From contig OY744469.1 of NCBI GenBank assembly GCA_963556145.1, forward strand, positions 4,746,767-4,810,766: a stretch of 64,000 nucleotides of DNA, in the 5' to 3' direction. Under the pieces are notes generated by a model. That model was given only the letters and a program-made list of their open reading frames with translations, made no database searches and had not been told where the DNA came from. Each line of letters opens with the position of its first letter. Position 1 is the first letter of the stretch. This document shows, piece by piece, positions 1 to 64,000 of this stretch. This DNA comes from Hygrocybe punicea. Lineage: Eukaryota; Basidiomycota; Agaricomycetes; Agaricales; Hygrophoraceae. The translations under genes were made by a program, and so were the position numbers.

Positions 1-166
1 TTGATCGACTTGCCGCAGGTTGGATTATCCCTGGGAAGCAGCGTAGGCTGACCTGAATTCCCGTCCATTAGCGTTGACCTTTTTCTGACCGCACTCTCAA
101 ATCAGAGCCATTGAAGAACACGACCGTTTGGCGGAGATGGACAAGGCCAAGTCGAAGGGAATGTAG
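1..166 (+). CDS. 3' end of an unidentified gene (partial)
   Basis: The window opens inside a plus-strand gene. A readable last exon ends with a short, highly charged helical tail (Ile-Glu-Glu-His, then Leu-Ala-Glu-Met-Asp-Lys, then several Lys/Ser residues) and stops at TAG 164-166. Upstream, positions 3-42 are open in one frame (with Trp-Ile-Ile-Pro-Gly). They could be joined to the tail by an intron of about 60 bp whose donor is near 43 and whose acceptor is near 110. The exact splice is ambiguous because two AG acceptors lie side by side. The product is not recognised. The stretch from 167 to 446 holds only the facing 3' regions of this gene and of the next, minus-strand gene. Confidence 0.4.
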
Positions 167-446
167 TAACCTGGTATCCATTTCAATGACCGAAGTCCAG
201 ATACTGTAAATATAAATGTCGGAAATTTCACAAAGTATCAGTAAGTTGGGACTTGCTCATTTGCTTTGTCCTTTACCCTTATATTATTACACTATTTACC
301 AGGTAATTCTATTTGGCTATTTGGCAAAGCTAACTTCTTGAACTTCATTGTCACATCCTCTTACGTGGATTGGTTACATGTAATTGAAACTGAAGCGTTG
401 GTTCTGTCGACAAATAATAACAACAAAGTGACCATCCAAAGCGTCC

Positions 447-1560
447 TCAATGCAAAGTCCTCAAGGCCTCTTTCAGCGTACTCCGTTCAGCGAGTAATGC
501 AAACATCTGCCAGCGTTGATCGCGGACCTCGCGATCTTTGAGTAGGACGACATCCTCATCGTCTAATACGTCGTTGTCTCCAAGAGCGAGGCGCATGGCA
601 GCAGCGGACTTGTTGGGTAAAGCGGCGGGGTTGACGGTGAAGAGAGTATCGAAGGAAGAGGAGGTGAGGATGTTGTTGTGCGAGTGCGGGATAGATGGGG
701 TAATAGACCTTATGGCGTGGGAAGTGGAGGTGAGCGTGAGGGCGTGTGTAATTAGTCGTTTGAGCTTTGCCTAGAGAGATGTGAGTGATGTCACGGAAGG
801 AAGGGTTGATAACAAAACCTCAAAAGCGAGCATCATGAGGGAGGAGACGGCGCGGGACGGCGCGCCTAGGTTGTGTTGTGCGGCAATTAAGTTGATGCGA
901 TCAGAGATGTGTTGGAGGGTAGGTGCATGGGTGACAGATGCTAGTTGTAGCGCGAGCCGACTCCCCGGAGGGTCTGTTGTTCGGTCGTGAGGACGGCAAT
1001 TAAAATACTCCAGAGACGCACCGCCTCGTTCTGGTATAAGAATGACTCCGCGCTCCTGTGAGATCTCATCCGTTCTTCGAAGGCTGATTGTGTCGAAAGC
1101 GGGTGGCATGGACTGTAGGCTGCGGATGCGTTCGCGCTCGCGCTTGCCCATTGCAACAGTCCATCGTTTTAGTCTGCCAGATCTGAGGGTATCATCGAGT
1201 GCTTCAGGGCCTTGGTAAGGGAGGGTGCGCCGACGTTTACGTGGAGGGGGCTTGGAGGCATCTGGGGGTGGTGTCAGGGGACGATGATGAGAGGACGCGT
1301 CGAAAAGAGAGATAACAAGGGCGTTGTGAAGCTGGACTAGGTCGATTTCAAGTCAGTTTGGTGAAAAAAAATTCAGTTAATAATAAGGGAGGCGGACCGA
1401 GGTGGGGAGAATCGAGGGATTGACGGACAACCTCGTCGAATTCAGATCTGGATATTCGGCCTGTTATAAATTGGTTGAGCGTATCAAAGTATCCAGGTGC
1501 TTTGGGACCGAGGCTTGAACCCAGCTGGCCCTTTATTGTGGAGGTCGAGGACAAGGACAT
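447..1560 (-). CDS. HFI1: SAGA complex subunit Ada1/Hfi1-like (SAGA-Tad1 domain)
   Basis: Three exons read on the minus strand: 1560-1398, 1336-819 and 770-447. They total 1,005 nt, a continuous frame of 334 codons plus TGA. The first exon gives an N-terminus with Gly-Arg-Ile-Ser-Arg-Ser-Glu-Phe-Asp. After splicing it runs into Leu-Val-Gln-Leu-His-Asn-Ala-Leu, the hallmark of the SAGA-Tad1 family (yeast Hfi1/Ada1). That family stabilises the SAGA histone acetyltransferase coactivator in the nucleus. A basic, Pro-rich stretch (PPPRKRRR) near residue 90 looks like a nuclear localisation signal. The 48-bp second intron carries a CTCAC-type branch site. The 5' intron uses a GTCCGC donor, a non-consensus form, but phase and homology support it. 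The gene is divergent from the makorin-like gene, with about 90 bp between the starts. The family call is by remembered motif, so moderately sure. Confidence 0.72.
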
Positions 1561-1649
1561 GTTTCGGACCCTAACCCTACATTATTCGGGTGTATCATGA
1601 TTATGTTGATTTCAAGTTATTACACCGTTCAAGTTTACACCGTTTCCTG

Positions 1650-4335
1650 ATGTCGAATGACCGACCTTCGACCTCTAAATCGCGCGGGACGTGTCGTTTC
1701 TACAACCAATCTCGGGGTTGTTTTGCTGGTGATAAATGCAAATTCCTTCACGAGGAGTCGGACGGATTGACTCCCTTCGATCGGGCCAAGCTCTGCCGTT
1801 ACTACACGAACGGTGCGTGACTGCCAGTGATTCACAGCCGTAATGGGGACCAATTCCGTTGACGAGCCTGGACTACGCACTGGCAGGCTACTGCCGCAGA
1901 GGCGGCCGATGCTGGTTTCGCCATGTCACACCTGCGTCATCGGAGGGGCAGGAGCACCCGCAAGAGGACAGCGGGGAGAATATTTGCTGCATCTGTCTTG
2001 AGAATCCGACGACCTATGGCTTGCTTGGTACTACCTTCTTTCATCATGTTCCTTGCGTTTGCTCACTTTTTGTCCTCGTTGCAGCGGGCTGCAGCCATGT
2101 ATTTTGCATACAGGTTTGTCCTTTCTCTTCATTCTGCTTGGGATTTCTCCATATCATTATCAGTGCATCCGCCAATGGCGCGATCCGGCCGGTAAATCCG
2201 GCGACGTCGTCTATTCTGGCGTGACGAAGAAGTGTCCCCTGTGTCGTTCTGCATCCCGCTTCATCACCCCGTCCTCGCACTTCTTTCCGCAGGGCACCCC
2301 GGCAAAGTTAGCTATGATTGAGGGATACAAGAAAAGCATGGCACGCGTTCCTTGTCGGTCAGTGGTGCCTTTGTTCACGTCTAATGTCGACTCTTCGTCT
2401 TTGTCGTTGGTACTGAAGAGCAAGACAGGTATTTCCAGAACTCAAGGACTCCTAAGCGATTTTGCCCCTTTGGGAGAGATTGTTTCTACCAACACCTCAA
2501 TGGTGACGGTTCGCAGTATGTTTTTGATCACGGGGTCGATCATAATATGAAAGTAAGTGCCCCCTTTCCTGATCATCTAGGATACCAAAACCCGCAGATC
2601 TACTGTTCGCGCCAAAACCGCAGCGCTAGGAGCCGGCAGTCATCCTATTTACCCAGCGCACTCGATGAGCAGCTGAGCGATGCGATTCTCGCGAGCCTGG
2701 ACGTGCCGTGGCCGAACCGTGCGTGGGGCAATCCAGAAGATGACCTTTTGAGCTTGAGCATGTTTGAGCGGCAGGATGGTGGCGGCGGTCCGGGTGAGTC
2801 TGTTGAGGGTGAGGGTGAGCACGAGGTGGACCTTGAGGCTAGATTGGTCCGTCAGGGTCGTTTCTTTTGTGGATCCTGCCGGTTTGACGTTTGACGTTGG
2901 CACGTTTGGCGCCTCAGATTTTGGCAACGTTGGCGTCGTTTAGAGATGAGGACGAGAGAAGGGATGATGAAGATGAAGAAGATGATGACGATGACGATGA
3001 CGAAGGACTTCCAAGGGTGTCACAGCTATGGGACGATTTAACTTCGGATGTAGAAGCGGACATGGGTACGGACATGGGTGAGATGGTGGATGGGGAAGGT
3101 CCAGAAGTAGACGGAATGCTTGGGAATAGAACAGATGGTGAAGCTTCTTATGGATGGTCCATCCCACACCCACCCAACGCCGCTTCAACTTCTGAATTAC
3201 CGCTACCAATAGCTGCAGATGGCTCTTCTTCATCGGGGTGGGAAGAGAGGGTGAAACAGTCTTCAGACGGATGGCAAGATCAGTGGTCATCTCTTAACAG
3301 TGATTGGGCGACGGCCATCGAAGATTTAGATAACAGGGCGACCACTTCGAGCGGCTACCACCACACTAGTGCCCATTACTCTTCGTGGGACGATACCGAA
3401 GGCCAGTCCAGTCGTGCGATGAACAGACTGGCGTCCGATCGGAGGACGCCTCGCTCTGTCACAGCGCAAGAACTTGCCACCTTTCAAGCCTTTCATGGTA
3501 ATGGTTATTTCGACAGTGAGCCTTCGTCCCCTTCTTCCGTTCTATCAGCTTTCACATCGGCACATACCAATTCGCTCGCATCGAGTTCTAAGAGGGACTC
3601 GATGGGCAATTATTCTGGGACAGAGGAGGGGCTGACATTGTCTCAAGAGGCTTCCGATTTCAGAAACGTTGTATACTCTGATCCGGACAGGGAGATAGGG
3701 AAAAACAAAGGTCTGTCATTTTAAAAAAATCACGGGAAATGAATCACTCACAATCACCCCGGGCAGAGGACGTTCAGAGTGAATCATGCCCAGTCAGGGC
3801 GTTTGATCTGGTCGATATAGGCTCGGCGTCCCCGGATAACTCGCGGCTGGATGGGGATGAGCAGTATGGAGGTGGAATGGATGGGAACAGGAACGGAGAC
3901 GAAAAGGAAGGAGAAGGAGAAGTGAAGGGGGTGTGTTGGACGGCACTGGAGAGTGAGGGAGAGGGAGAGACGGTAACGGAGATGTCTGCGGGCGACATTG
4001 GCGAGCAGAAGGAACCGCCGTTCGTCACAGATGGGAGGGGAAGAGTGGTATGGAGCAGTGCACGGCCCATTGCAGACCGAGGCACCTGCAGTCGGCCGAT
4101 CGGTGGAATGAAGGGAAAGATGGCGGAAAAGACTGTTGGGGACGGTGCTCACATCGGCGACGCTGGGTTCACGACCGATGGAAGAGGCAGAGTCATTGGA
4201 ACTAGCGAGGAGAGTCGATTGGAAAGGGAAGAGAATGGTGAAGTCAAAAAGGTACAAGTGGAGGTGGGTGGAGAAGAGTTATCAGAGGAAGTATCAGAAG
4301 CAGTGTTGTCTCGAGTATTTACTGGACCATGCTGA
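1650..4335 (+). CDS. Makorin-type E3 ubiquitin ligase (CCCH + RING, acidic tail)
   Basis: Well-supported exons are 1650-1812, 1887-2027, 2085-2113, 2164-2357, 2429-2552, 2598 onward, and 3767-4335. The first five total 651 nt in frame. Domain order is CCCH (C-x7-C-x5-C-x3-H, about residues 11-30), a second CCCH split by intron 1, a RING (C-x2-C ... C-x-H-x2-C-x2-C ... CPLC), then a third CCCH beginning Pro-Cys-Arg-Tyr-Phe. This is the makorin arrangement, so an RNA-binding RING ubiquitin ligase is inferred. The C-terminal half is long, acidic and low complexity. It contains two copies of an F-x-TDGRGRV motif (about 4018-4050 and 4168-4200). The junction between the third zinc finger exon and the acidic part (about 2800-2945) is uncertain: a GTGAGT donor at 2804 with an acceptor near 2945 keeps frame. 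The last intron, 3711-3766, is clear. The start at 1650 is the first ATG in frame before the first CCCH. Confidence 0.82.
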
Positions 4336-4559
4336 TATGGACAGCTCGGTTTAGCGATTTGCTTTATTTCTATACAAGTGTATTGTAATCTCAAATTCGG
4401 CATGAATCTAATCCTTTGCTTGTTTGCGTCGAATGGCTTTCCACGACTAGGACGAACAGCAATGTGAAACCTTATCGTGTTCATTTATAATCTTCAAGAA
4501 ACATGTTACAATGTTGTCATTCGCCCAACGGCAAAGACTTCGCTCAAGCGTGGCCGAGC

Positions 4560-6710
4560 TCACAGACGGTTTCTTCGACACCGATTGCAAGCCAAAATCT
4601 GACATCCCAAACAACGCTGGTCATGTGCATACCACACGTCAGTGTTGAATCCAAGTTAATGTTTTTATCGACAACGTACGAAAAGATAATGCGGAAGATC
4701 GTGATGACACGTTTCACAACCCCCTCCACCGTTGCGGTATCGCCAGTTCTTATGCACGCAGTCATGGTTTACGCGCAGCTCTTCAACGGCCTCTCGAATA
4801 AGTTTAGCCCGGTCAACGGAGTTCGTGGTGTTGCCTGGTCGTCGAACAATGTCAACCCTGGCTCTGGGTGTGACATTCGACGGTGAAGGTGGCGGGGGCA
4901 ATCTTAACGCTGCTCTGCGATCAGCGATCCGTTTCGAAGCCTCTGCACGAAGTGCCTCTTCCTGCTTTATAGAGTTTTTGTATGAGGTATCTGGGAGGGA
5001 CACCTTGGCTCGGTTTCGGCGCTGCTCGATACGTGCCTCTGCTTCTGCAAGGAGTCGTTCTCTCTCTACTCCAGCGTTGACGTGCGGCCTTGGTGTCACA
5101 GCTGGTGCCAAGGCAGGACTTGAAGGACTGGAAAGGCTGGTCGGATGGCCAGACCGGCGGTCGGTGGACGTGTTTCCAGGAGGATTAGGAATATAACGTC
5201 GCCAATCATTCACGACGTCGTGTAATCCGCGTACGACTTCGTTCCTACCGATTGGAGTCGGCGGGGGTTGGACAACTGGATGAGTAACACGGGGAACAAC
5301 ATGTGGCAGTGGTGCATTGGAAGGTCCTGCAAGGGGAGGCACTGGTGGTCGTACTGGGACAACTACTGGTGGTCGTACTGCTGGGACGACTACTGGTGGT
5401 CGTATTGGGACAACACGACGCGCTGGGGGCAGTGGAACGCGATTCGCAGCGAGCTGGGCGTCGACCCGTCTCTCAGCGGCCTGAAAGAGTCGATTTTCAT
5501 CCCATTGAGGGCATGCGCAGGTCTTCCATCGCGCCCGACAAAGATAACAAAACTCAGTCTTGCACCTACAGGTCATATGATAACAACCCATAGAGAGCTC
5601 TATCATCTGGTCGCAGCCCGGGCAGCGGGCCCAATTCGCCATTCTGCTCAGCGCAATAACGTCCTGATCATTGTCGTCGGGCCTGCAAGAGTGCCAGGTG
5701 TTGTCTTTGACCTGGCCTTTGCAACCATTGCAAGTGCGGGTAGAGCACTGAGGAACAGGACAGGTGATGATCGCTTTGAACCAGCCTTCGCACACAGGTC
5801 CGAGAAAGCGACTACAGGATGGGTTGGCACAATAAACGCGCTTCAATGTCCCAAATTCTTTCTCTTTTTCACGAAATAGAGCCACGTGTTCGGTCGTCAA
5901 ATGTCGTTGGACCGCCCCAAATGGTATTGGTAGCCTGCAGCAGCGTGGCGGGAACAAGGATTCGTCTCCAGTGGCTGCTCGGAACAAGTCAATTACGCAG
6001 GCTTTGTCGTAGTGATGACCGCAAGGAGCGCGGACTTCTACCCCACGGATTGGGTCTTGGCATATTACACAATTATGACCAGTGAGACTGTTGATTACTT
6101 ATCAGATTCATGTCTGACCATTGGGGGAAAAAAAGACCCCATACCGAGACGAGGTTGGAGCAGGTGGAGCAGGCGAAGCATTCGGTAAGTTAGGGGTGAC
6201 GATAGGAGCGATAAAGGACCACAACCAATCCCCGACCCATGACGTTTGCGATGTACCGGTAGTCTTACTGTAATAAATGTTAAAAAGTCTTCAATCTGCT
6301 TTTCGTGTTTACATACGGAGGCGTAACCTGTTGGGGGGCGCGTCGGGGGAGAGCTTGCGCCGCTGCAGGCCGCCATATGGGCCGCGGAACTCTGTGACAA
6401 CTCAGTTTCCCGAACACAGCCAGATCTAAATATCAGGAATTGAAACTTACGTTTGTCTCAGTTCCCGCTCCCGTTCTTCCTCTTGTAAAGCTCGAGCCAG
6501 TGCACGATCGTTATTGAACATGATGGTGAATCGCGCTTCCTCTGCCGAGAGGGCGAGCGCCAATGCGGCGTCTGATCTAGCTGTGCCATTTCTACGATTG
6601 AGATTCCTGTCCATCTGCACGATATCGTCGAGCGAAAGCTGGGCGGCTAAAGTGAGTATATCATCCTCGGTATTTACATTCCTGCTAGATGATGCAGCAG
6701 TAGAGGACAT
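4560..6710 (-). CDS. RBR-type (RING-IBR-RING) E3 ubiquitin ligase
   Basis: Five exons on the minus strand (6710-6451, 6391-6317, 6267-6145, 6087-4680, 4616-4560) sum to exactly 1,923 nt, giving 640 residues. The N-terminus has a ubiquitin-interacting-motif-like helix (NDRALARALQEEE, about residues 68-80). RING1 starts CVICQDP at about residue 159. The IBR (YCANPSC...) is at about 238-287. RING2 (CPGCDQMIE...MGCYHMTC) is at about 308-326, with the expected thioester cysteine at about 321. RBR ligases take ubiquitin from E2 onto that cysteine before transfer. A Pro-rich linker follows. The last exon supplies Arg-Cys-Leu-Gly-Cys-Gln and the tail ACNRCRRNRL, which closes a final Cys-rich module and matches the family's usual ending. 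Without the 63-bp last intron (4617-4679) the frame would stop early, so this splice is needed. Confidence 0.87.
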
Positions 6711-6756
6711 GGTAATGTGAACAAAGCCTTAGGCACACGGTGGTTGATAAACAAGG

Positions 6757-6792
6757 ATCCGCAGTATGGGTCGATCCGCAGTATGGGTCCAG
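6757..6792. repeat. 17-bp direct duplication in the Crinkler upstream region
   Basis: The stretch GATCCGCAGTATGGGTC occurs twice back to back (about 6757-6773 and 6774-6790) in the 269-bp interval between the divergent RBR and Crinkler-like genes. It is a simple local duplication. No promoter motif could be assigned in this interval. Confidence 0.6.
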
Positions 6793-8264
6793 CCTCATGG
6801 CCTTCCTAATCGCTCAGAGACTTATAATAATCTGTGAGCTTTGGGACTCACGGCGTCAGGCTCATGCCCTGAAACTGAAAATGGTTTATAATAAGTATCA
6901 GCTCAGGACTCGGACGCGGCCCGAATAGGGGGTCGCTGGACCTTGCCGATGTCGTCACGTCTCCTCGACTTCTTCCACTATGTCTGACGGTTCAAATCAA
7001 CTGCCAGTGTGGTGCCTCATCGATGGTGATGGCGATTCCATCTTCATGGTCGAGCCACGGACCGGCGACAACATCTACAACCTCAAGAAGCTCGTCATCA
7101 AGGAAGGGATCGGAGCCAATAGCAGCATCGATCCCTCAGATCTTGTGCTTTGGAAGGTGCGCATACAGGCTACGAATCCAGGTTTAAACACTGCAACTAA
7201 TTGTCGCTAGCTCAACGAACCGGTTCCTATCAAACAAAAAGACGCCTTCATCAAACGTGTCCCGAAACTTGGTACTGATGCCTTTGTCGAGTTGGAAGAG
7301 ACGGATCTTGTGTCGGAGCTCTTCCCCAGTCCTCCGAAGAATCATTTGCACATTCTAGTGCAGCTACCGCCCGCGGGTGAGTAACCTGCCCTCGATTCTT
7401 CCCTTTTAAATCTCTTTCCCATGTCGCCAATTTCGCTTTTACCTCATTGCTTTTATTATTTGTGTTGACTCTTGGCTACGAAAGGGGGAGCTCCAACAAA
7501 TTGGGACACCTTCCACGACACTTTGCTGGACAAGCTGTCAGCACCTATTCCTCGTGGATTTCGGGTCGCAACAGGCATCGCAAATCATTCCATGGCCACT
7601 CGGCCCCCAGCAAATTTTGATTTACACCTCCCATCGGATCAACAGCTTCTCTTTGTGAAATGGGCTCCGAACCTGGTTGCGGAAGGCATGAAGAGGCTCA
7701 AAGCCCTCCATCTGGGGAATGCTTCTGTTCGCGATCCAGGTGATGATTTTTGGAAACATAACGACATTGATGCCAACATTAGTCGTCTCTCTCGTTGGCG
7801 AATTGTTACGGGCGAGCGGCAGATTCAGATCATCACAGACCAACGCTTTCTCCAGCCAATATGCAATATTGCGTCTCGCATCCTATTTTATCTCAACGCG
7901 GATCCACCAGAAATGCAGGCATGGGAATACGATGACCTCACAACTCAAACTGGCGACTTAGGTCCTTGGGACACCGTTATCAAGCTCTCCCTAGATCAAG
8001 ACACAGTCGCGTCAACAATATTAGTCCAGACCCTCATTGAACGTATCATCTACGCTGTAGAGTTGAAATGCTTGACCGTCGCTCCATCGACATTCTTCTA
8101 TCGGGCCGTGTGTCGCGCTGCATACAATATCTTTCGAGATCCAAAAGAATTTGCTTTTCAAAAATGCAGGGAGGGCGTCAATTGTCGACACGCCAAAATA
8201 CGCGACTTTTCCAACACAACCGATGATCCACAATTTGTTCACGAGATCCAAAAGCTTTCTGAAT

Positions 8265-8694
8265 TTATTGTCTATTTCAGGCAAGTTGGCGGAGCCTAAA
8301 AAAACTCCGAAATAAATCGCAAACGGAAATTTGAGATATCTCGCCGAATATTCAACGGAATAGAAATGCAATGACATTTTTTTCAATCCGAGACCAGACG
8401 GTGCCTGTCTGTCACTGACCGAAGTTCAGAAAGTCATGTTCTCAATGAATCTCAAATTTTGGATTTCGGCAGCCACAGTACCATCAATCATGGTAAAAAG
8501 TCACTTTGGGAAGGTATACCACATTTTTAAGGCCTCGGTATACAATAGATTCATATTATCAATTTTTGCAAACATTTTGGTACTGCTCCGATGACAATCC
8601 ATTATGTCTTCAGCGAGTTGCAAGTTTTTTCCGGTGGATTTGCTTTTTTAGACATTTTTTTAGGCTCCGCCAACTTGCTTGAAATAGACAATAA
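8265..8694. mobile_element. 430-bp MITE-like insertion with 40-bp terminal inverted repeats
   Basis: Positions 8265-8304 and 8655-8694 are inverted copies of each other with 39 of 40 bases matching; the one mismatch is opposite 8280. The 350-bp interior is AT-rich and non-coding. The element splits the Crinkler-like reading frame. Coding sense appears on both sides and reads into the repeat arms, which is unusual. A target-site duplication could not be fixed: a 3-bp AAT is possible but is not consistent with restoring the frame. Small size, matched ends and no coding capacity fit a miniature inverted-repeat transposable element. Confidence 0.6.
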
Positions 8695-9016
8695 TCCAAC
8701 CCCAGACGAATTACAACATCTGATGAGTGACCTCCGCCTCATTAAGAATGATCATGCCGACAATTCTGGCAAAATCAATACTGAGGCCGCGGAACCCATA
8801 ACAGAATTTTCCAAGCACCCGCGCGCTCACGTCGCGTTGGCGATCATGCGCTCCGGGGCAATACCTCTCCAACATGACAACGATGATGATCCTGTCGCCC
8901 GCGTTTTAGCAGGATCCAGTACAAGCGACCCTATACAAGCTAACAACACATTGAACAGCACTTTCCAGGAGCAGCAATCGAGTCCTCAAGATTGTCAAGA
9001 TTGGGAATGGACAGGG

Positions 9017-10732
9017 CATCAGTAAATGGGGTTTTGACTTATTTGACTTAGCTGACTTAATCACAAGCCATAAGAGGCTAAGTAAACTAAGTGTCCGATA
9101 AGTAGACTAAGTATATCTAAGGCACTAAGTAACATACACTTTTACTTTGTGTTTTTATTTTTCTTAAGACTTTTTTTACTTTTCATATATTCCATTCCTT
9201 TTTGCTTCCTTAACACTTTTTCGTAGTTCAGTGTGGATGATTATGTAATATACATCGAAGTGGCGAGTCGAAAATTTCTCTAAGTCCAAACTTTGGCTTT
9301 ATTTGTACACGGTTCGTTTTAACAACAAGGTAAGCGCTACCTCTCTTAAACGACCGCCACAACCTCCTTCTCCACCAGTGACCGTGGCGAAGACCCAACG
9401 GCGGCACCACCACCATGATGGAACAGCTGCAACACCACCACCACTGGTGCCGACAGCGATGCAACAGCGGCAACATCACCACCACCACCACCACCAGTGA
9501 CGGCGGCGACACAACGGCGGCAACACCACCAGCGGCATCACCACCACCACCACCAGCGGCGACATAATAGCGGCAACACCACCACCAGTGATAGCAATGC
9601 AACGGCTGCAACACCACCACCACCACCACTGCCCCAGCAATGGTGGCTACACTACAACCACCACCAGAAACGGCACTACCAGCACCAGCACCATCACGTT
9701 GGTAGCACCACCAGCACTAGCACACCACGGCGGTAGAACCACCAGTACCACCAGTGGCGACACCAGCACCAACACAACACCAGCACCATCACGGCGGCAG
9801 CGGCTACGCTATGACCACCACCAGAAATGGCGGCACCACCACCACCAGTGGCGGCAACGCAACAGCTGCAACACCATGACCACGACCACCAGCAATGGCA
9901 GCTACGCTGCGACCCCCACAACCACGACCACCAGCAATGGCGGCTACGCTACGACCACCACCAGCACCAGCTCCATCATGTCGGTAGCACCACCAGCAAT
10001 AGCCCACCACGGCGGTAGAACCACCAGCAATAGCACACGATGGCGGTAGGACCACCAGCACCACCAGCACCAGAATCAGCACCAGCACCAGCACGGCGGC
10101 AGTGGCTACGCTATGACCACCACCAGAAACGGTGGCACCACCACCAGCACAGCGGCAGCAGCAGCACCAACACCAACACCAGCACCGTCACGGCGGCAGT
10201 GGCTACGCTACGACCACCACCAGAAATGGCGGCACCACCACCAGTGGCAGCAATGCAACGGCTGCAACACCACCACCACCAGCAACGGTGGCTACGCTAC
10301 GACCACCACCAGAAACGGCGGCACCACCAGCACCAGCATGGCGGCGGCAGCAACACCAGCACCACTAGCACCACCAGCATGGCATCACCAGCAGCCGCAG
10401 CACCACTGTTAGCAGCATGGCGGCGGCGGCAGTAGCAGCACCAGCTGGATACTGGGTGTGGCATTACTCGAACATACTGTACTTGTCCTGTAGTTAATAT
10501 AATAGTAATATATTTTATTGATTTCTGCAAATATCCATTCTCAGTGAAATAATAGAAGAATAAGTACTATTTAAGATTGATAAGTCAACAATAAGTCAGA
10601 TTTAAGTCATTCAAGCAGAGAGACCTACTTAATTTCGTCTTAGTCGTCTTAGTGCTTAAGACGCTCTAAGACAGCTAAGTGCTGACTAAGAGCTGACTAA
10701 GGCGGGATAAGACCGAACCCCATTTCCTGATG
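9017..10732. mobile_element. 1.7-kb non-autonomous DNA element, CATCAG...CTGATG ends
   Basis: The left end begins CATCAGTAAATGGGGTT and the right end is the inverted counterpart (AACCCCATTTCCTGATG). Subterminal regions on both sides are packed with short CTTAG/TAAGTC/GACTTA words in both orientations, as in CACTA-like and related elements with transposase-binding clusters. G runs flank both ends, consistent with a 2-3 bp target duplication of G residues that cannot be delimited. The interior (about 9360-10430) is a trinucleotide-rich degenerate minisatellite and encodes no transposase. The element lies in the 3' part of the Crinkler-like gene. Confidence 0.6.
9360..10430. repeat. Degenerate CAC/AGC/GGC minisatellite inside the 1.7-kb element
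   Basis: About 1.1 kb is built from CAC, CAG, GGC and AAC triplets. A longer imperfect unit recurs that contains GGCTACGCTACGACCACC followed by CACCAGAAA(C/T)GGCGGCACC; clear copies lie near 9805, 9940, 10105, 10200 and 10290. All forward frames are open over long distances as Thr/His/Gln-rich text. This is a consequence of composition, so none is annotated as a gene. Confidence 0.75.
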
Positions 10733-10799
10733 GGGGAGATGAATTCGAGGAGCATTACGCATGTGTCTTGCAACAGGTATAGCTATATGCCTTCGACGT

Positions 10800-11583
10800 T
10801 GTAGAGGGTCCTCGACCCTCTGAGGCCGTAACATCGATATCTAGCGAATCCGCTTGAACCCGACATCTCTAGCAATCTACGCTCGAACCCGACGCAACCC
10901 GATGCATACCGACTAGCACGGCTGCTCACGTACCTGGTCGGTCTATCTCCTAAACTCACGGAACTTCAAATATCAAAGATAGATCTCATCGGACTGGGAT
11001 CCCGACATCGGACTTGCCTTATTCACGCCTAGCATCTCCCTTATGGGGATATAGTAAAGTATATTGCATCTTTTACGGTTTTTATATCTTCCACCCATTT
11101 TCCCTGTCATTGTCGCCTCGCAACACTCTTCCTACTTCCCCATTTTTATTCTCCTTTGTTTCCTCTCATCGGCCGAGGACTCTCGTCCGAATCTAGGTAC
11201 AGAAATTTGTAGTATAAAAATGGTGCCCAAGCGCTGTCTCATAATAAGAAACCAGTTCCCCCGTTTCCTCTCTCTGAGAATTAGTCTCTCAGTAAAATCC
11301 ATCGCACACATTACTCGTCAGATTCCTCGACGCTCTCCCCGTCGTTCTGCCGCCTTTATCTCTACGTCCCTCGTCACCCGACACCCGACCCGCCGTACCC
11401 GACATCATCGGCTTCATCGGCTTCGACCGGTCTCGATAGATTTCAGTAGTTTACTTGGCGGCTTCTTACCATTTATATACTATCATCTTACTGAAGCTTG
11501 TTAGACTATTCCTAGTCACTTCTACGCTGACCCCCACAGGCTTAGGATTATTATTCCGCAGCCACCCCGACCTCGCCTTTACA
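10800..11583 (+). repeat. LTR of family A (plus orientation, copy A')
   Basis: A 784-bp LTR with TG...CA ends (TGTAGAGGG at 10800, CTTTACA at 11583). It is recognised because an inverted copy of the same sequence lies at 13338-14130, at roughly 95% by eye. A TATA-like TATAAAA is at about 11214. Immediately downstream, after two bases, comes the primer-binding site. It begins 17 bp after the end of the broken Crinkler-like gene. Confidence 0.85.
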
Positions 11584-11585
11584 TC

Positions 11586-11603
11586 TGGAGCCCACCGCGA
11601 GGA
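11586..11603 (+). other. Primer-binding site of copy A'
   Basis: TGGAGCCCACCGCGAGGA starts with TGG two bases after the LTR, the expected place and form of a tRNA-primed minus-strand start site. The same 18 bases recur next to families B (34455-34472, minus) and C (35374-35391). The tRNA could not be named from memory; it does not look like initiator tRNA-Met. Confidence 0.75.
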
Positions 11604-11940
11604 GTAGTCTAGCACCACCATAGCTTCCTCTTCCCGTATCCCTCCCTCTGACCGTCGTCTTCGAGATCTTCCTCGAAGAACTCTTCAACAAGAACTCTCT
11701 TTAGCCGCCTTCGACCCGACAATCGATGACCACTTCTTCCAGCTAGTACCCGACCACCTCGCTCGACATAACAATCTCCCGGTCGTCTCAGGGTCAAACA
11801 CCCCCCTATATCTTTCATCCGACAGTCTCGAATCGGTCGATATACCGATAATTACCATTACACCCAACTCATCCGATCTCAGTTCGACACCCGCATCGCC
11901 TACGTCCCCGACTTCGACCTCGTTAGAACCCCCATCCACG

Positions 11941-12075
11941 TCTTCGCTCTCGACATCGAAAACTCCGTCATCGTCATCGTCTCCGTCTTCGCTCTCAACA
12001 TCGAAAACTCCGTCATCGTCATCGTCTCCGTCTTCGCTCTCGACATCGAAAACTCCGTCATCGTCATCGTCCCCG
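11941..12075. repeat. Three tandem 45-bp units in the gag leader
   Basis: A 45-bp unit beginning TCTTCGCTCTCGACATCGAA is repeated at 11941-11985, 11986-12030 and 12031-12075 with few changes. In the plus sense it reads Ser/Thr/Lys/Pro-rich text in the frame that runs toward gag, broken by a TGA at 12228-12230 just before the gag ATG. On the opposite strand it reads as Asp/Glu-rich. It is probably a low-complexity N-terminal gag extension or leader. Confidence 0.7.
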
Positions 12076-12231
12076 TCTTCGTCTTCGTCCACGCCGTCAT
12101 CGTCCACGTTACCTGACCCGCTCATCGTACACCCAACAACCGCTTCATCGACATCTCAGCGCCCTCCACCCACAATGACTTCGACCGCCAGATCCTCGAC
12201 TGCTACCGTTCCCCATGTTACTCCTTGACAG

Positions 12232-13398
12232 ATGCCCGCTCGCGGTCACTCCACGGCCCCGACCTTCGACGGGAACCCGCTCAATTTAAACCGCTTCTTC
12301 GAAGAAGTCGAGATACTTGCTGCCGATGCCGCTCTCGACGACGCAGGACGCATTAAGCATAGTCTGCGCTACGCGTCACTTAGCGACTACGAGCTATGGG
12401 CAAGTTTACCTAGTGCGACCGGCGTCGATTATGCCACATTCAAAAGGAGCATACTCGTGCTATACCCGGGCACGGAAGACGATCACCGGTACACTATGGC
12501 GGATCTCGACCATCTTATGCACACCCAAACCGCTTACGGTATCCGTACCCATGCCGAACTTGGTGAATATTACCGCGAGTTCATTCGGATCTCAGGATTC
12601 CTCTTAGACAAGGGTCGAATCTCTCCTCGAGAACGCAACATCGCGTACAAGAACGGCTTCCATCTCGAGCTTAAAAAGGACATCAAAACCCGTCTGCAGT
12701 ACCAAAAACCGAACCATTTCCATAGCGACCCTTACGACTTCCAGGACTTCCACAATTGCGCCCACTTCCTGCTGGCTGGAACCGCGGCCGAACCGTCCAC
12801 CGTCTCTCGTCTATCGTCAACGTCGCCTGCCGCCATCCAGTACTCGACTCCAATAGAACCCGCCACCCGCTACCCGCCACCCGCTCGCTATGACCCAGTC
12901 ATTCCTAAAGCGGAACCGGTCGAACCTAACGTATCCGACCTCTTTCGTCTTGTTTCGCAACAACTCGCCGTCCTCACGCAAGCCCTCACCGAACGCAACA
13001 ACCCCCCAAAGCCTTGTGCAAATAGGGCTGAGCCGACCACCGTGGGACAGGGTTTCACCAACTTCAACTGCCTCTTTTGCGACGACCCGTTCCATCGTAT
13101 ACGCGATTGTCCCATCTGCGAGCAGTACACTCGAGACGGAATATGCCGCAAGAACGAGCACGGCCGCATTGTATTGCCTAACGGAATGTATCTTCCAAAG
13201 GCTATCGTCGGCAAAAATATGAGGGAACGCTTCGACGCGTGGCATGCACAGAACCCCGGCAACCGCGCTCCCCCTGCCCGCAACCCCACAGAACCATTCC
13301 AATGCGACCCGCCGCCTCATGTCAAAGCTAACTTCGTTGTAAAGGCGAGGTCGGGGTGGCTGCGGAATAATAATCCTAGGCCTGTGGGGTCAGCGTAG
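12232..13398 (+). pseudogene. Family A gag (copy A'), truncated by a nested insertion
   Basis: The ATG at 12232 opens a frame of 388 codons. Its N-terminal ~190 residues (MPARGHSTAPTFDGN..., then LRYASLSDYELWASLP, LYPGTEDDHRYT) are the same domain seen in gag of families B and C, so this is a capsid-like region of Ty3/gypsy gag. A zinc knuckle C-x2-C-x4-H-x4-C (CLFCDDPFHRIRDC) lies at about residue 283. From 13338 the frame runs into the inverted LTR, so the last 20 codons are LTR sequence and the true C-terminus, protease and pol of this copy are missing. The gag acts as particle scaffold and RNA binder. Confidence 0.85.
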
Positions 13399-14130
13399 AA
13401 GTGACTAGGAATAGTCTAACAAGCTTCAGTAAGATAATAGGATATAAAAGGTAAGAAGCCGCTGAGTAAACTACTGAAATCTATCGAGACCGATCGAAGC
13501 CGACGAAGCCGACGATGTCGGGTACGGCGGGTCGGGTGTCGGGTGACGAGAAACGTAGAGATTAAGACGGTAGAAGGACGGGGAGAGCGTCGAGGAAACC
13601 GACGAGTAGTATGTGCGATGGATTTTACTGAGAGACTAATTCTCAGAGAGAGGAAACGGGGGAACTGGTTTCTTATTTTGAGACGGCGCTTGGGCACCGT
13701 TTTTATACTACAAAGTTCTGTACCTAGATTTGGACGAGAGTCCTCGGCCGATGAGAGGAAACAAAGGAGAATAAAAATGGGGAAGTAGGAAGAGCGTTGC
13801 GAGGCGATGATGACAGGGAAAATGGGTGGAAGATATAAAAACCGTAAAAGATGCAAAATACTTTACTATATCCCCATAAGGGAGACGCTAGGCGTGAATA
13901 AGGCAAGTCCGATGTCGGGATCCCAGTCTGATGAGATCTATCTTTGATATTTGAAGTTCCGCGAGTTTAGGAGATAGACCGACCAGGTACGTGAGCGGCC
14001 GTGCTAGTCGGTATGCATCGGGTTGCGTCGGGTTGCGTCGGGTTCGAACGTAGATTGCTAGAGACGTCGGGTTCGAGCAGATTCGCTAGATATCGATGTT
14101 ACGGCCTCAGAGGGTCGAGGACCCTCTACA
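13338..14130 (-). repeat. 3' LTR of family A (minus orientation)
   Basis: A 793-bp LTR in reverse: TGTAAAGG at 13338 is the complement of the LTR end and CTCTACA at 14130 the complement of its start. It carries a 10-bp duplication (an extra GACGCAACCC unit near 14020) relative to the plus copy. Its position downstream of the minus-strand integrase makes it the 3' LTR of the minus copy of family A, and its outer edge (13338) cuts gag of copy A'. The other end of that copy is not present, so no target duplication can be matched. Confidence 0.8.
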
Positions 14131-14209
14131 TCTCCTTGGGTCTTCTAATAGAGACCATCCGTGGTCGAGAATATGGGGTCTCCGAATGCGGGTCGCGAAT
14201 GTGGCCAAT

Positions 14210-14215
14210 CACGTG
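14210..14215. promoter_or_regulatory. CACGTG E-box upstream of antisense gene X (family A)
   Basis: The palindrome CACGTG, in the context CCAATCACGTGAG, lies 86 bp before the X start codon. An equivalent site precedes X in family C, and CACGTG also occurs in the LTRs of T1 and T2. E-boxes are bound by bHLH factors; function here is inference. Confidence 0.45.
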
Positions 14216-14300
14216 AGCGGCCAAACAACGGCAAAGTAAAAAAAATAAAAAAATTCTCGTTGTTGATCCGACCTTTCCTCTACACCATCACACGTTCACA

Positions 14301-17300
14301 ATGTCCCAAGTCTATGACAACTTCCTCGCCTTCGTCGAAAGCATTGAACCCGATGTCCGGGCGGACTATGAAGAGGCCGTCAACGCGGTCACCGTGTTTC
14401 ATAGCGACGACCTCGTAACGATGGTGGACGGCAACGAGGGGATGGCCCAACAATGGTTAAGCGGCCGCAAGAAAGCGCTGGTGAGTTTCCTTATTGACTA
14501 CGCGTGTCCTAGGATAGCTCATGTCGTCCTGCCAGCGTGCTTATAATGGAATCGTCGCAGAACTCCGAGCTGGTGGTACGAGGCCAGTAACGCCACCGTT
14601 ATGGGCCGACCGCCAATCGTACGCCAACGATGTCGAAGAGTGGCTGAAAGAAGCGGCGGACCGAGAGAGGCAGGAAAAGGAAGAAGCCAGACGGCGGGCG
14701 GATGAAGAAGCGGCTACGCGGGAAGAGGAGGCCAGACGGATGGCAGAGGCAAATGCACGAGCGGAGGCGGAGAAAAGGCGAAAGGCGGCAGAGGAAAGGC
14801 GAGAGCGGCTTAGAATAGAACAACACGAGCAGCACTGGAATCAAGAAGCGGACCGGGTTGAAAGGGATGGAGCCACATATTGGCGGCGGCTCAGCGAAGA
14901 ACGGTGTAGTAGTTGTGCCTGGTCAGTCACGTGATCAGGTTCCCACGGTTTGACCTAGTCAGTAGCCTTCCAGATGTAGTAGTCAGTCCATCCTTCCTAT
15001 CCAGTCGACCTTTCCCTCGAGTCCTGCGTGAGCCCCCGGAGTGGTACCTCGGTACCACTCCAACGTGGTGATGAGAGTGTTCTTCGACTCCATGCCTCTC
15101 TCTTTTTTCTCTCGGGTTCCCACTCCTTACGACTTTCTCGCGAGACGACCTTTTTTCGGCCTCACCACCCACTGCTGCGCAACCGCGCATTTTCTCTTCA
15201 CTCACGGCCGTACAACACTCAAATTACCCCCCGGTGCACATGTTCAACCCAATAGGGCCCCGCGTCGCCCCCCGTTGACCCAAAAAACACGCCCGCGACC
15301 CTTCTCAGCACCCAAGCGGCAGGCCACGTCACTTTTTTCGACCCCCCGAATTTCCACTTTCTTTAGACCCAGCCATGTCCAGACAACCCCCCGCAACTTC
15401 GTTCGACGTTCCGGAGCCCCGCGTTCCCCATCAGGATCCCACGTAGCCCGCTACTGCGAGTTTAGGACAACCCAATGAAAATCGCAGCGCCGCCGCACGG
15501 ACCCCGTTTCTCGTCACCCCCACCCCTACACGGACCCATTCGACTCCCCGCACACTCGTCCCACCGGCCAGGACCCCCCGTTTCCCTCCATTGTGCCAAA
15601 CGAACCCCCACCGTCGTTTTCGGACACCCGAGCCACGCGCCACGTCACCATCGCGCGGCCCCGTTCTGCCAGCACAACCGGCCCCAGACCAGCTCACCAA
15701 TCTCGCGGCCCACCCCCCAGAGCACCCTGCGTCTCGCTAACGCCCCGAACGAGCCCCCACCGCCGTTTTTGGTCACACCACGGATCCGTCGCGCCCCCCC
15801 GTTCTTTCGTGTACCCCAGCCCCACACGGACCCATTCGACCACCCGTGCCCTCGTTCCACCGGCCAGGACACCCCGTTCACCTCCATTGCGCCAAACGAG
15901 CCCCCGCCGTTGTTTTCAGACACCCGGGCCACGCGCCACGTCACCATCGCGCGGCCCCATTCTGCCAACATACCCAGCCCCGGATCGACTCACGAAGCTC
16001 GCGGCCCACCCGTTCACCATCCCGGAGCACCCCACCTCGATCCAATACCACCGTGCCCACCGTTCCCAGACCCCCACCGCGTTCCGCCACGTCACCATCT
16101 CTCGGCCGGATTCTTGCACCATACCCGGCTCCTCGAGCCCTCGTTCAGCTCCCCGCAACCTCGTTCTCGACCCTGGCGACTTCCCCGACCCGTAGGGACC
16201 CAAACGAGTCACCGCCGCGACCACTTAGCACCCCAGCGCTAGTCCCCTCATATCGAGAATCCCCGATGCCACCGCATGGCCCAATGCACCCGTATGCTTT
16301 CCCTTTCCCCCGTTTACACCGTACCTTGTCCCGTCCTATCCCCTTTCCCCACCCTCGACATTTATTGGATATTCGACCTATCTACGAACCATCACTGCTC
16401 GACAGCACCGTACCTATTTACTTTCGCACGAACCACCCAGTCTATTTTCGGATCACAAGAACTCACACCCTGGGCTACAAGAACTTATGGTTTTGAACGT
16501 TTTTATCCTACCCTGCGATGTGAGTCCCAGAGGCATTCGAGGATGGAGGAGCAGAGCAGAGTTACAGTTTGGTCATCTACCACCCCCAACGATCTTGGAG
16601 GACGATACGGTCCCGCCTCACGTGTAAGGCCCGGGGCATCGTGAGGGACTGGGAGTCGTGACTGGAGAGTTTTTTTCTTGGTCAGTTTTGTTTTGCTTTT
16701 TGTTTTCTTTTAGTAGCGGTATGGTGACGAGGACGTCACCATGAGGAGGAGGGGCACTTGTAGTAGTTGTGCCTGGTCAGTCACGTGATCAGGTTCCCAC
16801 GGTTTGACCTAGTCAGTAGCCTTCCAGATGTAGTAGTCAGTCCATCCTTCCTATCCAGTTGACCTTTCCCTCGAGTCCTGCGTGAGCCCCCGGAGTGGTA
16901 CCTCGGTACCACTCCAACGGCGAGCTGAAGCAAACGCATCGGTCGCGGGTGAACCAAGGACTGAGTCGATTCCGGAGGGCGAAGCCGCAGTTGAGCCAGA
17001 GGAAGGCCCCGTCGACCCGGTACCAGAGACACCGGCCAATGTAGAAGACGTACATACGCCGGGCGTAGAGACCGGAGACTTGGCTGGTACAACGGTGAGT
17101 TCTTGTGTCGGTTCATTTGTTCTTTAGTCACTGATCCTGGTAACAGTTCACCGGGCCGTTTCCCCTACAACCCTGCACCAACTGCATCAAGGTGCAAGAG
17201 GCGTGTCGAGGCGTCACGGGCTACGTGTGCGAATGATGCCGGAGGCTGAAGAAAAGATGTACTAACGCTACACACCGGACGGGCGGGGGTCGGCGCAAGG

Positions 17301-17713
17301 TGGATACCGGAAAGGGCAAAGAGGTCGCGGTCGGCACAAGGAAGCCGTTGTCGTTCACGACAAAGCCCATCCGCAGTAGGCCTGCCCGGGCCTCAACGAG
17401 CAAACCGCGGGTCGAGGACATGGAGTCGGTCGAGGACGATGACGAAGACGAGGAGGAGTCGGAGGAAGAGCAGCCGACGAAAAGGCTTAGGGCGGCTTCG
17501 GCAGCAAACCCGTTCGTTTTGACGATGGAGAATTACGAGCAAGTGTCGGCGTGGCTAGCGGTCCTTACGGAGGAGCTGGGAGCCCTGGGCACCAACGTCA
17601 ACCGTCACCTCGTCCACTTCGGTCAAGAGTTCCAGCGGCTTCGCGTCGATCTCGAACGGTCGACCTCAAGGTTGGCGATGTTGAAGCGGGATTACGAGAC
17701 CGGCCGCCTGTAA
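14301..17713 (+). pseudogene. Gene X of family A: antisense Zn2Cys6-like coiled-coil protein, split by T1
   Basis: Exon 1 is 14301-14480. Exon 2 is 14536-14904, resuming at 16921-17094 once the inserted element T1 and its duplicated ACGG are set aside. Exon 3 is 17147-17713. All junctions are in phase (about 429 residues). The N-terminus is MSQVYDNFL... The middle is a long charged coiled coil (Glu/Arg/Ala repeats). Exon 3 opens with six cysteines at codons 10, 13, 20, 28, 31 and 38, that is C-x2-C-x6-C-x7-C-x2-C-x6-C, the Zn(II)2Cys6 spacing. An in-frame TGA (17234-17236) occupies codon 30. The C-terminus is acidic, then helical with leucine heptads. It is transcribed opposite to the family A pol genes, between integrase and the 3' LTR. 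No host homologue is recognised. Confidence 0.7.
14905..16916 (+). mobile_element. T1: small LTR element (158-bp LTRs) inserted in gene X
   Basis: Direct repeats 14905-15062 and 16759-16916 (TGTAGTAG...CTCCA) differ at one base (CG at 15006-15007 versus TG in the right copy). ACGG flanks both sides (14901-14904 and 16917-16920). A primer-binding-like TGGTGATGAGAG begins at 15066 and a purine tract (GAGGAGGAGGGGCA) precedes the right LTR. The 1.7-kb interior is C-rich with a roughly 300-bp internal tandem duplication (compare 15616-15675 with 15910-15970). No intact open reading frame resembling that of T2 was found, so T1 looks non-autonomous or decayed. Confidence 0.8.
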
Positions 17714-17920
17714 AATATAAAAAAAATAACGAGCCCATTGTATATATAAAAAATATATATCGTGTACATAAAAGACGTGTCAGCTTGTTCACCCAGCTAA
17801 GGAAAGCCGATCGGCTCCCGAAGACATAGGACTATTCGCATCATTCGTCATATCGTTAGAAAACTAAGAGGAACTAAATAAAATGGGGGTATAACGTGGA
17901 CAGAATATAAATGAAATGCT
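17714..17920. other. Convergent 3' ends of gene X and family A pol
   Basis: AT-rich, with TATATATA runs and an AATAAA near 17876. Nothing coding is seen. It is the shared 3' untranslated space of the plus-strand X gene and the minus-strand integrase. Confidence 0.5.
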
Positions 17921-20900
17921 TTAATCGTCGTCGGGTGAGGAGTCTATAGAGGGCGGGTACGTCGGATCATCAAGATCGTTTGAATCGGTATCGTCGGCAT
18001 CGGGGTATTGTAAGAAGTCGTCCAACGGTATCGATATTTTTGAGCGGGCGTGGTAGGGTACAACTCGGAAAGCGGCAAATCGAGATTTAGAAACCGCACC
18101 GTCGAGTTCGGCGAGTATGTAGGATCCGCCTTCTGTTTTCCTGATGACAACCATGGGTCCAAAGTACCGCGGTTTTGCTTTACGATCGAGAGACATTTCG
18201 ATACGTGAATTTCGGACGAGAACAAGGTTACCGGGTTCGAAGTCGTAAACTTTGATCGTGTTGGCGTATTTCTGCTCAAATTGCCGGGCGGACGTGAGCC
18301 GAGATTTGGTAAGCTTTTCTTTGACCCAATCGAGGTCGGCTTCTCGTTTACGAAGTTGTCGGGTGCGGATGACTATGAGGTCGGTCGTAGACATCGTATC
18401 TTGCGTCGGAACCATGTACGTAGCTTTGGCAAAATCGAATGGAAAAAGCGGTTCTACTCCGTGTGCGATGTAGTAGGACGAGTATCCGAGGCTTTTGTGT
18501 GTCGTGACCTGTTCGGCCCAAAATACGGAGTGGGTTACGGTGTGCCATTTCTTTTCATCTCCGTCACAACTTTTCATAATGGCCTCCTGGACATCTAGGT
18601 GGCAACACTCAACGGGTCCGTTCGCTTGTGAGTTATAGGGCAAAATGCGGATGTGGCGGATACCGTAGCGGGAGGCGAGATAGTCAAGCGCTTCTATGAA
18701 CGGCTTGCCGTTGTCGGTGACGATTTCTTCGAGAGCGCCCCAACGGCATAAGATGTCTTTGAACAAGAACGTGCCGATGGTGGAGCCGGTCTCGCGGCGT
18801 AACATGCGGAACTCAGGGTAGGCGGACAGGGAGCAACGGGCTTGGACGATGTATCGATAGCCGCCGGATCGTGGCATAAACATTGTGTCGACATACGCTT
18901 TACGAAATAGTGAGGCCGGTGTAGCGACGGTGGGCGGAATGTGATGATAACGCATTTGCCGTACTTGGCACTGATGGCAAGACTGGACGTACCACTTAAC
19001 GTCGTGGTCGAGGTGCGGCCACCAGAAACGATCGAGTAGCCAAGCGCGGACGGAGAATATACCTTTGTGGCCGAGAGAGTCGTGAGCGTCTTTGAGTAAC
19101 TGAAGCCGGCGGTCGGGCGGTATGACAAGTTTGTGTTTTCCGTGACGGTCTTTGCGCCAAAGCTTGTTATCGGTGACAAAGAATTCAAGGGTGTATCGTA
19201 AGAACAGACGGTATTCTTCGTCCGTGAAGTTCGCGGGTCGGGTTAGATCCCGTAACCAGGTCTCGACGAGGGCAAGACGAGCGTCGGCCGCGCGGGCTTT
19301 ATCGGATCGCGGTATGTCAGAAACGGCTTCCTGATTTGTGTAGACGAGGACGGCGGGTAATTCTTGGAGTCGGTCGGCTGTGGCACGGCAGCGGCCGCAT
19401 ACGGCAATCGGCTTAGACGGTATGGGGACAGGTCGGTAGTTGACGACTTCCATAAAGAAACCGTAGGAGTGGTCGAGCCAATCGTCGGAATCGTTGATCT
19501 CCTCGGGGTCTTCTGCAGTGCGGGGACGTCGGGAGAGTCCGTCGGGTGCACCGTGTGCGGAAGCGGGTACGTGAACGAGTCTAAAGTCAAATAAGAGCAC
19601 GCCGGCTATCCATCGGTTGATCGTTGCATTGGGCTGAATGTCGGGGTTGTTGAGCATCCCTTTTATGTACTTCGCGTCGACTTCAACAGTGAGGTTGCGG
19701 ACGCCGATGATGAAGATTCGGTAGGCACGGAGGGCCCTGAAGAGGCAGTAGAGTTCGAGCTTGGACTGGGAGTATCGGGCTTCGCATTCGTTCCACGATA
19801 TTGAACCAAAGTGATTCGGATAGCGCTTTCCGTCGGCGCGGATTTGCATAAGAACAAAGCCGACTCCAAGAACGGATGAATCGACGGCGAGAATCACTTC
19901 CCATTCACGCATGTAGTTGATAGCGCGCAGCGCTGGCGACGTAATGACGGCGTTTTTGAGGTAGTCGACGGCGGTCTCTTCTTCTTCACCAAATTCGAAG
20001 GGTATACCTTTGCGGGTAAGACGGACAAGGGGTCGGGAGTGGAGCGAGAAGTCCTTGATAAAAATACGCAAGACGCCGCAGATACCGAGAAAGGCGCGAA
20101 CTTCAGTGAGGTTGGTCGGCAGTGGCCAATCGCGAATCTTCTGTACTTTGGAGTCGTCGGCTACTCTTCCTTCGTATGTGCATCGGTGGCCAACAACGAT
20201 GACTGAGGGTCAACACAACTCGAGTTTTTTGCCGTTGAAGGTACCGCCGACATAGCGGAAACGCTGGATGACGCGGTTGACACCTTGGAAGTGTTCCCAA
20301 ATGAAACGTCGGATTGCCGGGTTCTCGGGTATAGTCTCGTAGGTACCGTCGGGTTGCTCGTAGCGGGTTGGAGGCCCTTTGATGGGAATATCGTCCATAT
20401 ACGGAACGGCAAGATGAGGGATTTCGTCATGGAGGATGTACGTGGAGTCACCGTGTAGGATCTGCGGGGAATTTGTGTATCCCATAGCAATCCGCGTAAG
20501 TCGAAGCGTTCCGAGTGGAGACTGAAAGGTCATATAGTCCCGAGACGAGGGGTGGACGAGGCGTTGGTCGAAAGAGACGAAGAGGTCGAAGGAAGCGTAG
20601 CAAGAGTGGCCGCCAAAGGCCTTGGCCAAGTGCTCGGTCATGGGCGGTATGGCGGGATCGCGGATAGTGACGGCGTTAAGCGGCTGTAGATCGTGGATGA
20701 TTCGAAGAGACTTCCTGTCCTTTTTCAAAACGCAGAACCAGCGGGAGCGATATGACGAATTCGAGGGTTCATAGGTACCGGCGTTAATTTTGTCTTTGAT
20801 GATGCCGATGACTTCGTTAAGGATGCCGGGTGGGATTGGGATATTGCGATGGACCCACGGGTCGTGCAGTACGGTGGGAATGTGGATCGGCGGGAAGTAG

Positions 20901-21573
20901 TCCGTATTGAACTGGCCTTTCTCGGATTCGTTCCAGGCGAAGGCAGCTTCTTGCGTCTTGATGATATGGTGGCCGAGTTTTTCTTCCTCAGGCCAAAGGA
21001 ATCCATCCGGGTTCATCGGCATCGCGTCGTGTCGTTCCTGAGTATAGCGGGTGCCGGGTGTAAAGTCGGGCGGGTGAGTCAGGAGCGTGGGTAAATCGGC
21101 TAGCGGGTCACTGGTGATCTCGCATATGATGCGGTATTCGTCGGGGAGAGTGGTAGAAATTGGGCGGATACGATCGGCTACCTTCTTATACTTTTTCTTG
21201 GTAACAACTCCTTTTAGGTCCCTGGTAGGGGGGGTGGTATACGAGATATAAGTAGCGTGTTCAGTAGAGGCTTTGTTACAAATATTCGAAGAAGAAATAT
21301 GTGACGCAGGAGCGGAGACGGAACAAGACGAAGGAAGGGTATCGGTAGTACGTAGCTGATTTTGTACATCGGTCAACAATGAAATGTACTGGGCGGCAGT
21401 CTGAGGCTGAGACGAAGAGAAATCTAAATCGATAGAAAAACATAAGTCCTCTTCTAGGGGAAAGGGCAAAAGGGAAGCATAGTTCGTGGTATAGGTGTGG
21501 TCGCTTTCGAGTGGCGGCTTCTCATCTCCCAGTGCGTCCTTTCCGAGAGGTATCTCCGGGTCCTCGACTTCTA
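17921..21573 (-). pseudogene. Family A pol: reverse transcriptase, RNase H, integrase
   Basis: One minus-strand frame runs from the end of the protease gene to 17921 (about 1,215 codons), broken by a single TGA at 20210-20212. Order: RT with LRIIHDLQPLNAVTI, DLF and the catalytic YMDD box near 20400; RNase H (AVDSSVLGVGFVL ... SKLELYCLFRAL ... DGLSRRP); an H-H-C-C zinc module (HDSLGHKG ... CHQC); an integrase core with Asp (VDTM), Asp (TDNG) and Glu (NGPVE); then a GPF/Y-like strand (RYFGPMVVI). RNase H before integrase marks Ty3/gypsy. There is no ATG at the pol start. The frame overlaps the protease stop in the -1 position, so expression by frameshift is inferred. The TGA stands where CGA is likely, so this copy is probably inactive. 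Confidence 0.9.
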
Positions 21574-22410
21574 AAAATCCGGCTTTCCGGTGTCGGACCG
21601 CTCTCGTCGGTTCTTTTGGTTGTGCTCGATGGTGGGCAAGGTGACGACGGCGCCGGTGTTTGGATCCGTGATCGTGACTTGTTGTTCTCTGTTTTTATAA
21701 TCCTTCGTAATGGCCTCGGAAAGCGTGAAGAACGGGCGGCCGATGAGGATTTCGTAGGGGGCGTCGTCGTCGACTTGGACTTGGAGGAAAAGATCGACGT
21801 CGCCAAAAGTGAATTTTAGGTTGGCGATCCGGCCGAGGGTGTCGTTGTCACTTTTATTTGCCGACTGCATCCGCATCTTCATATTTTGGAGGCCGTAACC
21901 GAGTTTCTCCCAAATATCGCGTCGCATGCCGATGATCATGGAACTGTTGTCGAGGACGCACTCGAATACGAATTTGCCGTTGATGAGCGGGTAGACCGCA
22001 CGGAGAGGGACTGAGTCGCGGCCGACGACGAGCGGGACGTTTTCCTGACAGTGTTGACAAGCGCGAGTAAGGATTTCGGGTGCGTGAAAATGGAAAACCT
22101 CGACGTTGTTACTCTCAGCGGTGACCTTTTTCGACGTAGTGAGGTCCTTCATGTGACGGCGGGCGTCGGACGACATGGCCAAAAGTTCTCGTTGCGAAAT
22201 GCAGACTTAAGAATCGAGCGCGCGGTCGATGACGGATTTGGCAATACCAGGATCTTCGATGGGGGCTTGGTAGCGGTATTGGGGGTGCGATGCGGGAAGG
22301 TTCTGGGGAGTGCGCGGCACGAAGGTGGTCGGCTCGGTCAGCCGCGTGTTCGAAGGTGGAACAATGGTGATCGGGTGCTCATTGACAGGTCTGGTAGACG
22401 TTTTCTCGGC
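21571..22410 (-). pseudogene. Family A aspartic protease and gag C-terminus (5' truncated)
   Basis: The intact reading stretch 22182-21571 contains LINGKFVFECVLDNSSMIIG and, later, YEILIGRPFF, matching the flap and ILIGRPF landmarks of retroviral-type proteases in this gag-protease arrangement. The usual D-[ST]-G is replaced by Asp-Asn-Ser-Ser; the family B copy has Asp-Pro-Gly-Ser. Upstream, gag text (YRYQAPIEDPGIAKSV) continues in frame but is interrupted by TAA at 22207-22209, then ends abruptly at 22410 where the fold-back element begins. The frame terminates at TAG 21571-21573 directly after GAT TTT, from which pol continues in the -1 frame. Confidence 0.75.
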
Positions 22411-22679
22411 CAGTAGACCCAGTCGTTTTGGTTAACCCAATCGCAGATATAGTTGCAAAAGGTAGGTACACATAGCGCAGTTGCTTGCTGGGGGGGTAGG
22501 TTAACCCAAGAGACAGCTCTTGCTGGGGAAATGTGGGGTGGTAGGTTGACCCAGGTACAGCTCTTGCTGGTCAAGGGTGGCAGGGTGGGTCAACCCAGTG
22601 TCAGCTCTGCCATGGGGTAGGTTAACCAGGGACAGCTATTCTGGGAAGGTTGGGTTGACCCAGGTCCAGCTGTGCAAGC

Positions 22680-23340
22680 AACGTGGGTTGACCTGGGTTG
22701 ACCGTGGACCAGCTCTTGCTGCAGGCTTGGGTTGACCTGGGTCCAGCTGTTGCTGCAGCACTGGGTTGACCGGGGCCCAGATATTGCTGCACCACCAGGT
22801 TGACCCAGATCCAGCACTTGCTGCAGGGCTTGGGTGGACCAGGGTCCAGCTATTGCTGCAGGACCGGGTTGACCTGGGTCCAGCACTTGCTTTGGGGCTT
22901 GGGTTGACCCAGGTCCGGCTCTCCCTGCAGGCTTGGGTTGACCTGGGTCCAGCTATTGCTGCAGCACTGGGTTGACCGGGGTCCAGCACTTGCTGCAGCA
23001 CTGGGTTGACCAGGGTTCAGCTATTGCTGCAGCACTGGGTTGACCTGGGTCCAGCACTTGCTGCGGGGCTTGTGTTGACTGGGGTCCAGCTATTGCTGCA
23101 GCACTTTGTTGACCCCTGTCCAGCACTTGCTGTAGGGTAGGTTGATTGGGGTCCTGCCCGTCGTGTAGCATTGCGTTGACCGCAGACCCACCCATGTCGC
23201 AGGATTGGGTTCATGACGGTCTGGCTATTGCTCCAGCATTGGGTTGACATGGCCCTGCTCTTGCTGCAGACGAAGGTTGACCCTGGCCCAGCTCTCACTG
23301 CAGGATTAGGTTGACCAGGAGCCTGCTTTTGCTTTGACAT
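22680..23340. repeat. Left 34-bp tandem array of the fold-back element
   Basis: The unit is a TTGACC(T/C)(G/A)GGTCCAGC core with TGCTGCAG spacing, about 34 bp per repeat, degenerate. Reading frames stay open across the array in several frames because 34-bp units with conserved codons cycle through; these are not taken as genes. Confidence 0.8.
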
Positions 23341-24825
23341 GGGCCCAGCCACATCCCACTCTGCCTGCATGTATTTAATGTTGACAACATTGACAGAGCT
23401 CACAACAGCTCAAACCAATATTTATTCAGAACCTGCCATATATATAAAGTAATCAAAATGTTTCAATCTGTACTTCACATAAATGTACGATGTAATATAA
23501 TTTGAATGCAATTATTAACAGCACAGGGAATAGCAAAATTACACAATTATTATTTTGACACTGCACAATATCTTACTTTTACTATCAGCCATCAGCCATT
23601 ACAGGAGCTACTTATCCCCAATGCCAATCTATGGCAAAACCAGAAATTACCCCACTTGGAATATTGTGCTTTTCTATTTAATATTGCTCAATTCTCTATT
23701 GGAATCAATATATATAACCTTACTATTACTTAAAATAGACACATACATTTAATGATTATTAAAATACATAATTAAATAGTAAAGGGCAGGAGGCAGGTGA
23801 GAGGAAGGTGGGTGTGGACTGGGAGGAAGGGTGTGGGTGTGGGAGGAAGGTGGGTGTGGGTGTGGGAGGAAGGTGGGTGTGGAGTGGGAGGAAGGTGGGT
23901 GTGGGAGTGGGAGGAAGGTGGGTGTGGAGTGGGAGGAAGGTGGGAGTGGGAGTGGAGGAAGGTGGGAGTGGGAGAAGGGAGTGAGAGTGGGAGAAGTGGG
24001 AAGGTGGGAAGGCAGGAGGCAAGGGCAGCAGGGAGAGGGAGAGGGAGAGGGAGAGGGAGAGGGAGAGGGAGGAGGAGAGGGAGGAGGAGAGGGAGGAGGA
24101 GTGGGCGGAGAGTGGGATGTACGTACCCGTTGCGTTCCCCTCGTCCTCGTCGTCTTCGTCTACGTCTCCGTCATCCCCGTCCCCGCCGTCCCCGTCCCCG
24201 TCGTCCCCGTCCCCATCGTCCCCGTCTCCGCATTCCGGTCCCTGTCGTTCCCGTTCCCGTCATTCCCCTCGTCGTCATCATCGTCCTCGTTGTTGTCGTC
24301 ATCCCCCGTAGTCCTCGTCGTCCACTGGATCGTCATCGTCGTCTCCCTCGTCCTGTCGTCTCCGTCGTCCTGTTGTCCTCTCGCTGGCCGTCTCCGTCCC
24401 GTCGTCGTCCCCTGGCTGGCCGTCTCTGCCCTCGTCGTCTCTGTCCTTGTCGTTGCCGCTGTGGTTGTCTCGGACGTCTGTCTCGGTCGTTGACGCATCC
24501 TCGTACCCGGCCTCGCGGCCTCGTTTCCGTGGCCGTTTTCATCGGCATCCGTTCTGTTTGCTGGGGTGGCCGTGGCGTTGTTTTCTGGGCTGGTGTTGGG
24601 TTCGCCTGTGTTTGTCGTGGGTGTAGCTGCAATCATTATAAACATTAGCATACAACTCACAAAAAATTCAAAAAAGACATTACCTTGGGTGCTCTTCTGC
24701 ACCCGTTTCCTGTTGTTGACGCGTTCCTGTTGTTGACGCGTTGTTGAAAACGAGTCGTTTGAAGTCGCGTGAAAGCCAACCGGCAGTTGCCGATTTCCCA
24801 AACGGGTTCGAGTTGCCAAACATGG

Positions 24826-25519
24826 ATGTGTGGCTGAAGCTTTTGAATCTTCTGGCATGCACAACAATGCATGCATACCCAAAGTCAGATCCTCAAAAGA
24901 TGTAAATATAGTATACCTACCCTCATGTCAAACTTTGTATTTTATTCGGCCCTGCGTAAAGAGCTATTCACCATTTATTCCATTCCTCTGCCAGAATTGG
25001 ACCCTTAATGATCTAACTTTGTCTTAAAAATCTGAAATTAATCTAAGGAGTACTTGAAGAAGTACTCATTGTGGTACACATAAGTGCCTGATTGTTGGTG
25101 GACCAGGACCTTTGTTGCAGCCAAGCAAATGCACAGAATTGTGCATTGTGGCTGACCCATCAACCGAGTCCAAACTTCAGCTTTACTCTGAACCTTTCAT
25201 TTCTTGGCTACAACAGATTTCTGGGACCACCAAGTGCCAGGCACTGATCATCAATACAATAGATACTTTACATAGTAGTTTCACAATTATTTTCATATTT
25301 TTCAGAGCAATATTGGTAAAGTTGCACTTTAAGGGTCTGAAATTGGCAGGGAGGTATCAATGAATCATAAATATCTCTCTATGTAGGCCATAATAAAATA
25401 CAAAATTTGGGGAGGATGTAGTTATAGGCTACTTCTATCCCCTCATGGTCTTAAATGTGTTACAAAGTTGTTGTGCTCTATGCAATAACATTGAGAAAAG
25501 TCAGATCATGCTTACATAT
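24826..25519. other. Central spacer of the fold-back element
   Basis: About 700 bp of AT-rich sequence between the two inverted arms. No coding sequence, repeat or promoter is recognised. Confidence 0.5.
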
Positions 25520-26779
25520 AAGGCAACTCGCACCCGTTTGGGCAATCGGCAACCTCCGGCGTGCGTTCAATCGTCGGCGATTCGTCGCGTACTCCACGAT
25601 GCGTCCACGAAAACAGCAGCAGCAAAATCAAGTAGAAGGTAAGTAGATTTCTCAAATTTATTATCCATTACTATGCTAGCTAATATTGTTGTTTTTATGT
25701 AGAACTTTCTCATTGCCGTGCCGGGAATGGACCGCAACACGCTTGCCCGCGCCACGTCACGTCAACGCCAAACTGAAGGGCCGAAACGGCGGATGGCAGG
25801 CAACGACGAGGACAGAGGCGATGAGGGCACAGACGGCCAGCCAGGGAAGACGACGGGGACGGAGACGGCCAGCGAAGAGACGACAGGACGACGGAGACGA
25901 CGACGACGATCCAGCGGACGACAAGGACTACGGGGGATGACGACGACAACGAGGACGATGACGACAACGAGAGGAACGACGGGAACGGGAACGACAGGGA
26001 CCAGAACGGCGGGGACGGGGACGACGGGGACGAGGACGGCGGAGACGTAGACGAAGACGACAAGGGCAACGGGAACGCAACAGGTATGTACATCCCACCC
26101 CTCCGCCCTCGTCTCCTCCCTCTTCCTCTGCCTCTCCCACTCCCACTCCCTGCTGCCCCTCCCTCCTCCCTTCCATCCTGCCCTTCACCCTCCCTTCTCC
26201 CACTCCCACTCCGTTCTCCCACACCCACACCCATACCCATACCCACACCCACACCCATACCCATACCCACACCCACACCCACACCCACTTCCAGTCCCAG
26301 TCCCAGTCCCAGTCCCAGTCCCACTCACACCTACCTTCCTCCCCCCCAACCCCTTTATTATTTAATTATGTATTTGGATAAAATAATAATTAATTTGATA
26401 TGTCCATTCTAAGTAATAGTGAGTGTTTGTGTACTGATTCCAATTGAGATTTGAGTAATATTAAATAAAAAAGGCACAAAATTCCAAGTGGGGTAATTTC
26501 TGGTTGTTATATATATAAATTTTGTTTGGGAATAAGTAGCTCATGTGAGAGATAAAGCTAAGAGTGAGAGATTGTGCATTTTCAAAATAAGAATGTTGTA
26601 ATTTTGGTATTACCTGTGCTTTGAATTATTGCATTTGAAATTATATTACATTTGAAGAAACTGAGACATTTTCTTTACCGGATATTGCATTTTCTGAATA
26701 AATATTGGCTTGAGTTGTTGTGAGCTCTGGCAATGTTGTCAACATTAAATACATGCAGGCAGAGTGGGATGTGGCTGAG

Positions 26780-27920
26780 CCTGTGTCAAAGCAAAAGCGG
26801 GATCCTGGTCAACCTAATCCTGCAGTGAGAGCTGGGCCAGGGTCAACCTTATTCTGCAGCAAGAGCAGGGCCATGTCAACCCAATGCTGGAGCAATGGCC
26901 AGACCCTCATGAATCCAAACCTGCGACATGGGTGGGTCTGGGGTCAATGCAATGCTACAGGACAGGCTGGACCCCAATCAACCTACCCTACAGTGAGTGC
27001 TGGATGTGGGTCAACAAAGTGCTGCAGCAAGAGCTGGACCCTGGTCAACACAAGCCCTGCAGCAAGTGCTGGACCCAGGTCAACCCAGTGCTGCAGCAAT
27101 AGCTGGAGCCTGGTCAACCCAAGCCTGCAGGAAGAGTGGGACCTGGGTCAACCCAAGCCCCGCAGCAAGTGCTGGACCCCGGTCAACCCAGTGCTGCAGC
27201 AATACCTGGACCCAGGTCAACCCAAGCCTGCAGGAAGAGCCAGACCTGGGTCAACCCAACCCCCGCAGCAAGTGCTGGACCCCAGTCAACCTGGTGCTGC
27301 AGCAATAGCTGAACCCTGGTCAACCCAGTGCTGCAGCAAGTGCTGGACCCTGGTCAACCCAGTGCTGCAGCAAGTGCTGGACCAAGGTCAACCCAGTGCT
27401 GCAGCAATATCTAGACCCCAGTCAACCCCAGCCCTGCAGCGAGTGCTGGATCTGGGTCAACCCAGTGCTGCAGCAATATCTGGACCCCGGTCAACCCAGT
27501 GCTGCAGCAATAGCTGGACTCAGGTCAACCCAAGCCTGCAGGAAGAGCTGGACCCCGGTCAACCCAAGCCTGCAGGGAGAGCTGGACCCGGGTCAACCCA
27601 AGCCCCAAAGCAAGTGCTGGAACCAGATCAACCCAGTGCTGCAGCAATAGCTGGACCCAGGTCAACCCAAGCCCTGCAGCAAGTGCTGGATCTGGGTCAA
27701 CCTGGTGCCACAGCAATATCTGGACCCCGGTCAACCCAGTGCTGCAGCAATAGCTGAACCCTGGTAAACCCGGTGCTGCAGCAATACCTGGACCCCAGCC
27801 ACCCCACCCTGCAGGAAGTGCTGGGCCTGGGTCAACCCAGTGCTGCAGCAACAGCTGGACCCAGGTCAACCCAAGCCTGCAGCAAGAGCTGGTCCACGGT
27901 CAACCCAGGTCAACCCACGT
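26780..27920. repeat. Right 34-bp tandem array of the fold-back element
   Basis: Reverse complement of the left array's unit (GCTGGACC...GGTCAACCC core, CTGCAGCA spacing). It is longer than the left array (about 1.1 kb against 0.65 kb), so the two arms have gained or lost units independently. Confidence 0.8.
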
Positions 27921-28184
27921 TGCTTGCACAGCTGGACCTGGGTCAACCCAACCTTCCCAGAATAGCTGTCCTGGGTTAACCTACCCCATGGCAGAGCTGA
28001 CACTGGGTTGACCCACCCTGCCACCCTTGACCAGCAAGAGCTGTACCTGGGTCAACCTACCACCCCACATTTCCCCAGCAAGAGCTGTCTCTTGGGTTAA
28101 CCTACCCCCCCAGCAAGCAACTGCGCTATGTGTACCTACCTTTTGCAACTATATCTGCGATTGGGTTAACCAAAACGACTGGGT

Positions 28185-29063
28185 CTACTGCAGAACTGAA
28201 TTCGTCCATCCCATAGGTAGAGTAACAAGTCGCAATGCTCCGAAAGGTGTTTGGAAGGTGGTGTAGTCGCGTGAAGATTCGGCGATAAGTCGTTCGTCGT
28301 ATCCGACATATAAATCAAAGCAGGCGCCACAAGATCGGCCAGCGAACTGTTCCGCCATGTGTTCAGGGATAGGGGGCACACCAGAATGTGCAATAGTAAC
28401 TGCATTTAGAGGTTCGAGACTGTGGACAATGCGAAGAGTTTTACCGCCTTTCTTCAGAACTGTAAACCAGCGCGAGTGATAGGACGAGTTCGAGGGTTCA
28501 TAAACTTTAGCGTCGATTTTGCAGCGAATAATACTGCATACTTCTTCATAAATACCAGGAGGAATAGGAATGTTGCGCTGGACCCAGGGAGTGTGCAGTA
28601 CTACAGGGAATTCGACGGGTGGAAAGAAATCAGTGCGAAAGCTTCTGCACTCGTTGTCGGTCCACGCGAAACCTTTCTCGTGTTTGCGTATAAAGTCATG
28701 CATGAGCGTGCGCTCCGCGGGCCAAAGGAAGTTGCCCTCGTGAACTTTGTTGAATGCATTGCATCATTCCTGGGTGTAGCATTCCGTGGGGACGAACGGT
28801 GGGGGATTTGGGTCGAGGATAGGAAGCTCGGCGAGTGGGTCACCAGTGATTTTGCGTATGATGCGAAATTTCTCGGGAAGTTCCGCAACGATGGGTTTAA
28901 CTTTGTGGGCGATGGGTTTGTAGACTTTCTTTTGCGCAGCGAAAATGCTAGCGAAGTCATCTGATAGTGTAGAGGGAGACGCGGATGAAGCCGAATAGGA
29001 AAAGGACGACGAGGGATCTGAGGACGAAGGAGAAACAGAAGATGAACATACTGGAGTAGACGG
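28185..29063 (-). pseudogene. Family B pol fragment: N-terminal pol and part of RT
   Basis: Minus-strand text runs from a Ser-rich linker through VYKPIAHKVKPIV, PEKFRIIRKITGDPLAELP and then the RT N-terminus (NIPIPPGIYEEV, YEPSNSSYHSRW, LRIVHSLEPLNAVTI, LRLVTLPMGWTNS). It ends at 28190 where the fold-back element begins, before the YMDD box. A TGA interrupts it at the YTQE site near 28767; family A has an Arg codon at the aligned place. The upstream part of this pol is displaced by T2 and resumes at 31626-31790 after the ACGG duplication. The rest of RT, RNase H and integrase of family B are absent from the window. Confidence 0.8.
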
Positions 29064-31625
29064 TGGACTAGGCAGGGGAGTCCTGAGCTAGTCGCAGGCT
29101 CAAGGAAAGCAGGGATCTCGTAGGATAAGGATGACTATCTACTACATGACTAAACTAGGTAATCCAACAGTCACGTGACTACCTACTACATCTTCCCCCC
29201 TCAAAACAAAGCGACGTCCTCGTCGCGACATGAAAAGGAGCACAGAAACAAAACCAAAAAAGAAAAACACAAAAACTGCTGCAAGCAAAAACAAAAACAA
29301 CACAAAAACTGACACTAAGCTGGCCTGATCCAACCTAGGGCCTGAAGTGCTCTACTCAAGTCACAAAGTCGGGGATTGCGATCCCAGTCGAGGTGCTCGG
29401 AATCAAATGAGGTAGGCTTGGGTGGGCTAAGGGGCTTGGTAATAATGGGTCGTCCAGATGCAATGCCAGACGGGTGGCTTCGTGTGAACATGGGACCATA
29501 AGGTTTTTCAAAGGTGCGTCGGGTCTGGGGTTGTATACGTGGTCGTCGTATACGGCGCTGTAAAGTGGCGAATGGTCGTCGTGAGTTGGAACGGAGGGCC
29601 GAAAGATCGCGGGGTGGGTATGTGGTTGCGAAGGCGGGGTGGAGTGGGATTGTGGCGGCGTCTTCGGCCCAGTCAAATCGCGTGGGTGCAAGTACGGGGC
29701 TTCGGGCATGGGCCGTCCTCGAGGGGATGTCAGTGCATGGGCTGGTGAGCGTGAACGTACATTTCGAGCCGTTCTCGGGCTCTCGTTGTGTTTTCTCATG
29801 CGTCTCCGCGTTCGTCCTTGTCTCGTCTCGCTCATTCGTCTCCGCCTCCCTTGGTGCGTCGTTTGTATTTATGTATTTCGCCTCCTCCGACCTCTCGTGT
29901 ACGTTTGCTCGCGTCTCGACGTTGTTTGGCCTCGGGGTTCTCACTTGAGACGTCTCGGCGGCGACGTCGTGGTTTTGGGCGGGCGTGGGCGTGGACTGGT
30001 TAGGCATTGGTGCCGGCGTGGTGGATTTGCAGTCTGAGACGCGTCTGGACGCGTTTTGTTGCGGGGGTGTTGGTTCTTGAGCAGGTGGGTGTGTTGGGAT
30101 GCGTTGGGGCGCGTTCCCGCGCAAATGTGGGGCCGTTTGGGTGGGTGTCGACGTGTGACGCGTCTCTCGTTGAATATCGGGCGATGGGGTACGCGTTGGG
30201 GCAGTGGGTGATGACGTGGCGCGTTCTGGTGCAGCGGGCGTCGTTTTTGGTGAGGGTGGGCGTGCTGGTGCGTGCTGGGACGCGTTTTCACGCGGGGTTG
30301 GATCCGTTTGGGTGCTTGACAACGACGTGGCGCGTTCGGTTGCGGGTGTAGTTGCTTTTGATGAGGGTGGACGCGTGGGGACTTGCAGGTGCCTCGTCGT
30401 CGTGCTTTTTGGTGGCGCGGCGCTGTCCGGTGTAGCGGCCGTCGTTTTTAGTGAAGTTGGGGCGTGCTGGGACTCACTTCCGTGCGACGGTGGGTCCGTT
30501 TGGGTTGGTGGTTCGTGCTGGGTTGCCACGGATACGCCAGCTGTCGGTGTCGTTTGTGTTGATGTGGATGCGCGTAGTCTCAGTGCTGTTTCCGTTTGTG
30601 TAGTGGTGGTTGCGTAGACTTCATTGGGTGCTTGTGTCCCGGCATCTGTCTGGGTAGTGCTGTTGACGCGTGGTTTCCGTCCGGCGTTGCATTCGCCGTG
30701 TTCAGCGTGCCCTGCTGTGGTCCATCTCTTCTGCTCATTTCGTTGGCCGTTCGATTCTCCTCGTCTATATGCCTTTTTGATGATTTCTTCAGTATGATTT
30801 TGACCGACCTTTTTTCCTTCTTCGAAACCGATGCGGTGTCCTTCGTTGAGGCCTGCATCTTTTCCCTCTTTGAATCCTTCGAGTTTGCCATCTTCGAATA
30901 CTGACAGCATTAATGCCTGTAAGTTTTTGACGTGCATAATTGCACCGTCCTCGGGTGAGCTTTTGACGTCTTCGTTGTCAGGTTGTACCGTGTCGTTTGT
31001 CACCTCCATGGGTGCCGTTGGTGCTGTGGTATCTGCGGTTGCACGGTTTTTTGTAGTCTTAGCGGCTTTCTTCGTCGTTCTCTTGTTATTGCTAGGTCCT
31101 GGCATGATAGTAGGTGAAATAATTGCAGCAGGATATAGTGGAAGCTCGTGTGTTGGGGTAACTCGTGTAAGGGAAGGCTTTTTCGTATCGGACTTCTGGG
31201 CGAAAACTCGTGTTTGATGGCAGCTCGTGGGGGGAAACTCTCGTGTAGGGACTCGGTGACTCGTGTTTGGTGACGGCTTGTGGGGAAAACTCTCGCGTTG
31301 GGGCTGTGTTGGGAAAACTCTTGTAGGGTAGAACTTGTGTGTGAGGGAACTTTCGCTGTGGCTCGTGTTTGGTGGGACTTTGGCTGTAGACTCGCGTTTG
31401 GTGAGGAAGTTGAATGCTGTGATAAATCTTGCTCGAAAATGGCTAAGACAAAAGGACTGGAGCTTTGGCAGGGTTCGAATCACGATCTCATCACCAGGTG
31501 GACTAGGCAGGGGAGTCCTGAGCTAGTCGCAGGCTCAAGGAAAGCAGGGATCTCGTAGGATAAGGATGACTATCTACTACATGACTAAACTAGGTAATCC
31601 AACAGTCACGTGACTACCTACTACA
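29064..31625 (-). mobile_element. T2: small LTR element (127-bp identical LTRs)
   Basis: Direct repeats 29064-29190 and 31499-31625 are identical over 127 bp (TGTAGTAGG...CTAGTCCA in the minus sense). ACGG flanks both ends (29060-29063 and 31626-31629). Just inside the 5' LTR, plus-strand positions 31472-31496 spell the 3' end of a tRNA including GGTTCGAATC and terminal CACCA, so the primer site is unusually long (about 25 nt). A purine run (GAGGGGGGAAGA, minus sense) precedes the 3' LTR. One long gene is inside. Identical LTRs suggest a recent insertion, into the pol of family B. Confidence 0.87.
29315..31105 (-). CDS. T2 single ORF: putative gag-like protein
   Basis: Open from near the primer site; the first ATG in a sensible place is at 31105, giving about 596 residues. 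The N-terminus is basic (SNNKRTTKKAAKTTKN). Then comes a Gly-x3-Gly-x3 helix-like segment rich in EG repeats (LEGFKEGKDAGLNEGHRIGFEEGKK, about residues 65-90). A long Thr/Pro/Ser-rich tract has recurring STQTD and APARPPSP words. The C-terminal region holds FDWAEDAATIPLHP and a basic/aromatic tail ending LGWIRPA. There is no protease, RT or zinc knuckle, so T2 must borrow enzymes if mobile. I believe such ORFs recur in Agaricomycete small LTR elements, but the function is unknown. Position and singularity suggest a capsid-like role. Confidence 0.65.
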   Translation of the reverse strand: MPGPSNNKRTTKKAAKTTKNRATADTTAPTAPMEVTNDTVQPDNEDVKSSPEDGAIMHVKNLQALMLSVFEDGKLEGFKEGKDAGLNEGHRIGFEEGKKVGQNHTEEIIKKAYRRGESNGQRNEQKRWTTAGHAEHGECNAGRKPRVNSTTQTDAGTQAPNEVYATTTTQTETALRLRASTSTQTTPTAGVSVATQHEPPTQTDPPSHGSESQHAPTSLKTTAATPDSAAPPKSTTTRHLQVPTRPPSSKATTPATERATSLSSTQTDPTPRENASQHAPARPPSPKTTPAAPERATSSPTAPTRTPSPDIQRETRHTSTPTQTAPHLRGNAPQRIPTHPPAQEPTPPQQNASRRVSDCKSTTPAPMPNQSTPTPAQNHDVAAETSQVRTPRPNNVETRANVHERSEEAKYINTNDAPREAETNERDETRTNAETHEKTQREPENGSKCTFTLTSPCTDIPSRTAHARSPVLAPTRFDWAEDAATIPLHPAFATTYPPRDLSALRSNSRRPFATLQRRIRRPRIQPQTRRTFEKPYGPMFTRSHPSGIASGRPIITKPLSPPKPTSFDSEHLDWDRNPRLCDLSRALQALGWIRPA

Positions 31626-34013
31626 ACGGGGAATCATTAGGAAAATCGCAGGCAGAAAGATAAATGCGGGGAACTGTAGACGAAGACGATGAGTCCGCTA
31701 TATGGGTATAAGATTCAATGTACATAGCGTTGGTATGTTTGTCGTGCACTATTACTAGCGTGATGTCTCCGTCATCTAGTGCGCTCAGTTCCCCTTGTTG
31801 ATAAAAACCGAGGACGAGTGTAAGGGTACGCCGCGTCGTCGTGCTTCGCTTCGAGGGTACGTCGGGATTGTCACAGACCTATTTGAATTCGGATCGCGTA
31901 TCGTGATCGTCTGGTCTTCGTTGCAGTAATTCTTAACCACGCTTTCCGTAAGCACGTCGAACGGTCTGCCCAAAAGGATGTGATACGCGGGGTCGCGGAT
32001 GATGTGCATTTGAAGGAATAGAGTAATATTGCCAATTTTACAAGGGACATTTTGTGCGAGACCCAGGGACTGATCAATCGAACCATTCGCCAACTGCATA
32101 TTGAGACGAATCGCCAGGTCGTAAGGAAGGCTAAACTGATGGCAAACGTCCTCCGACATCGCGACAATCTGCGAACCAGGGTCAATAATACTACCGACTT
32201 GTTCTTGTCCATCAATGAGTAAGTTAACAGTGTGTAGTGCGTGCAATTCTTTTGCGACGGTAAGCACCTCAGGGATTTCGCCAGGCGATAGGCTCATAAG
32301 ATAGGTCTCGTAGGGGTCAGGAACAATAATAGGTAGGTTCTCAGTGGAGACCTTATCGCGAACGTCCTCACATGTCGCGAAAGGGAGTAGGTCCTCGGTG
32401 AAGATGTTAGTTTTTACTGGCGAAGCGCCAGGAGGTTGGACTCGCTTGGGCGTTATATCATCGCGAAGTTTTGTACGACAGTCCGGAGAGATCGAGAATA
32501 ATTCCATCGGTGTGAGCGTGACACAAGGGGTCGCCATAGAACGCGAATAAACATCGCTAGCGATCTTAGGGTCCTGAATAGGGGCTTGAGTGCGATACGC
32601 GGGTTCTTTATCTTTGTTTTGTTTCGAGGGGGGTCCTGCAAAGTTACGCTTGTGTGGGGGACGGTACGTGGTTTCCAGTGCGGAAGCGAAAGGATGGATT
32701 GGGAGATCGGTGGTAGGAGCGGTTGTCGCGGCTGGAGGAATATGATTCGCGGTTACGTGATCATGCACAGGTTGAACGGGTGGACGAGGTAGATCGTTGG
32801 TGGGAGGTACCGGTTTGCGCTGACGAGGAATTTCAACACCGTCGAACTTTATCTTTTTAAGCGCAAAGAGTTCGCGCTCAAGCTCTTCAATGCGCATGTC
32901 GTTAGAGTGCATCGCTGATGCCAGGACATTGGTGTGAACGATGGGCGATACGCTGTACATTAACTGACCGACGTTGTTCGTATTAGCCTGTGGCGCCGCA
33001 GCGAGTTGACCGGGATTGCGACGATGCCATTCATCGATGCGCTCTTTCATAGAATTGCCAGGGATTTGACGCAGACAGAAAGTGCTGGAGGGTAGAACGA
33101 TTTTCTTGTCTATATTCTCGCGAATGCATCCGGCATTGATATATTCAATCACATGCGGGCAGTTCGGCCTAAAGTGACCAGGTAGGTTGCAAAAGTGGCA
33201 ATTGCCATTCGCCGCTGTCTTGGACTGAGTCGTTCTCGTAGGGGGCGTAGGAGAAGAGGTATGGGAGGTATGGGAGCATGGAGAAGAGTTTTTAGACGCG
33301 TGCGGTTCCATAATTTTATTGACCGCTTGGACCACAGTATCGACGATGAGCGTGACTTCGTCCCGCTTGATCGAAGAAATGTCGGAAGAGGTCGCGGACG
33401 TTGATTTACCTTCCCTAGGTGCGTTCGTGGGACCGGTACCATGAAGAACGAACTGCGCCGCTGCTTGGATTTCATGTAGCGGATAGGGGTCATCGGGAAA
33501 GTGATCGGGTAATTTTAGCTGTAGCCGCTGTGTAACGCGTGTCCAGAGAGACTTTTGAAACCCACGAATGTACGCGCGACTTTGCTCAGCTTCGGAGATG
33601 CAATTCTTTTTACAGAGAAATTTCGTGATAGTGAGGAAAGCGTGATGATAAGCGCCAAGCTCTAAGATGTTTGTGATCCCCGATTGATGTTGTTTCTCAA
33701 TGAGTTTTTCCATATCTGATACAGACCATTTCCGCTCGTCTTCCGAACCAGGATATAGCTTATACACGGCTTTTGTAAACTCTTCGTAAGTTGACGTTGG
33801 CGAGTATTCGTCGAGCGATTCCCAAAGTTCGGCGGTATCTATGTCGAGGTAGTGCAACGCATATCTCTTCTTGTTGACAGTATTGGCCACTGCGCAAGAA
33901 TCGAATTGGGCCTTGAGCTCATCAAAGTACCTGCGAAGTTCGCGCGGATGCTCCGGTGCGAAGCTGGGAGCGGTATTATGACTGCGAGCGGGCATTTGCG
34001 GTGGTGTCACCAT
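31626..34013 (-). CDS. Family B gag-protease (intact ORF) and start of pol
   Basis: A 742-residue minus-strand ORF (34013-31785). The capsid-like N-terminus (MPARSHNTAPSF..., YALHYLDIDTAELWESL, LYPGSEDERKWS) parallels families A and C. The zinc knuckle is CHFCNLPGHFRPNC. The Pro-rich linker holds AYRTQAPIQDPKIASDVYSR. The protease has GSIIDPGSQIV (catalytic Asp in Asp-Pro-Gly-Ser), NLLIDG and YHILLGRPFDVL. It ends at TGA right after AAG GGG AAC. Pol continues in the -1 frame (QGELSALDDGDITLVIVHD) through 31630, then is cut by T2. The ORF is undamaged, in contrast to pol. Gag forms the particle and the protease cleaves the polyprotein. Confidence 0.85.
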
Positions 34014-34454
34014 TGTTAGAGTCGTGGGAGGCGGTGTAGGTGGACACGATGAGGTAGATGACGAGGGTGTAGAGCTCGGTAGAGTAGGAATAGAAGAGTC
34101 GAGAGTGGATGTGGATGGTAAATTAGAATGTGGACCGGAAGAGGGGTCTGAAGAGTGTCGAGACTAAGCTCCGCTGGCCGGGGTAGGAGATTGCAGAGTG
34201 TAATCGCGCGGAGAACTATGCAAGTCTAAAGGTGTGCGAGGTGAATGAGAACAGAGCCGATGTGAAGTATCGTGTTCAGAATTGGAGGAACTGTCGGTAA
34301 GTTCGTCGAGATCGCTGTCAAAGTCTGGGATGTATCAAGAAGTCGCCGCAAGTTGTTGGGCTTGACGCTGTACTGAGCTACGAGTACGATATCTGTTAGA
34401 AGCTATGGTGTTCGAACTGGACGCATTGGTCAAAAGAGTGGTTTAATTTAAGTC
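34014..34454 (-). other. Family B leader between primer site and gag
   Basis: About 440 bp of Ser/Pro/Thr-coding low-complexity DNA that is partly open in the gag frame upstream of the annotated ATG. No separate gene is supported. Confidence 0.5.
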
Positions 34455-34472
34455 TCCTCGCGGTGGGCTCCA
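34455..34472 (-). other. Primer-binding site of family B
   Basis: The reverse complement of 34455-34472 is TGGAGCCCACCGCGAGGA, identical to the sites of families A and C. It marks the inner border of the 5' LTR of family B, which would lie at higher coordinates. Confidence 0.75.
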
Positions 34473-34474
34473 GA

Positions 34475-34764
34475 AAATGATACGGTTTCCATGTCTATGA
34501 CCTCGGATAAAGAGATAATAAAAGAGAAACACTTCAAAAAGTTGCGAACGGGACTTGGGACACACCCGACGGTAATGCGATAAAGCGTGATGAAACGCGC
34601 GAAGAAATAATATAATGCGATGAAACGCGTGATGATGCGAAGACGCAGCGCAGTAAGAAACGGAGATTGGAAGGCTTAGCTGAGTGTCCTAGATGACAGC
34701 ATGGTACGCGGCGATGACGCGACGAGACGGGGTTTCTGCGCTACGACTTATGTCGCTATAGCGG
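34475..34764 (-). repeat. Probable 5' LTR of family B, inner part
   Basis: The 290 bp between the primer site and element C have the position of the family B 5' LTR. The remainder should resume at 39761 after the duplicated GCGG, up to roughly 40300. No second LTR copy of family B is in the window, so limits are inferred from position only. Confidence 0.45.
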
Positions 34765-35371
34765 TGTAGAGGCTCCGGGCCCTCTGGACCCAAATCCTCT
34801 TCATATCCCACTTCGTCCCTGTCCATTCCCATTCACGTATCGTCGATTCCGCCCGATTCCGGTCCTTTCTGTCGATTCCGCTCCGGATTCCGCCTCCAGA
34901 ATCGTTCATACTCAAGATGCGATGTCTCTAACGACCCGGAATCAGTACGTATATAGTTACATATGATATATCTTCGTTTCCCGTTACTTAGTACATAGCA
35001 TCATTCCTCCTATACTCCGCTCCACTCCTCTCCTATCAGTTACAGCCTTCGGTTGTAGTACATAGTTACTAGAGCACAGGATCTCTCCCAGTAGTATAAA
35101 AGATGTACCCTTATACTACAACCATATCATATCCCATCATAGAGAAAATACAGGTTATCGCTCCCCTTCAGTTCTATTTCTTAGTCCTCACTTCGTATCG
35201 TCTCCATATTAGTCTTTGTACTCCACTCCCTACACTTCCCCTCTGATCCAGAACCCCTGGATTCGGGTTGGATTGACTAGACTATAGACACTAAACTCCT
35301 CTGATCACTTCTTAGCTGATCACCCTTTCCGTAGATTCCCATTCGGGTCTACAACCAAACTCGCCATCACA
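34765..35371 (+). repeat. Element C 5' LTR
   Basis: 607 bp, starts TGTAGAGGCTCCGGGCC. Contains GTATAAAAG near 35094 as a TATA-like box. Compared with the 3' LTR it has six substitutions, each turning a CpG into TpG or CpA. Confidence 0.9.
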
Positions 35372-35373
35372 AC

Positions 35374-35391
35374 TGGAGCCCACCGCGAGGA
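35374..35391 (+). other. Element C primer-binding site
   Basis: TGGAGCCCACCGCGAGGA two bases inside the 5' LTR, identical to the primer sites of families A and B. Confidence 0.8.
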
Positions 35392-35565
35392 GTTTATTTC
35401 TTTTGTCTTTTCATACCCTCCCCACGGTCGGCTTGGACTTTCATGACGTTTCCCTCTTCTACCCGACTCTAGTTAGTTAGTTCCGCTTACGACTTCGACC
35501 TCAACCTCAAACCTCCTCAACCCAACCCGCTTTCCAACCCACATCCCAATTTAGACATTCCCGAT

Positions 35566-37737
35566 ATGACGACCGGATTCATGCCTCTCCGAGGTGATCC
35601 CTCAGCCCCGACATTCGACGGAAACGAACTCGACCTTCCCCGCTTCTTTGACGAAATTGACATGCTCGGCTCCGACTGTGGACTCACGGACGCTATGAAG
35701 ATTCGCTATACGCTCCGGTACCTCAACAACGACGATTACGAACTCTGGTCGACACTTCCCGCCGCTTCCGCTAAAGACTTCATCGCTTTCCGACGTGCCG
35801 TCTTCGACTTTTATCCCGGTGCTACGGATTCCATCCGGTATACGATCTCGGATCTCGATCAACTTACGCGACGACAATCGGCTTACGGTATAGAGAACAA
35901 AGCGGACTTAGGACAATATTTCCGGGATTTCATACACATTTCCGGTGTCTTGTTTAACAACGGCTGTCTAACGGATAAGCAACGGAACACATACTTCGCC
36001 AACGGATTCAACTCAGACCTTCGTCTACGTATTGAAGAACGCCTCCATTACCTTCTTCCCGACCATTACCACGACGATCCATACCCGCTCGATGTTTTCC
36101 ACGATGCCGCCTTATTCCTACTTTCCAGTTATCGCTCCGTTCCGAAATCCCCTTCCTTTGCCGTTACCATCTCTAGTCCCGATTCCAGTCCCAGTCCCCC
36201 ACCCGTCATAGCTTTGTCATCTCTGGTCCCAATTCTGACCTCGATCCCGCCCACCGTCGTTCGTTCCGTCGCCCACGTTCATTCTGGTCCTACGTATACT
36301 CTGTCCCCTTTATCGCATATTCCGTCCCTGTCCATTCCGGTGCCCGTCGAGACCGTCATTTGTTTACAGGTATTGTCGTCCAGTCCCATGTCGTCCCTGT
36401 CCGATCCCATTCCCGATTTATCGATGCCGGTCACCAATTTATCCAATTCATTTCCTATTTCGTCCACATCGTTTCCGGATTCGACCCCTCCGCTTTCCGT
36501 CCATGAACTCGTACCGGACCCGCTCCCATTGTCATCGGATTCTCCAGAAATAGACATTCCGTCCCCGATATTGTCGCCATATTGTCCTCCGTCACCGTCT
36601 ACTGAGATTCCGTCGACTTTGGTTGAGTATTCCGTACCCGTTCCCATTCTGGACTCCATTCCACCCCTTGTATTTGATTTCGATTCCGGTTCCGATTCCG
36701 TTATGTCGACCCCTTCGTTCCCGGTTCCCCTCGTAGTTCCCGCTCCCGTATCGTCTCCGGTTCCCTCCTCGCCCGCTTGGGGCACTTCGTCGTTTCCGCC
36801 CGCTTGGGGCACCCCGTCGTTTTTAGACCCGTCACACGGCACACCCGTTATATGGGATCGTGTTGGTGTCGGCACTCTGGTTCTCGATTTTATTTTATTC
36901 CTCATTTCCGTCTTCATTCTACTTTGTGATCGCATTTTGGACCTCCGCCCCCTCAACACCTCGCTCGAATATTTGCAAGAAGTTCTCCACCTCCTCTCGT
37001 CATTCCGCCTCCGACCTTCTTTCAGAAACTCTTGTGGGGATGTAGACCCGTTACCGTCTCCTATTTTTGCGTTTTCATCTTCCGTTCCGCTTTCCATTCC
37101 CGCTCCCGTTTCTCATTTATTTATATTTTCATTTCCGTTTCTAGTTTTCTTTGTTTCCCGTCCTTTCCGGTCCCATTTTGTTTCCGTTGTATTCCGGTCC
37201 TGTCCTCCACCTCGACCTCCAGATTCTGGCTTATGTAGTTACCCGTTTCTCCCTTTCCGTTATAGATTTTATTATGTACTCATTTTATTTTTATGTACAT
37301 TGTCCCGTGGTTCGTTTCCCCTCCTTTTCCGTCCATTTCCCTTCTACTCCCTTCTCCTTTCGTCGAGTTTTGTGTCGATCATGTCGAGTTGGCCAAAGAT
37401 ATGGGCTTGGTTCGCGCGTAGTTGGTTCAGCTCCTTCGTCCAACGGGTTAGCTTCGAATGGACCTCCGCAACATACTCCGAGAGGCCATCCGCAATCGTC
37501 GATATCTCCCTCTGCGTTTCCGTCGCCATCTTGCGCACTGCCCAGACGTGGTCGTTGATTCCGGCTCCGATCTGTGGGTGCTTGAACGGATTTCCTTGTC
37601 TCCCTTCGTCCCGCTCCAATTCTGTATCCGGTTCGATGTCGGTCAATGTCCGCTTACTCGTCGACGCCTCTCCGGTCCGCAACCTAGGCTTCCTCACGGG
37701 CCTTGGTATTTTCTTCGCGACGATTTTCCTCTTTTGA
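35566..37737 (+). CDS. Element C gag
   Basis: The 723-codon ORF starts MTTGFMPLRGDPSAPTFDGN. Residues 1-190 align by eye with the gag of family A (RYLNNDDYELWSTLP, DFYPGATDSIRYT, GIENKADLGQYF). After residue ~200 it becomes Ser/Pro/Val/Thr-rich low complexity with no visible zinc knuckle. From 37344 it overlaps the antisense exon 3 of gene X, so its last ~130 codons are probably not under gag selection. The functional gag may end earlier or be a capsid-only protein. ATG 35566 is about 175 bp after the primer site. Confidence 0.7.
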   Translation: MTTGFMPLRGDPSAPTFDGNELDLPRFFDEIDMLGSDCGLTDAMKIRYTLRYLNNDDYELWSTLPAASAKDFIAFRRAVFDFYPGATDSIRYTISDLDQLTRRQSAYGIENKADLGQYFRDFIHISGVLFNNGCLTDKQRNTYFANGFNSDLRLRIEERLHYLLPDHYHDDPYPLDVFHDAALFLLSSYRSVPKSPSFAVTISSPDSSPSPPPVIALSSLVPILTSIPPTVVRSVAHVHSGPTYTLSPLSHIPSLSIPVPVETVICLQVLSSSPMSSLSDPIPDLSMPVTNLSNSFPISSTSFPDSTPPLSVHELVPDPLPLSSDSPEIDIPSPILSPYCPPSPSTEIPSTLVEYSVPVPILDSIPPLVFDFDSGSDSVMSTPSFPVPLVVPAPVSSPVPSSPAWGTSSFPPAWGTPSFLDPSHGTPVIWDRVGVGTLVLDFILFLISVFILLCDRILDLRPLNTSLEYLQEVLHLLSSFRLRPSFRNSCGDVDPLPSPIFAFSSSVPLSIPAPVSHLFIFSFPFLVFFVSRPFRSHFVSVVFRSCPPPRPPDSGLCSYPFLPFRYRFYYVLILFLCTLSRGSFPLLFRPFPFYSLLLSSSFVSIMSSWPKIWAWFARSWFSSFVQRVSFEWTSATYSERPSAIVDISLCVSVAILRTAQTWSLIPAPICGCLNGFPCLPSSRSNSVSGSMSVNVRLLVDASPVRNLGFLTGLGIFFATIFLF

Positions 37738-38812
37738 CTACCCACCTTCGCCTTCCCTTTCCTTTCCGCTTTTCCAGATCCGGTGGCCGGTCCCTTCGTC
37801 GATAATCCGCAGCATCGTTTAAGCCTTTTGCATCAATCGCACGCATACCCCTCGATTCCGCGACAAACCGCATTGGCGGTCACGCACGCATCGCATTGCC
37901 GGATCCAGAACGACTGCATGTACTACGGATTAGTTAGGCACCACGGATATACGAGTCCGTGAGATATCACTTACCCCTGGAATCTTTCCCTTCGGTTCCA
38001 CATCCTCGTTCCCGCTCGCATTCGAGAAATCATTGCCGCTGTTGTAGTCCCCGTGAACGGTCTCGTCGTCCCAGTTGACCCTCTTATCCCAGTTGAGCTT
38101 TTTGTGTTTGATCGTGTTGAGTGCTTGAAGCCGCTCGTATTTTCGTAGTTGCTGATTGGACCAGGTGCCCTCCTCGTCCTCGCTTCCATGATAGCTGGTT
38201 TGTGCGGCCTCCTCCCGGTCCCTTTCCGCGGCTGCATCAGCCTCCCTTTTTGCTGCCTCTGCCGCCTTCGCCCTTTCCGCCTCCTCAATCCGCTTCTCCC
38301 CTTCCGCCCTCCTATTCATCTTCTCTTCATACTGATGCGATTCCTCCACCCGTTGCCGCTCGATCCTTTCCACCTCCTCGACCCATTGTTTCCTCGCTTC
38401 CTCCTCCTTTTCCTCCTGCAACCGTACAGCTTCCCGACGCCTCGCCTCTTTCCGTTCCCGTTCGTAGTTTTCCCAGCTCTGCAACCATTCCTCGACCTCC
38501 ACCACCATCTCTCCGCCCATTGAGAAATCCCTCGGTTCCGTCATGTCGATTCCGTTGTCCCGGATTTCCGTCAAGATTCCCCTGTAGTTCCGCTGCCGGG
38601 TATTGTTAGTCCGTGCCGTTTACAGGAACGGGATCTCTTACCATGGCCCGTCGTCGTCTCACCACCCATTGCCGTGCTTCGTTCTCGAATCCGTCGCGTA
38701 TGATATCGATTCCAGCCATGTCGACTTCTAGTAACTCGGCCACGGCGCTCTCGAAATCTTGCCGCGTTTCCGCATCGAGATTGTTGAGGAAATTGTCGTA
38801 TTCCGTCGACAT
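37344..38812 (-). CDS. Gene X of element C: antisense Zn2Cys6-like coiled-coil protein
   Basis: Exons on the minus strand are 38812-38642 (57 codons), 38592-37975 (206 codons) and 37922-37344 (192 codons plus stop), all in phase. The N-terminus MSTEYDNFLNNLD and the residues around intron 1 (RNYRGILTEIR) match gene X of family A (MSQVYDNFL, RAYNGIVAELR). Both introns sit at the same places. The middle is a strongly charged coiled coil. Exon 3 has cysteines at codons 10, 13, 20, 28, 31 and 38, the Zn(II)2Cys6 spacing, followed by basic residues (KRLKR). The only break is TGA at 37833-37835, codon 30. The C-terminus is helical. It runs opposite to gag, just inside the 3' LTR. A nuclear DNA-binding role is inferred from the cysteine spacing; the coding sequence would give about 455 residues if TGA is read. 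Confidence 0.72.
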
Positions 38813-38919
38813 CTGGTGTTGGTGTTGGTGTTTGTTGGGTTTGTTGGGCTTGTTGAGGATGTTGTCGAGATTGTTGAAGTCGCGTTGAAAAGTTTTCTTG
38901 TTTGTATTTGTTGCCCCGT

Positions 38920-38925
38920 CACGTG
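38920..38925. promoter_or_regulatory. CACGTG E-box upstream of gene X (element C)
   Basis: The palindrome sits in GTCACGTGAC, 108 bp before the X start codon on the minus strand. It is the counterpart of the site 86 bp before X in family A. Confidence 0.45.
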
Positions 38926-39149
38926 ACCGTTGTTCCTTTATCCAGCCGTTTCGCCCCACCCTCTTTCAGTAGCTCCGGACCACTGCCTCCCGACGCTTCG
39001 ATACCCGCCGGCTTCAACTCCGCTCACGTTGTACTCCCCTTTCCGTCCGTTTTCGACATCGCATCCGCTCATTTATTCCCATGACCCCGGTATCTTCGTT
39101 ATTTCATATGGATCGACCAGGGATGGTCTCTATCTGAGTCCTGACCGGA

Positions 39150-39756
39150 TGTAGAGGCTCCGGGCCCTCTGGACCCGAATCCTCTTCATATCCCACTTCG
39201 TCCCCGTCCATTCCCATTCACGTATCGTCGATTCCGCCCGATTCCGGTCCTTTCTGTCGATTCCGCTCCGGATTCCGCCTCCGGAATCGTTCATACTCAA
39301 GATGCGATGTCTCTAACGACCCGGAATCAGTACGTATATAGTTACATATGATATATCTTCGTTTCCCGTTACTTAGTACATAGCATCATTCCTCCTATAC
39401 TCCGCTCCACTCCTCTCCTATCAGTTACAGCCTTCGGTTGTAGTACATAGTTACTAGAGCACAGGATCTCTCCCAGTAGTATAAAAGATGTACCCTTATA
39501 CTACAACCATATCATATCCCATCATAGAGAAAATACAGGTTATCGCTCCCCTTCAGTTCTATTTCTTAGTCCTCGCTTCGTATCGTCTCCATATTAGTCT
39601 TCGTACTCCACTCCCTACACTTCCCCTCTGATCCAGAACCCCTGGATTCGGGTTGGATTGACTAGACTATAGACACTAAACTCCTCTGATCACTTCTTAG
39701 CTGATCACCCTTTCCGTAGATTCCCATTCGGGTCTACAACCAAACTCGCCGTCACA
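39150..39756 (+). repeat. Element C 3' LTR
   Basis: 607 bp. It retains CpG at all six places where the 5' LTR has lost it. It is followed by the GCGG duplication. Confidence 0.9.
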
Positions 39757-39760
39757 GCGG

Positions 39761-40300
39761 AGAATACACAACGAAAAGAGATGTAGACTGATTGAGAGTG
39801 ATTGGTTTTCTTAGAACTAAACCGCAGACCGATGAAAAGGGGAGAACTGGGTTCTTCATTCCTTTTTGCTACTACAAGACATTCCTTATATCCTAAAGGG
39901 ATAGGGTCATAAGGGTAGAGGAGTGAATAGAAATGCGGCGAAATATCGCATGAAAAGAGATGGAACGGCGAAGGAGAGTGAACAATTTGAAATAAAGGTA
40001 AGTATCACATGAAAGTCGGCAAAAAGAAGAAGATAAACCGGATGAATTACATTTCTGGTATCGGACTTGGTGTCCGAACACGCAGGAAGTGTGGACAATA
40101 CTGTTTCATCTTGTCGAGATCAGACCGCATCGGTAGGACCCAGCGATAACATAGCGAGAATGTCGCGAGAACGTCGAAAGTGCGCACGCATAAGTTGGCG
40201 AAGAGTCGCACAGATCGCGCCGAGTGCACGGATGTTTCGTAAGTACGCTGGATGCGGAAGAGTCATACGAAGAACAGAAATAATGATTTGAAACGATTCC
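39761..40300 (-). repeat. Probable outer part of family B 5' LTR
   Basis: A non-coding stretch that should continue the LTR of family B interrupted by element C. It includes several GCGA/TGCGAT words like those in 34560-34640. The outer border is not defined. Confidence 0.35.
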
Positions 40301-40319
40301 GTGCCCAAAGGGACAAGAT

Positions 40320-40720
40320 GCGTATCAACAGTGATGGTGGCCACCAGCAGTGCCAACTGGCAGCAGCAAGCAGGGAAACGACGACGGCGGCGGCCACCAG
40401 CACTGCCAACTGGCAGCAGCAAGCAGGACAACGATGACGACCACTGCTGTCACCACCGCCACCTGACGGCAGCAGCAGGACAACAATGACGACGACCCAC
40501 CACCCACTGGCAGCGACGGCTGCGGGACGATGTTGGCCATCACCACGGCCAACTGAGGCCAGCAGCAGCAGCACCACCGCTGCACCGGGATGTCGCTGTG
40601 CCACAATTGGCAGCAGCAGCGGGGCGACAACTATGACCACGAGCGCGACCACCCACTGGTGGCGGCGTCGAGACGACAATGATGGTTGCAACAAAAGACT
40701 AGCAAGGATGATGGGGGGCT
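40320..40720. repeat. Trinucleotide-rich imperfect repeat block
   Basis: Contains a duplicated unit of about 54 bp (GGCCACCAGCA(G/C)TGCCAACTGG..., near 40338 and 40391) within CAG/GAC/ACC triplet-rich sequence. It resembles in style the minisatellite at 9360-10430, but flanking inverted ends were not found. No gene. Confidence 0.55.
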
Positions 40721-41072
40721 TCAACTTACTGTCTATAATTAATTATTGATTCAATCTAAGTAACTTTTTTTTAGAAAGGACTCTAGCTAGAAAAAAGTGT
40801 TGAAAGGTAATTCAAAAAAGGTATGACAACCCAAGAAAAAAGAGTCAAAAGGTATGAGAGAAAAAAAAGTACAAGAACTTTATTACTTTTTCAAGCTGCT
40901 CAAGTACCAAAGGGTGGAAAAGCCTGAAAAAAGTTGGCAAAAAAGTTGAGAAAAAAGGTCAAGGTGTCAAAAGTGCAAAAAAAGGGGATGTAAATTTACT
41001 GATGTGTTGGACCCATGGGTACAATACCCACAGGTTTACCTGTCATTTTAAGCCCCAGATTGTCCAAAACAT

Positions 41073-41143
41073 TCAAGTATTGAGCTAGATATGCTCAAAA
41101 TACTTTATTTTAGTATTTTGAGCATATCTAGCTGAATACTTGA
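41073..41143. repeat. Near-perfect 32-bp hairpin within a larger fold-back
   Basis: Arms 41073-41104 and 41112-41143 pair with one mismatch around a 7-base loop. Weaker inverted similarity continues outward (AAGCCC near 41050 against GGGCTTC near 41160; CCCACAGGTTTACC near 41028 against AGGTTTACCC near 41240). It is probably a small fold-back MITE remnant covering about 41015-41260. The DNA from 40740 to 41015 is A-rich and shows no gene. Confidence 0.6.
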
Positions 41144-41412
41144 CCATTTTTGATGATCCAGGGCTTCAAAAAAACATGGTGGGTCCAGGAATCCATACCC
41201 ATACCCATATCCGAGGTTATACCCATGGAAAAACCCATAGGTTTACCCATACCTGTGCAATACACTACTCAGAAGTCTCAAGAATTTCAAAAACAGCTGT
41301 AATAATGGTGGATATTTCTGATTATCATAGAGGTGGTAAGGCTGATACCAATATTCGGATTGTAGAACCAAGAGTGGAACTGTTTCTGATATACAGGTTT
41401 AAAGTTATCAAA

Positions 41413-41876
41413 TTATTCTTCACCACTGCGTTGGCATATTGCGCTTTCACCACCATAATTGCCATCGAGCATATTCTGACTAGGATGTACCATCATCGGT
41501 GTCCAATTGATAACGTGTTCACATTGGAAACTCCTGCAAGAAAAAGATGTATGGTTTATGGCGAGAGAGAGCATCAATGAACTTCAAGTTGGAACCTACA
41601 TGAAGAACCAACATTCTGCAGACTCATGGGATTTTCCACTGATGATGGTATCGCCGTCCAGCTTGAAGGGAATGCATTCGCCGAACGGATAGAAATCATC
41701 GTGTTTTTTGGAGCCGTATTGGACATTGAAACCATACTCCTAGAAGGGATGTTTACATCATTAGAATGTCAGAGAGAGGTGGTTTGGATTGAACATACAT
41801 TTCAAGTTGTAGACAACTCGCCAGCAGTAACGATGGTCGCACCAGTAAGGAGGAACGAGAGGATGCAAAGCTTCAT
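41413..41876 (-). CDS. Possible small secreted protein gene (start and first intron uncertain)
   Basis: The minus-strand ATG at 41876 begins a typical signal peptide (MKLCILSFLLTGATIVTAG). After an unresolved first intron, an exon opens EYGFNVQYGSKKHDDFYP, followed by GECIPFKLDGDTIISG and a tail with two cysteines. It splices (GTAGGT donor, TTGCAG acceptor) to SFQCEHVINW...LDGNYGGESAICQ and stops at 41413-41415. Cys residues in the mature part suggest disulfides. A stop before the best GTATGT donor of intron 1 means that either a weaker upstream donor is used or the gene is decayed. I recognise the style of Agaricomycete small secreted proteins but no named family. Confidence 0.38.
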
Positions 41877-42130
41877 GTGGCCGCAGTGATATGTAAGCTA
41901 GTGGGAGACGAGGGGAAGGCTGAGACAGGACGATAAGGCGCCTGGCATAATAAGACAAGAATCATAAAGAAGATGAGACTCGTACTTCTCAAAATGCTCC
42001 GCCAGAAGGACATGCTCAGCCAGAGAACGTATGGTCACCAGGACGCAAGCTCAAGCTCAAGCTCATTAACGAGGTGACCATCGAGGGTAATGGGGTTGGA
42101 CATCCATGTACAGGCACCGGACGGGGAGGT
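41877..42130. other. Interval without a recognised gene
   Basis: Nothing supported; contains a short CAAGCT triplet run near 42050. Confidence 0.4.
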
Positions 42131-42590
42131 TTGCTGCATCATTGCTGTTTGCGTAGAGACTCAACAGGCTCAGCACCGAGACAACCCGTTCGCGCTCGTT
42201 CAGAGGAGCCCATTTCGATCCTCAGGCATTGACGTTAGCGCCATTCTCGAGCAGTAACCGGACAATCTACTCGTGTTTGTTCCTCGAAGCGCCCATGGCG
42301 TTTATGTCAGCGCCATTCTCAATTAACCGTGGAGCAATCTGCTGCCCGAATATCCTGCATCGGCGCTGTTCAAGTTCTCGATCGGCACGTCCATGAAATT
42401 GACGCCAGCGTCATCGAGCCTTTCAATGGCGTCAACATTGGCGCCATCCTTGAGCAGAAGTCGGGGCCGGACAGACGCGGTCACGTGCAGTGCTTCGAAT
42501 CCCGCCACGATGCCACCGTGACTGCCACTGCCATATGCTATGGAGAATATTGTTTCCAAGTTGGCCACTTCGAGGTCAACGCTGGCCAGC
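42130..42590 (-). pseudogene. Ankyrin-repeat gene remnant
   Basis: On the minus strand three fragments read as ankyrin repeats: LLLKDGANVDAI, then in shifted frames a Leu-Ile-Glu-Asn-Gly-Ala-Asp-Ile-Asn-Ala segment near 42310 and a Leu-Leu-Glu-Asn-Gly-Ala-Asn-Val-Asn-Ala segment near 42225. Stops and frame changes separate them. No intact reading frame remains. It abuts the start of the RTC4-like gene head to head. Confidence 0.6.
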
Positions 42591-42605
42591 GACATGGACT
42601 TTCGC

Positions 42606-45600
42606 ATGTCTAAACCGCCAAGTCCTAAGAAAACTTCTGGAATAGTTTTCGAAGATCTCGGCAGCACACCTTGGGCTTCAACTTCAAGCACCAATCCCAA
42701 GTCTCGCACAGTGGGCCGCAAACGCGCTGTCCTCTCCACGAGCGAAAGTGACGACGAATTTGATTTTCTGTCGGTCTCTAGTAAAGCTTCTGGTGACGAG
42801 TCAGACTCGGAACCACCTCGCAAGAGGGTAAACACGAAAGGTAAAACACGGGAACTCGGAGTCGCCTCTAATTATGAGGTGATACCGAATAGAAAGGAAT
42901 ACCAGCCCCCCACGACAAACCTCCGTGGTATGAAGTTCAAGAAAAATAAGACGACCGATGTCTCAACCGAAGCGGTATTTTAGGTTTTCTGTCTACTTGA
43001 CGCCAGCCACAATCGTTCACCGTCTTCTTCTTCAGTCTAAAAACACTGGAAAATCTTCACAAAACCCCGAGGCCAGCTCCTCAAAAACGAGACCGAAACC
43101 CACGTATGCCGGTAAAGGTGCACTCAAACCTCCCCGTGACAGGAGTCCAGACCACAACCTTGATCACCACCAAGTACTAACCCCAAAACCACGCCCAAGG
43201 CCTAGACCTGTAGCCCGCGTCGCCTCTCGAGGTTCATTGGAAGACTTGTTTGGTCCCTCCGATGACCCAGAATGCACGTCGCCTGCAACGCGAAAACTAG
43301 CCCCATTCCCGCTCGCCCTCAGCCCCAAACAATGTGTTCCTCAAGATCTAACGCGCCCCCATGCCCACAAGAGAACACCGGCCGAATTCCCTGGTATCCC
43401 TCCGTTGAGCGATGGCGAGGATCAGGCCACACCCAGGTCAAGGAGTAAGTTAGGGCAACCCTCAAAAGCCAAGGCCAAGGCAAAATCCAAGGCAACCGTA
43501 ACAGAATCGATGTCACCACTATTTTCTCCTCCGGACGACAGGCACAATGAAAATGCCACCCGAAGAAATAATGAGACCGAGCCAGAGGACGACGATGACG
43601 AACTTGCTATGTGCCCAGACGATGAGGTGCGGACTCGTGGCGGGCTCCGGCCATTCCCCATGAGCACCGAGATGCTAAAAAGCATCAGCAATATTTCACA
43701 CACTCCTCCGAATCCTGCAAAGGCGAGTTCATCTAAATTGGGCCGCGGAAGAAACGGTAGGCTGTCCGGAACAACTTCTCGCAAGCTTCAAAACTTTCCC
43801 ATGAGCCGTAAGATGCTGCAAAGTATCTCGTCGAAGCTGAGTCCAGTGAGGAAAATGTACGTTCTATGCTCCCCTCGCGAAAGCTTCTGAAAACTAGACA
43901 TGTATAGCAACAAGCCTTGGGAAATGCCTGATGCCGAGAGCGAGGACGACGAAGATGATTCTCGTAAGTTTCTTATTCCATCTATCTTCGGTCGTCCCTC
44001 TCTGAAATCACACCACCACCACCACACCACAAGACTTCACAACCGACCCGCGCACGCTCTGCCCTTACTGCGACGCCCGACTCCCACCTGAGCCGACACC
44101 CACGCTCACTGCCCTCATTGCTCGTGCGTCCAAACACAAGTCATCTTATCTTGACCCACGACCAACGAACCCGCGAGGCCGACGTGCGCCGTTACCGGTA
44201 TTCATTGCTGTGTGCCAGCGACACCGATTCGAGAGTGAGATACTACCCGAGGGAGAACGGCGAGGGTGGCCAAAGACCATTGAGTGGAGTGCTGTGCGGG
44301 GGAGGGTGGAAAGGATGAGGGAGGTGTTGCAGGAGCTGATCGATGACGGGAGACCTTCCGCAAAACGTATTGGCAGAAGGGATGGCGCTGGTGATAGTGA
44401 TGATGATAGTACAGAGGATGGAGGAGGTAGAAGAGTGCGGGGCCCAAGGGCAAAGTGTATATTTTGGCAAGAGGTGATCAGGGAGGTCAAGATGAAGGGG
44501 TCGAGAGCCGTAGTCGGTGTGAGCGGGCAGTTTGCGAGTTTTGACAAAACGCAGCCTGGATAGTGAGTCTTTTGTTTTGTTGCTTTTTGTTCCTCTTTCT
44601 AAATGGTTCTTGTGGTACACATCCTGCCTGCTTGACAAAACAAAATACCTATTGGGCTCATATTTACTTGTGTAGTTACGGGGAAATGGGTTCTGTGATC
44701 ATCCACCAGACGCTGTACAACCTATTTCCACCCTCGGAGCTCGATCCTACGCTTACCACGCCTCTAACGCCCAACGAATTCATACGGCTCATCCTCGTCC
44801 CCGAAGTCGGCGTGCGGCTTATTATGGAAGACAAGGGGCTGACGAAAGAATCCGGGGTAACACAGGCTGTTAAAATTCTCAGGGAGAGTGCGAACTATGG
44901 GGTCGCAATGTTCCCAGAGGATGGGGGTGAGTGGGGTGGTACGGGTGGTGGTGGTGGTGGTGGTGGTGGTGATAGGGATGACGATGAGGGGATGGGAGCG
45001 GCGGATATGATCCTGATGGAGAGGGCTCGAAAGAGGCGTAAGGAGCTGGCGTTGGAGGAGAAAGAGGAAGCGGAGGTTTTTGCGAGGGAGGAGGCTGAGA
45101 GGTTGAAGATGGGGAAATCAAATGGGGAGAAGGTGGAAGGGAAGGGTAAGGGTAAGGGAAGTCGGAAAGGGAGCGGACAGAAGGCGGTCGCAAAAGGACT
45201 GGGGAACTCGGACCACAGCGACACGAATCGGCCAAGACCGCAACCTCGACCGCGAGAAAGGGACCCCGTCGAAATGGCCAGGGTTCAGCACCAATCGGAG
45301 GACGATGAGGCGTGCTTCAGGCCAAATTTGAAAGAAGCACAGAAGACCCTCCGCCGTGCAGCGCCGAGTATGAGCGACAATGGGGATAGCCGTGGCGCAA
45401 AAGCGAAGAAGACCAAGACCGCTGCTTCGCCATCTGGAAGCCAGAAGGACTCTCGGTCGAAGCGTATAGTCGACAAAGGCCTTGACAAGAGTCCTGATAG
45501 AATAGAGAGTTCGGAATCCGGGACTGATTCTGCCAAGAGGAAGCCAACAACCAGGAAGAAGGGAAAAGCCAGAGGAGATGGAAGTGATAGTGAGATGGAA

Positions 45601-46095
45601 GTGATCGAGCCATCATCTCCCGTGCAGGTCGAAGTCGCGGATGTGACGCCAAGGCCGCCACGGAAGACAACTCGCACTACGGCTAAGAAGAACGGGGATA
45701 TCTCTTCTGATGAAGTGTCAGTTGCAGGGCCCTCGGACGGGAATTATTGTCCGTTGAAGGCCGCGAGGGCGAGGAAAAGCAAGCTGACACTGCCGTAAGT
45801 GGTGTGATATTCTTTGTTTGTTGGCGTTGGTTGGGTGCCGAAGATTTACTGCATCTGGCCTTCTTTTCTTTTCTTTTTGGACAGTACCGGCGGCAAAAGT
45901 AACAAGAGCGGCGGAGGGGGGGATTGGGTGTTCAGCATGTCGGCAACGATTGACATTTCCGATGAGGACGACGATGGGTCCCATTCTACCCCACCCCGAG
46001 ACGGGCATTACATTCAGCCATCTCTTCTGTCACCGAAATCACGACGAAATGGTTCCTCCTGGCTATTGAGCGGTTCCTCTGCGGATGACTCTTGA
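42606..46095 (+). CDS. RTC4-like domain protein
   Basis: Exon 1 is 42606-42959, exon 2 starts at 43036, and further exons include the block from about 44030 and the final one after a clean 3' intron near 45800-45890; the stop is at 46093-46095. The N-terminal half is disordered, basic and Ser-rich. The conserved part begins LCPYCDARLPPEPTPTL, then VCQRHRFESEILPEGER, KCIFWQEVIREVKMKGSRA, FDKTQPGYYGEMGSVIIHQTLY, and NEFIRLILVPEVGVRLIMED. I recognise these as the RTC4-like domain. Yeast Rtc4 was named from a telomere-capping screen, and molecular function is poorly known. After it come a Gly-run and a long Lys/Ser/Asp-rich tail. The splice between about 43830 and 43900 is uncertain. An upstream in-frame ATG at 42594 is possible. 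Confidence 0.8.
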
Positions 46096-46362
46096 ACGTC
46101 GAGCGATCTGGTTGACGAGTGCCTTCTGGCCTCCGTCCTAATATCATATACATCCCTTCTTTTGTGTAATTAGAATTATATACTACACCGAAATCCGTAG
46201 ACGAGTTACGTACCCTGTTGGATGGCGAACTTACTTTATCAAGCTGTGGCCGGTTCCAGTACTTGCATGAGCATCACCATATGTCAAATGTCAGGAGGTA
46301 GCAGTAATTTGGAAATGATCTTCACTGTAGGGGAGGTCTTGCTCGTTTAGAACGTCTACATA

Positions 46363-47274
46363 TCATAACCCCAGCAAAAGGCTCAAAAATTTCCCCCTTG
46401 TCTTCACAGGCTTCACCTCGTCGACGAACTGAAGCTTCACCCTCCCGTTGTGCGAGTTGGCAACCACCTCGTCCCCCTTCCACTTGCTATCGCGATCGAC
46501 CCAATTAGTAAGGTCGCCGACAAAGCATCGCTTGGTCGAAGAGACGTGGCTAAATGTCGTTACGTGCGGGGACAGTTGGTCTGAGAATACGATTGTGCCG
46601 TTCGTAGTCGTAAGCGTCAAGACGCCTTGGAACGACCGTGGGAGGTGTATCGTGACAGAGCCGTTCTTGGATGTCGCAGTGAGATGGAAGGGGTTACGGG
46701 TACCGGTGCTGGATGTACGCTGGAAACAACAACCGTGAACACGGGCTTCGGGAGGAGAAACGACTAGTGAAATGTAAATGCACCACTTTTGCGACGATCC
46801 AGCCATTCTCAGACGTGAAATACAACGTCGTCCGCGCCTGCCCTTTCATCGGCTCGTTCTCTTCCGCCTTTTCGCCTATCAATAGAACATCAGCATTCAC
46901 TGACCCATTGTGCGACTCCAGCCTCAAATTCTTCCTGGTTTCTTCAGTCTCTCCTTCTGCAAGAAGAGGGAGTGGGATGGACAAGGAGGGGTCAATAACG
47001 AAAGAGCCCTTCACGGAAGCGTTCTTCCGTACAAAGGAGACGAAGTTGCATGCTTGAGGGGTGGGACTCTCGGGTGGGGGAATGGGGGACATAGGCTGGG
47101 GTGAAGAAACATAGGTGGGCGGGGGATCATATTCCTGCCAACCAACAGAGGTTCGTTCAAGACCTCTCTGACAGCCTCAGCCTGAGAGATAATACACACC
47201 GAAGAGACGCCCCCCATTTCGTTTGAGGGTTCGTTTGAGGGTTCCAAAGGTTTTTTCTCTGCGGGAATGATCAT
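46363..47274 (-). CDS. DUF7330-like fungal protein
   Basis: Three exons. The start at 47274 gives a short acidic/Pro region ending near 47207 (GTGTGT donor). Exon 2 from about 47140 begins EYDPPPTYVSS and runs through NFVSFVRKNASVKGSFVIDPSL, NLRLESHNGSVNADV and TLYFTSENGWIVAK. After a GTGGTG intron, exon 3 reads HLTATSKNGSVTIHLPRSF, LTLTTTNGTIVFSD, KRCFVGDL and VANSHNGRVKLQF. The recurring [ST]xNGS/T beta-strand repeat is the mark of the DUF7330 family as I remember it. No function is known for it. The protein looks like an all-beta repeat fold with a disordered N-terminus. Confidence 0.68.
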
Positions 47275-47673
47275 TTCTGGGTTGGTGGGTTATGAGATTG
47301 ACCTGTACTAGTGGATGGTAAATTTGAAGGCTTTAGTACCCGAACTCGTCAGCTGCGCAGCTTGCATGCCGCACGACTGCGGAATGAACCAGAACCGGAT
47401 CCAAATTTCCACAGTGGGACCCAGACCCAAGAGGTCCAAGGTTCTGTATGTTCTGTGCCCAAGTAGAACTGGGCCTGTCCATCGTATTGTTTTCACACAG
47501 TTGTGTTACTGTGCATTTGCATCAACCTCATTCTTGTGGCATCTGGCAGTGCAACTATAATTTGAACGTGATTTACAAGGCTGTTACGTAATCGTGAGTC
47601 GTGTCTGGCGAGTCCGACTGCTCAAGCTACAACATTCTTGATTGAATAGATTCACCAAGGCCTCTGTGTCGTT
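47275..47673. other. Divergent intergenic region
   Basis: About 400 bp between the starts of the DUF7330-like and DOA10-like genes. No TATA box or other element could be assigned. Confidence 0.4.
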
Positions 47674-50600
47674 ATGCACATGTCCAATATGCAAGAGGCA
47701 GAAGAACAAGGTCTGCGGGTCCTCGAGAAGATGTTCAATGTCTGAAACTCATCTACATTTCAGACACTTGTCGCATTTGCAGCGCTCCAGCAGAGCCAGA
47801 TCAACCTCTGTTCTATCCTTGCAAGTGCTCTGGAACAATCCGTTACATACATCAAGATTGGTTCGGTCTCATAATGCAATGCATCCTCGTCACCGTCAGG
47901 CTGATCGGTTGTCTCTATAGTTTGACGACATGGCTAGCTCATAGCAAGAAGAAACATTGCGATGTTTGCAAACACCCTTACTCCTTCACGAAAGGTTAGC
48001 ACAATCTACTGGGACAAAACTCCTTTCTTACCGAGATATCGTAGTGTATGCTCCTGGCACACCTGCAAGACTCCCGCCAGTGCTTCTCATCCGACGGTTG
48101 GCTCAACAATCATTGTTTGCGTTGCTCTTTGGAATAAGGGCTATTGCCGTTGCCATAATATGGCTAGCTGTGTTACCCTGGGTTACAGTTTGGACCTGGA
48201 GAATGTATTTCTCCATGGGAGACTCTACGTACGTCCAATCACTTCCTCCTCATTTACATCAATAAAATCTCATCCATGTCTCAGCGCTTGGTGGATAAGT
48301 GATCGTCCTCGTCCTCCCTCCACTTCCCCAACTCTTCACGACTATCTTCTCTCAACGGTTACCAACCGCGCATCCATCCCTTCCGGCAATCCTTTCCTGA
48401 CACGTGTGACATCACACCCATTGTGGCTCGCTCTCTCTGCCGATATTTTCGCAGGCCAGGTCATTGCTGCCCTCATCGTTCTCACCTTTGTGGCTGTGTT
48501 TCTTCTTCGTGAATGGATATCTCAAAACGCTAGACCCGGCATTTTCGAGGATGAAGACATACTCGCCGACGAGCGGGAGCGTCCTCCAGCACAACCTGAG
48601 CCACAACCTCTACCCGTGCCCGCCGCACCTGCACTCCCTCCTCGAATGCCGCTCGTCGACCATCTTGCTGAGGGTGAAGGGGACACTGACCCCGGTAGAG
48701 ACGGTACCTCAAACGATCTTCCAATAGTTGACCGTCCCTTACTTGGGAGGAGACCGTTACGCCATCGCGCCATTCATTCTGCGAAATATACTTCACCAAT
48801 TTCACCAAAGGGTAAAGAGAGAGCCATTGGTAGCGCATTGCAATCGGATCTACGTGTCCCTGCACGCGCTCGCCGCAGGCTGCATTCCGGGAGTCGAACG
48901 GACAGGACGAATATCACCGGCCATATCCCAGATTTTGAAGGGATGCGCAAGAGGGCTTTCTCTCGTCGGCTTCATGCGGCTCGTCTCTCTGGTTTGGAGC
49001 GTCGAGCCGACGCTGCGTCCAAAACTAGTTCTTCTGAAGCGGATCTTCGCACAAACGAACCAGGTAACTTCGAATTCACATTCCGAGCGACGGCCCACCT
49101 TCCGCGGCGGAGTCACCCTGCCCCTGGACCTCAGGCAGAATCCTCTCACGGCCAACCAACGCACTTCCCCCTTGTCCAACTTGAACCACCTATAGAACCC
49201 ATTCCATTTGGCCTCCGTGCCGCATCGGAGAAACCGGCTCCACAACCAAAAAGTGACCATCAGTGCGTCACTCCCTCTTTATCACCAATTCCAGCAGAGG
49301 TGTTACCTGTACATTCGCTCGCCGTCTCAGCGGATGATAATACTGAATCGAGGTCCGGCATTCATCGCCGTCCTCCCCTCCCAACCACCACACCAGCTAC
49401 CCAAGAGACCGGGCCACCCACCCCGCCACTGATATCTTCGTCTTCGAGAAGCAACACCGTGTCTCCCTTGGCTTCGCCAAATCTGGCTACCTACAGGGCA
49501 CCCGAGGAGTTCGAAGCCGGACCTTCCAGACTCGCTGGCTATTTTGATTCAGAAGATTCTTCGCTGGAAGACGGCCATCAAAAGTATTTCCGAGAACGTA
49601 GTACCGACGATGAAGACCCAGACGACGACGACGACGACGACGACGGAACCGATGATGACGATGAGGAGGAGGATTATATCTCCGACAGTTCGATCCCTGG
49701 CAAGAGAAAACTCTATCTGCTTGACTCGGAAGAAGAAACAGAGCAGGACAGTGAAGATGAGGAGGAGGAAGATAGTGAGGATGGCTTAGAAGCGGAGGAT
49801 GACGACACTGCAGATTTTGAGATCCTGGAAGGCGTTGGTTGGGATGCAGAACCTGAGCGTGGGGAGAACCAAGCACCACCTGCTGCAGGCCCTGGAGCAA
49901 TTGAACTAGCACAACCTCAGCAGAATGGTGGAGAACCAGCGCCGGCGCCGGCACCAGCACCAGCACGACCACCAGAAGGGAACGACGAATTGGATGCCAA
50001 TGTGGAGGACGATATGGAAGGTGCGATGGAAGGTACGTGAAATAGAATACAGCCTGACCACCAAGCTAAATCTTCTCTAGCCATTGGCATGAGAGGTCCA
50101 ATATATGGTGTGATCCAGAACGTGCGTACTTGTCGCGGCGTTGAACAATTCTTGCTGACTTTTGTTTTATTACCAAGGCTGCTCTCATGATTTTTGTTTT
50201 GGATACTGCCATTGGCCTTGGCGTTTGGATACCATTCACGATTGGGAAGTCGACTGCTTTACTTTCTGTGCGTACATCGCTGCCCTCGAATATTTTGGTA
50301 ATCTTATTGATATATTTCATTACAGTTGGACCCTTATCGCTTTCTGCAGCTTCTCCATTTCCCTGTACGGGCGATGCGAATTATTACGGACCCCATCGTA
50401 GACTCAGCGGTGTTCCTGATCGTCCAATTTGTGCTCCCAATGCTATTAAGTATGGTCCGCAGGCTGGTTGGTATTGTGATCTTCTCCGAAGTGTTTGTCC
50501 TTGGCAAAATATTTGGTCAAGAGGAGGTGGACAAGAGTTTTCAGTCGTTAGTTGAAGTGGTAAGTTTCATTGTTTTTGTTTGTCTCCTGCAGCACTCAAA

Positions 50601-53064
50601 CCCGAAATCTTTCAGTACTCTCATTTGGAGAGGTTTCTGCGGAATCCACGGGAGATCTCTTGGAGGTTATCAGCCGATCGTCAATCTGCTTCAGATTTAT
50701 CGATTGTCTCTCGGATTGGACACTATTTCGTGCCACTTCTTACCCTGATGGAGCCCCACTTTGCCATTTTGGGCGACAAAATCACAGATTCTGTCATTCG
50801 TCTCCAGGCGACATGGAAACGTATGGCTCTTGGCCAAGGTCCTGGCGAAAGGGCCTTTGCTGTTGCCCTTGGCTATGCTGTTGTGGGAATGCTGTTGTCA
50901 CTGTATTTGAACATCTTGACGGTTGGCAATGTGAAGAGTGCGGGGAGAGCTGTTAGGAGTGCAGTCCGTCAGCAATTGCTCGTAATCAAGGTATGCTTGT
51001 ATCATTGATACAAGATAGCACGATTGATCGTTATCTCTAGGTGGCTACATTTATCTTCATCGAGCTCGTTACCTTTCCATTGGGCTGCGGTGTCGTTCTG
51101 GATATATGTACTGTTTGGCTGTTCCCTGAAGCCAATATTTCCACACGGGTTGCATATTTCACATATGCGCCGTTGACTTCCATGTTTTACCACTGGGTTG
51201 CCGGGACTATGTTCATGTGTGTTTCAGCTCGCTCTCACTTTTGTAATCATCTTAAATGTCGCGTGTTTCTCTAGGTATTCATTTGCAGTTCTTCTGGCCG
51301 GTTGCAGGAGCGTCATGCGTCCTGGCGCCATGTGGTTTATCAAGGATCCTCAAGACCAAGCATCTCATCCCATTCGTGACATCCTCGATCGGCCCACACT
51401 CATCCAGTTGCGCAAGATCTTGATTAGCGGGATGATGTATTCTTTCGTGGTTGCGTGTGTGGTTGGCAGCGTTTCTGGCCTCTTATTCCTCAGTAACAAG
51501 TCTGTCATGCCGATTCGATGGAGGACTCGGTCCGTCATTTCAGTTTGGAATTCCGTATCTCAAAAACTAATACTAATTTTCCAATCAAAAGCGAACCGTT
51601 ATCCAACGTTCCCGTTGATCTGCTTTTCCTGCACCAAGTTCTGCCGTACACGATGCACTACTTCCGGCCCAAGAAGGTTCTGAAGAAGGTGTCGACGGTC
51701 GTCTGGAAATTCCTAGCTTGTAGACTGCGTTTATCGTCCTATTTCTTTGGCGGACGATATCCCTCAGAAGAATACACATCCGAGCACTGGATTTGGAGTG
51801 CTGTAGTCGGATTTGGCAAGCAGACTGAGGGTGGTCACACGGTCCGCGACGGGAGTTTCAGGCGGGTCCCAAATACTGATCATATCGCCCTTCCCCGAGA
51901 TATGCGAGCCACCGCAGCCGTTCATGAAAATGGTGAGCCACTGGATGAGGCGGCTAACATGTTAATGAAGGTCCAGGACCTCGAGACAGAGAAGGCGAAA
52001 AGAGTCGTCAAAGACGACTACATTGTTGTCTATATTCCACCTCATTTCCGATATAGAGTTATCCTCTTCATCCTTCTGCTCTGGGGTGTTGGAGCGGTAT
52101 TTGTTGGTTTCTTCGTCGGAGCACCTTTGCAACTGGGAAGACGTCTTTTCAAGCTATTCATAGCTGAGGACGTACACGATGGCTATTCATTTATCGTCGG
52201 TTTCTACGTTCTTTGGGGTTGCTACATCATTGGAAAATCCGTCGGCAAATTGGATAAACGTCGAAAACGGAGAGTGTGGGTTGGTCCTCGAGCAGACCTA
52301 CCAGTCTACGTTGTGAAGTGTGCTTTTATATGGTTGGCCAAGATATCGTACATGTTATTCTTCCTTGGCGGCATCATCCCAACTCTGGTTGCTTTCGTTG
52401 TCGATCTCTACGTCGTCTTGCCCATTCGATTTATTGTGGATCCTCACATGACGCCACGCATACGAGTAGCGGACATGTGGGCCCTCGGTATCCTCTACTC
52501 CAACATGGTTGTTCATTTTTATCAGCTGCAACCCGGAAATCGTTTAACGGTCGGCTTGCATAACGTGTGTAGTTTTAAAATATCTGTTGGTTATTTGTGT
52601 TGGCTGAAGTCGTGATCCAGGTCATGACCAACGGTTGGACTCACCCTGACCCACTCGCTGCGACAAGAGAGGTCATCGGGCCAGCAACGCTTGGCTTGAT
52701 TGGTATGATTTTATTCCCTGCCGCTGTTTTCCTTGCTATACGACGCTTGTTACCTTGGTTGCCTATTGACAACAAGTTTATTTGTAAGCGTAGTTGGTTA
52801 AAATCTCATGGCCATTATATTGACTTTTTTTTTCCTCCTCGTTTAGTTGTTCACGTGTATCCTGGAATTTTCGCACTCGCCGGCCTGTTTAGAGCGACTT
52901 TAGTGATGTGGAGACTGTTGTCTTCTTGGTCACAATCGATCCGGGATAAGGAGTTTCTGGTGGAGATGCGATTGCGGAACCTTGAGCCGGAGAAAGTCGG
53001 GCCAACTTTGCCAGACACCACAGCCATAAAGGATACGGAAACAGAGTATTCGTCGGATAATTAA
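47674..53064 (+). CDS. DOA10: DOA10/SSM4-like ER membrane RING-CH E3 ubiquitin ligase
   Basis: Exon 1 is tiny (three in-frame ATGs at 47674, 47680 and 47689). It splices into an N-terminal RING-CH (CRICSAPAEPDQPLFYPCKCSGTI ... HQDCLTTWLAHS ... CDVCKHPY), the MARCH-type domain with C-x2-C, C-x-C, H-x2-C and C-x2-C pairs. The segment that follows matches family text (VYAPGTPARLPPVLLIRRL), then membrane segments, a long acidic cytosolic loop (about 48540-50040), and repeated hydrophobic segments to the C-terminus. The AIGMRGPIYGV and LDTAIGLGVWIPFTIGKS text is typical of the conserved TD domain region. Doa10 ubiquitinates short-lived ER and nuclear proteins for degradation (ERAD-C). Ten or more introns are present; not every border was resolved, but the family call is firm. 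Confidence 0.88.
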
Positions 53065-53194
53065 TTTATGTACTTTGACTAGCCCAAATCCATCTCGGCA
53101 TTGCGGTATTATCATGATTGTTTTCGATTATTGTTCGTGATTCATTACGAAGTGAAGTCGTATTGTATGCAGGATGCAGGGAACTATCAGCTCT

Positions 53195-55114
53195 TCAGTC
53201 ATCATCGAGGTCAATCCAGGCTTCTGTCTCCGTGGTGCCGTATTCCGCAACCTCATCCGCCGGAACAAGCTTCCTTGCGACCCATCCTCCATCCTCTGTG
53301 TCCGTTACATCCCACCGTTCCGGCTTCTCATCTATATCAGTAAGCAACCACTCCATATACATTTGCCCCATCTCGTCATCATCACTCAACGCGATGGTCC
53401 AACCCAAATACACGCGGCCAATGCGCTCATTGGCATCATTGACAACGGCTACCAGACCCTCAGCGTGAGTATACTGCATCTGATATGTTAGAATCATCTC
53501 CCTGGTGGCACCACGTCGAATCATGTTAATGTCATGCGGGAGCTCGCTATCTGGGTGAATGTGAATGGACGGCGGTTCCCATTGGGCGGGAACATATTCG
53601 CCTTCGTAAGGTTCGTTGTCGCTTCCACTGCCATACCCAAAAATATTCAGACCCCATTCACTGTCTTCGTCTTCGTCGTCTTCATCCTCGTCTATGTCGT
53701 CTTCATCGTCATGATCGTCGCTGTCGTTGTCATAAACGTCGTCCTCAAATGAAGGAAAGAGACCTTCCCAAGGATCTTCATCTGCAGGGGGAGAAGCACG
53801 GTTCGAACGATCAGACGATGACGGGCTTGGTAAACCCTTAGCTTTCGTGAGCAAAGTTGCAATGGTCTTGGCAAGAAAAACTGGAATGGGACGGCTGCGG
53901 ACAACAGTACGACAACATGGGCACGTTTTGCGACGGTTGAGAATATAGTCGGGGTCATCATCATCATACATTTCGTCTTGATCAACAGGGGCCTGGCGGA
54001 ACCATTCTTGGAGACACTGCAAGCAAAGGATGTGACCACAAGGGGGGAGCCTGAAACGAGGAGGTACAGTTAAATGGCGGCGACGACTATGACAGACAGT
54101 AAGAAAGAAAACCCACGCAAAGGGCTTCAAAAGTAGGTCCATGCAAATTTGACACTGCATATTAGTCTCGATACTAGATACGAGCTGAGAATGAGGAGAT
54201 GCGTCAGAAAAGCATATAAATCTATGATTAGGCTCTTACTTCATCATTTTTTTTGGACTTCATTTTGAGCTTTCGTATTTCATTATCTTTGTCACTCACA
54301 ACCTTTTGAGCATATTAAATGAAACGAGAAACTAGATGGTATTGCGCATATACTCACCTTAGTTTCATTTTGCAACTGGGTATTTAATTGGTCGATTGTC
54401 TAGGTACATATTAGAATACGGTGCACATTGAGAGCCACACAATTGAGGATTTCACCTTGTGCTGCTTTTTGATGGTCTTCTTGTTCTCGTGAACGAGCTG
54501 TTAAGTCAGTATGTCAGTGAAATGGAATAGCAGGTAATATTCAGATGAACCTTCTTCAGCGTGTCGATCTCCTTCTGCATGCGCTTGGTTTCGGCAGCGG
54601 CCGTCAGAACGCCAGATTTCTCAAATTGAGCTTCTGAAGGTACTTTTTGGTCGGCCTTTTTACCAGCAATCACCTGTTCTGACGCCGTGTGTGCAGGCTT
54701 CCTGGAAAATGGGTGTCCCTCCCGAGATTCGGACCGCTCCCTGTCCTTCTTGGCAGTAATTTGACCTGCACGATGATGACCAGTTGAAGAGCCAATATTT
54801 TCAACGGCGGAATGGGAGTGGGTGATAAAGGGTGATTTCAGTTTCAGTTTGCGTCCACGATCTATAGTGGACGTTTCATCGGCTGCGGTATCTGCCCCAG
54901 TGATCGAGCTGGCATGAGAAATTCGAATACCCGCGCCCCTTTTCTTCGTGGTGCTGGGCCCATCGAATCTGAAGCTGGTGGCACCGCGAATTCTGGCATC
55001 AGGAGAACGCGACTTTTTCCTACGCAGGCTGAGAGTATGGCTCCCAGCGTCACCCGAAACGCGAAAGAGACTTGACCCAGAGTTCAGGTTGTTCGAGCGG
55101 TCTGAAGAATTCAT
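53195..55114 (-). CDS. RING-finger E3 ligase with N-terminal coiled coil
   Basis: From the ATG at 55114 the N-terminal ~185 residues are Ser/Arg/Lys-rich, ending in a coiled-coil start (ETKRMQKEIDTLKK). Small exons between 54510 and 54180 continue the coiled coil (QLNTQLQNETK, DNEIRKLKMKSKK). The RING is split by an intron at about 54050-54120: C-Q-I-C-M-D-L-L-L-K-P-F-A joined to PPCGHILCLQCLQEWF, then CPCCR after an acidic insert. The C-terminus has a long Asp/Glu run and a folded region ending WIDLDDD. Substrates are unknown. The gene is divergent from ARG1, with 214 bp between the starts. Confidence 0.78.
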
Positions 55115-55246
55115 GTCGAAATTTGGTAGAAGCAGCAGATTTAGCAGAATTCTGCACAGATCTAAAGGGTCTCAGATGGCAGATGGACAGCGTTCGTCAG
55201 GCTGGTCACGGACACGGTAAAGTCACGGCGGTAGTGACCAGCAAGT

Positions 55247-55252
55247 CACGTG
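55247..55252. promoter_or_regulatory. CACGTG within the ARG1 upstream region
   Basis: CACGTG in the context AGTCACGTGTGACT, 77 bp before the ARG1 start codon, in the 214-bp divergent promoter. TGACT half-sites overlap it, which could be relevant to amino-acid control by a Gcn4-type factor, but a full TGACTCA is not present. Confidence 0.35.
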
Positions 55253-55328
55253 TGACTGCCAGTTCAAACTCCGACATGCGAACCTCGCAGGTTTTGAAAA
55301 TCGGAAAATCTTAAAATCGAGTCGGGTC

Positions 55329-57085
55329 ATGTCGTCCCAGCGCGGTCGCGTTCTTTTGGCTTACTCTGGAGGATTAGGTGAGCCCAAAACAGGGAGATCA
55401 ATGGGTTATCCAACGATTCTTTCTGATATGTAGATACCTCCTGTATTTTGGCGTGGTTGGTTGAACAAGGATATGAAGTATACGCATTTATGGCTGATGT
55501 TGGTCAAGAAGAGGTGGGCTCTTTTCTCATGTGTTCTCAGTTCCAGATCGGCACTCAATCAATACTTATGCTTAGGACTTCGAAGCTGCGCGAAAGAAAG
55601 CTCTTGCGGTTGGCGCAAAAAAATTCTTCCTAGAGGTATGATGCATCGAAGTTGAGATCTTTACTCCTCGCTAATACATTCAGTTGTACAGGATCTCAAA
55701 CGGGAATTTGTAACCGAGCTCATTTATCCTGCTGTACAAGCCAACTGCATTTATGAAGTGTGTATCGGCTCCTGATCTGTACCTGGGAGACAATTTCGCC
55801 CGCCAATTTGCCGAATAACACCCCATTGTTTTACAGAATGTTTATTTGCTAGGAACCTCCCTCGCTCGTCCTGTAATTGCTCGAGGGATGATGGCTATTG
55901 CTGATAAGGAAGGATGCGAGTAGGCAGACCTCACTCCATTTCTATACAAACATGGAACCGAAAACATTTCAGTTTTGTGTCCCACGGATGCACTGGTAAA
56001 GGCAACGATCAAGTCCGCTTTGAACTCGCGTTCTACGGTCTTAAACCAGACATCAAAGTCATCGCGCCGTGGCGAATTCCCGGTTCGTCTGTTTATCTGT
56101 ACCCACTCTTCGTAGTCGTCTCACCCATCTCGGCCTGGCCAGAATTCTACAATCGTTTCCCTGGTCGTCAAGCCCTCCTTACCTACGCCTCCGAAAAACA
56201 AATCCCCGTACAACAAACCACCTCCAAACCTTGGTCCACCGACGAAAACCTATTTCACATATCTTATGAAGCTGGTATCCTGGAATCCCCCGATGTCACC
56301 CCTCCATCGGACATGTGGAAGCTTACAGCGGCGCTAGAGGACGCCCCCGCTACTCCAGAACGTGTCAGCATCCATTTCGAACGAGGTCTTCCCATCAAGG
56401 TGGAGGTGGCTGGTGATTCAAAGACCTACACCGACCCAGTTGATGTATTTCTCGCACTCAATGGCCTTGGCCGTAAGCATGGCATCGGACGTATCGATAT
56501 GGTTGAAAATCGCTTCATCGGCGTCAAATCTCGTGGTTGTTACGAGTCTCCAGGAGCTACCATTTTACGCGTCGCTCACATGGACATCGAAGGCCTCACT
56601 CTTGATCGGAACGTGCGCGCACTGCGAGATCAATTTATCACGGTGGAGTTTAGCAAGATGTTGTACAATGGGCACTTTTTCACGCCTGAAAGAGAATTTG
56701 TGACAAGTGCGATCCCGGCTAGTCAGAGGACTGTTAATGGAGTGGTGAGATTAAAACTTTACAAGGGGAATGTGATTGTCGAGGGAAGGTCATCCGAGGA
56801 GGTAAAAAATTATATCTGTTTGCCTCATTTTTGGCTGACCAACGAACGATAGAGTCTTTATGACGAGCATCAGTCCTCCATGGACGAATTGGGTGGGTTC
56901 GAGCCGACCGATACGACTGGGTTCATTCAGATCGAATCCATCAGGATTAAAAAGTATTTCAGTGTATTTTGGTATGATTATGTGATTAACAGAGTCTCTT
57001 TCTCGTTTACAGGTGGGCTCAAGCTAACATCCGCAAAGGTCAAGCCGGAGCCTCTCCCAAGGATGTCTACGGAACCCGAGTTTGA
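55329..57085 (+). CDS. ARG1: Argininosuccinate synthase
   Basis: The ATG at 55329 gives [16 protein letters not shown], completed by splicing to [13 protein letters not shown]: the PP-loop ATP-binding motif SGGLDTS. Later text includes [69 protein letters not shown] and [18 protein letters not shown]. All are conserved in the enzyme that joins citrulline and aspartate using ATP in arginine biosynthesis. The last exon is reached by a splice that rebuilds Lys-Trp-Ala-Gln-Ala-Asn and ends GTRV at TGA 57083-57085, the usual C-terminus. A 27-bp insertion of in-frame text after WRIP (about 56076-56130) is best read as a small intron. The family is certain; a few intron borders are approximate. Confidence 0.93.
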
Positions 57086-57317
57086 TCATCATGGTAGTCA
57101 CGGTAGCCGCTGTTGTCCTTGTAAAATAAATGTTCCCTTGAGTGAAGAATACAACATAACTATAAAGTATGACTAGTATATGACTCGTTAGACTTGTTTT
57201 GTGAACCTTACTCCAGTGCTATCGTTCGTCTTATAAACTACGACTTCCACCGCCATCTGATACCAGAAGCTAACGTCTGACAGTTGGAAAGTTGGAAGTA
57301 AACCAGGCCCCAAGAAC

Positions 57318-58307
57318 ATGAAAGGTGGAAATCAAAGGCAACGTGGAAGTGCCAAACCATCCACGAAGCCTAGAGGTCGCCCGAGGGATCCTCCCCAGGT
57401 TATTCTCTCGAAGACATTGTCATGGATCCTCCGACATGGCGCAGAATCGGAGGGTATGGCTATGCGCCAAGATGGGTACCTCCGCGTTTCTGACCTGGTA
57501 AGCTGTTTTGAGTTTCTGATTTCTGGTGACTAGAAACTCGTTGCTGAACTGTCTCTCTCTGAAGTTAGCCAATCCCAGGCTACTATCCCTTCAAGTTGAC
57601 TTTGCCATGCTACAGGATACGGTCAAAAATGACTCGAAAAATCGATATGATCTTTTGTATGAGGCCGGTTCGGGTACAGAGGATTCAAGTCAAACAGACC
57701 ATGCATTCTGGTGGATACGAGCCAACCAAGGTCATTCTATGAAGGTATTCGCGAAGTTGATAACATTCATCCGATTATCTGATTACATGCCTGTAGTCCA
57801 TCCAAGTGGAACTCCAGCCAGTTCTTTCGGCCAAAGATATACGCATGGCTGTTCACGGGACAAACTTGCGGGCTTGGGAAGCCATATGTACCTTTTCTTT
57901 CATTTCGACCCATCCCGTGTGCTGATACTTGCGCTTCATTAGCTAAAGAAGGGTTATCAAAGATGAAACGTAACCACATTCATCTGGCCCAAGGCATCCC
58001 CGGAGATAATATCATTAGTGGTAAGTACCCACTCCCATTATCATTGTCGCTTTCTGAACTTCACTTTGTTACTGACGCAGGTATGCGAGCCAGCTCCGTC
58101 ATCCTTATATACGTCGACGTAGACAAGGCCATATCAGCAGGAATAAAGTTCTTCGTTTCATCGAATGGTGCGGTTCTGACTGAAGGCGATGATCGTGGAA
58201 TATTGGATACACAGTTCTTCAGCAGAGTGGAGAATGCGAAACGAGAACCTCTACCTGGTTGGGAGAGTACGCCGCCAGCCCCACATGTGTCACCACTGTC
58301 AGGCTAG
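57318..58307 (+). CDS. TPT1: tRNA 2'-phosphotransferase (Tpt1/KptA family)
   Basis: The ATG at 57318 leads to a basic N-terminal tail and then ILSKTLSWILRHGAESEGM...DGYLRVSDLL, the family's first motif. After introns come NDSKNRYDLLYE, WWIRANQGHS, a segment ending HGTNLRAWEAI, then GLSKMKRNHIHLAQG, ASSVILIYVDVDKAISAGIKFF and SSNGAVLTEGDDRG. The conserved Arg, His, Arg and Arg of the active site are in these blocks. The enzyme moves the 2'-phosphate left by fungal tRNA ligation to NAD, giving mature spliced tRNA. Stop at 58305-58307. Five or so short introns. It lies 230 bp downstream of ARG1 on the same strand. Confidence 0.9.
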
Positions 58308-58645
58308 TCTCAACTGAAGTACGTGATTCGTGTATTTTAGCCACACGGAAAATAAAGAACTTCAGTTACTAGACTGAACATTTAAACTAGACATAAATTC
58401 CTATCGCTCGTTGGCTGTTCGCTTCGCCCTGCCCGTCGACAGCAAGCTCTGCGGAGGGTTTTGGCTGAAGTTCAAAAGGGGACTCGGACGTATATTATGT
58501 ATGATGCAAATGATATGATTTCCAAACTTGGAATTATTACACTGATGCGGAACAATCAGTAACTTGTGGTTTCAGGACGGGCGTCCGGGCCCATCCTTTT
58601 AAACTTCTCTCCGGGACGGCCAGGCCAGTGTCACACACCTGGTTC
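58308..58645. other. Intergenic region before the membrane protein gene
   Basis: 340 bp; an AATAAA is present at about 58350 (likely the TPT1 polyadenylation signal). No other element is recognised. Confidence 0.4.
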
Positions 58646-60116
58646 ATGTTCTGCCTACTTCCTCCAGAAGGGCTGTTCCTCCTCAGTGTCGTCGTCTTCG
58701 CGCGCGCGTACATCATCGATGATACGAACAGCACCGTGCAGTACTCTGGCAGCGGACTGGGGTGGACACATTACGTGAATGATACTTCCGTGGACAATAC
58801 CCAACTTTTCAACGCAACATAGTGAGTATGTGGTCGTTTATTTCCATTATTGAATCCATGACTGATAGCCTACTCGTGACTACAGTTCGGGTAAGTGAAC
58901 CAGCACCGACGACGTGTATTTCAAAGCCGTATTTCCTCACTGGACAATGCAGGGAACGCCTGTTACACCACTGAAGACTGTCATATCCAGATACCGTTCA
59001 CAGGTCAGCCATAATTGGATGTTTTTTTCCTGGCCGTGACTGAAAAGCATTTCGCGTTAGGATCCGGGATAACCATCTATAACACGATTCACTATCCAGT
59101 CAACGCAAGCCTTGCCCTTGACGGAGGTCCATCAACGCAATCGTACCTCCACGACAATTCGTGTTTTGACGATCTTTGTTACAACATCTCCGTTTTTTAC
59201 GTTCAGTTTTTGACAAACGACAACCACATGCTGGTCATTACTTTATGGAGCTACAACGGAGATCGCAGTGGTTTCAGATTCGACTATGCCGTTGTCAACG
59301 AAACTAAATCTGCTTCGATGATTACTTCGTCTTCTACGACACCGTTGGTTTCCGCGACTACATCGTCTTCTGTAGCCACATCGTCTTCTCCGCCATCTGG
59401 CACCGGCAGTAAGACTTCTCGGTACGTTGGTCATTCCAACTCAGGTCTAATAGATTCCCAAACTTTGCAGAAGAAAACCATTAGCTGTTACAATCGGAGG
59501 AACGCTCGCAGGACTCGCAGCCCTCGCAGCCCTCGTATTCGCTTTGTTATACTTTCTGAAAAGACGAGAGACAGACACCCAGCACAAATACATTGTCCAT
59601 CCATTACCGCCACCGCCAGCCACGTCGTATAAAACCCCATCAACAGATCGTCAGACACTCAGCATTGATGCACCCAAGCGAACAATCTGCACCCCGCCAG
59701 TTTCCACCCCTCCGGTTTCCATACACCCAGCTAACACCAACCATATGACGTCTTCTACACACGTGCCAACTATCACGCTAACTCCCCCAGCGCATCCGGA
59801 CTACGGAAATAGCGAGACTCCTACCCCGATCGTGGAAGCAGAAGCTACAGTTGCCCCTTCATCTCTCATCGGCCCAGCAACCATGAACGCGAGCACCCAG
59901 ATCACAGAACCGACTCACGGTCTCACTGAGCAACAGATCGGTTCGATAGTGCAGCACTTAATCCAGCAAAACGTACCTACCTCCGTCATTGCGACCGTGA
60001 TGGAAGGCATATTGAGTCGTGCCGGTCAGTCGTCTACGGAAAGCAGTGACAGTCTGTGGGCAAGGATTGTTGGGCGTCCTGCGCCTCCTAGTTACGAATT
60101 TCATCTCACTGAGTGA
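58646..60116 (+). CDS. Single-pass type I membrane protein with Ser/Thr stalk
   Basis: The ATG at 58646 gives a signal peptide (LFLLSVVVFARAYIID). The extracellular part contains DDTNSTVQYSGSGLGW, then via small exons GNACYTTEDCHIQIPFTG, SGITIYNTIHYPVNASLALDGG and repeated N-glycosylation sequons. A Ser/Thr-rich stalk follows (about 59310-59410). After a splice at 59420-59470 comes a transmembrane helix (LAVTIGGTLAGLAALAALVFALLYFL) with KRRE on the inner side. The cytoplasmic tail is Pro/Thr-rich and ends with an amphipathic segment (SIVQHLIQQNVPTSVIATVM) and PPSYEF. This architecture is common in Agaricomycetes, probably as wall or surface sensors; the role is unknown. Confidence 0.75.
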
Positions 60117-60700
60117 AGGTGGATTTGGGGCATCGATCGGGATGCCGTATGCGTTGCCTGTTGGGATAGATGGGAAAAGCGTGACAAAGACGGGATCTTG
60201 AGGACAAGCGACCACTGATCGATTTGATGAGATACCTGCTGTCTGGATTGCGTGGTGATGCCAGCAGAGAAGAGAAGGCGAACAATAGCAGACTGCTGTC
60301 AGCTCTTCTGATCACGACACACGCAGGAATCATGGCGCGGATTTCATGTTTCGGTGGTACCCAATAGCACGATGACTACTACCTTGAGTACGGACTTTCC
60401 CAAAACTTCCCCAAAACTATGAGTCACAATCATGGTTGTATTCTCTCGGATCCTCTCACGCGCACGCACTAGGTCGAAGCACGGCTTCATTGAGCTGCAG
60501 ATCAATTCAATACAAAGCTTGCTCAGGTATAACGTAACTTACCCATTAGGTGTGACGGAAAGGATGGCGGGTGAGGAAGGGGCCATCCGCTGGTGGGAAT
60601 GGGTGTTGATGATACATCAAAACAAAGGCTCCTCCTGAGTCCTGGTTATGACTTCAAGTGATGGGTTGATATGATGGGTTGATACGGATCCGTTTGTTGG
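60117..60700. other. Gap without a gene
   Basis: Intergenic sequence between the membrane protein gene and a decayed convergent paralogue. Nothing coding, repeated or regulatory was recognised. Confidence 0.4.
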
Positions 60701-61500
60701 CTACAACGCCAGGTGTATCGATCCCTGACGGGCCGAAACTTCATGTAATTCGCGATTTTGCCAGCTGAGGCGATGGAGGATCAACAAGGAAAGTAGGTAA
60801 GTGGGGTTGCGTTTATGTTCGGGGTGTAGGTCCGCGGCTGTAGGTGAGCGATTCCTTCTCCGAAAGTAAAGCAAAGCAGGCGATGCCATGATAACGGCGG
60901 TAACAGCAAGACCTCCCGAGTATTCCTCCGATAGCGACAACCAAACTGCGTGCAACTTGATGGATACCTACTCTAGCTTAAACTGGAAACGTAAATCCTG
61001 CTTTGCGATAGAAGATTTCGAGGTGTACTGCTTGCCAGGGATGGCCTGGGTGTAATCGTGATTGTTGAAGAAGACAAAGTCACCGTCGCAGAGGATGACG
61101 CACTTGCAAGGGATGACCCGAGCGTGATCGTTGAAGAAGACAGACGATGTAACAATAGCAGAGGGCCAATTGTGTCACAAGGCCCCGCAGGAGAACACTA
61201 GAAAGTGATTGTCACGTATCAAAGATTGGATGTCATGATGCCATATGGATTAACAAATAGAACATCTTGATATCGTCGGGGAGGAGCCTCCATAAAAAGA
61301 AAAGGAGGATGAATGTTGATGGGATGGTATACGACGGTATGATCAGTTTTATCCCAGATCCTAGTGCAATAATGCTTAGCGCTCAGCGCCTGACGGTCGT
61401 GGCGAAAAACAGAAATCATGATAGGCTGACCTGTGACGGGGATTTTTGTCATGGCACGGTTACACAATGGAATTCTGCATTACCATGAGAGGAATACCGC
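60701..61500 (-). pseudogene. Decayed paralogue of the neighbouring membrane protein gene
   Basis: On the minus strand a Ser/Thr-rich tract (61155-60973) is followed by a frame-shifted transmembrane segment. One frame gives VVAIGGILG and the next gives GLAVTAVIMASPALLYFRRR, which together parallel the helix and basic anchor of the intact gene at 58646-60116. Upstream, VVYHPINI...FMEAPPRRYQDV loosely resembles its HYPVNASLALDGG extracellular segment. Stops and at least one frameshift break it. Confidence 0.45.
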
Positions 61501-62540
61501 CAGTCAGAAATACTAGTGTATGAAACGGATTCGTGCGTGCTGGATTGTCAAACAAGTTCAGGGCGGTACAACAGGAGTCCTGCTGGTTATATGACAATAA
61601 TCGCTCACATGGTATCGTTGCAAACCTGGGTCATGATGTATGTTGGAGTTAGGAAAGCTGGAAAGCTATAAGGAAAGCCTCTGGCCGTGGCCAACGCCAG
61701 TGATTGATGGCGATTCTGTAGGGAGCACCCACGAATGAATTTATTGTTGCAAAAAAACACGGCCCGTGGTGATCAATAAGTAGACTCACGAAATACAAAT
61801 AGTTTTGTTTTCGATCGTGTTGCTGGAGCAGCACGTTAAGGTGGGGCCTTGGAGATTGGAACCGACTTCCGCCGTGGGCCAGCGATATATTGATAAGGTT
61901 AACGTTCCGGAATTGTTTACGGCACGTCTTCCGATAGGTTATGATTTGCACCGGAGGACGCCGAAGTTGTGTGTGTAACGATAAAAAAAACCATTTCCAA
62001 AAAAAGGCGTTGTTTGGCAACAGCATCCGAACAAAACATCAGGCCACAGCCTCCACAGCTTCTATCAAGTACACAGCCTCTATCACAGCCTCTATCAAGT
62101 ACAAAAATCAGTCAATTAATAAATTGTATATCGACCTGGATACGACGTGAAAGCTTGAACTATGCCATATATCAAATGATTCACATGAGTTGATAATAGG
62201 TGTACATCTACGAGTAAGTATATATATGTTGGTGGAACACAGGGTGGATGGATAAAAGGAGCCAGACGTGAGGTGAGATGGCGGCGGATCATGATGGGAT
62301 CGTGTAGAAAATTGAGTGACCACAGCAGTGAACGATGACCGGCCAATTTAAACAAGGTATACGTTTTAAGATAGGGCGCAACTTAGGGACAAGAATGCGA
62401 CTAAAATGGCAGTAGGGGTGATAGGGCAGTAAAATGGACGATTGTTATCGAAAGCGATAGTGAGGATCGGCTCGGCTCGGTGAAGCGAATGGGACGAAGA
62501 AAGGGTCAGGCAGGCTGTGCGAAAGACGTTGACCAGGCAT
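61501..62540. other. Gap without a recognised gene
   Basis: Holds a 125-codon minus-strand frame (62026-61649) without recognisable features and a short CTATCAAGTACA direct duplication near 62062-62102. No gene is supported. Confidence 0.35.
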
Positions 62541-62542
62541 AG

Positions 62543-62590
62543 GGTGGTGGTGGTGGTGGTGGTGGTGGTGGTGGTGGTGGTGGTGGTGGT
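62543..62590. repeat. (GGT)16 microsatellite
   Basis: Uninterrupted GGT triplets over 48 bp, ending at TGGTTGG. Confidence 0.95.
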
Positions 62591-62626
62591 TGGAATGTTG
62601 CGGGGAGAGTGGACATGAGAATGCGG

Positions 62627-63754
62627 TTACGAGACTCCCGCAATCTCGATAAAGCTCCGCCAGTTCCATGACGACTCATCCTCGCGGGCATCCGTAAAGC
62701 TCGTAAGGGGAAACCACGATTCCTTCATGGTAAGTCTGCCTTTGCGACTCCGTGAGAGTTTCGACAAGGAAGAGTGGGTGGCAATGGATAGAGCCTTGGC
62801 GGCGCGAGTGGATTTCCGTCTCGGAGGCATTGCGGGTGGTACGATGACATCCTCATCCAATATTGCAGCGATGCATGAGGCGAGGGCGGAATCCGACAAT
62901 CTACCCTCCGATTGTGGTCTTATCGGTGATTGCGACCCGCTGTTATCCTCGTCGTCTTCATCGTCGGACATGCTCATGAAGTTGCGCTGCACGGGCTGGG
63001 TGGGGCTTGAGCGGCCCTCTAAGCGTGCAAGGGCATGGGATCGGTTGAACTTGCGGTGACCAGTTGACGTGGATGGGATGCATAGGTGCATTTTTTTATC
63101 GCGAGGGCTGCGGACATGTTGTACAAGGGATGGGGCCGAGTGAGAGGCTTGTTCGAGTGAAGAGAATCTGAGAGGCGGTGTGCTGATAATGGGTGGAAGA
63201 CGCGGTGGTAGATCGGAAAGTAGCAGAGATGGGGGTCGAGCTCGTGCAGGAATGTCGGGGAGAGATGCGATTGGTGCAGGTTTCGGTGATGGGATGGTAC
63301 GGAGTGATTCGCGAGATTTGCGACGCTGAACTTTGGCTATGGTTGGTGTCAAGTAGTTTCTTGTCCTATCGAGGAAGATGAGGCTTGCGCCAAAGACAAA
63401 ACATAGGACATACGAGCAATTTGGAAAGAGGACAAGCTCGGGCCTCGTCGACCATGTCGTCGATTTGGATAGGGTCGAAGCCTTGCGCTGCAGGCCAACT
63501 GAACGCAACGAATAGGACTCTGCCAGGTCCAAGGATAAGAAGGAGCGAAGCTCTCTTGTCGAGCGTTTCGGTTGTAATGTACAATAGAAGGCACAGGAGA
63601 CATCTGCGCTGGAACGAAGGCAGGGCGGGTTGTCTGAGGGTAGACTGCCCCGTCGTGGAGCGTGCTGTGGGAGGGGGACTGGGGAAGAGCAACGGGATGG
63701 AGTAGCTGACAAGAGGCCGGAGGTGAAGAAAGGGGAATAGGGGGAGGGGAACAT
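62627..63754 (-). CDS. Hypothetical Ser/Pro-rich protein
   Basis: A minus-strand frame is open over 400 codons; the first ATG in a reasonable place is at 63754. A TATATATA run lies at 63797-63804, about 45 bp upstream, which supports transcription in this direction. The C-terminal part (SDDEDDEDNSGSQSP, SALASCIAAILDEDV, PPRRKSTRAAKALSIATHSSLSKLSRSRKG, KESWFPLTSFTD) looks like real protein. The middle contains a possible intron of 77 bp (GTATGT donor near 63409) that would shift the upstream reading frame, so the N-terminal half is uncertain. The family is not recognised. Confidence 0.45.
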   Translation of the reverse strand: MFPSPYSPFFTSGLLSATPSRCSSPVPLPQHAPRRGSLPSDNPPCLRSSADVSCAFYCTLQPKRSTRELRSFLSLDLAESYSLRSVGLQRKASTLSKSTTWSTRPELVLFPNCSYVLCFVFGASLIFLDRTRNYLTPTIAKVQRRKSRESLRTIPSPKPAPIASLPDIPARARPPSLLLSDLPPRLPPIISTPPLRFSSLEQASHSAPSLVQHVRSPRDKKMHLCIPSTSTGHRKFNRSHALARLEGRSSPTQPVQRNFMSMSDDEDDEDNSGSQSPIRPQSEGRLSDSALASCIAAILDEDVIVPPAMPPRRKSTRAAKALSIATHSSLSKLSRSRKGRLTMKESWFPLTSFTDAREDESSWNWRSFIEIAGVS

Positions 63755-63844
63755 TGTGAAGGGGGAAAGATGGAGGGTGGGGGAAAGGTCGGTGGTTATA
63801 TATACAAGCCAGAGTTCGCCGAACTTGAAGTGACAACGATGCAC

Positions 63845-64000
63845 ATTTATTTTATTTTTATTATAATAATTTGTATTTCAGGGTCAATTCACGTCATCAC
63901 AAAACATCTCCACTGTCACAGCAAACTTATAACCGGCTCCCTGGCCAACCCAACGACGAAACGGCGAAAACAATAATGCTCAAAAATCCGAGATCGTTAA
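63845..64000. other. Window end, AT-rich
   Basis: AT-rich non-coding sequence with no feature that can be supported. Confidence 0.4.

Follow-up and report, generated by a model that had tools for sequence, protein, structure and literature searches.

Spliced antisense genes in two retroelement families

The window, a 64 kb stretch of Hygrocybe punicea DNA, holds two copies of a gene, here called X, encoded opposite pol or gag of Ty3/gypsy-type elements and adjoining their 3' LTR: X_A in family A (plus strand, 14301-17713) and X_C in family C (minus strand, 38812-37344). As originally predicted, both genes have three exons with the two introns at corresponding positions, both proteins carry the N-terminal motif MS..YDNFL, and both contain six cysteines with the spacing C-x2-C-x6-C-x7-C-x2-C-x6-C. 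A six-frame regular-expression search of the whole 64 kb with a looser cysteine pattern returned two matches, both in X. The two proteins do differ greatly (28-30% identity), yet they are clearly homologous (E 9e-15 and 2e-12), and families A and C have in common a 61-nt block spanning the LTR/X junction (47/61 identical). From its N-terminus, which forms a conserved domain, X continues through a charged coiled coil and a permuted Zn2Cys6-like cluster to a basic stretch and a helical C-terminal part; the fold, dimerisation and zinc binding are predicted properties.

Exon 1 of X_A (14301-14480, plus strand, MSQVYDNFL...) is open, and each of the 23 rows listed has the GT donor that follows at 14481. 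Intron 1 (14481-14535, GTGAGT...CCAG) retains its GTGAGT donor and a YYAG acceptor in 23/23 rows (21 distinct loci) and is 55 nt long, or 56 nt in the copies L008, L013 and L025; the 55-nt length means that exon 2 starts CGT GCT, which corrects the earlier gene model. Exon 2 (14536-17094), encoding the coiled coil, is split by a small LTR element on the plus strand at ~14905-16915, whose LTRs (14905-15065 and 16759-16919 as aligned) are 99% identical and which is flanked, as judged by eye, by an (A)ACGG repeat. This insert is missing at that point in other family A copies, where the exon-2 parts are contiguous whenever both are present. Intron 2 (17095-17146, 52 nt, GTGAGT...AACAG) is bounded by GT...AG in 23/23 rows at a length of 52 or 53 nt, and exon 3 (17147-17713) holds the zinc-cluster region, a basic region and the C-terminal part. 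Within the permuted Zn2Cys6-like region (17174-17260, plus strand), the window copy has an in-frame TGA at 17234-17236; of the family A copies read at this codon, 21/22 have CGA and 1/22 has TGA. The family A 3' LTR beside X_A (13338-14130, minus strand) aligns to the LTRs of other copies, with its U3, X-proximal end at ~14130, and the LTR was found at both ends of the element in L009/L010, L011/L012 and L013/L014. The pol of family A (RT, RNase H and integrase; 17921-21469, minus strand) lies on the strand opposite X_A and has an intact homologue in L009.

On the minus strand, X_C is made up of exon 1 (38642-38812, MSTEYDNFL...), intron 1 (38593-38641, 49 nt, with a CTAAC branch-like site), exon 2 (37975-38592, coiled coil), intron 2 (37923-37974, 52 nt, GTAAGT...CCGTAG) and exon 3 (37344-37922), with GT...AG at both introns in 18/18 copies having all exons. 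Intron 2 most likely ends at CCGTAG, because a later CAG is CAA in several copies; exon 3 thus begins at 37922, 9 nt earlier, and the cysteines fall three codons later. Of the cysteine positions first proposed for exon 3 (codons 10, 13, 20, 28, 31 and 38), the spacing is correct in both genes and the numbering is wrong for X_C. The Zn2Cys6-like region of X_C (37809-37895, minus strand) also contains an in-frame TGA in the window (37833-37835), at a codon that in 17 other family C copies specifies arginine 14 times (13 CGN, including CGA in 4, and one AGA), or reads TGT (two) or CAT (one). X_A and X_C in the window carry TGA at the same codon of the cysteine cluster and, with the additional insertion in X_A, both copies are dead.

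Family C has a 5' LTR at 34762-35378 (plus strand) that is 98.5% identical to the 3' LTR beside X_C (39146-39762, plus strand). It is a gag-only family that has kept X without pol. The 3' end of its gag-like ORF (35566-37737, plus strand) overlaps X_C exon 3 on the opposite strand, and only about the first 195 amino acids match the gag of family A (46%). Read in its own frame, the gag tail gave ratios of 0.58 and 0.78, vs 0.78 to 1.04 off-frame, and so showed no clear coding constraint. The capsid part was matched in 5/8 loci, of which two pairs only were comparable (10 and 16 mismatches), the 8-way alignment being unreliable.

Protein-level selection and genomic spread

The prediction that selection has kept the architecture was borne out. 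dN/dS was 0.244 for X_C (13 copies; 0.242 for the 7 intact copies; 0.18-0.41 by exon, with 0.176 for exon 3) and 0.383 for X_A (20 copies), so that a ratio near 1 was rejected in either family (0.24 for C, 0.38 for A). As controls, the shifted sense frames of X_C exon 3 gave 1.18 and 1.55. The three antisense frames gave 0.99, 1.95 and 0.25. The last of these is the one in which the gag-like ORF is read, and as its third positions coincide with those of X, the low value does not prove that gag codes there. Splice sites were retained in every spliced copy (A, 23/23 rows; C, 18/18), and length changes fell in the introns. A chance ORF was rejected on the basis of splice-site conservation and the dN/dS values relative to the off-frame controls. 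Exon 3 lacked an in-frame stop in 131 of the 150 genomic matches scored, out of 488 candidates, for X_A and in 104 of 150 scored, out of 497, for X_C, as counted by eye, some of the latter being partial.

These values also bear on the idea that the antisense RNA matters through dsRNA or siRNA control, with the ORF secondary. The convergent arrangement could yield overlapping transcripts, as discussed in PMC7264820. However, the exon-wise ratios in family C, together with the contrast between introns and exons, indicate selection on the protein, and we regard an RNA-based role as highly improbable.

Further antisense copies, the existence of which had been anticipated, were readily found. Among the best 150 integrase matches, ranked by score, X_A or the corresponding gene of a third family, X_D, lay antisense within 3 kb downstream in 128 and neither was seen at 22; among the matches listed, X was upstream of integrase or on the same strand in 0 cases each. 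X occupies the position of the aORF-3R genes, antisense between pol and the 3' LTR, and by this score-ranked set is present in most copies rather than as a rare transduction. The antisense gene of family D has a similar design and layout, with a cluster loop of 10 residues as opposed to 7 in A and C, and its similarity to X_A is weak (E 0.047), so that common descent is unproven. Of 12 further stretches, one (L056) was positive for an X-type pattern and 11 lacked it, of which only the four resolved pol-end stretches (L057-L060) count as negatives; L049, L050, L053 and L054 were still within a long open sense frame, and L051, L052 and L055 were unresolved. No relatives of X were found in a set of 5.8 billion proteins or, by pattern scans, in viral contigs, neither of which is evidence of rarity, as such sets may lack related fungi. 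Together, these data support X as a protein gene that is encoded antisense by the element and kept by selection, whose splice sites are conserved and whose product includes a region resembling a zinc cluster. It is present in two families by homology and in a third on the grounds of its architecture.

An apparently permuted zinc-cluster-like region

The Zn2Cys6 family (PF00172) has six cysteines arranged as C-x2-C-x6-C, a loop and again C-x2-C-x6-C. The duplicated C-x2-C-x6-C is present in A and C (loop of 7) and in D (loop of 10). The original term "Gal4-type" is nevertheless too strong, since all scores remained under the Pfam gathering cut-off of 21 bits and the halves are permuted in A. 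The best match to PF00172 was 19.3 bits for a 26-aa piece of C, followed by 18.8 for the exon-3 piece of A, 17.7 for a piece of D and 12.0 for full-length X_A; full-length X_C, with its stop read as X, gave no PF00172 match. In X_A, each half scored 15.2 bits (E 0.023 a half) in swapped order, the first half corresponding to profile positions 17-32 and the second to 1-14, so that A departs from the collinear order of the family. For C and D the match was confined to the second half, at the profile start (1-14 in C, 1-15 in D), and the first halves had no PF00172 match; the permutation is therefore shown only in A, and weakly. Overall, the region of the six cysteines resembles a Zn2Cys6 cluster in permuted form. 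X resembles the canonical module in its duplicated C-x2-C-x6-C, in basic residues in one half and in CGG-type sites nearby, and differs from it in the reversed halves in A, the scores under the family cut-off and the antisense location inside a retroelement. Should the permuted cluster prove real, a major DNA-binding module of fungi would here have an unusual layout.

The partial matches to PF00172, and the abundance of Zn2Cys6 genes in fungi, would fit a captured host gene carried as passenger cargo. Passenger genes decay, however, the dN/dS values contradict a passenger, and X is common to two families at ~28-30% identity with both introns and the antisense position kept. We consider a passenger very unlikely, while an ancient host origin of X is possible.

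CGG hexamers in the LTRs

Fungal Zn2Cys6 proteins of the Gal4 type prefer CGG-type sites. In the U3 of family A, TCGGGT occurs on the plus strand at 14018, 14028, 14038 and 14067 (14018-14072), and other copies contain the decamer GCGTCGGGTT in 2 to 6 units, as counted by eye. The U3 of family C contains a CGG cluster (CGGAATC) on the X strand (39229-39285, minus strand), with 9 CGG in 110 nt, a density reached in 1/500 shuffles. The family A cluster alone is not unusual (98/500 shuffles). These values come from like-for-like scans, a coarser scan of the shuffles having given 81/500 for A and 0/500 for C. For family D, the borders of the LTR were drawn by eye, in part at the onset of CGG-rich sequence, which biased the hexamer count; repeated on the whole 1490 nt upstream, the analysis gave 26 CGG vs 9.9 expected (0/500 shuffles).

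By rank, TCGGGT was the first hexamer in the LTR plus gap of A and CGGAGT the first in the LTR-to-X stretch of D; in the D LTR alone, other hexamers outranked CGGAGT. CGG hexamers were mostly on the X strand. The top hexamer count of C was reached by 38/300 shuffles, and CGGAAT was outside the top 12 hexamers in the internal DNA of C with composition modelled. Each CGG hexamer was largely restricted to its own family (TCGGGT in A, CGGAAT in C, CGGAGT in D). The hexamers were chosen post hoc, and control regions likewise have hexamers at z 6-8. Extra conservation of CGG sites in the A LTR was not found, with a diversity of 0.045 vs 0.052 in the rest of the LTR, and comparison of CpG positions (0.097 vs 0.104) revealed no added constraint at CGG sites. 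A CGG hexamer specific to each family's LTR is thus a post hoc lead, clearest in A and D and weaker in C.

A possible role in element self-recognition

Rather than a chance ORF or a passing insertion, X is best explained as a regulatory gene that serves Ty3/gypsy-type elements as an accessory and whose product binds the CGG sites of its own family, a reading to which we give about even chances. X would form its own spliced unit near the 3' LTR, with putative antisense transcription reading inward from the U3 side and converging on pol. The protein would enter the nucleus and bind CGG-containing sites repeated in the U3 of its family and elsewhere in the element, and might thereby set transcription or silencing of the family, acting in trans on the 5' LTR and also on its own promoter, next to the 3' LTR. 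Partners specific to each family (CGGGT in A, CGGAAT in C and CGGAGT in D) would explain why families have separate X genes, and also why the gag-only family C retains X without pol. To judge from these sequences, X may let each retrotransposon family control its own copies.

Alternatively, X could act in replication, for instance as a nucleic-acid chaperone, as an adaptor that brings the integration complex into the nucleus or as an integration-site tether, with a cluster that binds nucleic acid without sequence choice. The basic stretches after the cluster would suit such a role, as would the retention of X in family C, where it could act on shared particles. On the other hand, CCHC knuckles are already present in Gag A and Gag B, separate antisense expression would be an odd route to a particle part, and the family-specific hexamers would be left unexplained. 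Although nuclear import has been raised for such ORFs in a review (PMC7264820), we consider a replication role quite unlikely.

A regulatory X could also restrain its element, in the manner of HBZ and the APH proteins, with an antisense 3'-end product that would repress transcription of the sense strand and keep the harm done to the host in check. The topology is that of the HTLV antisense genes, which undergo splicing and are expressed from the 3' LTR (PMC10186651), and the sequence of X gives nothing on the sign of the effect. The many A and C copies with an open exon 3 are, however, easier to explain if X helps the element, and Pfam revealed no bZIP or known repressor domain in X; restraint seems unlikely. 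We lean towards activation or anti-silencing, as with VANC, over HBZ-like restraint.

More specifically, and tentatively, we propose a form of self-recognition in fungal Ty3/gypsy-type elements, in which an antisense spliced permuted-Zn2Cys6 gene would co-evolve with arrays of a family CGG hexamer in its own LTRs, as a VANC counterpart for RNA transposons, and gag-only families would keep X for their own copies. This is possible but falls short of probable.

Comparison with known systems

The original statement that no comparable gene had been described needs qualification. Published examples of genes lying antisense between pol and the 3' LTR come from plants (PMC11963269, PMC7264820) and from one fungus, where brtn resides in the Boty element (Zhao 2011, as cited in PMC8365987 and PMC7264820). 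Antisense ORFs in this place, adjoining the 3' LTR, have been on record for years with no known function (PMC7264820, PMC11963269). The statement holds in a narrower form: the literature searched, which covered few subscription papers, yielded no zinc-cluster gene lying antisense in an LTR element of a fungus. Going by the descriptions in the citing papers (PMC8365987, PMC7264820), brtn of Boty/BcGypsy1 in Botrytis cinerea is, like X, an additional antisense gene of a fungal LTR element on the pol-3' LTR side. Compared with the plant aORF-3R genes (Grande gene23, RIRE2 and Retand TRP28), as presented in PMC11963269 and PMC7264820, X is set apart by its two conserved introns and its permuted Zn2Cys6-like cluster, and Pfam scans of X_A and X_C gave no match to the TRP28 domain (PF04195). 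HBZ of HTLV-1 and APH-2/3/4 are spliced antisense genes from the 3' LTR, to which X is similar in position, its own splice sites being conserved; HBZ, a nuclear regulator encoded by a human retrovirus, is a bZIP protein (PMC10186651), whereas X has no bZIP by Pfam. A sequence search of the PDB yielded no relative of X.

The VANC proteins of plant VANDAL DNA transposons, for which binding and demethylation have been shown by experiment, recognize family-specific short motifs in one orientation, in tandem repeats that vary in number (PMC5735166), which the 2 to 6 units of the family A decamer may parallel. VANC, however, comes from a plant DNA transposon, and no domain shared with X was found. 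If the proposed role is true, retrotransposons would be added to the few mobile elements that code for a sequence-specific regulator of their own. X combines protein-level selection, family-specific versions and a (permuted) motif of DNA-binding type, and the element that carries it also contains candidate cognate sites. This turns the question of what antisense genes of LTR elements are for into a testable form. X is a new variant among the known antisense genes of LTR elements, alongside brtn, gene23, the Retand gene and HBZ.

X is a spliced gene under purifying selection

X is a gene. Its family A and family C versions, X_A and X_C, lie in the window at 14301-17713 (+ strand) and 38812-37344 (- strand), respectively; the source genome (G000), judged fungal by its gene structure and elements, comprises 92.2 Mb in 42 contigs, with the window at C35:4746767-4810766. 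In agreement with the predicted spliced structure, both introns were kept as GT...AG in 23/23 A rows and 18/18 C copies with all exons, and X_A intron lengths varied between copies (55/56 and 52/53 nt).

Both window copies of X are broken by a TGA at the same codon within the cysteine region (17234-17236 in A, 37833-37835 in C). This codon is CGA in 21 of 22 family A copies and TGA in one other, and an arginine codon in 14 of 17 other family C copies. In the window copy of X_A, a small LTR element at ~14905-16915 (161-nt LTRs as aligned, 99% identical) interrupts the gene as well. Our conclusions on X therefore rest on other copies. Among rows with in-frame X stops, scored by eye, TGA accounted for 18/19 in A, 45/46 in C and 13/13 in the main group of a further X-carrying family, D, with TAG and TAA also present in diverged D rows. 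Such a predominance of TGA would be expected from C-to-T change at CpG.

The A splicing set held 20 distinct copies, the window copy not counted (left out were L003 and L007, duplicates of L009 and L011, the frameshifted L028 and the partial L022); when spliced, 16 were open over 429 aa and 4 had premature stops. The C set held 20 loci, including the window copy (L029) and two truncated at the 5' end (L045, L048). All exons were present in 18, comprising 7 open copies, 6 with nonsense changes only and 5 with frame-breaking length. Genome-wide, exon 3 (which holds the cysteine region) gave 488 candidates for A and 497 for C; among the 150 scored for each, 131 and 104 had no in-frame stop (by eye, with frameshifts ignored and some C matches partial). 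These match counts are lower bounds for copy number. Five family C X exons at G000:C35:1851876-1869778, on one strand with an exact 4334-nt spacing, are probably a tandem array of elements, and copies scoring close to them occur on contigs C10, C18 and C24.

The predicted selection on X was confirmed by NG86, and dN/dS near 1 is ruled out. X_C gave 0.244 over 13 in-frame copies, nonsense codons excluded (exons 1-3: 0.41, 0.26, 0.18), and 0.242 over the 7 intact copies alone; the most divergent copy (L044) gave 0.23-0.28 against the rest at dS 0.66-0.84. As a control, two shifted sense frames of C exon 3 gave 1.18 and 1.55, and its three antisense frames 0.99, 0.25 and 1.95, the 0.25 frame sharing third positions with X. 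X_A gave 0.383 (exons 0.15, 0.53, 0.39). Synonymous divergence in X_A exon 1 (dS 0.088) was about twice that in exons 2 and 3 (0.036, 0.040), a hint of exchange between subfamilies.

X recurs antisense downstream of integrase

The family A layout is seen in the neighbour copy L009: an LTR and X on one strand, then pol (1182 aa) and gag (781 aa) on the other. Family A pol carries an integrase and an RT/RNase H matching the Ty3 structure 7q5b (E 5.5e-34). Family C is represented in the window by a gag-only copy, with 617-nt LTRs (98.5% alike), X and a gag-like ORF; over its first ~195 residues this ORF shows 46% identity to gag A. No match to pol A was found in the copy.

Other features of the window include a second, inverted family A fragment at 10800-13395, in which the LTR matches 13338-14130 at 94% and a 388-aa piece of gag shares 96% identity with gag A. 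Between the A and B elements, at 22411-28190, lie the arms of a large inverted repeat (up to 98%), partly composed of ~34-nt tandem repeats. In the gypsy-like family B (28197-34013), an ORF for gag+protease spans 31785-34013 (-), a pol fragment shares 58% identity with pol A, and a 722-aa ORF (29315-31483, -) lacks an X-type cluster.

Further antisense copies, as anticipated, were frequent: 128 of the best 150 Integrase_H2C2 matches had X on the opposite strand ≤3 kb downstream, X_A in 82 (median distance 1246 nt) and X_D in 46 (1160 nt). None of the matches had a listed X_A or X_D ≤3 kb upstream, or downstream on the same strand, and 22 had neither. The count covered families A and D, through every one of the 150 A rows listed and 65 of 94 D rows; the integrase list, limited to the best 150 by score, therefore favours these two families. 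Among 12 pol-end stretches from other families, one had an antisense X-like gene, four lacked the X-type pattern, each extending past pol, and seven were uninformative. The X-like gene (L056), which defines X_D of this third family, D, contains one likely intron; its product has a coiled-coil-like stretch at the N-terminus, six cysteines spaced C-x2-C-x6-C-x10-C-x2-C-x6-C, a lysine run and a C-terminal part.

X_D shares design and position with X_A, and their similarity, which lies around the cysteines, is weak (E 0.047). In family D, 47 near-full matches reach ≥94% identity, of which 34 have no stop (by eye); another group stands at ~62-68% identity and below.

The cysteine region resembles a permuted Zn2Cys6 cluster

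The Zn2Cys6 assignment was upheld in part: pieces of X match PF00172, the Pfam profile of the Gal4-type cluster, all below its 21-bit cut-off and, in A, with the halves in swapped order. The first half of X_A matched profile positions 17-32 and the second 1-14 (15.2 bits, E 0.023 each; full-length X_A, 12.0 bits). The second halves of X_C and X_D matched positions 1-14 (19.3 bits) and 1-15 (17.7 bits), and their first halves had no PF00172 match. On these profile matches we call the region a permuted Zn2Cys6-like cluster. Similar arrangements occur in unannotated basidiomycete proteins.

A proposed role at the LTRs

The product of X is most likely a nuclear protein, one that would bind the LTRs of its own family and set their transcription or silencing. 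X reads from just within the 3' LTR, at its U3 end. Across this U3/X junction a 61-nt block is common to A and C (77% identity), and CACGTG lies upstream of the ATG in both, which fits a private X promoter. In the nucleus, the protein, with its putative zinc cluster, would bind the family's LTRs as its predicted targets; once bound, it would set transcription or silencing, of either sign. The most conserved stretch of the A 3' end, 14088-14237 (diversity 0.005-0.012 vs ~0.05 in the LTR), spans the LTR end and the block shared with family C.

CGG hexamers are candidate cognate sites. The window A LTR has seven TCGGGT on the X strand and none in reverse; its top hexamer count of 8 was reached by 0/300 shuffles. 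TCGGGT lies partly within a decamer of 2 to 6 units, varying between copies. The C LTR has 9 CGG in 110 nt (1/500 shuffles), with CGGAATC repeats, and its top hexamer count was matched by 38/300 shuffles. The 1490 nt upstream of X_D hold 26 CGG against 9.9 expected (0/500 shuffles), with CGGAGT eight times. These hexamers, picked after inspection, are largely private to their own family and mostly in one orientation across the element. CGG clustering in A was ordinary (98/500 shuffles), no extra conservation of A CGG sites over the rest of the LTR was found, and control regions also had over-represented hexamers; the sites are thus a lead. In C internal DNA the hexamer was unexceptional after modelling composition.

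Comparison with known antisense genes

The original prediction knew of no description of such a gene. In a library of open-access papers, which lacks most subscription titles, we recognised no report of an antisense zinc-cluster gene in a fungal LTR element. In plants, antisense ORFs lying between pol and the 3' LTR form a recognised class, whose TRP28 type has predicted DNA binding (PMC7264820, PMC11963269). A fungal example is brtn of Boty, as cited in PMC8365987 and PMC7264820, and HBZ/APH of HTLV are regulators encoded by spliced antisense genes (PMC10186651). The motifs recognised by VANC of VANDALs are family-specific, share one orientation and are repeated in tandem (PMC5735166). Membership of X in PF00172, HBZ or VANC is unproven. 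By its position X fits the antisense class; it brings to that class a protein type that is new and, in the family-private hexamers, a candidate pairing of the VANC kind.
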